Below are positions 1 to 64,000 of a stretch of 64,000 nucleotides of DNA, one piece after another; positions within the stretch are counted from its first letter, which is position 1; each line of letters starts with the position of its first letter. Below the pieces are notes generated by a model. The model saw nothing but the letters and a program-made list of their open reading frames with translations, did not search any database and was not told the origin of the DNA. Both the position numbers and the translations under genes were made by a program. The stretch is taken from NCBI GenBank assembly GCA_037833965.1, contig AP031358.1, forward strand, positions 2,550,001 to 2,614,000, in the 5' to 3' direction. This stretch comes from Marchantia polymorpha subsp. ruderalis (taxonomy: Eukaryota > Streptophyta > Marchantiopsida > Marchantiales > Marchantiaceae).

Positions 1-3000
1 GGGGTGAAGCTCGTACGGCTCCTACGGCGCCAGCGCATCAAGATTAGGTAAGTACCTACGGGGTAGCGAATCCGTACGGTCCGCCTTCGGCCCAGCGCCT
101 ACGGCGGAACGGACGGGTGCGCCCTCGGCGGGACGAGACTCCGGAGGCGAGAGCGCCTACAGAGAGGCGAGAGAGATTGACAGACGGGACGAAATTCGTT
201 GACCGCGGTCAACGCCTTCGGCACAGCCGCCTTCGGCGCTGCGCCTACGGCGATGCACCTACGCCGACGGACAACGTAAGAGACCTACACCGACGGACAT
301 CTTCGGCGCTTGCGGTCAGCGCCTACGCACAGGTGGATGGAGTTCAGAGCCGGCGGGAAGTCTGCCGGGGAATCCGCCTTCAGCGGAAGGAGTTCACCTT
401 CGGCGGAGCGTGCGGAGGAATGCCTACGGCGGTGTGGAATCGATGCGAGTCGGAGTGCGAATGCGAGTAGCGCGTCGGCGAGAAAGACGCATTCGGCTTT
501 GCGCGACCATGGCCGAGGCGAAGTATGCTGGCGGAGTTCAAATTGACATTTTGAGCGTGCGAGTGCGCGCGACGGCGGAGCGTGAAGCCGAGCGTGCGAG
601 AGGAGGGCCGTTACACCTCCGAGCCGGCGCAGCCATCAAGTGAGTCGACACTCACGACCGAGTGCCGACCATAACATCCTGCGAGCGGAGAACGGACACT
701 TCATTCTTGAATTTGCGATTTCAATTTCTTGTGCGAGTTGCGCGCGTCCACCTTCTAGCCGAGAGGAATTCCACACACCAACGCGCAGAGACTCACACGG
801 TGACAAAGGGAGAATTGAGTGCGCGACAGTCGGAATCGAGAGAGATTAGAGTTGGCAGGAGAATCGAAGTTGTGAGCAAGAAGCTTGAGGGTAGCGGAGG
901 AAGGTTCACGAAATCAAATTTCAAGAACGCGATGTCGAAGTCCACTCAGCTGCGGATGATTCCGCTCAAGCTTCCGCAGATTGGGTTGCGTGCTTTTCAG
1001 CACCGGCTATTTGCAGTAAAACTCGATTTCCTGCTGTGGGGATGGAATTACGTGTGCCCGGACATGGTGCGCGAATGGCAAAGGGAGAGACACCAATCTA
1101 CGAGCGGGTTCCGACCGCACGTAGATCGTTGGACTGTCCAAGATTGGGGACAAGTGCTGGGAAGATGTGCAGGCGAGGACGGGTTCCTCCTATTTGATAG
1201 TGAGAGCGTCAAGGTGACGAAGGCGGAAGACGCCTCCTTCGTGGAATTGTTCAAGAGAGAGAAGTCCACCAAGAACGGGTACAGGACCCGTGACTACAGG
1301 GATCGCTTCCGCAGAAACCTGGCGATGGCACTTCTGCAACTCTTGCAGCCGCACCGAACAACGTACATCACTTCTTGGCAAATGTCTTGCGTGGAGCTCA
1401 CATTGGTCGGAGCTCCGGTTCAGTGATCGCGTATCTTGCATAGGGTAACGCGGCAGCATGCATTTGAGGAGAGGGGAGGAACGATCAATCATCTCTCCCC
1501 CTTCTTGATAAACTTTTATCGGTCGATGGGTTGCTTAACCGCGACTGAGCGTATTCAGTATCCGCTGTTGTCACTCGACAATCCCGGGAGGTATGTGCAG
1601 GATAACGAGGTCGACTCCGACGCGGAGGACACTCCGACCTCCACTCCACCGGCTCAACAGGATGCGGGGAGAGACGCATCCGCAGCGTGAGTGCCGCGGA
1701 AGCGGAGATGGAGAGAGGAATCGGAGAAAGAGCCACATCGATACTCGACGGCTCTCAAACGGAAGCGGCCACTGGAAGAAATTTGCAGTCGGCCGAAGCA
1801 GAAAGCGCTCCGGCTTGTATTGCTTGTAAGTAGCGTGGAGACGGCGCGGGCCGCCGGAGAGAAGAAGACCCCATCCTCGGAGGAGGACGGGAATGCACTG
1901 ACAGCAGAGGGGTCAGCGGAACTCCCTATGCCGAAGGCACGGACGCCCTCGGCGGAAATGAGACGACCTTCGGGTCAGGAGCGACAACACGCGGCACGGA
2001 TGAGTTTGCCGCCTACGGATAGGCGAATCCATGCAGATAGGAGAACGCCTGCGGATAGGAGAGCGCCTACGCATAGGCGAGACTCGCCTCCGATGCAGCG
2101 CTGGAAAGGAAAGGAGCCGGCGGAAGATCCGCCTTCGGCTCAAGGGCCTTCGGGGCAAGGTCCTTCGGCGGTGAGACCGCCGGGAAATGCACCTTCGGCG
2201 CAAGGGCCTTCGGGCCACCGAGTTACAAGCAGGGAGCCGGCGGGGAACGCGCCCTCGGCGGGAAGTCCGCCGGAAGGTGCGCCTTCGGCGGAAGGGCCTT
2301 CTGGCCAATGGTCATCAGGCGAGCCGCCTTCGGCGGAAGCGCCGCCGACAATAGCGCCTACGCATAGGCAAGACGCATCCCTGGCGCAGGACCTAATGAA
2401 GGAGCGGGACCTATCGAAGGAGCGGGACCTGTAATAACCCACCAAAGGCTAAAACTGCAGTATGGTGGTAAAAAGATCGAACCCACAGGGACAAAGGCAA
2501 CACACAGAGTAAAAGTGTCACGTTTAACAGACTTTTGTAGAGTTTGAATTCTAGGCGACAATCACTCCCAGAAATACTGCAGTGCTCGACTCGGAGGAGG
2601 ATCTCGACTCGGAGGATGCTCGGAGGATGCACGGTACAGCGTGGTCACTCAACACATACACACACACACACCTGAAACTGGCAAAAAGCACAACTCGGAG
2701 GTCGGTCAGGACCTCCGCTTCGGATTTCAGGAGGAAAGTGTCTCAAAAGTTCACTCAGAGGTTCTGCAGGTAGTGCCTCCCACTCCGGCTTTTACTGCCC
2801 TTCCGCCAGGAACTAGCGTAGGGTACCCGGACTGGACTTCCCACTTCGGAACGAAGCCTCTTCATACGCCGTGGACGTCACCCTCGACTCTCACACCAAA
2901 CGCAGGGAGTGCAGACCCGACTGAGAAATTAACTGAGACACGATCCAGTAACACACACAACCTGAATTGCAAACCAAGGTTTACACGAAGTAATAAAACT

Positions 3001-3334
3001 TCACATTGGCATTCAGGGGAAACTTCCCGTAGGAGTACAATCAGGATATGTCACTCGAAGGAGTAAGGGGGAACTGTTCAAGTATCTAACTCGCAGCCGG
3101 CTCTGAGCATCAGAAATCACCCGCAGGTGCAGATCCGCACTACTCAAGTCTCTAACCGGGTACTAGCTCTGAACATTCAGCCGAAGGCCTTCAACTACAA
3201 CATACGGTAACTTCGCTATGCTGCAGCTTCTCTACGTGGTGCCAGGACCAAAATGCACAAACACGCCAAGAAAGTGAGTTCCTGATCTGCACTTCCGAAA
3301 CTGGAAGAGTCCCAAGGCAAAACGCCTTGATCTA

Positions 3335-3341
3335 CTTTATA
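3335..3341 (-). promoter_or_regulatory. TATA box of LTR copy 2
   Basis: TATAAAG on the - strand, 34 bp beyond the ORF stop. It is followed by a stem (CAAGGC / GCCTTG, positions 3313-3329), the same layout as in the other LTRs. Presumed U3/R promoter. Confidence 0.7.
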
Positions 3342-6300
3342 CCCTCAAAACGTCATAACCAGCACTACGCTATCCTATCTACTACTCGCAGCATCTGCGC
3401 GAAACCAAACTATACTACTGCACTCGGCGGATCCGGTGCTGCGCATCCTGCGCGCCGGACTGCTCCGCTCGCTGTCCCTTCCTTGCCAGTCTTCCGACCG
3501 GCTGCGCAACCCCAGGCGTCGGAGCGCTGCAGTGACTTCCGACTCTAAGTGCGCCATAGTGTCGCGCGCACCCGACAAGAAGGTTTCTAATTTCCTCGCC
3601 ACTCGCCGCCGACTCCGACTGTCACCCTCCGTCAATGCCGCCGCCCAAAGCTCGAACTCCCTGAGTGTGATCTTCTCTTGAGCTGCCACCTCCCAATGGG
3701 CGTATCCTTTTAGACAATGGGTCACCCGTGTCGCCAACTCTTCTCGCGCCCTGCAGCTGCCTTCCACCTCTGCTAGCTGCATTTCCGCTTCCGCACGTTG
3801 CGCCCTCAAATCCGAGCACTCGGATTGCAAGTTGCGCAACAACTCCTCATCCTCCTTGCGGGCTCTTTGACTTTCTTCTAAGGCGCGCGTCTGGCGCGCA
3901 AGCTCGGCTGCCAGGACGTGGTTTTGTCTCCGCTCTTCCTGCAATTCCGACTCGATCTTTGCCCGCATTAGCTCGGCATCCGCCTTACTTTTCGTCGCCG
4001 CATCCTCCCTCTGCTGCTGCAAGGCTTGGTATAGCTTCTGTGTGACCGCCAGGTGTTGTCGGAGGGCGGTGTTCCTATCCACATATACTTGGCACCTAGA
4101 GGCCCAAATGGCCACCTTGCTCCTCGTCCTTTGCCTGATAGTCTCCACATAAGACTGCGGTTTTCCAGTACCCGCGTACTTGGATGTCTTGCGATCCAGA
4201 TATCGCAGGAGTGGGACTATCTGCTCGCACAACACCCCTGTTGGCGTTTTCTGCACCGAATCCGCTTCCTGCTCTTCCGAGCTCCTCTCATCCTCAGTCT
4301 CGAGGATTTCAGTCGCCACCGAATCCCTTGGCGACTCCCTGGAACTGTGGCGCGCAGCAGCTTCCGCTGCGACGGCTGCTTCACTGCCTGCTAAAATATC
4401 CAGGGCACTGGGAGATCCCACTGCTTGAGCCCCTGTTCCGGCTCGATCTTCGGTCTCCGAAGGGGTCGACGCCGTAGTGACTCTTGTCACTTTTGCACCG
4501 CCCGCTTCTGCTGCCTGCCCTTCCGGCGCAATCTGCGCGGAAGGTGTCTTCGCTGAAGGTGCGTCCGCCGAAGGCGTCCGCACACTGGTCGCCGGCCCTG
4601 TCCGTCTCGCAGTCGGCGAATCCGGCCGACTCTCTGTTGACCGACTCGCAGTCGGCCGACCAGCAGTTGTCCGACTGGGAGTCGGATACACCCTGCGCGT
4701 CTTGACTCCACTTGGCCTGCTTGCTGGTGGCGTTTTCCCAGAAGTGCCTTCCGCCGAAGACGACCCTCTGAGGGTTGTTGGCTCGTCAGCCAAACTCTCT
4801 TCTGCTTCCGGCCTGCTGTCCGGTTCAACGCGCCGTTCAGTTGGCCTTCTTTCCGCTTGTCGGCCTTCAGTCGCCCGACTGTGGTACCCCACTTTTGGCA
4901 ATTTTGAGGAAATTAAAACATTTTTGGAAAACTGTACCCTGGCAGCATTGTAAATAGCCGTCGGTACATCAAAACAGAGTGAATCCGGAAGATCGCGGGG
5001 ATTCTCGAGGGATCTTGTAGAATCTGGGATTTGGGGTGCAGCAGTAGGGACAGGCACCACCCTCCCTGCGAGCTCTGCAGTTAGGACCCCTACGACGCAA
5101 GGCGCAAAACCCGCCTTCGGAGGTTACGTCCGCGGCTGTAGGGAAACCCTCCATAATTACGTCAACCCTCGGGCGCCTTGACCAAGTTAGGGCCCCGTTG
5201 GAAAGAGCTCGACGCACTGATTCCAACGAGTCCAAGAACGCTTGGAACGGATGAGGACTTAGGGAGTTATCACTATTGGAAGAAACGGAGGCGGTCGCCT
5301 ACGGCGGAAAGAGTTTGCCACCGGCGCGAATTCCGCCTACGCGGAAGGGGGGGGAAGCAAGTTTTGTCCTATGCGCGGACGAAGGCGTTCGCCTGTGCAC
5401 AGGCGAAGTAGGGTTAGGGGAGGCGCGAAGTCCGCCTACGCACAGGCGCTCGCCTGTGCACAGGCGCTTCGGCGTCGGCGGAAAATCCGCCTTGGGCCCT
5501 AGAAATGCGCCTTGTGAGGTAGAAAGTGTACGGCGCCTTCCGCGCCAGCGCAGCGCCGCGTACGACGGAAGAGCCGCCAGAGTAATCAAATCGGTACGGA
5601 CCATGCGGACGGGACAGGTGGATGCGCTCTTGGACGGACGGAGTTGCGGCGGCGGAAGCGCCGACGAAGAGACAAGGAACGGACAGACTGGACGGAGACG
5701 GCTGACCACGGTCAACGCCTTCCGCGCCAGCGCAGCGCCGCGCACGGAATTCGCCTGCGCACAGGCGAACGCCTGTGCACAGGAGGATGTTCAAGTTTCG
5801 CGCCGGCGGAGAATCCGCCGAGGCTCCTGCCTGCGCACAGGCAGGAGTTGAACTTTTGTCCGACATGCGGACGCACGCGTCAAGGCAGAGGGGGATTGGC
5901 TGAGGGGCGGTACGAACAAGTGTACCGCGCAAGGCGGAAAACTCGCCTTCGGCGCTGCGCCCCCATGTCCGCGGGGTAATACGCTCGCGGAGTTCAAATC
6001 CGCCAATTCGAGCGTGAGAGTTTAATCGACGACGGCGGAGCGTGAAGCCGCGCGTGAGAGCGAAGACCGTTCCAGCGTACAGCCGGCGCGGCCATCAAGT
6101 GAGACGTTCTTCACGAGCAAGAGCCGACCATGACCTTCGACCGGGCGGCGGAGAACGTCCCATTCTTGAATTCGCGATTCCAATCTCTTGTGCGCGCGGC
6201 GCGCATCCATCTGCTGGCTGCTAAACATTCTCGACGTCGTCGCACAGGAGATTTCTTGTTGATTGAGGGAGAAGTGAATGCGCGTGATTTGGAATTGAGG

Positions 6301-6381
6301 GCGATTAGAGTTTGCCGAGAGAGAAAGAAGCTCGGGCGGTGCGGAAGTAGAATGAGCGGGCGAGCGAACCCCAGGAACGCA

Positions 6382-9237
6382 ATGACGAGACCGAGCAGAT
6401 TGCGGATGGTGCCACTTCGCCTACCGCAGAACGGGCTGCGCGCTTTCGAGGAGCGCTTAATAGCAAGAAAGCTCGATTTCTTGCTATGGGGATGGAACTA
6501 CATCTGTGCGAATATGGTGCGCGAGTGGCTAGAGCCACAGGGACCACCCTCGCGCGGATTGCGTCCGCATGTTGATCGGTGGACAGTCCAAGATTGGGCG
6601 CAGGCGTTGGGAAGATGTGCTGGCATGCCAGGGCATCTCCTTTTCGACAGTGAGAGCATCAAGGTGACCAAGCAGGAAGAGGCGCAATTTGTGGAGCTGT
6701 TCAAGACCGGGAGGTCTACCAAGAATGGGTACAGGACCCGTGATTACAAGGATCGATTTCGCCGGACTTTGTCCGCGGCGCTGATGCAATTACTGCAGCC
6801 GCACCGCGCCTGCTACATCACATTGTGGCAGGTCTCTTTTGTGGAGTGCGTTATCGAGGGAACTCCAATTCACTGGGCGAGCATCCTGCACCGGGTGATG
6901 CGACAGCACGCGTTTGAGGAGAAGGGGGGAACTCTAAACCATCTTTCTCCTTTCCTCATCAATTTTTATCGACAGCGGAATTGTTTGACAGCGGCGGAGC
7001 TTGAACATTTTCCGCCATTGTCCATCGACCATCCCGGGAAGTATGTGCGGGAGAATGAGGTCGACACTGATGCAGAGGAGTCACCGACTTCTACCCCATC
7101 AAGGCGGAGGGACGAAGGGAGACACACTCCTGCAGCACGAGTGCCGCGGAAGCGGCGATGGAGGGAAGAGTCTGAAGAGGAGCAGCATCAAGAACCCTCT
7201 GCTCCCATTCGACCGCGGCCGCTGTGCGAGTCATACAGCCGGCCGAAGCAGAAGGCACGCAGACTGGTGTTACCAGCCAACAGTGCGGACACGGCGACGA
7301 TTGCGACGGAGAAAGGAAGTGCGTCGCCAGAGAAGCATGAGGAAGCGCGAACGACCGCAGGAGCAACGGGCCACGCTGCAACCTCGACGGGAGAGAGGCC
7401 GCCTACGGGCCAAGGGCCTCCGGAGTTACCACGTGCGATGCGGACAGATGTTCCGTTTGCGCACAGACGAGCCTCCGCGGACGGACGAGCCTCCGCGGAC
7501 AGGCGATCACAAGTGGACGTGGATCTACGCTTACGCGTGGGAAGGAGCAGTCCGCCTGTGCACAGGACACCTCCACACGTGCCGCCTGTGCACAGGCAAG
7601 AATCACCCCCGTTCCAACGTAGGAAGGGGAAGGAGCCGGCGGAAGAACCGCCTACGAGACACCGGCCCTCGGGGCCAGACCCTCCGGCGCACCACGCGCC
7701 GCAATTTGCGCCTTCGGCGCCAGGGCCTTCGAGCCGAGAAGATACGAGCAAGGAGCGTGCGGAGGCCGCACCATCGGCGGGAAGTCCGCCGATAGATGCG
7801 CCTTCGGCGGTAGGGCCTATAGGCCAAGGGACATCGGGCGAGCGGCCCCCGGCCATGTCGCCTTCGGCGATGGATGTCCGCGGCGCTACGCCTGCGGCGG
7901 ACAAGACGCCGGCAATTGCGCCTGCGCACGGGCCGGGCACAGCCCCCACGGACCGATCAAGGGAGCAGCAACAGACGGAGGAGCGGAGTGACTGTCCGCG
8001 GGATGAAATTTCGATGCGCGATGCGCAATCAAACCCCGCGCAGCCACCCTCTGCTCGATCGCCTTCGGCGGCGGGTGACGGCGGCAGAGAGGACGCGGTA
8101 GACAACCAACAAGTGAGCGACGGGGATGCTGCACGGGTACATTCGCCTTCCGCCTTAGACATTTTGGCGACGAGCAGCGAGGCTGCAGCCGTGCCTTCGC
8201 AGGCAGCACACGTCGATGACGTGCAGCCCCACTCGGGGCAGTCGCCGACGCAATCAATGGCGACTGAAATTCTCCACTCGGATGATGACGACGGAGGCTC
8301 CACGGAAGAAATGTCAGGAGCAGAAGACACCGAGGAGGAGGAGGAGGAAATTGTTGGAGCGCCGGCGGCGGCGCTCTCTGAGCAGGTGATTCCGTTGCTG
8401 AGGTACTTGGATCGCAAGGTCGATAAATACGCCGACCCACTCCAGCCGGGATCTTACATCGAGTTAGTGCGCAGGCGGACTCGCACTAAAGTCCACACCA
8501 GCAAGCTGTTAGCTAGAGTGGACCAGGAGTTGAGGGAATTGAAGGAGAAGCATGCATGCTTGTGGGGTCAGTACAAACTTAATCAGAAATTCTACAAGCA
8601 CTCCGAGAAGATGAAGGATGAGAAACTGGGCGAGCTCACCAGGGAGCAGGTGAAGGTCAAGGAAGCACTCATTTCTGAGCAGGCCCAGAATCGGATTTTG
8701 TCAGAGGAGCTCGTGCGACAGACGCGGTTGTTGGAACAATGTCAGCTCGCACGGCAGGCGGATGAAGAGTTAATCCGCAAGTTACAGTCAGAGTGTGGCG
8801 AATTGAGAGCGCAACGTGCTGAAGCCGAATCGCAATTAGTGATAATTGAAGAGGATCGCAGGAAGGAGGCGGATCGCACGAAGGTGGAGACGGCGAGGCG
8901 AGTCGCCCACTGTCTCAAGGGCTACGCCCACTGGGAAGTGAAGGCGCAGGAGAAACTCACACTGCGTGAGTTTGAATTGCGCGCAGCCGGGTTGTTGTCA
9001 AGCGACAGTAGGAGTCGGCGGAAGGTAGCAAAGAAGCTCGATGCCTTTCTGTCGAAGGCACAGGGTACCATGTCCGCCCTCGAAGTGGAGGTGTCCGCGG
9101 CGTTGCAGCGTTTGGGACTGCGCAGTCGAGCGGAAGATTGGCAGGGTAGGGAGTTAGTGCGCGGCAGTCGGCCGCGCAGGAGACGTAGTACAGGTTCCGC
9201 GGAGTGTAGTGTAGCGTGGTTCCGTGCAGGCGTGTAG
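6382..9237 (+). CDS. LTR-encoded protein, intact copy (unknown function, coiled coil)
   Basis: Intact frame of 951 codons from ATG 6382; the frame is also open from an ATG at 6130. I favour 6382 because the Met in the context NAM(S/T) is kept in all five copies while the roughly 84 codons before it are not. Layout, numbered from 6130: conserved domain about 85-310 (GLRAFEERLIARKLDFLLWG, WTVQDWAQALGRC, IHWASIL, LSPFLINFY); basic patches PRKRRWR (339-345) and RPKQKARR (371-378), candidate nuclear signals; Ser/Pro/Ala-rich repeats with PSA and PVHR units about 380-720; an acidic run; then Glu/Lys/Arg/Leu-rich coiled coil about 760-900 and a basic tail. I do not recognise the fold. The N-terminal domain recalls accessory ORFs of plant retrotransposons (Athila ORF-like or plant mobile domains), which is inference only. 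No membrane segment or signal peptide is seen. Confidence 0.8.
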   Translation: MTRPSRLRMVPLRLPQNGLRAFEERLIARKLDFLLWGWNYICANMVREWLEPQGPPSRGLRPHVDRWTVQDWAQALGRCAGMPGHLLFDSESIKVTKQEEAQFVELFKTGRSTKNGYRTRDYKDRFRRTLSAALMQLLQPHRACYITLWQVSFVECVIEGTPIHWASILHRVMRQHAFEEKGGTLNHLSPFLINFYRQRNCLTAAELEHFPPLSIDHPGKYVRENEVDTDAEESPTSTPSRRRDEGRHTPAARVPRKRRWREESEEEQHQEPSAPIRPRPLCESYSRPKQKARRLVLPANSADTATIATEKGSASPEKHEEARTTAGATGHAATSTGERPPTGQGPPELPRAMRTDVPFAHRRASADGRASADRRSQVDVDLRLRVGRSSPPVHRTPPHVPPVHRQESPPFQRRKGKEPAEEPPTRHRPSGPDPPAHHAPQFAPSAPGPSSREDTSKERAEAAPSAGSPPIDAPSAVGPIGQGTSGERPPAMSPSAMDVRGATPAADKTPAIAPAHGPGTAPTDRSREQQQTEERSDCPRDEISMRDAQSNPAQPPSARSPSAAGDGGREDAVDNQQVSDGDAARVHSPSALDILATSSEAAAVPSQAAHVDDVQPHSGQSPTQSMATEILHSDDDDGGSTEEMSGAEDTEEEEEEIVGAPAAALSEQVIPLLRYLDRKVDKYADPLQPGSYIELVRRRTRTKVHTSKLLARVDQELRELKEKHACLWGQYKLNQKFYKHSEKMKDEKLGELTREQVKVKEALISEQAQNRILSEELVRQTRLLEQCQLARQADEELIRKLQSECGELRAQRAEAESQLVIIEEDRRKEADRTKVETARRVAHCLKGYAHWEVKAQEKLTLREFELRAAGLLSSDSRSRRKVAKKLDAFLSKAQGTMSALEVEVSAALQRLGLRSRAEDWQGRELVRGSRPRRRRSTGSAECSVAWFRAGV

Positions 9238-9273
9238 CGTAGTGCAGTGTAGTGCTAGGTAGGACTTAGAAGG

Positions 9274-9281
9274 TATAAAAT
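9274..9281 (+). promoter_or_regulatory. TATA box of LTR copy 3 (U3/R core promoter)
   Basis: TATAAAAT begins 37 bp after the ORF stop. At the usual spacing of about 30 bp, transcription would start near 9300-9310, inside or just after the conserved hairpin at 9286-9302. This places the ORF wholly in U3 and the following roughly 0.94 kb in R/U5. Confidence 0.7.
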
Positions 9282-9285
9282 AGTT

Positions 9286-9302
9286 CCAGGCGTTTTGCCT
9301 GG
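9286..9302 (+). promoter_or_regulatory. Conserved 6-bp hairpin beside the predicted LTR transcription start
   Basis: CCAGGC-GTTTT-GCCTGG in copy 3 and both LTRs of the full element; CAAGGC-GTYTT-GCCTTG in copies 1 and 2. The second base pair changes from C-G to A-T on both sides, a compensatory change that supports selection on pairing. Copy 4 has one mismatch. Confidence 0.6.
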
Positions 9303-9687
9303 GGTTCTTTCCCATCAGAAGTATAGATCAGGAACCCATTTCCTTTGCGTGTTTGTGTCCTTGAGTTCTGTCACCACGCACGAGGAGTTACAACTTAGCG
9401 TTCCGCATTTTGTAGCTGAAGGCCTTCGGCCGAATGTTCAGAGCTAGTCCATTGGTTAGAGACTTGAGTAGTTCGGATCTGCACCTGCGGGTGACTGCCG
9501 ATGCTTAGAGCCAGTGACTAGTTAGATACTTGAACAGTTTCGCCCCTACACCTTCGAGTGTTTCTTTCTGATTGTACTCCCTTGGGATTTTTCCCCTGAA
9601 TGCCAAAGTGAAGTTTTGCTACTTCGTGTAAGCCTTGGTTGTAAATTCAGGTTACGCTGCAGCAGGTGCCTTGAGGGTAACCCCTGT

Positions 9688-10148
9688 AGTATTTCTGGGA
9701 ATGACAAGTGCCTGAGAATTCAAACTCTTCAATAGACTGTTGTTGTGTTACTGGAATGTTTCTCCGTGAGTCCTTCAGTGCGGACCTGTGTTCTCTGCGC
9801 GTTTTGTGAGTTGAGAGTGTTGTTCACCGCGTAGGAGTAACTTCGATCCGAAGTAGGTAGTCCAAAACCGGGTTTCCTACACTAGCAGCAAGCTAGTGGA
9901 AGCGTTGTAAAAGCCGGAGTTGGAAGCCACTGCCCGCAGCTTCGCTGAGTGTGCTCGCGAGAGACTTTTCCCCCCTGAAATCTTGAGTAGAGGTCCTAAC
10001 GGATCTCTGGGTTGTGTTTCTGTAGTTTCAGGTGTGTGTGTGTGTGTTACGCTGCACTGTGCGACCTCCGAGTGCGCTCCGAGTGGACACTTGCAGTATT
10101 TCTGGGAGTGACAGTCGCCTGAGAATTCAAACTCCTCAATAGTCTGTT
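9688..10148 (+). repeat. 54-nt direct repeat in the R/U5 leader (9688-9741 and 10095-10148)
   Basis: Both blocks begin AGTATTTCTGGGA and end in CAATAG.CTGTT, differing at only a few positions, 407 bp apart. The same pair occurs in the other LTR copies, so the duplication belongs to the family. Confidence 0.75.
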
Positions 10149-13100
10149 AAAACGTGACACTTTGTACCCTGTGTGTTCCTCTGTCCCTGTGGGTTCGACC
10201 TTTCTACCACTATATTGCAGTTTTAGCCTTTAGTGGGTTATTACACCGACTCGTAGTCGGCCGACTGTCAGTCCGTCCATCTCCTCCCGAAGGCATTGGT
10301 GCCTTCTGTGCAGAGGTATTTGTCGTCTTCCCTAGAATCTGCGCGATTATCTCCTCCTGTGTGAGATTCCGCCGGATCGAAGTACGCCCGGTCTCCTCAG
10401 CACCAGTTGGCATTTTGCGTGCCCTCTGTTTTGGTCGACTGTGCGGCTCGGGGGTGGGCCGACCACGAGTCGGCGCAGCTGGCACTTCCGGCTGCCTGTC
10501 CTCAGGTCTCTCATCCCACTTCCGCTTTCGCGGAATGCGCTCACTTCGACGTTCTTCTGGCGCTCTTGCTGGAGCCGGAGCCGGAGGCGGACTGGCAGGT
10601 TCCTCGTCCGGATCCGTGTCTACTTCGGCCTCCCTCGAGTATCTACCTGGATAGCTCCGGGTCAGCAGCGGAAACCGTGTTTTCTCAGAATTTGTCAAAC
10701 ATCCCATCGCCCGATAAAACACGATCAAGTAAGGCGAAAGATGATTGAGGGTTCCTCCTCTCTCTTCTTGCGCATGTTGGCGCGTCACCTTCCTCAGGAG
10801 CCGTGCCCAATGCACTGGAGCTCCTGACAACACTAGCTCCACAAATTCTACCTGCCAACCATGCATGTAAGCGGTCTTGGTCGGCTGCAATATCTGCAGC
10901 AATGCAGTCGCGACATTTCTCCGCAATCGATCTTTGTAATCCCGTGTCCGGAAACCGTTCTTGGGATGCCTGGCAACTTTGAAGAGCTCATTGTAGGAGA
11001 TTTCTTCCTCCTGGGACACCTTCACGCTATCGGCCTCGAAGAGGAGATCCCCTTCCTCGTCGGCACACCTGCCCAACACCTGCGCCCAGTTACAAATGTC
11101 CCATCTTTTTGGATGTGGACGGAATCCGCGATAGGGCTTGTGTCTCTCCTGCAGATACTCGCGCACCATCTCCGGACATGTCCAGTTCCACCCCCACTGG
11201 AGAAAATCGAGCTTCAGCCCCAGCAGCACATCTTGAAATGCGCGTAGACCGATCTGCGGCACCCTGAGTGGAGACACTCGCAGCTGGGGAACCTTCGACA
11301 TTGCGTTTCCTGCACACACAAACGTTCTCCCTTTCGCCCGCTCTCTCACAATCGCCACTGCGCGTCGGTCGCTCAAGCACTGACTGCTCACTCTCTCTTC
11401 GCTCACGCTCAAGTTCGCTACTCGCAATTCTCTCCAAGGTCTGTCAAGATCCTTGCGCAACTCGTCTCCGCACTCTCTTCTCTCACTGCAGGTCGCTCCG
11501 CTCTTGCGCGTAATCTTGGAAACTGGAAATCGCAAAATCAAGAATGAGAGAATGAGACTGGAGCGCAGTCTTTTCTTCTCCGAATTCAAGAACGTCCAAC
11601 GTTCTTACTGGTTACAACGTACGCAGCCGGCTATACGGCCTAACGGTTCGCCCTTTGCATGCGCGAATTCACGTCTCCGCACTGCGCGCATTCGCATGCG
11701 TGAATGTTGAATTCTCCCGCCGCCGCCGCCTTCCGGACTCGAGTCTGCCGCAGGGTATACGTCGGCTATGTTGTCTTTCCCTAACCCGTCCGTCACCGGA
11801 GGCGTGTCGCCGCTGGTGCGTTCCTTATCCGTCGGCGCCTTGCTGGAGGCGCACATCTAGTCGGAGCGAATTACGCCGGCGCGCAGTCGTACCGCTTATT
11901 TTGTCCTTTATGCCTCGTCCATTGCTGACAGCGCATATCCGCCAGCGCAAATCATGCCAGCGCATCCGGCCGTCATCGCCACGTCGGAGGCGTACATCCG
12001 ACCGGCGCTTTCCTTCCATGAGCAGCCGCCAAAGGCGCTTCCGACTCTGAGTTGGTTTCCTCCTATGAGCGCATGATTCCGCCGAAGGCGCATCGCCGAG
12101 GGCGTACGGGAATCCTTTCCGGCTGTGAACCCTAGCGCGAACGGCGCATGTCCGGCTACGAGTTTTCCGACGCTCATAACTTCTCCGTCCCTGATTCATC
12201 TCCGACGCTCTTGGGCTCGTTAGAACGAGCGTCCCGAGCTCTTTCTAATGCGACTTCAACCAACTGGATCTACCGTGTATTCCGATCGTTATGAAGGTTT
12301 TCCCTTTCCGCGCCAGCGGCGCATCGCCGAAGGCGCACTCATGGTCGGACGCCTTCAGAGGTCCGGGCCCTTCTCCTGACGTCTTTAGCAAAACCTCCTC
12401 CTGAGGTGTCTGCGCCGGAAGCGTAGCTTCCTTATACGCTGGAAGCGCGTGAGTAGAGACACCTCAGAAAAGGAGCTTTTGCCGAAGGCGCCGAAGACAT
12501 TGGCGTTGGTACATCCGACTACGTGATTCTTCGTGACCTCGTGACGATCTCATCAATCCACTCTATTTAACGTACCCTTTTCTAACTACAAACACTGCTT
12601 CGGTACTAGTTTTCTAAAATTGTTTAAATTCTGCAAAAAAAACAAAAAGTGTGTTACCACAGGACCTAACGGAGTAGCGGATTGACTGTCGGCAGGAGGA
12701 AATACGTGTGTGCAATGCACAATTGCAATCCGTGCAGACACCTTCCGCACGATCGCCTTCGGCGGTATACGCCTTCGGCGATGAAGAGTTAGCAAAAGCC
12801 GGACGGGCGGGCGATGTGAATTTGGCACAACCTCATTCTCCCATCGCCTTGGACATTCTGGCAGGGAGCAGCGAGGCTACAGCGGCGACAGTGGTGGCAG
12901 GCGACGCTGACATTTTGAAGCCAAACTCACGACAATCGCCGGCGAATTCAGTGGCGACCGAAATCCTCAATTCGGAGGATGACGGCGGCACTCTGCGAGC
13001 AGGTGGTACCTCTGTTGAGGTACCTTGATTGCAAAGTGGAGAAGTATGCGGACCCCCGCCAGCTTGGGTCCTACGTCGAATTAGTGAAAAAGCGAACCCG

Positions 13101-13890
13101 CACTAAAGTCCACACCAGCAAGTTGTTGGCCCGTGTGGATCGGGAACTTAAGGATGTGCTAGAGAAGTATGATTGCCTGTGGGGCCACCTCAATCTCACT
13201 AAGAAGGTGTACAAAGCCCTCGACAAGACGAAGGACGAGAAGCTGAAAGATTTTGCCAAGGCGAAGGCGAAGCTCGCAGAGGAGCTGGATTCTGAGCAGG
13301 CTCAGAATCGAATTTTGTCAGAAGAGCTCGTGCGACAGACACGGTTGTTAGAGCAGTGTCAGCTCGCACAGCAGGCGAATGAAGAATTAATCCGCAAGCT
13401 GCAAGCCGAGTGCGGAGAATTGAGAGCGCAGCGTGCGGAGGCCGAATTGCAGTTGGTTGTAGTTGAAGACGATCGCTGGCGGGAGGCAGATCGCACGAAG
13501 GAAGAGTTGGCGAGGCGAGTCAACCACTGTCTCAGAGGTTACGTCCACTGGGAAGTGGTGGCGCAGGAGAAACTCACACTGCGCGAGTTAGAGCTTCGTG
13601 CGGCGGGTTTGTTGTCAGGTGACAGGTGGAACCGGCGGCGAGTGGCGAAGAAGCTGGATTCGTTTTTGTCGAAGTCGCGGCACACCATGGCCACCCTCGA
13701 GACAGAGGTTTCTGCAGTATTGCGGCGGTTGGGACTGCGCAGTCGAGCGGAAGACTGGCAGGGTAGGGAGTTAGTGTGCGGCAGTCCGTCGCGGAGAAGG
13801 CGAAGCACCGGTTCTGCGGAGTGTAGTGTAGCGTGGCTCCGTGCAGGCGCGTAGCGTAGTGCAGTATAGTGTTAGTTAGGACTTAGAAGG

Positions 13891-13897
13891 TATAAAG
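13891..13897 (+). promoter_or_regulatory. TATA box of LTR copy 1
   Basis: TATAAAG, 36 bp after the end of the coiled-coil frame, followed by stem CAAGGC / GCCTTG at 13903-13919. Confidence 0.65.
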
Positions 13898-14647
13898 TAG
13901 TTCAAGGCGTCTTGCCTTGGGATTCTTCCAGTTTCGGAAGTGCAGATCAGGAACTCATTTTCTCTGCGTGTTTGTGTCCTTAGTTCTGTCACCGCGCAAG
14001 AGGAGCTACAACTTGGCGATCCGCATTTTGTAGCTGAAGGTCTTCGGCCGAATGTTCAGAGCTAGTATACTGGTTAAAGACTTGAGTAGTTCGGATCTAC
14101 ACCTGCCGATGTGATTGCCGATGCTCAGAGCCAGTTACTAGTTAGTTACTTGAATAGTTCCCCCTTACACTTCCGAGTGATTGTTCCTGATTGTACTCCT
14201 TCGGGATTTTTCCCCCGAATGCCATAGTGAAGTTTTGTTACTTTGAGTAAGCCTTGGTTGTAATTCAGGTTACGCTACAGCAGGTGCCTTCAGGATGACC
14301 CCTGTAGTATTTCTGGGAATGACAAGTGCCTATGAATTCAAACTCTTCAATAGACTGTTATGGTGTGCTCCTGGATCGTTTCTCAGTTGAGTCTCTCAGT
14401 TGGACCTGTGTTCTCTGCGCGTTTTGTGAGTTGAGAGTGTTGTTCACCACGTGTGAGTGACTTCGATCCAAAGTATGAAGTCTAATCCGGGTTCCCTGTG
14501 CTAGCGGAAACTAGTGGCAGGGTTGTAAAAGCCGGAGTTGGGAGTCACTACCTGCAGATTTGCTGACTGTACTTGCGAGAGACTTTCCCCCTGAAATCTT
14601 AAGTAGAAGTCCTAACCGACCTCGGAGTTGTGTTTCTATAGTTTCAG

Positions 14648-14675
14648 GTGTGTGTGTGTGTGTGTGTGTGTGTGT
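14648..14675 (+). repeat. TG dinucleotide microsatellite in U5 of LTR copy 1
   Basis: About 14 TG units. The same tract (TG or CA depending on strand) occurs about 200 bp from the 3' terminus in every LTR of the family, with varying length, for example near 18488-18528, 27475-27492, 38655-38670 and 40885-40905. Confidence 0.9.
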
Positions 14676-15422
14676 TGAGTGAACTACGCTGCACTGTGCG
14701 ACCTCCGATTGAACACTTGCAGTATTTTTGGGAGTGACAGTCGCCTGAGAATTCAAACTCTTCAATAGTCTGTTAAATGTGACACTTTGTACTCTGTGTG
14801 TTGCCTCTGTCCCTGTGGGTTCGACCTTTCTACCACTATATTGCAGTTTTAGCCTTTGGTGGGTTATTACAAGCATGAATTGAAGACTGAGGAAAAAGTG
14901 AAGTCTGATTGGGTACTCGATTGGTGATTCTGTTCGTCTTCAGTTACATTGTGAGAACAAGCTCAACCTTCAGTGTTTAGAAAAACAGGCTTATACTTTC
15001 TTCATTTGAAACCTCATTACATGGCAATCGAGAGCAAGAGCGGTGGCTCTACACAATTGTTGAATGCTCCTTTTGGAGCTGATAATTTGCTGTTGCAACT
15101 CATGTTTTGATGTCCTATCAGATTCCTTATGAAGATTGTGTTTAATGACTAGATAGCAAATATTTCCACGATGACAAAATTCAAACTAAAATAGTTTTTT
15201 AATTTCCAAGTGTTAGAATTTAGCAAACTTTAAATGCACATAAATTCTGTATGTCCCACATCAAGGCTCTGCACCCTGAAACGTTTAGACATGTCTTTAT
15301 TTCAGCCACTATCTTGTAAAGTATTTGAACTTTATTTTTTCCATCATCAAATGTGGCATCACACAAATCCAGTCAGCCTGATGCTAAGCATACTCTAGTA
15401 CTAAGTAACATCAAGTTAGCTT

Positions 15423-15588
15423 CTCCCTTAGACGATGGATCTAATCACCAAAACCAAGGGATCTGGTTCTTTGTTTATGCTCTAATTGGAAGAGAAATTG
15501 ACTCCTCTCCCTTCGACAGTTGATCTAGCCATCAAAACCAAGGGATCTGTTTCTTTGTTTATGCCCTATTCGGAAGAGAAAATGACTC
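15423..15588. repeat. Tandem duplication, two copies of about 83 bp
   Basis: Both units begin CTCCCTT and share AAAACCAAGGGATCTG and TTCTTTGTTTATGC, with scattered substitutions. Confidence 0.8.
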
Positions 15589-16480
15589 CTTGTACGAAAC
15601 ATATCTGGAACAAAGAGAAGAGATCGACCAAGTAAAAAAAAGCAAAAGAATTATAACGATGTAAAATATAGCAATATAATTTGTTATCTCATTTGAAGTG
15701 AAGATATATTTCTTACCTAAGATTACACACACTTAACATGGTTTGCACTTCTCCACGGAAACACAACAAATTTATAAACTAAAACATCGGAGGTGAACTA
15801 AGACTCACACCCTTTAGTCCAAAAAATAATCCTTAGATTTTGAATATATCTAAATTTTATGATGGAAACAAAAAAAACTTGAGTAACCAGTAACAATCTC
15901 CCTCTAAATTCATGTTATGAAGGTATTATTTTTTATTATCTATATAATCATTCTGAGATAAGTTCTAGAAAAGTCTTGCAGAGATAACTCTTTAAACTAG
16001 AGCAAAGCCGTAGCAAAAGCAGTTTAGCATAAAAATTTTAAAAGGTAACAAAATTTGCTAGTAAATTCTAATTCTGCTACTCATGCAAAACTTGCATAGT
16101 AGCACAATCTTCACTCAAACTCTCCAACTTTGGTCAACACATCACCTAGGTTGAATTTATTGTAAATTTTGATTAGCTCGAAGAAATTTTCCGAAAATTG
16201 TATGTCTAACAATACAATAAATAATACATCTTAAATAAATAATGCAATAAATTTATTTCACTCTTTTGCCCATCATTTGATTTGTCACAAAGTGTAACAT
16301 ACTTTGATTATCATCATGAAGATTGACAAACTATTGTTTAAATACCATCTAAATGATACATCAATAAATTTTCTTTGTTGCTTTTGCTACCGTTACATAT
16401 TCAAAAACCATTGTGGAATGAACAAAACTGTCTATTAATTTGTCTCAAATCAAAATCTAAAGAGAAAAAAAAATTGACTT

Positions 16481-16575
16481 CAAATTAAATTTGATTGGTT
16501 TGATTTAATAATATTAGTAATAATATCAATTTCAATTATTTATTATTATTGAATCAAAAAAATCAAATTTAATAT
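16481..16575. repeat. Imperfect inverted repeat, about 31-bp arms (fold-back, possibly MITE-like)
   Basis: The left arm (16481-16512) and the reverse complement of the right arm (16545-16575) both read ATTAAATTTGATT..TTTGATT.AATAAT, with about four mismatches around a roughly 32-bp AT-rich loop. No clear target-site duplication was found. Confidence 0.5.
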
Positions 16576-18498
16576 AAAATAAAATTATTTTATCTTCATA
16601 ATCTAGACTTTGATAAGAGACAAATCACTATTGTTCATTCACATCTGTCAAGTATATACTTCTTAGTTAAATCTAATCATAACTAGTTAATTTTAATCAT
16701 GATTAAACTAACAATCATCAATGTCTTGGTCAATTTTACAAGTAAATTCATACAAATAAATCACGTTATTGCAGTATTTGCTATAATAATAGCATGTGTT
16801 TGCATGTTTTTGTTATTTACTTTTCATGTATAGTTTTTGGGCTCGAAGAAAAAAAAAAGTGGTGTCATCGTTGATTGCTACAGTACACTCAGAGGATGTG
16901 ATCAATTGCATGTTAGCGTTTATGGATAGCTATAATAGTCAAGTCAATAATTTGAAATAATGATATTGTCACCTCAATTTAAACACAAAGAAGAATTCAG
17001 AAGTTTTAAGTAGGACAATGACAGGTTGTTGTGTAATGAGAATGAGTCAAACCTACCAAGGTTTATTTTAGCATAAGGAAGTTAGATTATATCACTACTA
17101 TTGTGTGATTGCAACTAAAACATGTTTACTAATGCACTACTAATAATTTTTTTGTGAAAAATTGATACAATGATCGAGATGGTTAGATTTTGTTTGAATT
17201 TGTAAATCAAAATAAAAATCCTAAAATTCTAACTTGGATTTTTGTAAAATCAATCAACAAGATTTTATTCTAACAGTATGAAAGAATATAAGCAGTCAAA
17301 TTCAATAATGTGTAAAGCTCTCGTATATAAGAATATTTTTTCAATAAAACTATATCATTGAAAGGGGATAACTTTTTCATACTCTCCTATTGACAAAGAT
17401 AAATTTTATCTCAAGGATGTTCTTGAATCAAAGATTGATAATTATGGAATTAATGATGTGATATCAAAAGCAAACTTCTATTGAGATGAAGTAAAATTTT
17501 GAAAAGAAAAATTGAAGAGCAGATTATCATTAGTGAGATTCAAATAATTGCACCAAACAATAAAGTTGAACCAGAATCATCTACTAGAAGATCATCAAAT
17601 TGAACTTGTAGAGCTCATATGAGCTATATTATGGCATGATTCATACAATCTTGAAGATTATGATATTATGATCGAATATGATGATGATATTGCGTTGATT
17701 TAAGGAAAAAAAAATTGTTCTAGAAAAAAAAATTTTCTTTCAATATGCTTGAGTGTTATAGTGCTATGAATAGTGAGATGCATTGCTTGATGTATGACAA
17801 AACTTGGAATTAATGGAGCTTTCAAAAGATTAAACTTTAATTAATAGTAAGTAAATGTACAAAATTAATAACAAATTAGGAGAGTACAAGAAAATAACTT
17901 TCAAAGACATGTTGGCTGTGAAGATTATTCAAATTCATGTCGGCTTCAAAGTCAGTTGGCTTTGAGTTCAAAGATCAAGAAAATTTGTTTTGTGAATTGC
18001 TAAATTAATATAAGAATTGAACCAAGCTCATAAACGTTGAAATGCTATATTTGATAAGTTCATGAAACCATAAAAACTTTCAAGAAGTGTGTATAATCCA
18101 TGTGTATATAATGATATCTTTAAATATCTTAAAAATAATAAATGATATCTCATTCTTCTTGTATTTTACATGAATATTATGTTTTTTTTACCAACAAAAA
18201 TCAATTCAACATAGAGAGATGCAAGAATCAGCTGAAGTCCAAATTCGAGAAGGAGTATTTGAATAAGTCCAAGACAAAATTATGAATGAATGTTCATTTG
18301 ATTATGTAATAACCCACTAAAGGCTAAAATTGCAATATAGTGGTAGAAAGGTCGAACCCAAAGGGACAGAGGAACACATAGGGTACAAAGTGTCACGTTT
18401 AACAGACTATTGAGGAGTTTGAATTCTCAGGCGACTGTCACTCCCAGAAATACTGCAAGTGTTCACTCGGAGCGCACTCGGAGGTCGCACAGTGCAGC

Positions 18499-18529
<31 letters not shown>

Positions 18530-19280
18530 CTGAAACTACAGAAACACAACCCAGATATCCGTTAGGACCTCTACTCAAGATTTCAGGGGGAAAGTTTCTC
18601 AAGAGTACACTCAGCGAAGCTGCAGGTAGTGACTCCCAACTCCGGCTTTTACAACACTTCCACTAGCTCGCTGCTAGCGTAGGAAACCCGGTTTGGACTG
18701 CCTACTTCGGATCGAAGTCACTCATACGCGGTGAACAACACTCTCAACTCACAAAACGCGCAGAGAACACAGGTCCGCACTGAAGGACTCACTGAGAAAC
18801 ATTCCAGTAACACACCATAACAATCTATTGAAGAGTTTGAATTCTTAGGCACTTGTCATTCCCAGAAATACTACACAGGTTACCCTGAAGGCACCTGTTG
18901 CAGCGTAACCTGAATTTACAACCAAGGCTTACACGAAGTAGCAAAACTTCACTTTGGCATTCGGGGGAAAAATCCCGAAGGAGTACAATCAGGAACAAAC
19001 ACTCGAAGGTGTAGGGGCGAAACTATTCAAGTATCTAACTAGTCACTGGCTCTGAGCATCGGCAATCACCCATGGGTGTAGATCCGAACTACTCAAGTCT
19101 CTAACCAATGTACTAGATCTGAACATTCGGCCGAAGGCCTTCAGCTACACAATGCGGAACGCTAAGGTGTAGCTCCTCGTGCGTGGTGACAGAACTAAGG
19201 ACACAAACACGCAGAGAAAATGAGTTCCTGATCTGCACTTCCGAAATTGGGAAAGAACCCAAGGCAAGACGACTTGAACT

Positions 19281-19288
19281 ATTTTATA
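19281..19288 (-). promoter_or_regulatory. TATA box of LTR copy 4
   Basis: TATAAAAT on the - strand, 36 bp after the normal stop position of the LTR-encoded ORF. Confidence 0.65.
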
Positions 19289-19324
19289 CCTTCTAAGTCC
19301 TAACTAGCACTACACTGCACTACG

Positions 19325-22135
19325 CTACACGCCGGCACGGAACCACGCTACACTACACTCCGCGGAACCTGTGCTTCGCCTCCTGCGCGACAGACTGCCG
19401 CGCACTAACTCCCTACCCTGCCAGTCTTCAGCTCAACTGCGCAGTCCCAAACGCTGCAACGCCGCGGACACCTCCGACTCGAGAGTGGACATGGTATCCC
19501 GCGCCTTCGACAGAAAAAAGTCTAACTTCTTCGCCACCGGCCGCCGACTCCTACTGTCACCTGACAACAACCCGGCTGCACGAAGCTCCAACTCACGCAG
19601 TGTGAGTTTCTTCTGCGCCGCCACTTCCCAGTGGGCGTAGCCCTTGAGACAGTGGGCGACTCGCCTCGCCATCTCCTCCTTCGTGCGATCCGCCTCTCGC
19701 CTGCGATCATCTTCAATTACCACCAACTGCGATTCGGCCTCCGCACGCTGAGCTCTCAATTCCCCGCACTCCGACTGCAGCCTGCGGATTAAATCCTCAT
19801 CCGCCTGTCGTGCGAGCTGACACTCCGCCAACAACCGCGTCTGTAGCACGAGCTCCTCTGACAGAACCTGATTCTGAGTCTTCTCAGAAATTAGTTCTTC
19901 TGTGGTCTTCACCACATCCCTGGTGAGCTCTTCCAGTCTCGCCTGCTTCAATGCGTCGTAGTGGGTGTGCGACTTCCGCACGAGATTATACTGTCCCCAC
20001 AAACACGCATGCTTCTCCCGTAAATCCTTAAGTTCCCGGTCCACCCTAGCTAGTAGCTTGCTAGTGTGGACTTTAGTGCGAGTCCGCCTGCGCACTAACT
20101 CGATGTATGACCCCGGCTGGAGTGGATCGGCGTATTTATCAAATTTGCGATCCAAGTACCTCAGCAGAGGTATTACCTGCTCAGAGAGCGCCGCCGCCGG
20201 CGCTCCAACAATTTCCTCCTCCTCTTCCTTGGTGTCTCCCGATCCCGACATTGCCTTTGTGTAGCCTCCTTCGTCATCATCCGAGGGAAGGATTTCGGTC
20301 GCCATTGATTGCGTTGGCGACTGACCCGAGTGGGGCTGCGAGTGGTCTACGGGTGCTGCCGCCGAAGGCACTCCCGCAGCTTCGCTGCTCCCCGCTAAAA
20401 TGTCCAAGGCGGTGGGTGAATGTGGCCGTGCTACATCCCCATCATCCGCTTGCCGCTCGTCAACCGTGTCCTCTTCGCCGCCGACGTCCGCCGCCGAAGG
20501 CGATCGAGCGGAATGTGTATGTGCGGGGTGTAATTGCGCATCGCGCACCCGAATTTCGTCCCGCGGACAGACAATCCGCTCCTCCGTTAGGTCCTGCGTG
20601 AGGGCTGCGTCTGGCCTGCGCGTAGGCGCATGTACCGGCGCCTGATCCGCCGCAGGCGCAGCGCCGAAGGCGTCTATCGCCGAAGGCGACAGAGCCGAAG
20701 GCCGCTCGCCCGATGTACCTGGCCCCGAAGGCCCTACCGCCGAAGGCGCATCTGCCGGCGGATCACACGCCGAAGGTGCGGTCTCCGCACGCTCCCTGCT
20801 CAAAACTCGTTGGCCCGAAGGCCCTGACGCCGAAGGCGCAAATCGCGGCGCGTTATACGCCGGAGGGTCTGGTCCCGAAGGCCCTTGACCCGAAGGCGGA
20901 TCTTCCGCCGGCTCCTTCCCCTTCCTACGTTGTATCGGGGGTGAATCCTGCCTACTCGTAGGCGGCCGCCTGTGCGTAGGCGAACTTTCTCTGCCTACGC
21001 GTAGGCGGAGGTCCACGTCCGCTTGAGATCGCCTATCCGCTGGAAATCGAATGTGCGTAGGCGGAACACTCGTCCGCATCACACGTGGTAACTCCGGAGG
21101 CCCTTGGCCCGAAGGCCGCATCTCGTCCGTCGGAGGTGTAGTGTGGTCCGCCGCTCCTGCGGCCGTCCGCGCTCTCTCGATCCTCTCCGGTGACGCACTT
21201 CCCTTCTCCGTGGTGATCGTCGCCGTGTCCGCGCTGCTGGCTGGTAACACGAGCCTACGCGCCTTCTGCTTCGGCCGGCTGCACACTTCGTGCAGTGGCC
21301 GCTGTCGTATGGGAGCAGTGGGTTCTCGATGCTGCTCCTCCTCTGACTCCTCTCTCCATCGTCGCTTCCGCGGCACTCTTGCTGCGGGTGGGCTTCTTCC
21401 CTCGTCCCGCCGTGTCGGCGGAGTAGAAGCTGGTGAATCCTCTACATCGGTGTCGACCTCGTTATCCCGCACATACTTCCGGGGATGGTCGACGGACAAT
21501 GGCGGAAAGCGAGCGAGCTCCACCGCGGTCAAACAATTCCTCTGCCAATAGAAATTTATCAAGAAAGGGGAGAGGTGATTGAGAGTTCCCCCCTTCTCCT
21601 CGAAGGCGTGCTGCCGCATCACTCTGTGCAAGATGCTTGCCCAGTGAACTAGAGCTCCGGCCAAGATGAGCTCCACAAAAGAAACCTGCCACAAGGTGAT
21701 GTACGAGGTGCGGTGTGGCTGCAGCAATTGCAGCAGCGCTGCCGCTAAAGTTCGGCGAAAGCGATCTTTGTAGTCGCGGATCTTGTACCCATTCTTGGTA
21801 GACCTCTCCCGTTTGAACAATTCCACAAATTGAGCCTCGTCCTGCTTCGACACCTTGACGCTCTCACTATCAAAGAGGAGGTACCCGTCGATGCCGGCAC
21901 ACCTCCCCAATGCCTGCGCCCAATCTTGGACGGTCCACCGATCTACATGCGGACGCAATCCGCGCGTAGGTGGTCGCTGTGGCTCCAGCCATTCGCGCAC
22001 CATGTCTACGCAAATGTAATTCCATCCCCACAGCAAGAAATCAAGCTTTCTTGCAATCAGCCGCTCCTCGAAGGCACGCAACCCGTTTTGTGGAAGCCGA
22101 AGCGGCAGCATCCGCAATCTGTTCAGTCTCGACAT
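19325..22135 (-). pseudogene. LTR-encoded ORF of copy 4, truncated by one late stop
   Basis: Open from the conserved Met at 22135 (also open upstream to an ATG at 22387) down to a TGA at 19435-19433. Relatives have CGA at that codon, so this looks like a C-to-T change. The stop removes the last 36-37 residues (basic tail ending in the family's conserved C-terminus), after which the frame stays open to the normal stop at 19325. The N-terminal domain, basic patch, PSA-type repeats (for example PSAVGPSG and PSASGPSG) and most of the coiled coil remain, so a nearly full protein could still be made. Confidence 0.85.
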
Positions 22136-23630
22136 CGCGTTCTTGAAATTAGCTTGCTCGCCAACTCTCTCTCTGCTCCACTCGAGCTTCTTGCTCCCTC
22201 TGCAAACTCTAAGCTCCCTCAATTCCAAATCGCGCGCACTCAATTCTCTCTCTCTCAACAAGTAATCCTCCGCGCAGCGATGTCTAGAATGTTTAACAGC
22301 TAGCAGGTGGACGCGCGCAGCTCGCACTAGAAAATGAAATCGCGAATTCAAGAATGGGGCGTCCTGCGTTTCCTGGTCGAAGGTCATGGTCGGCTCTCGG
22401 TCGTGAGGGTCGAATCACTTGATGGCCGTGCCGGCTCCGCGCTATAACGGCCTCCTCTCTCACGCGCGGCTTCACGCTCCGCCGACGCCGACTTAACTCA
22501 CACGCTCGAATTGGCGAATTTGAACTCCGCTAGCGTACTACGCAGCGGACATGGGTGCGCAGCGCCGAAGGAGGATTTCTCGCCTTGCGCGCTACACTCG
22601 TTCGTACCACTCTTCGGCCAATCCCCCTCCGCTGAAGGCGATCGTCCGCGCATCGGACAAAAGTTGAACTCCCTTCGGCGTAGGCGGAATCCCCGGCGGA
22701 ATCTCCGCCGGCGCGGAACTTCATCTGCCTGTGCGTAGACGCTCGCCTACGCGTAGGCGAATTCCGTCCGCGCTGCTGCGCTGGCGCCGAAGGCGTTGAC
22801 CGCGGTCAACAGGCTCCGTCTAGTCTGTCCATTTCTCGTCTCTCCGTCGGCGCTCTTGTCGCCGTCATTCCGTCCGACCGAAGGTGCATCCATCCGTTCC
22901 GTCCGTACAGTCCGTACGGTCCGTACGGACTTTACTACTCTAGTGGGTCCTCGCCCGTCCGCGCTGCTGCGCTGGCGCGGAAGGCGCCGTACAATTTCTA
23001 ACCCCGAAGGCGCATTTCTAGGGCCGAAGGCGGATTTCCCGCCGACGCCGAAGCGCCTGTGCGTAGGCGGACTTCGCTCGTCCGCCTGGGCAGAGGTTTC
23101 CTCGCCTACGAGTAGGCGATATTCGCGGCGGCCATCGCGCCGACGTCAAACCCTATTTCGCCTACGTGTAGACGAACTGCCTTCGTTCGCGCATAGGACA
23201 AACTTTCCTCGCCTACTCGTAGGCGAGAAGCTGAGTATCTTGCAACCTTCATAACTCCCAGAGTCCTCATCCGTTTGTGGCGTTCTTGGGCTCGTTAGAA
23301 TCAGCGCGTCGAGCTCTTTCCAACAAGACCCTAAACAAGTTGAGGCGTTTGGGAATTGACCAAATTCTGAAGGATTCCTCTAGCGCCGAAGGCGGATTTT
23401 GCGCCTTGCGCCGAAGGGGTTATTCCTTCAGAGCCCGCATGTAGGGTGGTGTCCGTCCCCGACGTTGCACCCAACTCCTGGATTCTACGAGTTCTCTCGA
23501 GAATCTCTGCGATCTTCCGATTTCACTCTGTTTTGATGCACCGAATGCTATTTACACTGCTGCCGCGGTACAGTTTTCCAAAAATGTTTTAATTTCCTCA
23601 ATAATACCAAAAGTGGGGTACCACAGATTA

Positions 23631-25929
23631 CCTATTAGACAATGTCAAATCTTTATTGCACTATGTTGATTATGGACAAGAGAAACTTTGCAATTGGATA
23701 TGTATTACACTTAGTAATGGATGTATTAGTTGGAGACTACTCTACAAAATGCATGGCTCAATATGTGTTAAGATAAGTTATGACAATTATCTATACATTT
23801 AAGCTTCAAAGTATCACTTTATGTATCAATGATAGTTCAATTGCAATTCTAATGTTACTAGGTGTGCAAAATATACAAATATGGATATGTTGAATTTTCA
23901 ATGCAAAAACTATTCACATTGCGTTCAAACTTGAAGTTTGGGCATGATGCAATGATCATCATCCAAAGACTTTCCACAATTATACTTTATTATTGTAAAG
24001 TAAATTTCCTGAAGTTAAATAATTCACAAATTTTGTCACTTATTGACTATATTTTGAAAAAGTAAGACTGTTTGACTTTGAAAGTTAAAACAACCTCACA
24101 AGCTATGTTGTATGAAGTACTTTGGCCATTGAATCATTACACAAGTAGAATCAGATCTAATGAGTTATCAAGATGGATAATCATCACCTAGACAAAAAAA
24201 GATATATGAAACTCTCACTAAAATATTCAATTTCCTCCTGTAAATTCACTAAGATTTTAATACTGAATTCAAGCATTTTTCTTTTATCTGGTTTTGAGAA
24301 GTAATATCTCAAAGTATGAAACTTTCATATATTGTTCCATGTCCATATAAAACTATATCGCTTGATATCCCTATGAATGTAATTATGCTTGTGAATTGAT
24401 TCAATCGCCAAAGCAGCTTATCCAACAAATAATTTAGTCTCATCCTCCGTCAAGGGTAGTCTTACTCCCAAAAAAAAAATAATTTATGTTTTCTCCAAGA
24501 AGATATTTTGAAATAAAGATAATTATCATCTTGCAACAATAATAATTTAACAATACAGTTGCTGTCTACCTTGGCAAGCGGATTTCCCTGAATCTTTACA
24601 TGCTTCTTTTGTACTTTCAAGATCATTTCAGACTTTTCTAACTTCTTTATTGCATATAATTGAAAAGTTGACTTCCCTGCCAACAATCCAATTTCTTCAA
24701 AGTTTTCTCTTGCTATGATGATTAATAACTCAAAGTCATCGATCCTCGTTTTGTGTCATTGGAGATGCATGTACTCTACATGCATCTTCAATGATGTATC
24801 TTTTCTCTCCAGCTGCTTCAGAAGATAATCATGTTCTTGGAGACATCTGCATCTGCCAATTAACTCATCTTAGGAATACTTGAACTTAATTATTTCTAAC
24901 AGCACTCTTGTCGTCTCTTTACCATTTTTGTTTCACAATCGTATTTTATTAATCATCAATTTTCTTAAACCTATCATCATTCAGTAGTTTAGGTTCTTAG
25001 TACATTTTGATGTTTTTTAGGCGCTTTGGCAGTATTTGTTCTATTGCTTTCAGCTAATTGGCACTTTGACTATTTTTTGTTCTTGGGCACTTTGGCTATT
25101 CTGCGTTATAACGGTTTTTGTACTTTGGCATTTCGGCTGTTTCGACATTTTGCCATTTTCTTTTCTCTGGCATTTTGCCATTTTTGGAAGTTTTGCAAGT
25201 TTGTTCTACTGCTATGTTGTTGCACTCCTGCTTTGAATCATCCAATCTTTGACACTGAATTCTTTGAGTCTTCAAAGCTTTATCAAAACTTTGCGTAAGG
25301 AAAGTTCTTCTAAAGACTCCAAACCTTCAAACTTTCATTTGGATCATTAACAAGAAAATTAGTACAAACTTTTGATGGTGACCACAAAGCTCTTGTTAGC
25401 TTTGAACAAGAGAAACTAGTATTAGAAAGCCTAAAAATATATATATACTGACTCTGAGGTGATCCATTGTCACTAGCAGATTCATATATTTATAAGATGT
25501 AAAAATTTGTATAGAAAAACCAAGAATAGATCTAATAAGTTTCAATTGGAATCTAAAATAATTTTTTTCCTTCCAAATATCCTTGACGTACAAGTTGGAT
25601 GAGCAATATGCAAACATGCGTAATTTAGGCAACTGTAAATGTCCTGTAGCCATCAAGTTACTTAGTGGTAAGTTCACGACGAGCAGTGGTTTTTGCCCTC
25701 TTACGTTACGATAACCAGGATTCTAGTTCCAAAAGAAATTGTAGACTTCTCGTATCTCGAATCTCAAATCTATTGTGAATTCAAAGGGAGAGAGATGTTT
25801 GATGTGCACGGGTGACCAACTGAGTGTACAACCTGAGAACTCTACAGTTAGATCTTAAATCCTAAAGATTGGTTCGTAGCAAAGATGGTGCATTGTGAGT
25901 ACACATTGCACCATCACATCGTACACATC
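23631..25929. other. AT-rich intergenic DNA, no gene seen
   Basis: Only short open frames without recognisable features. A low-complexity stretch at about 25020-25200 repeats variants of CACTTTGGC and ATTTTGCCATTTT. The DNA upstream of the SRA fragment shows no SUVH N-terminal sequence that I can recognise. Confidence 0.7.
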
Positions 25930-25953
25930 ATATATATATATATATATATATAA
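25930..25953 (+). repeat. AT dinucleotide microsatellite directly upstream of the SRA fragment
   Basis: About 12 TA units. It runs straight into the first recognisable codons of the SRA fragment and marks its left border. Confidence 0.9.
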
Positions 25954-26476
25954 AAGATGTAAGGACTGTGGGAAGAGTATCGATGGAGATATTCCCGGAG
26001 TAAACGTTGGTCAATGCTTCAACTCGCGAGTGGAGTTAAATTTGGTTGCAGCTCACCATCGTCTTCAATCAGGAATCGATTATTTGCCCGCTATTCGAAG
26101 CCCAGCAATGATTGATGGGGAATTTGTTTCGATAGCGGTTAGTGTCGTGCTTTCGGGAGAGAAGAACGATATCGACGAGGGAGACACCATCCATTACTGC
26201 GGGGAGGGAGGGGTCGGTAGGCGCGGTGATGGTATCCGCATCACAGAAGATCAAAAGCTAGTGGCAGGAAATCTTGCCCTGAAGAATTCTGCTGAGCTCG
26301 GACGATCAGTCCGAGTCATTCGGAAGCACATGGATTGCTTCCATCGATCCAAAGTTTTTTACAGCTATGACGGTATGTACAAAGTAGCCAAATTCTATAG
26401 CGAGAGAAAGAAGGGAGCCCTGGTATATATGTTTGAGCTAAACCGACTTCCTAATCAAGGAGAATTAAGGTGGTAG
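25952..26476 (+). pseudogene. SRA (SET- and RING-associated) domain fragment, SUVH-like
   Basis: The frame encodes a nearly complete SRA/YDG domain as found in plant SUVH histone methyltransferases and VIM/ORTH proteins: GDIPGVNVGQ..., RVELNLVAAHH..., GIDYL, AVSVVLSGEKNDIDEGD, DQKLVAGNLALKNS, VRVIR, and the name-giving YDG in YSYDGMYKV, ending ...FELNRLPNQGELRW. In the family this domain flips out and reads methylated cytosine. No in-frame ATG lies before the domain (the open frame opens with GTG in the AT repeat), and no pre-SET or SET sequence follows in the 800 bp before the retrotransposon. It is therefore a single orphan exon or gene fragment. There are no internal stops, so it may be young, or an exon of a gene whose rest I cannot see. 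Confidence 0.75.
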
Positions 26477-26885
26477 GTACACAATATGGAGGAGTGGTAT
26501 TCGAACCTCATTGTTTATAGTCATCCTTAGTCCAACCAAAGCAACTTTTGGAGTAGCTGTAGTCTGTGATTGTTGAGTTGCTTAGGGACGTTACTAAACC
26601 TTGCTCAAACCAAAGAAATCGTACGGGTTGTACGAATTGATGTAGTTTGTGTGTTTTGAGTTGCAGTATATATGTTTTACTTTGTCATGCACATATGAGA
26701 CTCATATATACCAAAACAATATATTGAAATTACATATGGTATAAAGTCACATGTTTAGAACATGGACTTGTCCTGTAGAAATAAACAAAAGAACATAAGT
26801 TGCTGTGTCACTCAACATTGACTTTTTTTATTGAGTTTGAGTGCAATCTAGAACTCAAGACACACTTTTTCGTTACCTTTGCTCT

Positions 26886-27175
26886 AGCTATATGATGTAC
26901 AACGTCTTCTATAGAATCATGTGATTGAGAATACAGCGTTATCTTTGATTAAATTATCTTATTTTGTTTTATTTCAGTTCAAGATGCAAGATGATCTAGC
27001 TTTGAACGAGCTCTATGATATTCAAGGCCTCAATAGAATCATGTGTATGGAAAACAAGAGGGTATTTTTGGTTCAATTATCTTATTTTGTTTTATTTCAA
27101 TTTACGATGCAACATGATCTAGCTTTGAACCAGGTCTATGATGTCCAAAATCTTCTATAGTATCTTGTGTATGGA
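26886..27175 (+). repeat. Tandem repeat, about 2.3 copies of a 123-bp unit
   Basis: TTATCTTATTTTGTTTTATT recurs at about 26954 and 27077, followed in both units by GATCTAGCTTTGAAC and TCTATGAT. A partial unit precedes at 26886. The unit contains a start-to-stop open frame, but nothing suggests it is coding. Confidence 0.8.
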
Positions 27176-28240
27176 ATACACACTAAGATAACTATGGTGT
27201 AAGGGGATTTTGGAAATGTGATTTGGTCTCTTGTTCCTTGAAGTTTGGATAATCTATTTTTGTTTGAGTATACATGTAATAACCCACTAAAGGCTAAAAC
27301 TGCAATATAGTGGTAGAAAGGTCGAACCCACAGGGACAGAGGAACACACAGGGTACAAAGTGTCACGTTTTAACAGACTATTGAGGAGTTTGAATTCTCA
27401 GGCAACTGTCACTCCCAGAAATACTGCAAGTGTCCACTCGGAGCGCACTCGGAGGTCGCACAGTGCAGCGTAAAACACACACACACACACACCTGAAACT
27501 ACAGAAACACAACCCAGAGATCCGTCAGGACCTCTACTTCAAGATTTCAGGGGGAAAGTCTCTCGCGAGCACACTCGGCAAAGCTGCGGGCAGTGACTTC
27601 CAACTCCGGCTTTTACAACACTTCCACTAGCTTGCTGCTAGTGTAGGAAACCCGGTTTGGACTGCCTACTTCGGATCGAAGTCACTCAGACGCGGTGAAC
27701 AACACTCTCAACTCACAAAACGCGCAGAGAACACAGGTCCGCACTGAAGGACTCACTGAGAAACATTCCAGTAACACAACAACAGTCTATTGAAGAGTTT
27801 GAATTCTCAGGCACTTGTCATTCCCAGAAATACTACAGGGGTTACCCTCAAGGCACCTGCTGCAGCGTAACCTGAATTTACAACCAAGGCTTGCACGAAG
27901 TAGCAAAACTTCACTTTGGCATTCAGGGGAAAATTCCCAAGGAGTACAATCAGAAAGAAACACTCGAAGGTGTAGGGGCAAAACTGTTCAAGTATCTAAC
28001 TAGTCACTGGCTCTAAGCATCGGCAGTCACCCGCAGGTGCAGATCCGAACTACTCAAGTCTCTAACCGATGTACTAGCTCTGAACATTCGGCCGAAGGCC
28101 TTCAGCTACAAAATGCGGAACGCTAAGTTGTAACTCCTCATGCGTGGTGACAGAACTCAAGGACACAGACACGCAAAGGAAATGGGTTCCTGATCTATAC
28201 TTCTGAGTTTGGGAAAGAACCCCAGGCAAAACGCCTGGAA

Positions 28241-28250
28241 CTATTTTATA
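28241..28250 (-). promoter_or_regulatory. TATA box of the 3' LTR
   Basis: TATAAAATAG on the - strand, 37 bp after the ORF stop and just before the hairpin at 28238-28222. Confidence 0.7.
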
Positions 28251-28286
28251 CCTTCTAAGTCCTACCTAGCACTACACTGCACTACG

Positions 28287-31160
28287 CTATACGCCTGCAC
28301 GGAACCACGCTACACTACACTCCGCGGAACCTGTACTACGTCTCCTGCGCGGTCGACTGCCGCGCACTAACTCCCTACCCTGCCAATCTTCCGCTCGACT
28401 GCGCAGTCCCAAACGCTGCAACGCCGCGGACACCTCCACTTCGAGGGCGGACATGGTATCATGTGCCTTCGACAGAAAGGCATCGAGCTTCTTTGCTACC
28501 TTCCGCCGACTCCTACTGTCGCCTGACAACAACCCGGCTGCGCGCAATTCAAACTCACGCAGTGTGAGTTTCTCCTGCGCCTTCACTTCCCAGTGGGCGT
28601 AGCCCTTGAGACAGTGGGCGACACGCCTCGCCGTCTCCACCTTCGTGCGATCCGCCTCCTTCCTGCGATCCTCTTCAATTATCACTAATTGCGATTCGGC
28701 TTCAGCACGTTGCGCTCTCAATTCGCCACACTCTGACTGTAACCTGCGGATTAACTCTTCATCCGCCTGCCGTGCGAGCTGACATTGTTCCAACAACCGC
28801 GTCTGTCGCACGAGCTCCTCTGACAAAATCCGATTCTGGGCCTGCTCAGAAATGAGTGCTTCCTTGACCTTCACCTGCTCCTTGGTGAGCTCGTCCAGTT
28901 TCTCATCCTTCATCTTCTCGGAGTGCTTGTAGAATTTCTGATTAAGTTTATACTGACCCCACAAGCATGCATGCTTCTCCTTCAATTCCCTCAACTCCTG
29001 GTCCACTCTAGCTAACAGCTTGCTGGTGTGGACTTTAGTGCGAGTCCGCCTGCGCACTAACTCGATGTAAGATCCCGGCTGGAGTGGGTCGGCGTATTTA
29101 TCGACCTTGCGATCCAAGTACCTCAGCAACGGAATCACCTGCTTAGAGAGCGCCGCCGCCGGCGCTCCAACAATTTCCTCCTCCTCCTCCTCGGTGTCTT
29201 CTGCTCCTGACATTTCTTCCGTGGAGCCTCCGTCGTCATCATCCGAGTGGAGAATTTCAGTCGCCATTGATTGCGTCGGCGACTGCCCCGAGTGGGGCTG
29301 CACGTCATCGACGTGTGCTGCCTGCGAAGGCACGGCTGCAGCCTCGCTGCTCGTCGCTAAAATGTCTAAGGCGGAAGGCGAATGTACCCGTGTGGCATCC
29401 CCGTCGCTCGCTTGTTGGTTGTCTACCGCGTCCTCTCTGCCGCCGTCGCCCGCCGCCGAAGGCGATCGAGCGGAGGGTGGCTGCGCGGGGTTTGATTGCG
29501 CATCGCGCATCGAAATTTCATCCCGCGGACAGTCACTCCGCTCCTCCGTCTGTTGCTGCTCCCTTGATCGGTCCGTGGGGGCTGTGCCCGGCCCGTGCGC
29601 AGGCGCAATTGCCGGCGCCTTGTCCGCCGCAGGCGTAGCGCCGCGGACATCCATCGCCGAAGGCGACATGGCCGGGGGCCGCTCGCCCGATGTCCCTTGG
29701 CCTATAGGCCCTACCGCCGAAGGCGCATCTATCGGCGGACTTCCCGCCGATGGTGCGGCCTCCGCACGCTCCCTGCTCGTATCTCCTCGGCTCAAAGGCC
29801 CTTGCGCCGAAGGCGCAAATTGCGGCGCGTGGTGCGCCGGAGGGTCTGGCCCCGAGGACCGGTGTCTCGTAGGCGGTTCTTCCGCCGGCTCCTTCCCCTT
29901 CCTACGTTGGAACGGGGGTGATTCTTGCCTGTGCACAGGCGGCACGTGTGGAGTTGTCCTGTGCACAGGCGAGCGCCTGTGCACAGGCGGACTGCTCCTT
30001 CCCACGCGTAAGCGTAGATCCACGTCCACTTGTGATCGCCTGTCCGCGGAGGCTCGTCCGTCCGCGGAGGCTCGTCTGTGCGCAAACGGAACATCTGTCC
30101 GCGTCGCACGTGGTAACTCCGGAGGCCCTTGGCCCGTAGACGGCCTCTCTCCCGTCGAGGTCGCAGCGTGGCCCGTCGCTCCTGCGGTCGTCCGCGCTTC
30201 CTCATGCCTCTCTGGCGACGCACTTCCTTTCTCCGTCGCAATCGTCGCCGTGTCCGCACTGTCGGCTGGTAACACCAGTCTGCGTGCCTTCTGCTTCGGC
30301 CGGCTGTATGGCTCGCACAGCGGCCGCGGTCGAATGGGAGCAGAGGGTTCTTGATGCTGCTCCTCTTCAGACTCTTCCCTCCATCGCCGCTTCCGCGGCA
30401 CTCGTGCTGCAGGAGTGTGTCTCCCTTCGTCCCTCCGCCTTGATGGGGTAGAAGTCGGTGACTCCTCTGCATCAGTGTCGACCTCATTCTCCCGCACATA
30501 CTTCCCGGGATGGTCGATGGACAATGGCGGAAAATGTTCAAGCTCCGCCGCTGTCAAACAATTCCGCTGTCGATAAAAATTGATGAGGAAAGGAGAAAGA
30601 TGGTTTAGAGTTCCCCCCTTCTCTTCAAACGCGTGCTGTCGCATCACCCTGTGCAGGATGCTCGCCCAGTGAATTGGAGTTCCCTCGATGACGCACTCCA
30701 CAAAAGAGACCTGCCACAATGTGATGTAGCAAGCGCGGTGCGGCTGCAGTAATTGCATCAGCGCCGCGGACAAAGTCCGGCGAAATCGATCCTTGTAATC
30801 ACGGGTCCTGTACCCATTCTTGGTAGACCTCCCGGTCTTGAACAGCTCCATAAATTGCGCCTCTTCCTGCTTGGTCACCTTGATGCTCTCACTGTCGAAA
30901 AGGAGATGCCCTGGCATGCCAGCACATCTTCCCAACGCCTGCGCCCAATCTTGGACTGTCCACCGGTCAACATGCGGACGCAATCCGCGCGAGGGTGGTC
31001 CCTGTGGCTCTAGCCACTCGCGCACCATATTCGCACAGATGTAGTTCCATCCCCATAGCAAGAAATCGAGCTTTCTTGCTATTAAGCGCTCCTCGAAAGC
31101 GCGCAGCCCGTTCTGTGGTAGGCGAAGTGGCACCATCCGCAATCTGCTCGGTCTCGTCAT
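28287..31160 (-). CDS. LTR-encoded protein of the 3' LTR, intact
   Basis: 957 codons from the conserved Met (ATG at 31160); the frame is also open from an ATG at 31412 (1041 residues). No internal stop. Nearly identical to the protein at 6382-9237, differing by scattered substitutions and one extra PVHR-type repeat unit. Because U3 of the 3' LTR is part of the genomic RNA, this copy sits as the last gene of the element, after integrase. It could be expressed from a spliced or subgenomic message or from its own U3 promoter; I see no decisive signal for any of these. Function unknown. Confidence 0.8.
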   Translation of the reverse strand: MTRPSRLRMVPLRLPQNGLRAFEERLIARKLDFLLWGWNYICANMVREWLEPQGPPSRGLRPHVDRWTVQDWAQALGRCAGMPGHLLFDSESIKVTKQEEAQFMELFKTGRSTKNGYRTRDYKDRFRRTLSAALMQLLQPHRACYITLWQVSFVECVIEGTPIHWASILHRVMRQHAFEEKGGTLNHLSPFLINFYRQRNCLTAAELEHFPPLSIDHPGKYVRENEVDTDAEESPTSTPSRRRDEGRHTPAARVPRKRRWREESEEEQHQEPSAPIRPRPLCEPYSRPKQKARRLVLPADSADTATIATEKGSASPERHEEARTTAGATGHAATSTGERPSTGQGPPELPRATRTDVPFAHRRASADGRASADRRSQVDVDLRLRVGRSSPPVHRRSPVHRTTPHVPPVHRQESPPFQRRKGKEPAEEPPTRHRSSGPDPPAHHAPQFAPSAQGPLSRGDTSRERAEAAPSAGSPPIDAPSAVGPIGQGTSGERPPAMSPSAMDVRGATPAADKAPAIAPAHGPGTAPTDRSREQQQTEERSDCPRDEISMRDAQSNPAQPPSARSPSAAGDGGREDAVDNQQASDGDATRVHSPSALDILATSSEAAAVPSQAAHVDDVQPHSGQSPTQSMATEILHSDDDDGGSTEEMSGAEDTEEEEEEIVGAPAAALSKQVIPLLRYLDRKVDKYADPLQPGSYIELVRRRTRTKVHTSKLLARVDQELRELKEKHACLWGQYKLNQKFYKHSEKMKDEKLDELTKEQVKVKEALISEQAQNRILSEELVRQTRLLEQCQLARQADEELIRRLQSECGELRAQRAEAESQLVIIEEDRRKEADRTKVETARRVAHCLKGYAHWEVKAQEKLTLREFELRAAGLLSGDSRSRRKVAKKLDAFLSKAHDTMSALEVEVSAALQRLGLRSRAEDWQGRELVRGSRPRRRRSTGSAECSVAWFRAGV

Positions 31161-32657
31161 TGCGTTCCTGGGGTTCGCTCGCCCGCTCATTCTACTTCCG
31201 CACCGCCCGAGCGCCTTTCTCTCTCGGCAAACTCTAATCGCCCTCAATTCCAAATCACGCGCATTCACTTCTCCCTCAATCAACAAGAAATCTCCTGTGC
31301 GACGACGTCGAGAATGTTTAGCAGCCAGCAGATGGATGCGCGCAGCGCGCACAAGAGATTGGAATCGCGAATTCAAGAATGGGACGTTCTCCGCCGCCCG
31401 GTCGAAGGTCATGGTCGGCTCTTGCTCGTGAAGAACGTCTCACTTGATGGCCGCGCCGGCTGTACGCTGGAACAGTCTTCGCTCTCACGCGCGGCTTCAC
31501 GCTCCGCCGTCGTCGATTAAACTCTCACGCTCGAATTGGCGGATTTGAACTCCGCGAGCGTATTACCCCGCGGACATGGGGGCGTAGCGCCGAAGGCGAG
31601 TTTTCCGCCTTGCGCGGTACACTTGTTCGTACCGCCCCTCGGCCAATCCCCCTCTGCCTTGACGCGTGTGTCCGCATGTCGGACAAAAGTTCAACTCCTA
31701 CCTGTGCGCAGGCAGACTCCTCGGCGGATTCTCCGCCGGCGCTGAACTTGAACATCCTCTTGTGCACAGGCGTTCGCCTGTGCGCAGGCGAATTCCGTGC
31801 GCGGCGTCGCGCTGGCGCGGAAGGCGTTGACCGTGGTCAGCCGTCTCCGTCCAGTCTGTCCGTTCCTTGTCTCTTCGTCGGCGCTTCCGCCGCCGCAACT
31901 CCGTCCGTCCAAGAGCGCATCCACCCGTCCCGTCCGCATGGTCCGTACCGATTTGATTACTCTGGCGGCTCTTCCGCCGTACGCGGCGCTGCGCTGGCGC
32001 GAAAGGCGCTGTACACTTTCTACCTCACAAGGCGCATTTCTAGGGCCCAAGGCGGATTTCCCGCCGACGCCGAAGCGCCTGTGCACAGGCGACCTGTGCG
32101 TAGGCGGACTTCGCGCCTCCCCAAACCCTACTTCGCCTGTGCACAGGCGAAGGCCTTCGTCCGCGCATAGGACAAAACTTGATTCCCCCTTCCGCGTAGG
32201 CGGAATTCGCGCCGGTGGCGAACTCTTTCCGCCGTAGGCGACCGCCTCCGTTTCTTCCAATAGTGATAACTCCCTAAGTCCTCATCCGTTCCAAGCGTTC
32301 TTGGACTCGTTGGAATCAGTGCGTCGAGTTCTTTCCAACGGGACCCTAACTTGGTCAAGGCGCCCGAGGGTTGACCTAATTATGGAGGGTTTCCCTACAG
32401 CCGCGGACGCAACCTCCAAAGGCGGGTTTTGCGCCTTGCGTCGTAGGGGTCCTAACTGCAGAGCTCGCAGGGAGGGTGGTGCCTGTCCTTACTGCTGCAC
32501 CCCAAATCCCAGATTCTACAAGATCCCTCGAGAATCCCCGCGATCTTCCGGATTCACTCCGTTTTGATGTACCGAAGGCTATTTACAATGCTGCCAGGGT
32601 ACAGTTTTCCAAAAAATGTTTTAATTTCCTCAAAATTGCCAAAAGTGGGGTACCACA

Positions 32658-32670
32658 TGCTCCCCTCCTC
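32658..32670 (-). promoter_or_regulatory. Polypurine tract (plus-strand primer)
   Basis: GAGGAGGGGAGCA on the - strand, directly abutting the TG of the 3' LTR and about 25 bp after the pol stop. This is the classical PPT position and fixes the LTR boundary upstream of the LTR-encoded ORF. Confidence 0.9.
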
Positions 32671-32694
32671 AATTGTGAGCGCCCACGCGAACAC

Positions 32695-35526
32695 TCACAT
32701 GTGGTATTTCTTCAACCGCCACCCGTTCACTCGGGTGCCTAACAAATCGCCGGCCAGGTCCGCCAGTTGGATGGATCCATTCGGGAAGACTTCGACAACC
32801 CTGTAAGGTCCCATCCATCTTAGGTGTAGTTTGCCTGGGAATCTGGCATGCCTGCTGTCGTAGAGCAATGCCAAATCACCCGCCTGCAGGAGTACCGGTT
32901 TGATCTTTTTATCGTATCTCTCCTTTCGGCGGAGCTGGATTTTCCTGGTGCGATCTTCGGCGTCTCGTCTCCTCTCATCCAGCAGCGTGACCTCCTGTAA
33001 CCTGTAGAGCTGACTCTCCTCTGCGCCCATCCTCTGCAAATCCAACGTTCGTTGGGTGGGTACTTCAAATTCGATCGGGAGGATCGGGTGTTGCCCATAC
33101 ACCAGAAAGTATGGTGTCTGTTTGGTCGTGATCTTCTCAGCTGTCCGGTACGCCCATAGAGCGGCTGCTAGCTTCGTATCCCAGTCGTGAGCGTGATTCA
33201 CCGTGACCTTGAGTAGTATTTTACACAGCAGACCATTGGACTTCTCCGTCAGTCCATTTGCCTTGGGATTGTATGGAGTAGTCTTCCGGTGCTTGATGTG
33301 GAAATACCGTGTCAGATCTTCGATGATCTGATTCAGAAAATGCGTGCCCCGGTCGCTGACTAGCTCTAAGGGACATCCGTAGCGTGTGATGATCGACTCA
33401 AACAAGAAGGCTGCCACTGTGGCAGCATCATCCCTTCTGGTGGCCCTGACCTCTACCATTTTGGTGGCGTAGTCCGTTGCTACCAGAATGTAGCGCCTTC
33501 GTGTACTTCTAGTCACTGGTTGTATCGGCCCTACAAAGTCAATGCCCCACTTTTCGAAAGGTGCTAGAGGCATGATGGGAGTCAGGGGCCAACGTGTTGT
33601 AGGCGTCGGTCTCCCCGTCCTCTGGCAACTGTCGCACTTGCGGATGTAATCGAGAACATCCTTAAACATGGTCGGCCACCAATACCCCGCATTTAGAATC
33701 TTTGTGACCGTGTTCCTGGTGGCATAGTGTCCACCCGCCTCCTCTGTATGCATCGCACTCACTAGTCTTGGTACCTCTGATTCCTCCAGGCATCTGCATA
33801 AGCGCTCATCTGCCATCTTCTTGAACAAAACCCCCTGCTGGAGTTGGTACGGGCCTGCCTTATGAATAAAGACAGTTCGCTGTTCCAAATCCATGCCTAC
33901 GGGACACTGGAGGGTTGGCAGATATCGATACAGGTCGGCATAGCGGGACTCATGTCCTGCAGACAACTGAAATAACTCTTCATCTGGAAAATCGTCCACC
34001 AATTCCTCCTCTGTCGGCTGGGTCCATAATCGGGACAAGTAATCCGCATTTTCGTGGTGCACCCCTTTCCTGGTCTGGACTGTGTAGGTGAACTCTTGTA
34101 GTAACAACACCCACCTGGCGATCCGACCGGATAGGTCGGCTTTCTTGACTAGGTGTTGCAATGCGTAGTGATCCACATGGAACACAAACTCGTAGCAGAT
34201 TAGGTAGTGACGGAACTTTTTACAGGAGTACACCATCCCCAACGCTTCTCTCTCCGTCGTGGTGTACTTCCGCTCTGCTAGAGACAGCTGTCGGCTCGCG
34301 AAGTAGATCGGGTAGTCCTTTTTGTTGTCATCCTTTTGACTCAGTACTACACCGATGGCGAATGCAGATGTATCAACGTAAACATGGAATGGTCGATTCC
34401 AGTCTAGACTCCTTAGTACGGGAGCAGTCGTGAGTTTCGCTTTAAGAGCCTCAAATGCTGACTGCTGGTTCGCACCCCAAGCATAGGGCTCGTCCTTCTT
34501 CAACAACTTGGTCAGGTCCGCCGCCAGTATTGCATACAGGTGTATGAATCTTCGGTAGTAGCCCACATGACCCAGGAATGCTCGCAGCTCTCTTAGATTC
34601 GTGGGTGGCTCAAGCTCGAGTATAACCTTGACCTTCTCGATGTCCACCGCAATGCCGTCTGCCGAGACCCGATGACCCAACAAGATCCCACTAGTCATAA
34701 AGAAAAAGCACTTCTCGGGATGCAGTGATAAACTGCTCTCTCTACATTTGTCGAAGGTCTGCTTCAAGTGACTTAGGTGTTCAGACCGCTTCCCAAAGAC
34801 ACAGAAGTCATCTATGAATATTTCCAGGAACTTCCTCAGTTGTTCCTGGAAGATATTGGTCATCATCCGTTGAAAGGTGGCAGGCGCGTTGCACAGACCG
34901 AAGGGCATCTTGTGGTATGCGTAAGTTACCCAGTCGGTTGTGAACGTAGTTTTATCCTTGTCCTGTTCCCGGATAGACACCTGATTGTAACCTGAGAACC
35001 CATCCAGGAAGCTATAACATTCATGTCCTGCGACATGGTCTAGAATGGCATCCGTGAATGGTAACGGGTGATGATCCTTGCGTGTTGCTGCATTCAACTT
35101 CCGGAAATCCTGACACACTCGTATCTTACCCGTCAACTTCTTGGGTACGATAACAATCGGCGACACCCACTCACTGCTGAGCACAGGGTAAATAATACCA
35201 GCACTCAAGTACTTATCTATCTCCTCCTTAACTAGCAAGGAGTATTTTGGGTTGAGGCGATACTGGCGCTGTCGTATGGGTACTGAGTCGTCCAGTAAAT
35301 CGATACGGTGTTCCCCATACCGTGCAGGTATCCCCTTCATGTCTTCGATCTTCCAGGCGAAGACGTCGACATAATGGCTAAGGAATGCCTGTACTTTCCT
35401 TAGCTCGTCTCCTCTCACTGCGCTTGATACCTTCAAGCACTTGTCGGGACTGAGTTGTACTTCGTGACAGTCACTAGGGTCGACAATGCCCTCGGTGTGA
35501 CTCGTCTCACTCCTTCCCAGTCCCAC
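32695..35526 (-). CDS. Pol: reverse transcriptase - RNase H - integrase
   Basis: 943 residues, in frame with the protease ORF and reached through the UAG at 35538-35536. RT about 110-290, with LDGFSGYNQ (174-182) and catalytic FIDDF (237-241). RNase H about 370-500, with D385 (VYVDTS), E427 (TTEREAL) and D452 (VDHYAL). Integrase: zinc-binding H593/H600/C631/C634, catalytic D663 (GIDFVGP), D725 (SDRGTHF) and E761 with the D-D-35-E spacing. GPY motif at 906-908; the protein ends without a chromodomain about 30 residues later. All catalytic residues are present. The first residues after the stop (QLTVGLGRSE) lie in the same frame, so 35526 is an artificial left edge rather than an initiation codon. 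Expected product: part of a Gag-Pol polyprotein cleaved by the element's protease. Confidence 0.95.
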   Translation of the reverse strand: MGLGRSETSHTEGIVDPSDCHEVQLSPDKCLKVSSAVRGDELRKVQAFLSHYVDVFAWKIEDMKGIPARYGEHRIDLLDDSVPIRQRQYRLNPKYSLLVKEEIDKYLSAGIIYPVLSSEWVSPIVIVPKKLTGKIRVCQDFRKLNAATRKDHHPLPFTDAILDHVAGHECYSFLDGFSGYNQVSIREQDKDKTTFTTDWVTYAYHKMPFGLCNAPATFQRMMTNIFQEQLRKFLEIFIDDFCVFGKRSEHLSHLKQTFDKCRESSLSLHPEKCFFFMTSGILLGHRVSADGIAVDIEKVKVILELEPPTNLRELRAFLGHVGYYRRFIHLYAILAADLTKLLKKDEPYAWGANQQSAFEALKAKLTTAPVLRSLDWNRPFHVYVDTSAFAIGVVLSQKDDNKKDYPIYFASRQLSLAERKYTTTEREALGMVYSCKKFRHYLICYEFVFHVDHYALQHLVKKADLSGRIARWVLLLQEFTYTVQTRKGVHHENADYLSRLWTQPTEEELVDDFPDEELFQLSAGHESRYADLYRYLPTLQCPVGMDLEQRTVFIHKAGPYQLQQGVLFKKMADERLCRCLEESEVPRLVSAMHTEEAGGHYATRNTVTKILNAGYWWPTMFKDVLDYIRKCDSCQRTGRPTPTTRWPLTPIMPLAPFEKWGIDFVGPIQPVTRSTRRRYILVATDYATKMVEVRATRRDDAATVAAFLFESIITRYGCPLELVSDRGTHFLNQIIEDLTRYFHIKHRKTTPYNPKANGLTEKSNGLLCKILLKVTVNHAHDWDTKLAAALWAYRTAEKITTKQTPYFLVYGQHPILPIEFEVPTQRTLDLQRMGAEESQLYRLQEVTLLDERRRDAEDRTRKIQLRRKERYDKKIKPVLLQAGDLALLYDSRHARFPGKLHLRWMGPYRVVEVFPNGSIQLADLAGDLLGTRVNGWRLKKYHM

Positions 35527-35529
35527 AGT

Positions 35530-35538
35530 TAATTGCTA
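35530..35538 (-). promoter_or_regulatory. UAG-CAA-UUA readthrough context between protease and RT
   Basis: The stop ending the protease frame is TAG followed by CAA TTA, matching the UAG-CAR-YYA leaky-stop signal known from tobamoviruses. The downstream RT frame continues in phase 0. The match is seen directly; readthrough activity is inferred. Confidence 0.75.
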
Positions 35539-36480
35539 TTCGTCTTCCGGCTGAATAGCTTCCGGCTCTTCTTCTTCTCCCACCGAACAGCAGGCAACGA
35601 ATCCCACGAAATAATCGGATTCGGTACCACTGGAATCCGATCGCGCGGTCGACTCACTGTCCCCGCCCGATGTGTAACCTGCACTTGTCGATGGGGTCTC
35701 TCCTTCGTGTCTGACCCTATTCCAGGGCACCGTAATGGTTTTGGTCGGTTCCGAAGGATGGGGAAACTTAAGGCGATGCCTTCGCCAATCACATCTGACT
35801 TGTGCGCCATATAGCCATGGTCGCTCGAGCAGAACGTCATAGCCCTGCTTCATCATCGGTTGAAGGATGATATACGTCAACCGAAAGTCCGCACCCCCGA
35901 TGATTGTCTTGACATTGCGCAGCATACCTGCAGGCATTCTCCGCGTCTGATCCGCTAATCTCAACACACGCTTCGAGGGTTCGTATTGACTGAACCCCAA
36001 GGCTCTCGCGGTATCCTCCGTCATTATGTTGACTCCTGATCCAGAGTCGATTGGCACCCTGCGTACACAACACCCTGCTATTTCCACATCGATCTCTGGT
36101 GGCCCTTGGTCTTCGCTCTCCACTTGATATACTTGAGAGGATGTGGATGCGCGCGGCTTCCGCGGACGCCGTAGCGAAAGCATCAACATTCTCCGATATG
36201 TCTTATTGTCCTCCAAGAGCTGCTTGAACGTGATGTTCACTTTTCGACTCCCGAGATCTTCGACCAAGTCATAGTGGGCGCGTTGGGTCGCCGGGGTCGG
36301 CGACGCTCTGCGAGGTTCCACGGTGGCTGCCAACTTCGCCCCAAGGGAGGATGTCAAGTCTGGCCGCGGTGGGTCCTTTTGAGTGCGGATCGCTTCCTTC
36401 AACAGGTTGGTTACCTCGTTGCGGATATCCGGAGCATAGTCCCGTTTCAGCAAGCGCACTGGCTCGTCCTCGACTGCTGT
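35536..36480 (-). CDS. Protease region of the polyprotein
   Basis: An open stretch of about 314 codons between two in-frame UAGs. Numbered from 36459, it carries the retropepsin active site IDSGSGVNIM with D138-S139-G140, followed by the family-like pattern ILQPMMKQGYDVLLERPWL about 80 residues on. The tail is acidic (SVGEEEEPEAIQPEDE). There is no ATG at its start; it is in frame with gag, so it is expected to be made by suppression of the gag stop or to be part of an ancestral unbroken polyprotein. The function would be maturation cleavage of Gag-Pol. Confidence 0.85.
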   Translation of the reverse strand, partial: TAVEDEPVRLLKRDYAPDIRNEVTNLLKEAIRTQKDPPRPDLTSSLGAKLAATVEPRRASPTPATQRAHYDLVEDLGSRKVNITFKQLLEDNKTYRRMLMLSLRRPRKPRASTSSQVYQVESEDQGPPEIDVEIAGCCVRRVPIDSGSGVNIMTEDTARALGFSQYEPSKRVLRLADQTRRMPAGMLRNVKTIIGGADFRLTYIILQPMMKQGYDVLLERPWLYGAQVRCDWRRHRLKFPHPSEPTKTITVPWNRVRHEGETPSTSAGYTSGGDSESTARSDSSGTESDYFVGFVACCSVGEEEEPEAIQPEDE

Positions 36481-38367
36481 CTAGGGGCGCACTGCTGGTG
36501 CCTCTCGCGTAGCCGAAGACTTCCGTGCAGGTCGCAAGTCGGACTTGCTGGATGTCTTCTCCTTCCCTTTTCCCGTCCGGTCGTCGGTTCTCCGTTCGTG
36601 CTTGCGAGTGTCACGCTCTTGCTCCTTCGATTTCTTGGAACTACGAGTTTCGACCCGTGCGCACATAACCTCTTCCGCCGGCCATTCTTCGTCTTCATCA
36701 TCCCCGTCTGAACCTACTTCGACCTGGTTAACTTGGACGTCCTCCTTGGCAGGAGGGTTCACAAATCGTACCGCTGGCCGAGGGACTGGTGGCTGATCAC
36801 ACTCTGGCGCAGTATGCCCGGTCTTCTTGCAATTACTACATGTCGGAACATAATCGTTTCGCCTTTTTGGATGGGGACACTGCGGTGAGAAGTGTCCAAC
36901 TTCCCCGCAATTATAACAAGCTCGCGGTGGCGGTGGGTCAAACGTCCCTGGAGGTGCTCTCCGCCTCACGGGTACTGTAGTGGCCCGATCCACCGGATGA
37001 TATCGTGGGACTTGCATTGCTGAAACTGCAGTAGGGGTAGGAACCGACTGGACGGCGTAGGCTGTCTCTTCGCTAGCCTCTCCATAGTACTGGGGGTGCT
37101 CTCCATAGTACGGTTGTGCCCACTCTACTGCGTTGACTGGATATGACGGACGGGTGGTAAGGCACTCGGTGTTTGCATGTCCCACCGCCCCGCACGTAGT
37201 ACACCATAAGTTCGCTCGCACTCTCCCGGGTGATTTTCGGCGATCATGCCCGCCTACCACTTGAACCTTGAGATCGGCGAAGTCCTTCACAAGGGTCTCC
37301 ATCTTCGAGGCTATGTCTCCCGGCGCTCTGTCCGTAGTCACTCGTCGGGTGCCCTTTTTCTTCGCTGCCCCATGCTTCTTCCTCTTCTTCTCCTCCTCCG
37401 ACGATGAGGTTTCCTCTTCATCGGATGAGGAACGGTTCTCGTCCGAAGACGAGTCCTCCGATGACGGAGTTGTACCTCTACGTCGTCTTCGCCCTCCCTT
37501 CGGTTTTCGCTCCTTCGACTCCCGTCTCTCTCTCCCTCTTCGGTTGAGAGTGGAAGTTTCGAAGGCTTCTGCCGATGCAATCACATCCTCAAAAGTGTCG
37601 CACTTGCTGCGTCGGCAAAAGGTCTCCATCTCCCGAGTTAAACCGGTCACGTACCAATCCACAGCTTGTTGTACCGAGAAAGGGGACCCTGGTCCGGTTT
37701 TCGGTATTCTGTCAAGGAGGTCCAGAAATCTCTCAGTGTAGTCACGCAGACTCTCCTTCTTCTCTCGCTGCAAATTACGTAACTTTGTCAAAACCCGGCT
37801 GTCGTAGCCGAGCTCGCGGAAGCGGCGAAGGAACTTCTCCTTCAGCTGGGCCCATGTTGTCAACCCAGTCGGATCGATGCTCTCGTGATTGTACCAACTC
37901 CTCGCTTTCTTCCGCAGAAGGCTTGGAAAGATCCTTAGTCGGTCGTCGTCTGCGATCTCGCGATTGGCAATAGACACCGATTCGAACAACTTGATGTATG
38001 AATCTGCATCGTCGTCATCCCCACTCCCTTTATACTTTGGGTAGGAATGTTTAGTAATCGGCTGAGGTAGCCGCACATTGGCTTGTCCGTCCGCCATCGG
38101 TGTGTCTGTCGACGGTTCTCGGGCGGTCGTTTCTAATTCACGAGGCGGGTCCGTGCAAGGAATATCTAGTAGAACTGTAAGCACCAAGTTTGGTTCCGAG
38201 TCGCCGGGGGTAGGTTCCCCAAGGATGTCGGCCGAACTAGGCTTAGGTACTCTTTTTGGTGTTTTCTTGTTTTGACGCCGTGTCTCTTCCACGGCCTTCT
38301 CTGAATCTCGTCGGAACCTGCGGACAGCTCTAGCACTTAGGTTGCTCCCGCTAGCCCCAGTCGACAT
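36481..38367 (-). CDS. Gag: capsid-like domain with three CCHC zinc knuckles
   Basis: 628 residues from ATG 38367, the first ATG after the PBS in this frame. Retrotransposon gag domain about 105-275 (YPKYKGSGDDDDADSYIKLF, RKKARSWYN, LTTWAQLKEKFLRRFRELG, LRDYTERFLDLLDRIP). Basic and Ser/Glu-rich linker about 275-345. Zinc knuckles CX2CX4HX4C at 389-402, 484-497 and 510-523, the nucleic-acid-binding part. The C-terminus is Lys/Glu/Arg-rich. Ends at TAG 36483-36481. Role: forms the virus-like particle and packages the RNA. Confidence 0.95.
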   Translation of the reverse strand: MSTGASGSNLSARAVRRFRRDSEKAVEETRRQNKKTPKRVPKPSSADILGEPTPGDSEPNLVLTVLLDIPCTDPPRELETTAREPSTDTPMADGQANVRLPQPITKHSYPKYKGSGDDDDADSYIKLFESVSIANREIADDDRLRIFPSLLRKKARSWYNHESIDPTGLTTWAQLKEKFLRRFRELGYDSRVLTKLRNLQREKKESLRDYTERFLDLLDRIPKTGPGSPFSVQQAVDWYVTGLTREMETFCRRSKCDTFEDVIASAEAFETSTLNRRGRERRESKERKPKGGRRRRRGTTPSSEDSSSDENRSSSDEEETSSSEEEKKRKKHGAAKKKGTRRVTTDRAPGDIASKMETLVKDFADLKVQVVGGHDRRKSPGRVRANLWCTTCGAVGHANTECLTTRPSYPVNAVEWAQPYYGEHPQYYGEASEETAYAVQSVPTPTAVSAMQVPRYHPVDRATTVPVRRRAPPGTFDPPPPRACYNCGEVGHFSPQCPHPKRRNDYVPTCSNCKKTGHTAPECDQPPVPRPAVRFVNPPAKEDVQVNQVEVGSDGDDEDEEWPAEEVMCARVETRSSKKSKEQERDTRKHERRTDDRTGKGKEKTSSKSDLRPARKSSATREAPAVRP

Positions 38368-38413
38368 TCACCGAGCATGGCTGCTCGTAAAAACCCCGGT
38401 GTTGACGCAACTG

Positions 38414-38431
38414 TCCCCGGCAGCGGCGCCA
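38414..38431 (-). promoter_or_regulatory. Primer-binding site, tRNA-Asp type
   Basis: TGGCGCCGCTGCCGGGGA on the - strand matches the complement of the plant tRNA-Asp(GUC) 3' end (TGGCGCCGTTGCCGGGGA) at 17 of 18 positions. It lies 22 nt inside the LTR end, farther than usual. Confidence 0.8.
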
Positions 38432-38453
38432 AAAAGAAGTTGTCGGCTTCTTA

Positions 38454-38677
38454 TGTAATAACCCACTAAAGGCTAAAACTGCAATATAGTGGTAGAAAGG
38501 TCGAACCCACAGGGACAGAGGAACACACAGGGTACAAAGTGTCACGTTTTAACAGACTATTGAGGAGTTTGAATTCTCAGGCAACTGTCACTCCCAGAAA
38601 TACTGCAAGTGTCCACTCGGAGCGCACTCGGAGGTCGCACAGTGCAGCGTAAAACACACACACACACACACCTGAAA
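38454..38677 (-). mobile_element. 5' LTR, 3'-terminal 224 bp adjoining the PBS
   Basis: Matches the last 224 bp of the 3' LTR and ends GGGTTATTACA at 38454. It stops abruptly next to the TG/CA microsatellite at CCTGAAA, where the + strand fragment beginning TGTGGTAACCC follows. Confidence 0.9.
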
Positions 38678-40686
38678 TGTGGTAACCCACTTTTTGTTTT
38701 TTGTCGGAACTAAAACATTTTTGAATAGTAAGTACCGCGGCAGCAGCTGTAAATAGTAATCGGTACGCGAAACCAGAGTAAAAAGAGGATCCAGGACAGT
38801 CAAGGGGTTTTGGGCTTAGGCCACAGTGGGACGCTTGGGACGGAACGGGCGGTTCATGCTGCAGGATCAGCTTCGAGCACCTTCGGCGGTAAATCACTCA
38901 TAACTTTCTCAATTCGTAACGCCTTGAGTTGCTTCGGGTCTTGTTGCAAAGAGCTCGCGACGCTCGTTCTAACGAGACCAAGAACTTGTGAAACGGATGA
39001 GAGGTCACTGAGTTATGAGTGTCGGAAGTTACTAATGGGGGGGCCTTTGGTAGAGCGACTTTGGCGGTACGCCTTCGGCGGAAGAACCGCCGGAAGATGC
39101 GCCTTGGGCGGTAGACGCCTTCGGTCAACGCCTTCGGGTCAACGCCTTCGGCGATACGGGAGAGTGCATTCGGCGGAAGAGTGAAACCCTCATAACTTTC
39201 TCAATGCGCAACGCCTCGACTTCGTTGGGGTCTCGTTGGAAAGAGCTCGACGCGCTGATTCTAACGAGCCCAAGAACGCCACGAACGGAGGAGAATTCCG
39301 GGAGTTATAAAGGTCGCAAGATACTCAGCTTTCCGCCTGCGCACCGGCGAAGAAAGTTTTGTCCTATGCGCGGACGAAGGAAGTTCGCCTGTGCACAGGC
39401 GCTTCGGCGTGGGCGGGAAATCCGCCTTGGGCCTTAGAAATGCGCCTTGTGAGGTAGAAAGTGTACGGCGCCTTCTGCGCCAGGTCATCGCCGCGGACGG
39501 CCAGGACAACGCCGCGGACGGACAAGTCAGCGCAGCGGACGGACAGCTCAGCGCCGCAGACAGCCAGGTCATCGCCGCGGACGGACTGTGGATAGGCGAA
39601 CGCCTTCGGCGGAAGAGTAAAACCGACATTACTTTCTCAATTCTTAGCGGTTTGACTTGATTCGGGTCTCGTTGGAAAGAACTCGACGAGCTGGTTCCAA
39701 CGAGACCAAGATCTCTTGAAACGGATGAGGCATCACCGAGTTAGAAGCGGCGGAAGTTTCTGATATGGAGGGCCTTCGGTGCTAACATTTAGAGGGGCCT
39801 TCGGCGTTAACACTTAGAGAGGCGGCTTACGCCGCGGACGGACGCGGACGCCTGTGCACAGGCGGACGGCCTGTGCACAGGCGGGTTGCAAGTAGGCGGC
39901 CTGTGCACAGGCAGGCCTTCGGCGGAAGGGTAAAATTGACATAGTGTTTTCAATTCTTAATGGTTTGCGGTGGTTAGGGTCTCGTTGGAAAGAGCTCGCG
40001 ACGCTCGTTCCAACGAGCCCAAGAACGCCTGGGACGGATGGGAATTTAGGGAGTTAGGACTATCGGAAGATACGTAGACGTTCTCCTTCGGCCCTAGATG
40101 TTCGCCTTCGGGGTTACGCTTCCGGGAATTCCGCCTTCGGAGGTAGGGAGATCGACTTTTGTCCGATGCGCGGACGGACGCCTTCGACGGTTGCAGGCCT
40201 TCGGCGGAAGAGTAAAACAGTGATAACTTTCTCAATTCTTATTCGTTTGACTTGGTTAGGGGCTCGTTGGAAAGAGCACAACACGCTCGTTCCAACGAGC
40301 CCAAGAACGTTGCAAACGAAGCAGGGATCCGTGAGTTATGGGCGTCGGGGTGACTGTTAGAGATTGACAAGGTGTGGAAGTGCGTCTTTGGCGGTTGGAC
40401 GCATTCGGCGGTGCGCGGAAGGAGATTTCCTCCGGCGAGGATCGGGTGGTCATGAATGTAGAATGTTCAGGTGTGGCAGTGGCGGCCTGCGAGTAGGCGG
40501 CTTGCGTGTAGGACGCGTGGAACCCACAGTCCTCGGATTTTGGAGAAGGAATTTTGGCCTAGGTTCAGAGATCTTGCGGGGCCCATATCTTTGCGATGGA
40601 CGGTCGGATGGATCTGAAATTTTGTGGGGCCGTTGATCTCGGCCGGCCACGCCTGCCTGCAAATTTTCCGCCTCAGATCTTGGGTG
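38678..40686 (+). mobile_element. Truncated + strand LTR (U3 part) of the second subfamily, inserted in the 5' LTR
   Basis: Starts with the subfamily-2 terminus TGTGGTAACCCACTTTTTG and runs about 2 kb through U3-like GC-rich repeats, then is cut off at 40686 by the 3' terminus of a - strand LTR. It contains no trace of the LTR-encoded ORF, promoter or 3' end. The 5 bp before it are TGAAA; TGAAA recurs at 40908-40912 beside the same microsatellite in the next LTR, which fits an insertion at that target site. Confidence 0.75.
38886..40350 (+). repeat. Array of five about 135-bp units with a conserved hairpin
   Basis: Units at about 38886-39024, 39187-39315, 39620-39755, 39936-40070 and 40218-40350. 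Each begins with a form of ATAACTTTCTCAATTC, has a core CTCGTTGGAAAGAGCTC followed by CCAACGAG(A/C)CCAAGA, and ends near GAGTTAT. In unit 4 the arms CTCGTTGGAA (39981-39990) and TTCCAACGAG (40008-40017) are perfectly complementary. The spacers between units hold GCCTTCGGC and GCCTGTGCACAGGC palindromes. Normal LTRs of the family carry one such unit in U3 (about 5166-5285, 12170-12300, 23245-23365, 32265-32380). Confidence 0.8.
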
Positions 40687-41653
40687 TGTAATAACCCACT
40701 AAAGGCTAAAACTGCAATATAGTGGTTGAAAGGTCGAACCCACAGGGACAGAGGAACACACAGGGTACAAAGTGTCACGTTTTAACAGACTATTGAGGAG
40801 TTTGAATTCTCAGGCAACTGTCACTCCCAGAAATACTGCAAGTGTCCACTCGGAGCGCACTCGGAGGTCGCACAGTGCAGCGTAACACACACACACACAC
40901 ACACACCTGAAACTACAGAAACACAACCCAGAGATCCGTTAGGACCTCTACTTCAAGATTTCAGGGGGAAAGTCTCTCAAGAGTACACTCGGCAAAAGCT
41001 GCGGGCAGTGACTTCCAACTCCGGCTTTTACAACACTTCCACTAGCTTGCTGCTAGTGTAGGAAACCCGGTTTGGACTGCCTACTTCGGATCGAAGTCAC
41101 TCCTACGCGGTGAACAACACTCTCAACTCACAAAACGCGCAGAGAACACAGGTCCGCACCGAAGGACTCACTGTGAAACATTCCAGTAACACAACAACAG
41201 TCTATTGAAGAGTTTGAATTCTCAGGCACTTGTCATTCCCAGAAATACTACAGGGGTTACCCTCAAGGCACCTGCTGCAGTGTAACCTGAATTTACAACC
41301 AAGGCTTACACGAAGTAGCGAAACTTCACTTTGGCATTCAGGGGAAAAATCCCAAAGGAGTACAATCAGAAAGAAACACTCGAAGGTGTAGGGGCGAAAC
41401 TGTTCAAGTATCTAACTAGTCACTGGCTCTGAGCATCGGCAGTCACCCGCAGGTGCAGTTCCGAACTACTCAAGTCTCTAACCAATGTACTAGCTCTGAA
41501 CATTCGGCCGAAGGCCTTCAGCTACAAAATGCGGAACGCTAAGTTGTAACTCCTCGTGCGTGGTGACAGAACTCAAGGACACAAACACGCAAAGGAAATG
41601 GGTTCCTGATCTGCACTTCTGATGGGAAAGAACCCCAGGCAAAACGCCTGGAA

Positions 41654-41663
41654 CTATTTTATA
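41654..41663 (-). promoter_or_regulatory. TATA box of the 5' LTR
   Basis: TATAAAATAG on the - strand, 37 bp after the LTR ORF stop. If active, its transcript would have to cross the 2-kb foreign fragment before reaching the PBS and gag. Confidence 0.7.
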
Positions 41664-41699
41664 CCTTCTAAGTCCTACCTAGCACTACACTGCACTACG

Positions 41700-44588
41700 T
41701 TACACGCCTGCACGGAACCACGCTACACTACACTCCGCGGAACCTGTACTACGTCTCCTGCGCGGCCGACTGCCGCGCACTAACTCCCTACCCTGCCAAT
41801 CTTCCGCTCGACTGCGCAGTCCCAAACGCTGCAATGCGGCGGACACCTCCACTTCGAGGGCGGACATGGTATCCTGTGCCTTCGACAGAAAGGCATCGAG
41901 CTTCTTTGCTACCTTCCGTCGACTCCTACTGTCGCCTGACAACAACCCGGCTGCGCGCAATTCAAACTCACGCAGTGTGAGTTTCTCCTGCGCCTTCACT
42001 TCCCAGTGGGCGTAGCCCTTGAGACAGTGGGCGACACGCCTCGCCGTCTCCACCTTCGTGCGATCCGCCTCCTTCCTGCGATCCTCTTCAATTATCACTA
42101 ATTGCGATTCGGCTTCAGCACGTTGCGCTCTCAATTCGCCACATTCTGACTGTAACCTGCGGATTAACTCTTCATCCGCCTGCCGTGCGAGCTGACATTG
42201 TTCCAACAACCGCGTCTGTCGCACGAGCTTCTCTGACAAAATCCGATTCTGGGCCTGCTCAGAAATGAGTGCTTCCTTGACCTTCACCTGCTCCTTGGTG
42301 AGCTCGTCCAGTTTCTCATCCTTCATCTTCTCGGAGTGCTTGTAGAATTTCTGATTAAGTTTGTACTGACCCCACAAGCATGCATGCTTCTCCTTCAATT
42401 CCCTCAACTCCTGGTCCACTCTAGCTAATAGCTTGCTGGTGTGGACTTTAGTGCGAGTCCGCCTGCGCACTAACTCGATGTAAGATCCCGGCTGGAGAGG
42501 GTCGGCGTATTTATCGACCTTGCGATCCAAGTACCTCAGCAACGGAATCACCTGCTCAGAGAGCGCCGCCGCCGGCGCTCCAACAATTTCCTCCTCCTCC
42601 TCCTCGGTGTCTTCTGCTCCTGACATTTCTTCCGTGGAGCCCCCGTCGTCATCATCCGAGTGGAGAATTTCAGTCGCCATTGATTGCGTCGGCGACTGCC
42701 CCGAGTGGGGCTGCACGTCATCGACGTGTGCTGCCTGCGAAGGCACGGCTGCAGCCTCGCTGCTCGTCGCCAAAATGTCTAAGGCGGAAGGCGAATGTAC
42801 CCGTGCGGCATCCCCGTCGCTCGCTTGTTGATTATCTACCGCGTCCTCTCTGCCGCCGTCGCCCGCCGCCGAAGGCGATCGAGCGGAGGGTGGCTGCGCG
42901 GGGTTTGATTGCGCATCGCGCATCGAAATTTCATCCCGCGGACAGTCACTCCGCTCCTCCGTCTGTTGCTACTCCCTTGATCGGTCCGTGGGGGCTGTGC
43001 CCGGCCCGTGCGCAGGCGCAATTGCCGGCGCCTTGTCCGCCGCAGGCGTAGCGCCGCGGACATCTATCGCCGAAGGCGACATGGCTGGGGGCCGCTCGCC
43101 CGATGTCCCTTGGCCTATAGGCCCTACCGCCGAAGGCGCACCTATCGGCGGACTTCCCGCCGATGGTGCGGCCTCCGCACGCTCCCTGCTCGTATCTCCT
43201 CGGCTCGAAGGCCCTGGCGCCGAAGGCGCAAATTGCGGCGCGTGGTGCGCCGGAGGGTCTGGCCCCGAAGGCCGGTGTCTCGTAGGCGGTTCTTCCGCCG
43301 GCTCCTTCCCCTTCCTACGTTGGAACGGAGGTGATTCTTGCCTGTGCACAGGCAACACGTGTGGAGGTGTCCTGTGCACAGGCGACCTGTGCACAGGCGA
43401 GCGCCTGTGCACAGGCGGACTGCTCCTTCCCACGCGTAAGCGTAGATCCACGTCCACTTGTGATCGCCTGTCCGCGGAGGCTCGTCCGTCCGCGGAGGCT
43501 CGTCTGTGCGCAAACGGAACATCTGTCCGCGTCGCACGTGGTAACTCCGGAGGCCCTTGGCCCGTAGGCGGCCTCTCTCCCGTCGAGGTCGCAGCGTGGC
43601 CCGTCGCTCCTGCGGTCGTCCGCGCTTCCTCATGCCTCTCTGGCGACGCACTTCCTTTCTCCGTCGCAATCGTCGCCGTGTCTGCACTGTCGGCTGGTAA
43701 CACCAGTCTGCGTGCCTTCTGCTTCGGCCGGCTGTATGGCTCGCACAGCGGCCGCGGTCGAATGGGAGCAGAGGGTTCTTGATGCTGCTCCTCTTCAGAC
43801 TCTTTCCTCCATCGCCGCTTCCGTGGCACTCGTGCTGCAGGAGTGTGTCTCCCTTCGTCCCTCCGTCTTGATGGGGTAGAAGTCGGTGACTCCTCTGCAT
43901 CAGTGTCGACCTCATTCTCCCGCACATACTTCCCGGGATGGTCGATGGACAATGGCGGAAAATGTTCAAGCTCCGCCGCTGTCAAACAATTCCGCTGTCG
44001 ATAAAAATTGATGAGGAAAGGAGAAAGATGGTTTAGAGTTCCCCCCTTCTCCTCAAACGCGTGCTGTCGCATCACCCTGTGCAGGATGCTCGCCCAGTGA
44101 ATTGGAGTTCCCTCGATGACGCACTCCACAAAAGAGACCTGCCACAATGTGATGTAGCAGGCGCGGTGCGGCTGCAGTAATTGCATCAGCGCCGCGGACA
44201 AAGTCCGGCGAAATCGATCCTTGTAATCACGGGTCCTGTACCCATTCTTGGTAGACCTCCCGGTCTTGAACAGTTCCACAAATTGCGCCTCTTCCTGCTT
44301 GGTCACCTTGATGCTCTCACTGTCGAAAAGGAGATGCCCTGGCATGCCAGCACATCTTCCCAACGCCTGCGCCCAATCTTGGACTGTCCACCGATCGACA
44401 TGCGGACGCAATCCGCGCGAGGGTGGTCCCTGTGGCTCTAGCCACTCGCGCACCATATTCGCACAGATGTAGTTCCATCCCCATAGCAAGAAATCGAGCT
44501 TTCTTGCTATTAAGCGCTCCTCGAAAGCGCGCAGCCCGTTCTGCGGTAGGCGAAGTGGCACCATCCGCAATCTGCTCGGTCTCTTCAT
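41700..44588 (-). pseudogene. LTR-encoded ORF of the 5' LTR, one internal stop
   Basis: Open from the conserved Met (44588; upstream ATG at 44840) to 41700 except for one TAG at about 42971-42969 where the 3' LTR has CAG. Ignoring that stop the frame has 962 sense-position codons, five more than the 3' LTR copy, because of one more PVHR-type repeat. The two LTRs must have been identical at insertion, so the stop and the repeat difference are recent changes or arose during reverse transcription or recombination. Confidence 0.9.
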
Positions 44589-46090
44589 TGCGTTCCTGGG
44601 GTTCGCTCGCCCGCTCATTCTACTTCCGCACCGCCCGAGCTTCTTTCTCTCTCGGCAAACTCTAATCGCCCTCAATTCCAAATCACGCGCATTCACTTCT
44701 CCCTCAATCAACAAGAAATCTCCTGTGCGACGACGTCGAGAATGTTTAGCAGCCAGCAGATGGATGCGCGCAGCCCGCACAAGAGATTGGAATCGCGAAT
44801 TCAAGAATGGGACGTTCTCCGCCGCCCGGTCGAAGGTCATGGTCGGCTCTTGCTCGTGAAGAACGTCTCACTTGATGGCCGCGCCGGCTGTACGCTGGAA
44901 CGGTCTTCGCTCTCACGCGCGGCTTCACGCTCCGCCGTCGTCGATTAAACTCTCACGCTCGAATTGGCGGATTTGAACTCCGCGAGCGTATTACCCCGCG
45001 GACATGGGGGCGTAGCGCCGAAGGCGAGTTTTCCGCCTTGCGCGGTACACTTGTTCGTACCGCCCCTCGGCCAATCCCCCTCTGCCTTGACGCGTGTGTC
45101 CGCATGTCGGACAAAAGTTCAACTCCTGCCTGTGCGCAGGCAGACTCCTCGGCGGATTCTCCGCCGGCGCGGAACTTGAACATCCTCCTGTGCACAGGCG
45201 TTCGCCTGTGCGCAGGCGAATTCCGTGCGCGGCGTCGCGCTGGCGCGGAAGGCGTTGACCGTGGTCAGCCGTCTCCGTCCAGTCTGTCCGTTCCTTGTCT
45301 CTTCGTCGGCGCTTCCGCCGCCGCAACTCCGTCCGTCCAAGAGCGCATCCACCCGTCCCGTCCGCATGGTCCGTACCGATTTGATTACTCTGGCGGCTCT
45401 TCCGCCGTACGCGGCGCTGCGCTGGCGCGAAAGGCGCCGTACACTTTCTACCTCACAAGGCGCATTTCTAGGGCCCAAGGCGGATTTCCCGCCGACGCCG
45501 AAGCGCCTGTGCACAGGCGACCTGTGCGTAGGCGGACTTCGCGCCTCCCCAAACCCTACTTCGCCTGTGCACAGGCGAAGGCCTTCGTCCGTGCATAGGA
45601 CAAAACTTGATTCCCCCTTCCGCGTAGGCGGAATTCGCGCCGGTGGCGAACTCTTTCCGCCGTAGGCGACCGCCTCCGTTTCTTCCAATAGTGATAACTC
45701 CCTAAGTCCTCATCCGTTCCAAGCGTTCTTGGACTCGTTGGAATCAGTGCGTCGAGTTCTTTCCAACGGGACCCTAACTTGGTCAAGGCGCCCAAGGGTT
45801 GACCTAATTATGGAGGGTTTCCCTACAGCCGCGGACGCAACCTCCGAAGGCGGGTTTTGCGCCTTGCGTCGTAGGGGTCCTAACTGCAGAGCTCGCAGGG
45901 AGGGTGGTGCCTGTCCTTACTGCTGCACCCCAAATCCCAGATTCTACAAGATCCCTCGAGAATCCCCGCGATCTTCCGGATTCACTCCGTTTTGATGTAC
46001 CGAAGGCTATTTACAATGCTGCTAGGGTACAGTTTTCCAAAAAATGTTTTAATTTCCTCAAAATTGCCAAAAGTGGGGTACCACAATACA

Positions 46091-47470
46091 ATATCACATA
46101 AAGTTCACATATGCTCCTGCAGTAATTTCTCCATTTGAGTTGTTAAAGACTTGTTTTAGAGGTTCGCACCAATTGTGCTCTACCTAGTCATGGAGCATTT
46201 ACTGGAAGTGTGCTCCTTGAGATAAGAAAAAACTATTCCATGCTATAACACTTTCATATATCATAACTTACACCCAATAGTTTTGATTTCGTCACCGGAT
46301 TGGCAACCTAATTTTAAAAAATGTCATCATTTGCCCTACATTTATTTTAATCCAAGTGGTATAACTCCTTGCTGTCACCAAGTGTCTCTTGGACATTTCA
46401 CCTCCCACCTAGAGTAATTAAACTTCAAACAAAAACTTGCAAGTTAAGCTCTCAATCGCTAGATAAATATATAGTTTACAATGAGTATATGAAGTATGTC
46501 TCTTTTATAGTACCACTGTTTCTTCTACCTACTAGTGTTCCTACACGCTTTCAAAGACCAAATCATTCTCACTACATTCTAGTATAGCTCTTACAGGTGC
46601 ACCATAAATCCACGAATGGTGCATTGGGATTCACTGGTGAACTGTGGAATCATCGTCTTGAAGGGCATGTAGGGCTGCGGAATCCCCTGCAGGTTCTCCG
46701 TAGTTAGTCTCGCCATGGCGCTAGATTCTCCTGTACCTGCCTTCGTCAAGGTAGGATCAAGAATCTGCTCGAAGCTGGAATCCTCATTTCCGACAAGCGG
46801 CTCTAACATGTCCGTGGCTGCTGGGGGACGTACAAACACGTTACAACCTGAATCTTGCTGCCAAACTTCAGATTCAGATGCATGCTGGTGATGGATAATC
46901 CAGTAACGAAAAAATGATGAACATGGATAAGAAAAGGCAAACAGCATTGAGGTCAAATGTAGAGGCCGTAGAAATTGACAAACCAGTCAGTTTATATGCA
47001 TGTGGTAGCTTGTATACACATTGCCATCTTCATAGATGACAAGCAAGTAGTAAGTCTTGTAACTCAGAAATGAAAGTTAAGTATGAGCACTTGGAGTACA
47101 AGATGAAAAACTCTAGTTTGAACAGTGCAAATACTCAGTGCAGTAACCATAGTCCGATCTGACTGGAACAGCATCCACAAAAAAGCATGACATCGTCCTT
47201 TGTACTGGATATTTATTGCGGAGACATACACAAATTGCGTACGTTGATACTACACACTTCCGCAGTGCACGCAGTCTGGAGGAAAGAACTTACTTAGATT
47301 TGCTCAACTTAGTGGAGGGAAACCGAGTTATGGAGCAAAGATGGCAGATGGAAGTAGCAACTCTAACTCCGAGACTTCGCTTCAGCCTAGAGAACTCGTT
47401 CCTGGTCCGTCTTTTATAGATGCATTACGAATTTGAAGATGTTGACTCCAACTTTCACACACACTGTATT
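46091..47470. other. AT-rich DNA, no recognisable gene
   Basis: A - strand open frame at 46956-46591 (TTG start, including the stretch AGTGESSAMARLTTENLQGI) has coding-like composition, but I recognise nothing in it. No other feature seen. Confidence 0.5.
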
Positions 47471-47479
47471 TGTATTAGC

Positions 47480-47880
47480 TTGTTTGTGCTTGCAGAAAGC
47501 AGTGGACAGAAGCTTCGTGTAAGGTTGATTCCACATCTAGTGATCGGAATGGTCACCATATGAACATCAAAAACTGCAAGCCCAATGGGCAATGGGGCGA
47601 GCATCGTCACATGCGAGTTCCTGGCCTTACGCTTAGCATCAGTAGCAAAGTAGATCACGGATGATTTCTGCTGCAAGACCTGGGCCGCTGTCAAAATCTG
47701 CACTAACGGTATTCGTCACGCCATCCAACACCTGGAATGGAGTTCTCTGCAATCCTTTCACGAGTCCTACTCTACAAATATTCTCCGCCATCTAGGAAAT
47801 CATGTAGATGAAAGCCCAACGAATGGGACACTTGCTAACCAGAAGTAGTCCCAAAGTAACTGCAGGATTAATGTGTGTCC
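47480..47880 (-). pseudogene. PIP-type aquaporin fragment, broken
   Basis: Reading the - strand: RTHINPAVTLGLLL (first NPA box), then RWAFIYMIS and a stop, then ICRVGLVKGLQRTPFQVL in another frame, then [38 protein letters not shown]. These match the plasma-membrane intrinsic protein pattern in order. The second NPA box is Asn-Leu-Thr, and frameshifts separate the pieces. The N-terminal transmembrane helices are missing. The original family transports water or small solutes; this copy cannot. Confidence 0.85.
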
Positions 47881-48457
47881 TCTTGAAACACATTAGAAGT
47901 AGACAAGCACAAATATGATAGGCTCCGGAAAGACCATGCAACACCGTATATTGCATAGAGTCTCTACGCCATGCCAGGGGCTTGTCCAAGAGTTTCTACG
48001 ATTCTTCTTGCCCTCAAGCAGTTTCTATTGTGGATCCCTTCATGACCAAATACCTCCAGAAAGATAGGAATTTTGCTGCTGATCTTTACCGATTGCGGTT
48101 CCACAATTGATGGGTACGGGTATGTCTCTCTAAACCTCTCTGTGATTGGGAACATGTAAACTATTGTTCTAACTCATTTTTATGCATGCTGCTGATTTCT
48201 GAGCATTCAATCACAAACCTGAGTTGCAGATATATCCGTAACATCTTCATGACTTCCTCGTTTTTGTAAAAGAAACGTCCATGTTGAGAATATAACTCAT
48301 CAACAAGGGCTATTCTTCATTTCTTCTGTCATCAAGATACTCATCCTCGGGATAACTTCTCAGGGGTGTGATGGTTCTGTTCTTCTCAACTTCATTTGAA
48401 TCCGATGACCAACAATCTAGAAGCGTTCTGATTATGGACACCTCTCTCATATCGATG

Positions 48458-48830
48458 TCCAAAGGTTGGCGGTCCAACGTGGACTGTGGCAACTGGTTGC
48501 AGAAATGGGAGTGCGGTCGACCGACTTGATGGCTGATACCAATCTTCCATTCCCAGTTTCGAACTTCAGTGGACGCGTAGCCAACTTCGCGGCCAAGGGC
48601 TTTAACGCCAGAGAAATGATCACTCTCTCAATTACTACCATCTTCATTCAGGCTTCCAAATGCGTTGATCAGATACAATCGTGATCTGCCCTCTTCACCG
48701 ACCCCGGAAGCAAGAAGGTTGTGGGATCGTTCGCCAAGCGCAGCTAAAGAAATTCGCTGCTGCTATGGTGAAGATGGGTAACCTTGGGGTGCTGCCGCAG
48801 GACATGCCAGTTAGTAAACCAGTGAAACAT
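48458..48830 (+). pseudogene. Class III peroxidase fragment, broken
   Basis: VGGPTWTVATGCRNGSAVD (compare GGP.W.V.LGRRD), then after a frameshift DTNLPFPVSNFSGRVANFAAKGFNAREMITLS (compare NTNLP.P...L...FA.KG...RD.V.LSGAHTIG), then after a gap ALFTDPGSKKVVGSFAKRS, and after another frameshift KKFAAAMVKMGNLGVL. The proximal-heme His segment (GAHTIG) is replaced by unrelated sequence. Only the C-terminal half of a peroxidase is represented, in at least three frames, so it is a dead copy. Confidence 0.85.
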
Positions 48831-49286
48831 TGTCAAGATTTAACATCAGTGAGTTCGGTAGCAGGCGGAAATTCTACTTTTGAGCTAATAGTTCGTTTTC
48901 CTACCATTAATCTAATCTAAGTTAATCTAATAGGTCTTCTTTGCAAGAAAATTAAAATGTCTACTACTATTTTTCCTATCTAGAAAACATTCACCTCACA
49001 CTTCACATCTTCCTTCAAACGATCTGAACCAATTGAATCTTTCGCCTGTCCATGCAAAGGAACAAATCCAAAGGCTTCCAACTTGTCTGCCTCAAGTCCT
49101 GCAAGGTAATATAGCCATTGGTCAGAAGGTTCTGATCTATTCATCATGCGAGTGTGCTTTGAGAATTGGGGTATTACTGGATGAGGGAAAGATTTTAATA
49201 TTTCCACCCACATTGAAGTTCGGACAAGGGTTTAGACCACTGCAACCTCAATGACACAAAATCACACAAAATCAGACATTTTTCTT

Positions 49287-49319
49287 CAGTCTCCGGAATA
49301 CGCAGTATTCCGGAGACTG
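49287..49319. repeat. Perfect hairpin, 15-bp stem with 3-nt loop
   Basis: CAGTCTCCGGAATAC and its exact reverse complement around GCA. On the - strand it is followed 11 nt later by CTGA and then T (49275-49271), the layout of a Helitron 3' end (hairpin, short spacer, CTRR, T); this reading is speculative. Confidence 0.8.
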
Positions 49320-49714
49320 ATACCATTGACAACGAGGTGGTAAGCCATGGGGATCGGGGTCTTCATCCTCGCAGAATAGTTACAAGTATCAGTATCGAGC
49401 ATGTCGTTGTCTAGGATTTGGATTCAACATTTTCCGTATAACAATAATATCATAAAACAATTTTCCGATTATGATCTCAACGATACCATTATCGAGGTGA
49501 GATGTGACAGGATCATTCTCACAAAGTTCAACTCCACGTTAAAGTAAACCAGCTTAATTTATTTCCAGAGTGTATAGTACTGCTTCCAACGGAATGGTGC
49601 TCTCACTTGAGATGGATGTGATAGTTCCAAACGCCTTGTTAGTGTTCATTTTTTTGAGTTTCACACCAATTTTTCACTCGCCACAAAACGCGATACAAAA
49701 TCTTCATGCAACTA

Positions 49715-49753
49715 CAATGACACAATAGAATAGTCATGTCTATTGTGTCATTG
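49715..49753. repeat. Perfect inverted repeat, 14-bp stem with 11-nt loop
   Basis: CAATGACACAATAG and its exact reverse complement, in AT-rich DNA. No function apparent. Confidence 0.8.
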
Positions 49754-50695
49754 TCTATGGTTGATGCTACGTGTAAGTAGCAGTGTTCCAACCATTTGCT
49801 AAATTGAAACTTTGAGACAGTGCAGTACATTTGACGACACGCACATTAGAATTTGAGATAAAACATCTCCGTAAAATGAGATTAGGCATATTAGACATTT
49901 TTTTTAAATGCCTTCTGTAAAGTGGCCTACATGTCTAATGATGCACTTCCAGTGAAAGTTCATCTTCATACGACCACCCTAGCCTAAAAGAAGGTACACA
50001 GTATGTGAAAAGAGACAGAACAATATCTTAATATTTCTCAAAATAAATCACTATCTCATAAACTGCAACTCTGAAAGTATTGAATGGACTTGAAGGAAAA
50101 TCCATAACCACATCAAGCTTCACGCCCGATATGAGGTATCACGCTAGCAGTTTAGCTATATATAAAATCAGATACTCAAAATATAGCACAAGTAGATAAG
50201 TGTGCTTTATATAGTACAGACCGTGTGTGAGCCTAAACTCCCCACCCTTTAGCGTTTGTAGTCCAAGTGGGGGTTCGAGCTCCCATAATCTAACTTCTCT
50301 GATCTCGACCATGTGGTCAAAGTGTATTCAAGACAATGAGATCATAAACATTTGCTCTTTCACAGACAAATTATCTAGAACTGAAAATAATAACTTGCTG
50401 TTTGCTATCTCCACAAGAGAAGCAGACAAGCTCTTTGTTACATAAAGATCTAACCCAACTCTAGGTGACTTTCTCAATATCACAACCGCTGTGGTCTATC
50501 CTAGCTCCGAGTTCCACTCCCAATTCCTACTCAGATTTCAGTGTTGATTTCTCAGCTTCCACCTTCAGACTCCACCAGATTCCTCTCTCAGATTCAACTC
50601 TCCCTTTTCAGTTTCAATTTCAGATCCCGACTGTCAGATTTCAGTCTCAGATTTCGCTTCACTCTCAGCTCCCATTCTCAGGTCTTCCACTCTGA

Positions 50696-50836
50696 TCTCA
50701 GCTTCCACTCACAGATTACACTTCAATCTCAGATCCCACTCTCAGGTCTTCCACTCACCGATTACACTTCAATCTCAGATCCCACTCTCACGTCTTCCAC
50801 TCACAGATTACACTTCAATCTCAGATCCCAATCTAA
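50696..50836. repeat. Tandem repeat, three copies of 46 bp, in a TC-rich stretch
   Basis: GATTACACTTCAATCTCAGA starts at 50714, 50760 and 50806. The wider region 50480-50900 is a pyrimidine-rich degenerate repeat of CTCAGATTCCACTCTC-like motifs. Confidence 0.85.
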
Positions 50837-51239
50837 TTTCACTCTCAAATACGACTCTCCACCCACGAGAGGTTGCTTCCTCTTCTTCGAACTCTCCACA
50901 CTCTCCTCCTAATTCTCACCACTTCCTTGCGAAAATCACTCACATCCACATCCTATCCTGCCACCAATCCCACCAGCGTCTCCACACAATGGCACACCAC
51001 ACAATCTCTATCCCCAGGCCAAATATTCCTCTCCCACGTTCAAGAGCCGAGTCACCCATAGCCCGCGTGAATGCCGTTCCCGCGATAATGGGCAACGGCC
51101 TAGCTCCCATGTGCAACTTCATGCCCCGCCGCTGCCACACTTGTACAGTCTTTATTTATGACCACATCAACATCCGCCGTCCCAAATCTTCTTCCACGCA
51201 CCGCCGAAGTCATCCCCCGCCGAAGACACTCTTCCGCAC

Positions 51240-52200
51240 CTTTGCCTATCTATAACAGTCACCCCCACGCTCATAACTCACTGATCCCTGCTTTGTTTGA
51301 AACGTTTCTGGGCTCGTTGAAACAAGCGTGTTGTGCTCTTTCCAACGAGCCCCTAACTAAGTCAAACCGATAAGAATTGAGAAAGTTATGACGGTTTTAC
51401 TCTTCCGCCAAAGGCGTTTGCCTATCCGCTGGCGTCCGCGTCATACACGCAGGCCGCCTTGGGCCAAAGGCCCCTCTAACTGTTAACGCCGAAGGCCCCT
51501 CTATATGTTAACGCCAAAGGCCCCTCGCCTAACCATGACAGCCACCTTCGACGCTCATAATTCAGTCATGAGTGATCCGTTTCAAGAGATCTTGGTCTCT
51601 TTGGAACCAGCGCGTCGAGTTCTTTCCAACGAGACCCGAATCAAGTCAAAACGCTAAGAATTGAAAAAGATATGCCGGTTTTACTGTTTCGCCGAAAGCC
51701 TGCAACCGCCGGAGTCGTACGTCCGCGCATAGGACAAAAGTTGAACTCCCTTCCGCGTAAGCGGAATTCCCGGCGGAGGCGAACTCTTTACGCCGAAGGC
51801 GAACGTCTACGTATCTTCCGATAGTAATAACTCACTCATTCCTCATCCGTTCCAAGCGTTTCAGGGCTCGTTAGAACGAGCTTGTCAAGCCCTTTACAAC
51901 GAGACCCTAATCAACGCAAACCGTTAAGAGTTGAAAACGTTATCACGGTTTTACCCTTCCGCCGAAGGTGTTTGCCTATGCACAGGCCGCCTACGCGCAA
52001 CCCGCCGAAGGCCCTCCATATCAGAAACTTCTGCCGCTCCTAACTCGGTGATGCCTTATCCGTTTCAAGAGTTCTTGGTTTCGTTAGAACAAGCGTCGCA
52101 AGCTATTTCGAACAAGACACTAACTGAGTCAAGGCGTCACACATTGAAAACATTATGAGAGTTTCACTCCTTCGCCGAAGGCCTTTTCCCGAAGGGACTT
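51240..52200 (-). mobile_element. Diverged LTR-U3 fragment with four hairpin units
   Basis: Reverse-strand copies of the conserved U3 unit at about 51269-51405, 51550-51685, 51815-51955 and 52025-52165 (GGGCTCGTT..., TCTTTCCAACGAGCCCCTAA and variants), with GCCGAAGGC and CGCCAAAGGC spacers between. Neither LTR terminus, ORF nor TSD was found, so the limits are approximate. It resembles the 38.7-40.7 kb array more than the standard LTRs. Confidence 0.7.
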
Positions 52201-52389
52201 ACCCGAAGGCACTTCGCAGAGGCTCTTGCCCCGAAGGCCTCTTTCCGCACCTCTTGTACCCTAACCATCACACCCACTCCTAATCTTGCAAAAACTTTCA
52301 GAAAACCCCAAACATAATTTTGCAAGAGCTTAAATCCATAATTTTAACTTTCATAAGGGTAAAAAGACATGCGAGCACAGTTTTGTGCT

Positions 52390-54829
52390 CACACCGTGCA
52401 CCTGGAAAGAATATTGATGACAGATAGATCTACTATAAAGAGATTATTGGTCATATTAGTCTTGAAAGGAGTGCATTGGTGTATAATAGGATTCATGTAA
52501 CCACCAGCTCTCTTCCCGATCAGAAAGAAGAAGCGTTGATCAAGTAGCCACGTCGTGGTTATTCGACATAACAATTTCTTCCCATCCCTCCTTTAAGAAA
52601 TAAGGCCACTTTTTTGACATGGGACGTCTCTTCTATTTTCTTTAGTATATATTCTCAATTTCTTTGAAACATTTCATGAAATTGTTTGTAATTTAAGAGC
52701 AACCGAATATTAAGGACAAAGGATCTGTGCTAAATGTAAATCTAGAACCCAACGTCTTTTCTCGAGGAAGACACTCTTAAATAAGCAGCAAACGAATCGC
52801 TATGCACGACGCAGTATCAAATTCAAGATGAAGGGCTCTGCATTTTGACAGATTGATCCTTTATCGTAGAAAACTGCGCAAGATTGAGAAACAAAACTAA
52901 GATATTTCAGAGAGAACAAAGGAAAGAACGGACATCTCTCTTCCCGCTCATGAGAATTGGAAGTCTTCTCAAAAGGGAGAATTGGTAGAGTGATGAACAT
53001 CGTGTCTGCAGTTAAAGAAGTAAAGGGGCATTTCGGATTCGGGTCTCTTCTCATCGTGAGGGATTTTGCCACTTATCCTTTCATCCGATGTGTCGATGTT
53101 TACCCCTCTACTGGTAGAAAGGCTCTGCTCACATGCATCTAGATAATGCTTATAATAATTGAAAATGTGTCTATTTTAGAACATATAGATTGTTTCTGCA
53201 ATGTTTTATCTTAAGCTTTGAATATCACTGTCAAATTTTTAGATTTGAATTGGTTGTTGGTTGGAATTACACTACTTGCAATAAAGTACATTGAACACAT
53301 TAGATGTCAACATTGGGTGCAAAATCACTCATTAGCATGTGAGATAATCACTTTTAGATAATGAAAATGGTGAAGATGCAATATTGGAATGATAGTGAGC
53401 ATAATCTCAGCTTATGAAAATAATTATATTGTAATCAAAAATTTATTATTGTGAAAACAAGAGGAAGAGATGTATTATAATTGACATTGTTAGATACTAG
53501 ACAATTTGATAGAAGAGAGATGATGGGATTACATGGAATGAAATAAAATGAAAGGTTTATGATTGTTTTATATTTTCTTTTCCTTTTTTTTCATGAAGAG
53601 GAAATACACATATAATTTAATAATGATTGGCTAAATCGCAACACTATATTCAAGTCATTACAAGCAACATCTTCTTTTCCATGTTTCATTGCTTCTTTGA
53701 ATGAAACACTAACACAGTATGAAACTCCAGGAAAATTTGGCTTTGCAAATGTACATATGAAGATATAATTATTTTCGTTAAGAATAACATCTTGTACAAC
53801 TTCGCTCCGCGCGTTTTCAATCATAAGAAAAATTAATATCATACAGTGTAAACTGCATGCATCAGAATATTCAATAATGTCTAAAGACCCGTTATCTCTA
53901 AACTTACAAATTGCAAAAATTTGATTTGTATTAAAATCATGAAAACTTAAAACAAGTGAAAATGCAAAACATGAGATGCAATCGTATATATTTAGGAAAA
54001 AAACTATTTTGAGTAAAATAACCTCATGAAATTATCATTAAACTTATAATAAACTCTTGAAATTCTCTAGATAATTACGGGGGAGGATTACTAGATGAGA
54101 GAAAAAAACAGTTGACTGTAACGATGGCTACATTAGAGTAAATTACTTAGCTGTAAGCCATATGCAAAGAATCTGAAAATGCCTCTGGCACTTAGTTGTT
54201 CTCTAATCTTCAATAGAACTTACTGGAAAAGGCGTGAAACACCATTATCGGAGAATCACCTTGAACTTTGGCAACAAAATACATGTGCTAAATACGGCGA
54301 CATAAATCTATAGTTGAGGTGAGATAGCGAAGATTATCTTAGAACAGCTTAAAAAAATCTGCGTTGTATGTGGTATTATGTACGTGTATGTGACATCTTC
54401 AGTTCTCGTATTATCCTTCACGTTTCTGCTGTTAGAAACTGTACTCTATTGATAGTTAGAGCCCAGTCGAGATATATTTCTTCAACAAATTCCGTGTACA
54501 CACTCCACCGAAGTACCTGCCTTTATTTGATCATGGTCCAACATTTCGAGTGGACGACGCTCCTTAACCACCGTTGTACTTACCTCACAAAGCCTGTTGA
54601 TAGGCCATCAACTATGATGTTACAGAATATATTCCTCCATGGATTTTCAATGGTGCTCCTCACACCTAATCTCTGTGCATTCGGGTAAGATCAGAACACC
54701 AATACGTTGGGTGTGATGGACAATCTCAACAAACGCAATGGACGCGATCATCTGGACTTATCCACCTGATATCCATGACATCTATGCCTAGAAATGGGAT
54801 CACAAAGTCTGCTTTGAGAAGGTCTACAT
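52390..54829. other. AT-rich intergenic DNA upstream of the bHLH gene
   Basis: Several short open frames (for example 52957-53142 + and 53591-53842 -) without recognisable motifs. A 5' exon or promoter of the bHLH gene could lie here but cannot be placed from sequence alone. Confidence 0.5.
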
Positions 54830-54898
54830 ATGCAGATCGAGCTTTCGACAACTCGAGTGCACATTTGCAGAGGGTCTGCAATTCTCCAAATCCATAAA

Positions 54899-56197
54899 AT
54901 GGATGTCAACTCCTCTGTCTACAGATATGGAGTGTGCCCGTGGAGTCCGAGGAGTCATGATGGGGCCCAGGTTGAATGGAAGAGCACAGGGCAGGGTTCG
55001 CTGATTGAAAACCAGCTGATTTTAACGTGTACTGACTCTCCTTCTTCACTGCAGGCAGTTACGTCTCCATCTTTCAGACCATTTTTTTCCCCAGGTGGAG
55101 AGTACGTCCATCCACCACTTTCCATGGCCTCGCGACAAACGCTGATGGAAGTCCCTCAGAACGCGATCTCAGATCATATTGGGAACTCTTTTCTCTCGGC
55201 TCCTAAGGTATCAAACGACATCCTAAACTCCACGTTCTGAACATCGTAGATTCTTAATTTCGCTGCGAAGTCTATAAAGTCCTCATGCAACATTGAAGCT
55301 TCGGTCAGAAGGTCATCATTTTCTGGTACCAACATGTTCTTTCAGGTCGATGGTTCACCTTTTCCAGATCCCAAAATGAGTTGTCAATCAAGAGTTGGTC
55401 GACTTATGCTGCCAAGTCTGTAAGTCAGGACATTCCATTGATTTAGCTTGAACGAGTTGTGAGCCACTTCGAGTCTTCATTGTTCTCCGTTTATGGAAGC
55501 GTGCAGCCAATGGAACTTTCATTCTTCTCCGTCATCTGGGTTGCCAGATCCCCGAGTGGTACTAGCGAGGCAACCCACAGGTTCATAATCTAAGTATGAA
55601 AAATCCTCACCATGAGTCTGAAGTGGGCACTAAAGTGAATCGTGAATAAATGTGCAGGGCATTTTGGACATTTCTTCCACACAAACAGTGGGCAACACTT
55701 CCAAGGATAGCTTGACACTGGATGGGAGATGGACGAAGAGTTTGCAGATATCTCCAGACGTCAATTTCCACATCCCAATGGGCATACAGAAGGCTAAGGA
55801 TACTCTATCTCGAAATGTTATCTCAGACTTATGCAGTGGGCCCACGAGTAACCAGGGAGCCGTCATCCATGCTCCCTCTAGCTACGAGATGGCTCTGAGC
55901 AATTACAGAAACCATTATGTCAACTGTCTTCCTGTCAATTGCATGAGAGCCAGACGAGGATGTGCAACGAACCCACGGAGTATAGCAGAGAGACTGAGGA
56001 GGATTCGCATCACTGAACGTCTGCGCAAACTTCAGGCTCTCCTGCCGCATCCTCGCTTGTCAACGCATAACAAAGATACAGCTTACATGTTGGACGAGAT
56101 AATTGACTATATTGAATATCTTCAGCGTGAAGTAGAGATTCTGAAAGCAAGAAAGTGTTCTTGCGATGTTGAGGATACATTCGACGACTCTCAATAG
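54899..56197 (+). CDS. bHLH transcription factor (plant RSIAER-type, subfamily IX/XI-like)
   Basis: Two exons: 54899-55207 and 55658-56197. The 450-bp intron has donor AAG|GTATCA and acceptor TGTGCAG|GG, and both borders are in phase 0, giving one 282-residue frame. The bHLH domain is at about 200-266. Its basic region [19 protein letters not shown] keeps the Glu-Arg and Arg-Arg DNA contacts; helix 1 is [14 protein letters not shown], the loop is slightly long ([14 protein letters not shown]), and helix 2 is [19 protein letters not shown]. The basic part resembles subfamily IX (FBH/bHLH122 group) and helix 2 resembles subfamily XI (LRL group). Subfamily IX normally has His where this has Asn in ATNPRS. 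The frame is also open from an ATG at 54830. The N-terminus is Ser-rich with no other domain. It would bind E-box DNA as a dimer in the nucleus; targets unknown. Confidence 0.8.
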
Positions 56198-59100
56198 GCA
56201 GCTAGCTGCCTGGAAGTTGTGTCTTTGATGGTGTGGTCGTTTGATCAGAACACCCGTGCACATTTAACTTGACGCATCCTTGGCATGTCGTTAATCACGA
56301 ATATGGAGAGGTGCAAAGATTTGTCCACACTTTGCGATGAGATCGGTATTAAGCTCAAAACCTACGACTCTTTAAGATGAAACTCATGCAAGCGAGGCAC
56401 TTTGTGTATGCTATGAATCATCTCTGGCTCCAAGATTTTTTAGCATAAATTGTTCTCAAACCTTGGATAAGCGATGGACGCAATAGAGGCCTATCGAGTG
56501 TGGGGATTAGAGAAGAGCAACTTCCTCATTTCGGAGTTGAATGCAAACAACCATTTACCTAGTTTCTCTCTGCTTCAGTAAAGGGATGTTTAATATTGTG
56601 TGCTACAGATTTAAATCGTAAGCTCTGAAAAACATTCGTTCTTCCATCTTGGTACAAAGCTAGATGCTCATACGTCATTTGAGTTTAATGAGGGAAAAAT
56701 TTCGAAGGTTGATAATCAAAATTTTTGAAGATCGAAACTCATCTGTAATTTTTACACATTAGATTCTCCGTAGTACATGCTTTAGCACTGAAGTTAAATA
56801 TGTTCTTGTAGAATCACATTATATGAGGAGGAAAATGATAAAGTAAGAGTGATATTATTCCATGTAATACAATATTTATTAAACTATCAAGAGAAACAAA
56901 AGACTTTAATCGAATTATGGACCTCTTACATAGTAGAGCGCTCCATCCCATGTCAAAAATTATGAACGAGTATATCCTTGTTTCATTTGGTCTAATGGTC
57001 TGCTATGCCAGCACTTCTCACCCATGTAAAGCTACTGCACACTCAAATAAAGCCTCCGATCATTCAAATAGAATGATTGGAAATGACGAGTTAGAGAAGT
57101 GTGTAGAAATGGACAGGCAATTTGCGATTGGTTGATGCCGACAGAGAGACCACTTTCAGCGATGGTTTATGAGAATTGGAAACTGGTGACAGAGCTTGAA
57201 AGATTGCGAGCATCTGATGTCGCAATTGAGCCATTTGTTTGGATGGAGTTTGGAACAATGGAGCGAAAATTGCTGAAAAAACGACAAATCCAGTTTTTTA
57301 CAATGAAGTTGTAAAACGCCTGCATTGTCATCTGTTGTGACCAGATCAAGATGCCAGAAATTTTCATCTTCTCTACTATCTACTTGGCAACCTAATATGC
57401 GATTGAAACTTAATACACATGTTTATATAGGATTTCAGTATCAAGTCAAAAAGGTATCTGATAAAAACAGGCCAGAATTTCCATCTTCTCTTCTATCTAC
57501 TTGGCACCCTAATTTGTAATTGAAACTATAATAGATCTGAGTATATGGGATTCCACTATCAAATCAAAAAAGTAATTGACAGAAACAGACTAGAAATTTC
57601 CATCTTCTTTACTATCTACTTGGCAGCCTAATATGTAATTGAAATTTTGATATATCTGCATATAAGAAATTTAATATATACAAACCAAGTCAATCATAGG
57701 CTATTCAAAAATAAACTGTTACGAACAGGCCAGAAATTTCCTTCTCTTCAATTATTTAAAGGTTGAACATGACTGAAATTCTATATCTGCATGTATAGAA
57801 TTTTTGTTTGCAAACCAAGTCAAAAAATTTAGCGGATATCAAGTGAATTTATAATATAATTTCATGTATCAGGAGGGAAAAATATTGCATAGAGAAAAAA
57901 ACGTAGTAATTTTAGTTTGTAGTCTAATGTTTGACTTAAGTCTGATCTGAATTTTTTTCTTCTTTTAGTATTTAAAGTTGTTTTGGCTTGAGTAGAACTA
58001 TTCCTGTATGCTACACACATGAGAAGTATTCTCTTGTAAAAATCTTTAAAATTACAGGGTTGTGGATCAATTTTGTAAATTTACGTACTTATGAACGTTT
58101 TGAAAGTAACGAAAATCTTGGGACAGTATTGTAAATGTCTGTCCTTGTGAGTGTTTTAGAAATACACCAGATTATGGTTTAGTAAATGTATGAACTGAGG
58201 ACGTTTTGAAAATAAAATTCTGTAGAATATTTAAAAATTTTAGTTTAATCTCAAAAAATTAATAACTAAAATGTTCCATTTTACATATAAAGAAATGATA
58301 AGTTATCAAATAAAGTTTTTTTGCTCTTATTTCGTGAGATACTACCGAATCTTTTAACATCACGATGGGTCATGTGGGAATCACCTAGATCAAACAATGT
58401 ATATAGGTTAAAAGTATCCAAGAAGAAATCATCTATCGAATAGATTTCATCCAATGATATTTTATATAGACCAATAGACATGCGTCACCTAAAATTTAAG
58501 ATGCAATCTCCAGGAATAAGTGCTTGTGGATTGTTGGGGTATAAAGAGTATGCTGCACTTGTAACAGTAACTAAAAGTGACTAACAGTATATAAAATCTA
58601 TGTAATGTGATATTAGATTCTGACTTGAACATAATGCTGATTTACTCGCATAAGAGTGAAATTATGTACATGGATTGAAAGTTATGTCATGAAGCCGAGG
58701 AGTTCATCTACCAATCTTTTGCAACTCTGACATGTTTGTAATTGACATTGACTTGCCTTCAGAAACTAGAAAATCACAACAACCGAGATGGAAAAAGTAC
58801 ATGACTACTATTTAAAGGAAGATAATTTTTTTATTCACGTATGCACGGCTCAAATTTTGGATGAATGTTCACATAACCTCTCAATATAACAAGGGCTGGT
58901 CTTTGAAGGCACAAGTAACACATGTACATGATGAAGTATATCGTACGAATACACTGTGGAGGACTTCTATTTCATGGCAGGAAGATGACAGAGAAGAGAA
59001 TTGAACTTTGGTAGAAGAATATAAACATCTGTCCACTTACAGGGACACTCCAAGTCAGAAGCTGTGCCGACAGATATCAGCTTCTAACTCTTCACGTTTC

Positions 59101-59295
59101 TGTGGACTGGAAAGGGATGGAGGCCGAGCAAGCCTATCTATGATGGAGTGGCAGAAAAAGCACTCAGAACACGGTGGAGTCCTTATATGGTGGCTCGGGA
59201 ATAATGGTGGTCACGAAGGGAGATATCGGACAGCAGTCGGTAAAAGGCGGAAATGATTTTCTGGAGTTGCAGTGTTTGATGGATCCAGTGGTGTT
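56198..59295. other. AT-rich DNA between the convergent bHLH and NCL genes
   Basis: Contains the tandem repeat at 57340-57750 and the 3' untranslated parts of both neighbours. Short open frames (56917-57135, 57099-57314, 58281-58481) have no recognisable motif. Confidence 0.6.
57340..57750. repeat. Tandem repeat, about 3.3 copies of an about 118-bp unit
   Basis: CCAGAAATTT(C)CATCTTCT followed by CTATCTACTTGGCA.CCTAAT occurs at about 57352, 57470 and 57589, with a partial fourth unit at about 57730 (spacing 118, 119 and 141). Units differ by point changes. Confidence 0.85.
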
Positions 59296-62200
59296 CTAAA
59301 ATCTTGGTAGGCAAGCGCTGCAGGCGACGATCAGAAAGAAGATCACCACAGGGTAGACGAGCAGTGCAATGACTCCCTCCCAGACTGTGAACTTCAAGTC
59401 GATGCCGGTGGTAAGAGCCGCACAGATGATCTTGTAGCCGATCAGTATCACTAGCATCAAAGGATAGAGGATGATGGCCATGATGCCGATCCACAGAGGA
59501 AAGTTGGTGCGCACAGATGCGATGAGACCGATGATCACGTAGGTGAGCAGGATGGCTAGCACTTCCGAAGGATACTCCCACGCTAGACCCTTGAAGTAAA
59601 TTACGGCTAAGAAGATTGCCAGTGACATCGTGTTGTTCATCGTCAGCCGTCCGTAGGTCTATTTCCACAAGACAAGGCAATGGAAGGAGAGCAAGGTGTT
59701 AAAATGTATCGATCTGAAAGGTACTGGAATGCATGGAGCTTGGATCCACTGCGAAATGAACAATGCCACCGACTTACCTCGGCGAAGACCGTGGTTATGT
59801 GTAGCTTTCCTCTTTTGCCAGCAGAAGAGATGGTTTTGATTCCTTCACTGAGATTTAAGATCAGAGGAGCTGCCACGAAGGACACGATGAAGGGATCAAC
59901 TCCGGCAGCTTTCGAGAAATCTCCTATAACTCCAACCGTGGGAATTGCGGCGAATCCTGCCACTGCTACACCAGCAATAATGTAAAGCACGGCGTAGACT
60001 ATGGCCATCTCCGGCGTCATGCTGGTCTGCATCTCCCGTATTTCGTCTTCTCGTACTTCCGCGAGGAGTGATGCAATTGACAATTCAAGTTCCTGAAAAG
60101 CACAATATACACAGCACACACAGTCAGTATAGCTCAGTTTCGACCACCTATTCATCGGCACAAGTGAGCAGCCAGAATAAATGTACAGACATATTTCTTT
60201 ACTGGAGGTTGCAAGGTCTCTGAATCCACAAGACTTTTAGCATGGGAACACCAGGAACACACCTTAGTTCCTGTAATGAGCTGTCCGATAGTTGGCTCTT
60301 GGAGCGTAGCATCAGGGATTTCGGCAGATGTGTGTGACCTTCTGAAGTCTCCTTTGAGTTTTCGAATCATGTGATCCATACCCTTCACAAAATCCTCTCG
60401 AGAAACTTTACCAGTCTTCTTGACGTCGAATGTTTTAATTGCGTCTATGACCATCTGTTTGGCAGGAATATCATCTTCGCTATCGAGTCCCATCGCCAGG
60501 ATCAATCCTCGCAACTCGCTCACAGAGATATAGCCGGTCCCATCCGAATCTAGCTTTTTGAACAATCTGCGCTCATCGTATACGAGGCATGTAAGTGGGC
60601 AGTCTCACCTAACTGTATTTAACGAATTTCCACTCTCCATCAATACTTCTCAGAATAAAACTGAACTCAGCAACTTTCATAAGGAGACTGGCTGAATCCT
60701 ATGCTCTGCCATGCCCTAGTCATTCGCTTACGCAGACGCTTCAAATAACAAAACGTTCTTCCGACGTGAACTCCACATCGGTCAACTTCTGCGTCGTTTT
60801 AGATTCCATTCACTTGAGGAGAATTTCTGCGTAGACTTTATTTGAACTGTTTGATCTTGACTGACTGCAGTTGGCCACACATTAATTCTTGTTTGACTCC
60901 GATTCATGTTTACTGCTGAACAAACTGACACATATCGTTGCGTAAGGAAGGGAGTGGTGGATCTTACTTTTCCAGAACAATTCTGTCAGGAGTTCCATCT
61001 CCCAGAACCCACGAGAGCTCACTTGGAGAAGGCAGATCAGCGAAATTATGGGACCGATGAAACGCCTGTTGGGCCCTGTAGATCAATCGTGCTTGAATCC
61101 ACGGACAGAGCATCTGATGCATACAGAGAAATGAATTGAGTTAAACCTGCATGAACCATACTTGAAGTCGCACATTCAAGAGTAATATGAGCCTGTAAAG
61201 GAGGAAGTCTCATAAATTGAACCTTGAGTTGTTCACTACTGATCGCAGTGATGAAGTTATTACTTCTCCTCGCAAACGAAACACACATAGCTAAGCACAG
61301 CTCTCAATGCAAGTGAATGCAAATCAACCAGGTTACATCTTTCAGAAGATACCTGATAGATGCAGTAGCCTACTAGTGTGACCAGAGCCAAGACACCGGC
61401 TGCGAGCACGGAGATATGAATTGATCTGTCTGACCTGCCCAGCATGACAGGGAACTGTATGACCAAGTACGGTAATACAGTGAATAGCATGATCCATGCA
61501 GCCTGTCTTGTACGTGACTCGGTTGTTACTCCAGATTCTGCATTATAAGAATGAAAACTCCACATTTCAGTCCCTACAGAAAGATCGATAGTAGCCAAAC
61601 CTCCCAGAGCCTAGAAATTTACCATTGCTACGCTTTTTACATATGTTCTTATATTGAAGAAGCAATAAACTCGAGAAACTGAATCTTCAAGGTTTTACTT
61701 CAGGAATTTTCTACTTCTCCATTACTTAAATTCAGCAGGACAGAGCTCGCCTTTCAGTTGGATAACAGCGAAGACTTCTGATTTTATGAATACAAAAATT
61801 GTCAGAAAGGTATGGCTAGAAGGGAATGTGTTGAGCTTGCCTTTTAGAGCACATGTTTGGGTGAGTGTTTTGTCCCTTGCTACACGAAATGCGTCGAAGT
61901 CGCAGCGGCCTACAATGATGGAACTTCCCCACACAATGCCGAGCAGAGCGATACTTGTTCCAGCCAGCACACCCATGCCCACGAGTGCTTTACTCTGTGC
62001 ATCCTCTTCATTTTCAGCCAAGAATGCAACTGCACAATACCCAACGCCCACAAATCCGTGAGACTACCTCACGATCAGGAGAGAACATCTGCTTAAAGTC
62101 GATTCCTTCGAAGAGACAGTGATTAAAGTCGGTGTAGATAGACCAAGATGGTCCGATCAGACAACAGGTTTTCGCTTGTCCCGATGTCAATCGAGTCAAA

Positions 62201-62997
62201 ACTCCCATCATAGTTGCAAACATTCACTCAAGAATAAGCCAAACATACACTTCAAAAAACCTCAACCTGCAGTTCATACGCCTGCAACTGTGAAGAAACT
62301 TTCACATCCTTTCCTGCCTTCGATTCTATGAGCTGAGTTTGTGGGACTTTAAAAATAAACATTGCTATTGTTTCAATCGCAGAAGGGCCAGAAAGGCGAT
62401 ACGGAGTCTGCTTCCAATGTATCCAAATCGAAGCTTGAAGAGACATGTATATGCCAATTTTTCATATTCTCTAGCTTTCAAATCAAATCAAATCACAGAT
62501 GACTACATGATACCTGTAATGAGTCTAGAAGTGCGTGGTTATGAAATAAGATAGCTACCAAGCATTCACTCACCGAGGATAAGGAAAGAAGCTGGCAGTG
62601 TCTTGAGAATAGGAACAACAACGCCCGCGACAAAGCCAGGATCCAACACGGTCAACAGTAGCTGGGTTCCAGTCGTTAGGAATTCAACAGCCATGAACAT
62701 TATGAATCCGTAGACCAGCAATAAAAAGGCACTTCCGGACCGAATGTTTGAGCAGGGAAGAAAACCATAACCACTCTGGCAGTCTGTTGCATTGCTGCCA
62801 TCAGATACTATGAAAGATTTAAGAGTACTCTCTTGTGAACGCCATAGGACAATATCTGACGCTTCCGATGTTTCCAGATCAGGCTTTTCCGAACTGAGAC
62901 TATTTTCATATGGTCTAGCGCAACACACTACGACCAAATAGAGAAGAAAAATGGTCCAGATTGAGGTCTTCATCGAAATGATGAGAGGAGACTCCAT
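59296..62997 (-). CDS. NCL: EF-hand sodium/calcium exchanger-like protein (NCL type)
   Basis: Seven exons on the - strand: 62997-62574, 62029-61841, 61537-61353, 61113-60968, 60566-60263, 60092-59778, 59658-59296. All phases join and give 641 residues. Signal peptide MESPLIISMKTSIWTIFLLYLV. N-terminal half: YGFLPCSN, a hydrophobic alpha-1 region PILKTLPASFLILV, then GMGVLAGTSIALLGIVWGSS. Middle: SGVTTESRTRQAAWIM, GYCIYQ and PWIQAR, then an EF-hand pair with the loop DSDGTGYISVSE canonical and the loop DVKKTGKVSRED weak. C-terminal half: FIVSFVAAPLILNLSEGI (alpha-2), YGRLTMNNTMSLAIF and further helices. This is the order known from Arabidopsis NCL, a Ca2+-regulated Na+/Ca2+ antiporter-like membrane protein. 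Intron 2 starts with GC (AAAG|GCAAGC); the others are GT-AG. The 3' neighbour is the convergent bHLH gene. Confidence 0.9.
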
Positions 62998-63624
62998 GGC
63001 AGCAGCAGAGAATGACAGGACTCAGTCTGGATCAACTCCTGAGATGGAGAGCTTCTCATGGCCTACTTATCTTGTCCTGAATCCGTGGATAACTGAAGGT
63101 GTATGAAAATTAGTACCATCATTGACCATCGTGAAATGTCGGTACAGTCATAGGGTTAAACTGTTCAACTGATTATGAAATTTTGAATTACCTTGTCAAG
63201 CTAGATGACAGATACTATACTGCACTGCCACCTATCTTGAAATAGTTCAGCGCTAAATCAGCAAATTATGCTAACAACGAATATCCTGCGTTCATTTGGC
63301 CTATGGATCGAACAAGGCGTATAGAAAGCAACAAGGAAATTCCTCAAAGACTGCAGTAAAAACGAGTATAAAATATTGTTTATCACACTCCCAAACTATC
63401 ACATATGAATAGATAGTGCGTGCACTCAGATCAGAATCTAATGCATCCTTCCCACAGTTTTTGGTGACAACATAGGCAAGTAAATCAAGGCATCTGTATG
63501 AACAGTGGAAGTGAATTGTCATGACTGGTGATCGTTGACAAGATTGCACAGAAGAAATTGTAGCTGCCTTTGCACAGCCTCAATCGCATCCAAAAATGGC
63601 AGGTCTTGCATACACTTTGTTACT

Positions 63625-63867
63625 TTAGAGGGGAAATGTGAGTGATAATATGGTGTAGAAAAAGAGTTTTAGGAAACCTGGTTGTCTGAAGATATATTGT
63701 AATCGAGTTTCATGGTAGGTTTTTACAAAATTTGAAACTGCTTTTCCTTGTTCCGTGGTGGCAGTTCTGTCTGGTGCAATTGATTCGGACATTTCGTTAG
63801 AGAGATCACAGATTTCAACCTCAATTGTTCCATCCCATATACTTGAGTACAACCAGGCACTTGCCAT
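63625..63867 (-). CDS. Unidentified open frame, possible first exon of a gene leaving the window
   Basis: Open from ATG 63867 (MASAWLYSSIWDGTIEVEICDLSNEM) to 63625, 80 residues. The first 60 residues look like normal protein, whereas the end after FRQP turns hydrophobic. A donor-like CCAG|GTTTCC lies there, so the frame may be spliced. It has no domain that I recognise and no independent support. It lies 630 bp upstream of the NCL start on the same strand. Confidence 0.25.
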   Translation of the reverse strand: MASAWLYSSIWDGTIEVEICDLSNEMSESIAPDRTATTEQGKAVSNFVKTYHETRLQYIFRQPGFLKLFFYTILSLTFPL

Positions 63868-64000
63868 GACGTGCACATGGGATTAGTGATTGCCCGACTG
63901 TCTCCAGAGTGGCCACCTTGCCGGACCCCGATATGTCTGGGCCAATGTTTTCACTCACAGGGACAACTGACAGAGACCCAGTCCACGTATTCAGCAGATC

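What the first reader, a model, noticed from the sequence alone, without database searches (positions are those of the whole stretch)
27275..32657. A roughly 950-residue protein gene located inside the LTR (U3) of a plant Ty3/gypsy element
The polypurine tract (32658-32670) abuts TGTGGTACCCC, the outer ends carry the ATACA duplication, and the frame 31160-28287 lies wholly between the LTR ends, upstream of the TATA box. Each provirus therefore carries the gene twice, once as the last gene of the genomic RNA. Known parallels by position are MMTV sag and lentiviral nef, both in the U3 region at the 3' end. Athila-like elements carry an accessory ORF between pol and the 3' LTR; a shift of the PPT to a site upstream of such an ORF would swallow it into the LTR. 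The protein (conserved domain, basic patches, Ser/Pro-rich repeats, coiled coil) has no function I can name.
Basis: partly seen in the sequence, partly recalled or inferred. Interest (0 to 1): 0.88.

Follow-up and report, generated by a model that had tools for sequence, protein, structure and literature searches.

The report
A gene inside a retrotransposon's LTR
In a liverwort, a family of virus-like jumping genes carries an extra protein gene inside its repeated end segments, so that even lone leftover ends can hold that gene; evolution has conserved its protein, but what it does is unknown.

Summary
LTR 27275-32657 (TGTGG...TTACA) follows a polypurine tract just after pol. A frame of 957 codons (31160-28287; 1041 from an upstream ATG) lies wholly in U3 and stops 36 nt before a TATA box. 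The genome is a liverwort, almost certainly Marchantia polymorpha. Of 39 genomic copies fetched, 31 align from the first to the last LTR position, 14 have perfect 5-bp target duplications (solo LTRs) and 22 keep the full frame. Two other families carry it too: E (in the window, solo LTR, 984 aa) and L050 (apparent solo LTR, 853 aa, 54-58% identical in two conserved regions). Selection is clear between A and E: dN/dS 0.12 (N-terminal region), 0.26 (C-terminal region), 0.93 in the linker; 3 of 3 coding indels are multiples of three, against 4 of 18 outside. The 28 protein relatives found are from M. polymorpha (26) or unnamed (2); no known domain was convincing. AlphaFold gives a confident coiled coil at the C-terminus and no usable N-terminal model. 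Best reading: a liverwort retrotransposon accessory gene resident in U3, a positional parallel of MMTV sag, probably regulatory; that function is inferred. A link to Athila ORFs was not found. New variant of a known kind.

The parts
27275..32657 (-). LTR A, the 3' LTR, 5383 bp, TGTGG...TTACA
   Evidence: polypurine tract junction; same limits in other copies
28287..31160 (-). LTR gene, 957-aa frame from the Met shared with homologues (1041 aa if read from the ATG at 31412)
   Evidence: ORF; homologue start; dN/dS
28243..28250 (-). TATA box (TATAAAAT, LTR position 4408), 36 nt after the stop codon of the LTR gene; same in C and E, one base different in L049
27270..27274 (.). target-site duplication ATACA
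46086..46090 (.). target-site duplication ATACA
32658..32670 (-). polypurine tract
32695..35526 (-). pol: RT, RNase H, integrase; its frame follows a UAG of readthrough type at 35536-35538
35536..36459 (-). protease region, same frame as gag and pol
   Evidence: Asp_protease_2 E 0.0011, below its cut-off
36481..38367 (-). gag: capsid and CCHC knuckles; the stop at 36481-36483 was not seen in other copies
38414..38431 (-). primer binding site TGGCGCCGCTGCCGGGGA, 22 nt from the LTR end (tRNA-Asp type, recalled)
   Evidence: sequence
38454..38677 (-). end of the original 5' LTR, identical to LTR A
38678..40686 (+). truncated LTR of a related family, nested in the 5' LTR
   Evidence: start resembles that of L049
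40687..46085 (-). LTR B, outer part probably the original 5' LTR, inner part apparently from another copy; its gene is broken
4880..10245 (+). LTR C, solo LTR, TSD CCGAC on both sides, with a 1035-aa frame at 6130-9237
18305..23625 (-). LTR E, solo LTR of a related family, TSD GATTA on both sides, 984-aa frame 19433-22387 (ends 36 residues before the A protein)
12983..14871 (+). partial LTR of a further related family

Best explanation
It is a real accessory gene that belongs to the LTR itself. In this liverwort Ty3/gypsy lineage the U3 segment, between the polypurine tract and the TATA box, encodes a roughly 950-residue protein in the sense of gag-pol. Shown: its position, its presence in LTRs of at least three families (A, E, L050), its open frame in many copies, and purifying selection on its two end regions. 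Inferred: the last stretch of the genomic RNA (or a transcript started in the first part of U3, as with MMTV sag) is the message. Inferred: the protein forms multimers through its C-terminal coiled coil, enters the nucleus through its basic clusters, and acts as a regulator of the element, most likely on the element's own LTR chromatin or transcription, or on its RNA or cDNA complex. A consequence of the position is that each provirus carries two copies and a solo LTR can keep one together with the promoter it may serve, so gene number is uncoupled from gag-pol number.
For: Limits and TSDs in 39 copies; E and C are solo LTRs with TSDs and open frames; L050 is a 4958-bp LTR with an 853-aa frame and a 4-of-5 TSD, and L049 is a solo LTR with TSD GGTTC and a decayed copy. 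dN/dS A-E 0.12 in residues 85-400, 0.26 in 701-1041, 0.93 in the linker; A-L050 0.26 and 0.18 in the two end regions with near-saturated dS. Indels: 3 of 3 in the frame are multiples of three, 4 of 18 outside. In the two end regions, variants shared by two or more of 41 copies are 84 synonymous to 49 nonsynonymous, singletons 101 to 133 (P 0.0003; L023 left out as a duplicate). Frame kept in 22 of 39 fetched copies. C-terminal model: one helix of 166 residues, block means of pLDDT 95-98 over model residues 81-180. Eleven basic clusters in the 1041-aa form, nine of them after residue 84. A 26-nt tag from the end of the gene occurs 2264 times exactly; the polypurine-LTR junction 682 times.
Against: No expression or translation data. 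No recognised domain, so the regulatory role rests on shape and analogy. No TATA motif was found in U3 upstream of the gene. Over the whole frame, shared and single variants do not differ (P 0.31); the two-region split was taken from the A-E profile. Only 40 of 4270 first-look candidates were scored, and even the window's copies B and C are not in that list, so the sample is partial. 17 of 39 fetched copies do not have the full frame. In a hand check, 9 of 23 polypurine-LTR junctions had the exact gene-end tag near the expected offset. No relative outside Marchantia was named, also none in Riccia sorocarpa, whose pol is up to 76% identical.
Confidence: 0.8

Rival explanations
1. The protein is not a regulator but a structural or assembly factor (gag- or env-like role), acting in particles through its coiled coil.
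For: Long coiled coil. Sense accessory ORFs of other plant elements are often called env-like (PMC7264820).
Against: No gag or other structural domain in the LTR protein; the element has its own gag with capsid and zinc knuckles; a low-complexity Pro/Ser linker and basic clusters suit a nuclear protein better. No transmembrane test was run.
Confidence: 0.25
2. The frame is maintained by DNA- or RNA-level constraint on U3 (enhancer or packaging signal) and is protein-coding only by chance in a G+C-rich LTR.
For: LTR is 57% G+C; the R-U5 part shows that strong nucleotide constraint or exchange exists in this LTR (90-97% A-E identity).
Against: Differences sit at third positions in the two end regions (for example 12, 4 and 34 differences at positions 1, 2 and 3 of aligned codons 101-200), indels keep the frame, and 500 random sequences never gave more than 458 open codons.
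Confidence: 0.02
3. The gene belongs to a separate element that inserted into one LTR and was then copied with it.
For: Nested insertions are common here: the 38678-40686 piece, and L010 and L044, whose flanks resemble the same LTR (by eye).
Against: The gene has a similar place relative to LTR start and LTR end in A, C, E and L050. No search was made for a short duplication right around the gene, so an ancient origin of this kind stays possible.
Confidence: 0.05
4. The gene was a regular ORF between pol and the 3' LTR in an Athila- or Tat-like ancestor and was taken into the LTR when a polypurine tract arose upstream of it.
For: Mechanically simple, since the polypurine tract sets the U3 start. 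Only 37 nt separate the pol stop from the LTR. Accessory ORFs between pol and the 3' LTR are common in several plant lineages (PMC7264820; PMC11963269).
Against: No sequence match to such ORFs. Only 36 nt separate the stop codon from the TATA box, leaving little room for an old U3 start after the gene. No intermediate element seen.
Confidence: 0.3

Closest known systems
Mouse mammary tumour virus sag (superantigen ORF in U3)
   Same: A protein gene inside U3 of the LTR; U3 of MMTV also holds a promoter that drives it (PMC9412291, passages).
   Different: No sequence match; the Marchantia frame is about 950 codons and the predicted protein shape is a long coiled coil with a low-complexity linker; a plant retrotransposon, not a retrovirus; no promoter shown.
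Lentiviral nef
   Same: Accessory gene at the 3' end that reaches into U3 (recalled, no call).
   Different: nef only overlaps the LTR (recalled); here the whole gene lies inside it.
Additional ORFs of plant LTR elements (Athila and Bagy2 env-like; Grande, RIRE2 and Retand antisense ORFs)
   Same: Accessory coding regions at the 3' side of pol, kept in most copies; nuclear or DNA-binding role suspected (PMC7264820, two of three parts read; PMC11963269, abstract and discussion).
   Different: Those lie between pol and the 3' LTR and several are antisense; here the ORF is sense and inside the LTR, and no shared domain was found.
VANC anti-silencing proteins
   Same: A transposon-encoded trans factor that acts on target sequence of its own kind of element is the role I think most likely (PMC12859917, passages).
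   Different: Encoded by DNA transposons (VANDAL, recalled); no homology shown; role here untested.
[not shown]
   Same: Ty3/gypsy elements without a second RNase H, reported from both Marchantia genomes studied (PMC10508981, passages).
   Different: A word search of that paper's text gave no hit for an ORF in the LTR, LTR length, solo LTR or PBS; lineage membership was not tested here by a tree.

Membership tests
Ty3/gypsy LTR retrotransposon | RT and RNase H upstream of integrase in pol | tested here: met
   RVT_1, RNase H, Integrase_H2C2, rve in that order
Ty3/gypsy LTR retrotransposon | two LTRs with TG...CA ends and a short target duplication | tested here: met
   14 of 39 copies with a perfect 5-bp TSD; ATACA in the window
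Ty3/gypsy LTR retrotransposon | PBS after the 5' LTR and polypurine tract before the 3' LTR | tested here: met
   the PBS is 22 nt from the LTR end; tRNA type recalled, not tested
Chromovirus | chromodomain at the C-terminus of integrase | tested here: not met
   none in the pol ORF
Tat lineage with second RNase H | additional archaeal-type RNase H domain | tested here: not met
   [not shown]
Athila lineage | Athila-type ORF between pol and the 3' LTR | tested here: not met
   37 nt between pol stop and LTR; no matching Pfam model in 30 members of the LTR protein family
Athila or Tat lineage | position in an RT tree with named references | not tested
   no named Athila reference was fetched
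Retand-type accessory ORF | antisense ORF with TRP28 domain between pol and LTR | tested here: not met
   ORF is sense and inside the LTR; no such Pfam model matched
MMTV sag-like U3 gene (works like) | whole ORF inside U3 of the LTR | tested here: met
MMTV sag-like U3 gene (works like) | own promoter in U3 | tested here: inconclusive
   no TATA motif in U3 upstream of the ORF; TATA-less promoters not covered; no RNA data
MMTV sag family | sequence homology to Sag | tested here: not met
   no such Pfam model matched the LTR protein or its relatives

The most novel reading that the evidence does not exclude
The LTR is a self-contained selfish unit: U3 encodes a trans-acting factor whose target is the same LTR (activation or release from silencing), so solo LTRs are living genes that keep supporting the family after gag-pol is lost. 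This U3 gene arose within liverworts and evolved convergently with MMTV sag.
Probability: 0.25. Interest if true: 0.88.

Novelty: new variant of a known kind. Interest (0 to 1): 0.7.

Why it matters
Plant LTR retrotransposons are described with accessory ORFs between pol and the LTR, and solo LTRs are usually treated as non-coding leftovers. Here the LTR itself is a gene of nearly 1000 codons under purifying selection, and an exact tag from the gene's end occurs 2264 times in the genome of a model plant, so solo-LTR formation can keep a coding gene rather than remove it. It offers an experimentally tractable case for asking what an LTR-resident protein does, and it warns that masking LTRs can hide real genes.

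Tried and rejected
Chance frame in a G+C-rich LTR: rejected. Recent nested separate element: not supported by the copies seen. Known domains: nothing convincing in Pfam (of 30 members, CENP-K matched 2 at best 0.0018, Extensin_1 one at 0.00019 and SCNM1_acidic one at 0.0013, which I take as coiled-coil and low-complexity similarity), in NCBIfam (two proteins, best E 0.31) or in PDB sequences (best E 0.46). PF20167 (Transposase_32) in the genome: no hit, but no control genome rang either, so this proves nothing. My impression that the N-terminal region has the rhythm of the plant-transposon (Athila ORF) domain rests on memory; no test supports it. Structure of the N-terminal region: mean pLDDT 46, all helical, too weak for a fold search, so none was run; none was run on the coiled coil either. 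Riccia and other plants: no relative named in two protein searches, whose reach is limited to shared five-residue words and to length. M. polymorpha protein P0003 had only a 65% best match in the genome although P0056, also from M. polymorpha, matched at 100%; unexplained. Matching 23 polypurine-LTR junctions (all listed on C1 and on C2 up to 23.4 Mb) by hand with the gene tag found the tag within 100 bases of the expected offset in 9 of 23; I do not know whether the others lack the gene or only the exact tag. Papers: searches listed no paper whose title or abstract start reports a gene inside the LTR of a plant retrotransposon. These were seen as listings, some cut (20 of 560, 12 of 72, 8 of 208), one search found no paper, and the library is open-access only, so something in print may have been missed. 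Retrosat2 ORF0 (PMC3485330, passages) is described as upstream of the gag-pol ORF.

Full report
WHAT WAS CLAIMED AND WHAT IS THERE. The window holds a minus-strand Ty3/gypsy element whose 3' LTR is 27275-32657 (5383 bp). On the minus strand the order is pol stop (32697-32695), polypurine tract (32670-32658), then TGTGGTACCCC, the LTR start. The LTR ends at TTACA followed by the target duplication; ATACA stands (plus-strand reading) at 27270-27274 and outside the other LTR at 46086-46090. Inside the LTR an uninterrupted frame runs to 28287, of 1041 codons from the first ATG (31412) or 957 from the ATG at 31160. A TATA box (TATAAAAT) begins after 36 nt. The frame is therefore wholly in U3. In 500 first-order Markov resamplings of the LTR the longest open run was 458 codons, against 1050 observed.

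WHICH ORGANISM. The genome (241 Mb, nine contigs) contains a 100% match, over all 1211 residues, to a pol protein named Marchantia polymorpha MPTK2_3g07970 (P0056), so it is almost certainly M. polymorpha or a very close form. One other M. polymorpha protein, P0003, matched at 65% at best, which I cannot explain.

THE LTR LIMITS HOLD IN OTHER COPIES. One search scored 40 of 4270 first-look candidates and listed 41 matches; I fetched 39 of them with flanks (not the window's own, nor one partial match inside the L025 stretch). 31 of 39 align from the first to the last LTR position; 14 of 39 are solo LTRs with perfect 5-bp duplications (13 independent, since L022 and L023 share flanks); 11 are preceded by the polypurine tract (by eye; the strict string of the script marked 4); 10 are followed by the PBS region, one of them flanked by internal sequence on both sides; 5 are interrupted or mutated. 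The frame is uninterrupted in 22 of 39 (21 at 1041 codons and one at 1046). In the window, C (4880-10245, TSD CCGAC) and E (18305-23625, TSD GATTA) are solo LTRs with frames of 1035 and 984 codons. Copies B and C of the window are not in the list, so that list is partial even among near copies.

IT IS AN OLD ARRANGEMENT. E differs from A by about 13-18% in the aligned DNA; its frame ends 36 residues before that of A. Two much more diverged copies were found with an M. polymorpha protein as bait: L050 is a 4958-bp LTR, apparently solo, with a 4-of-5 target duplication (GATTG and AATTG), that encloses an 853-codon frame, and L049 is a 4948-bp solo LTR with a perfect duplication (GGTTC) that encloses a decayed copy. 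A third, L048, showed the gene remnant and the LTR end but no LTR start in the piece fetched. The L050 protein is 170 of 312 identical to A in the N-terminal region and 186 of 322 in the C-terminal one.

SELECTION. Between A and E, dN/dS is 0.12 in residues 85-400, 0.26 in 701-1041, 0.93 in the linker and 0.69 in residues 1-84 (profile per 100 codons). Between A and L050 the two end regions give 0.26 and 0.18, with dS near saturation. All 3 indels inside the frame are multiples of three, against 4 of 18 outside. Among 41 close copies (L023 dropped as a duplicate), variants found in two or more copies are 84 synonymous and 49 nonsynonymous in the two end regions, singletons 101 and 133 (P 0.0003); over the whole frame the difference is not significant (P 0.31), and the split into regions was made after seeing the A-E profile. 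The reading is that the protein is selected while the family spreads and drifts once inserted.

THE PROTEIN. Two searches of 5.8 billion proteins gave 28 relatives, 26 named Marchantia polymorpha and 2 unnamed. Pfam, NCBIfam and PDB sequences gave nothing convincing. The C-terminal model has one helix of 166 residues with block means of pLDDT 95-98 over 100 of them: a long coiled coil. The N-terminal model is helical but unusable (mean pLDDT 46). A Pro/Ser-rich linker, an acidic stretch and eleven basic clusters (nine after residue 84) complete it. An exact 26-nt tag near the end of the gene occurs 2264 times in the genome; the polypurine-LTR junction occurs 682 times. In a hand check of 23 listed junctions, 9 had the tag at about the expected offset.

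HOW IT MOST LIKELY WORKS. Shown: position, conservation, coding constraint. Inferred: it is made from the 3' part of the genomic RNA or from a U3 transcript (MMTV Sag is driven by a U3 promoter in B cells, PMC9412291), forms multimers and acts in the nucleus as a regulator of its own LTR or of the replication complex. Transposon-encoded anti-silencing factors with their own DNA targets are known in plants (VANC, PMC12859917). A repeat unit lies near the start of the LTR in A, C and E (one) and in L049 and L050 (two, overlapping); it could be a target, but this is a guess.

THE ELEMENT'S OTHER ODDITIES. Gag, protease and pol share one frame with two stops in this copy. The protease-pol stop is UAG CAA UUA, the context that makes the TMV stop leaky (CAR YYA, PMC2754532, passages). 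A stop stands at the same place before pol in 48 of 48 scored copies (open frame 946 in each). With the stop codon left free in a 21-nt pattern 541 genomic matches appear, the same number as with UAG fixed; leaving the codon two places upstream free instead gives 549, so that control alone is weak. The gag-protease stop, by contrast, is not a stop in any of the 100 listed places of 389 matches (the other 289, the window's own among them, were not listed), so it looks like private damage of this copy. This contrast makes programmed readthrough of the second stop likely.

THE 5' SIDE. Next to the PBS stands the last 224 bp of the LTR, identical to A; then comes a 2009-bp piece of another family's LTR; then the full LTR B. 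A and B differ at 9 sites in the first 1250 columns, where A and C differ at 30, but at 68 against 62 in the rest (P 0.0016, boundary chosen after seeing the table). The simplest account is that a related LTR landed in the 5' LTR, another copy landed in that, and recombination fused the outer part of the original LTR to the inner part of the newcomer.

Noticed in passing
window 35536-35538, minus strand: Protease and pol are separated by UAG CAA UUA, a TMV-type leaky stop, the same in 541 of 541 matches of the flanking pattern; a stop stands there in 48 of 48 scored pol copies (weak control). A likely programmed readthrough in a Ty3/gypsy element.
   Followed up: partly
window 36481-36483, minus strand: The stop between gag and protease looks private to this copy: none of the 100 listed places of 389 matches has a stop there.
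   Followed up: partly
window 38454-46085: 5' LTR side is a mosaic: end of the original LTR, a truncated foreign LTR (38678-40686) and an apparently recombinant full LTR B.
   Followed up: partly
window 38414-38453, minus strand: The PBS lies 22 nt from the LTR end, and the gap holds an inverted repeat AAGAAG...CTTCTT; the gap sequence recurs, with a one-base loop change in one copy, in the 10 copies that precede a PBS. How the LTR end is then made during integration is unclear.
   Followed up: no
G000 contigs, for example C2:31348192-31381764 and C3:22619736-22642151: Internal regions repeat at about 11.18-11.20 kb, the length of one LTR plus one internal region: tandem arrays.
   Followed up: no
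window 27275-28250 against 18305-19280: The R-U5 part of LTRs A and E is 90-97% identical, mostly more than the coding part; strong non-coding constraint or recent exchange.
   Followed up: no
window 25895-26476, plus strand: A 193-aa frame with an SAD/SRA domain, E 1.3e-39, stands beside the element.
   Followed up: no
window 38874-40372: The nested foreign LTR has five diverged copies of a repeat of about 176 bp; A, C and E have one unit near the LTR start, L049 and L050 two overlapping units.
   Followed up: partly
G000:C8:5920574-5948572: Another Ty3/gypsy family with single frames of about 2039 aa sits in a tandem array with 8120-bp spacing.
   Followed up: no
L010, L044: The flanks of these solo LTRs resemble the U5 part of the same LTR family (by eye), so the family seems to insert into itself.
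   Followed up: no
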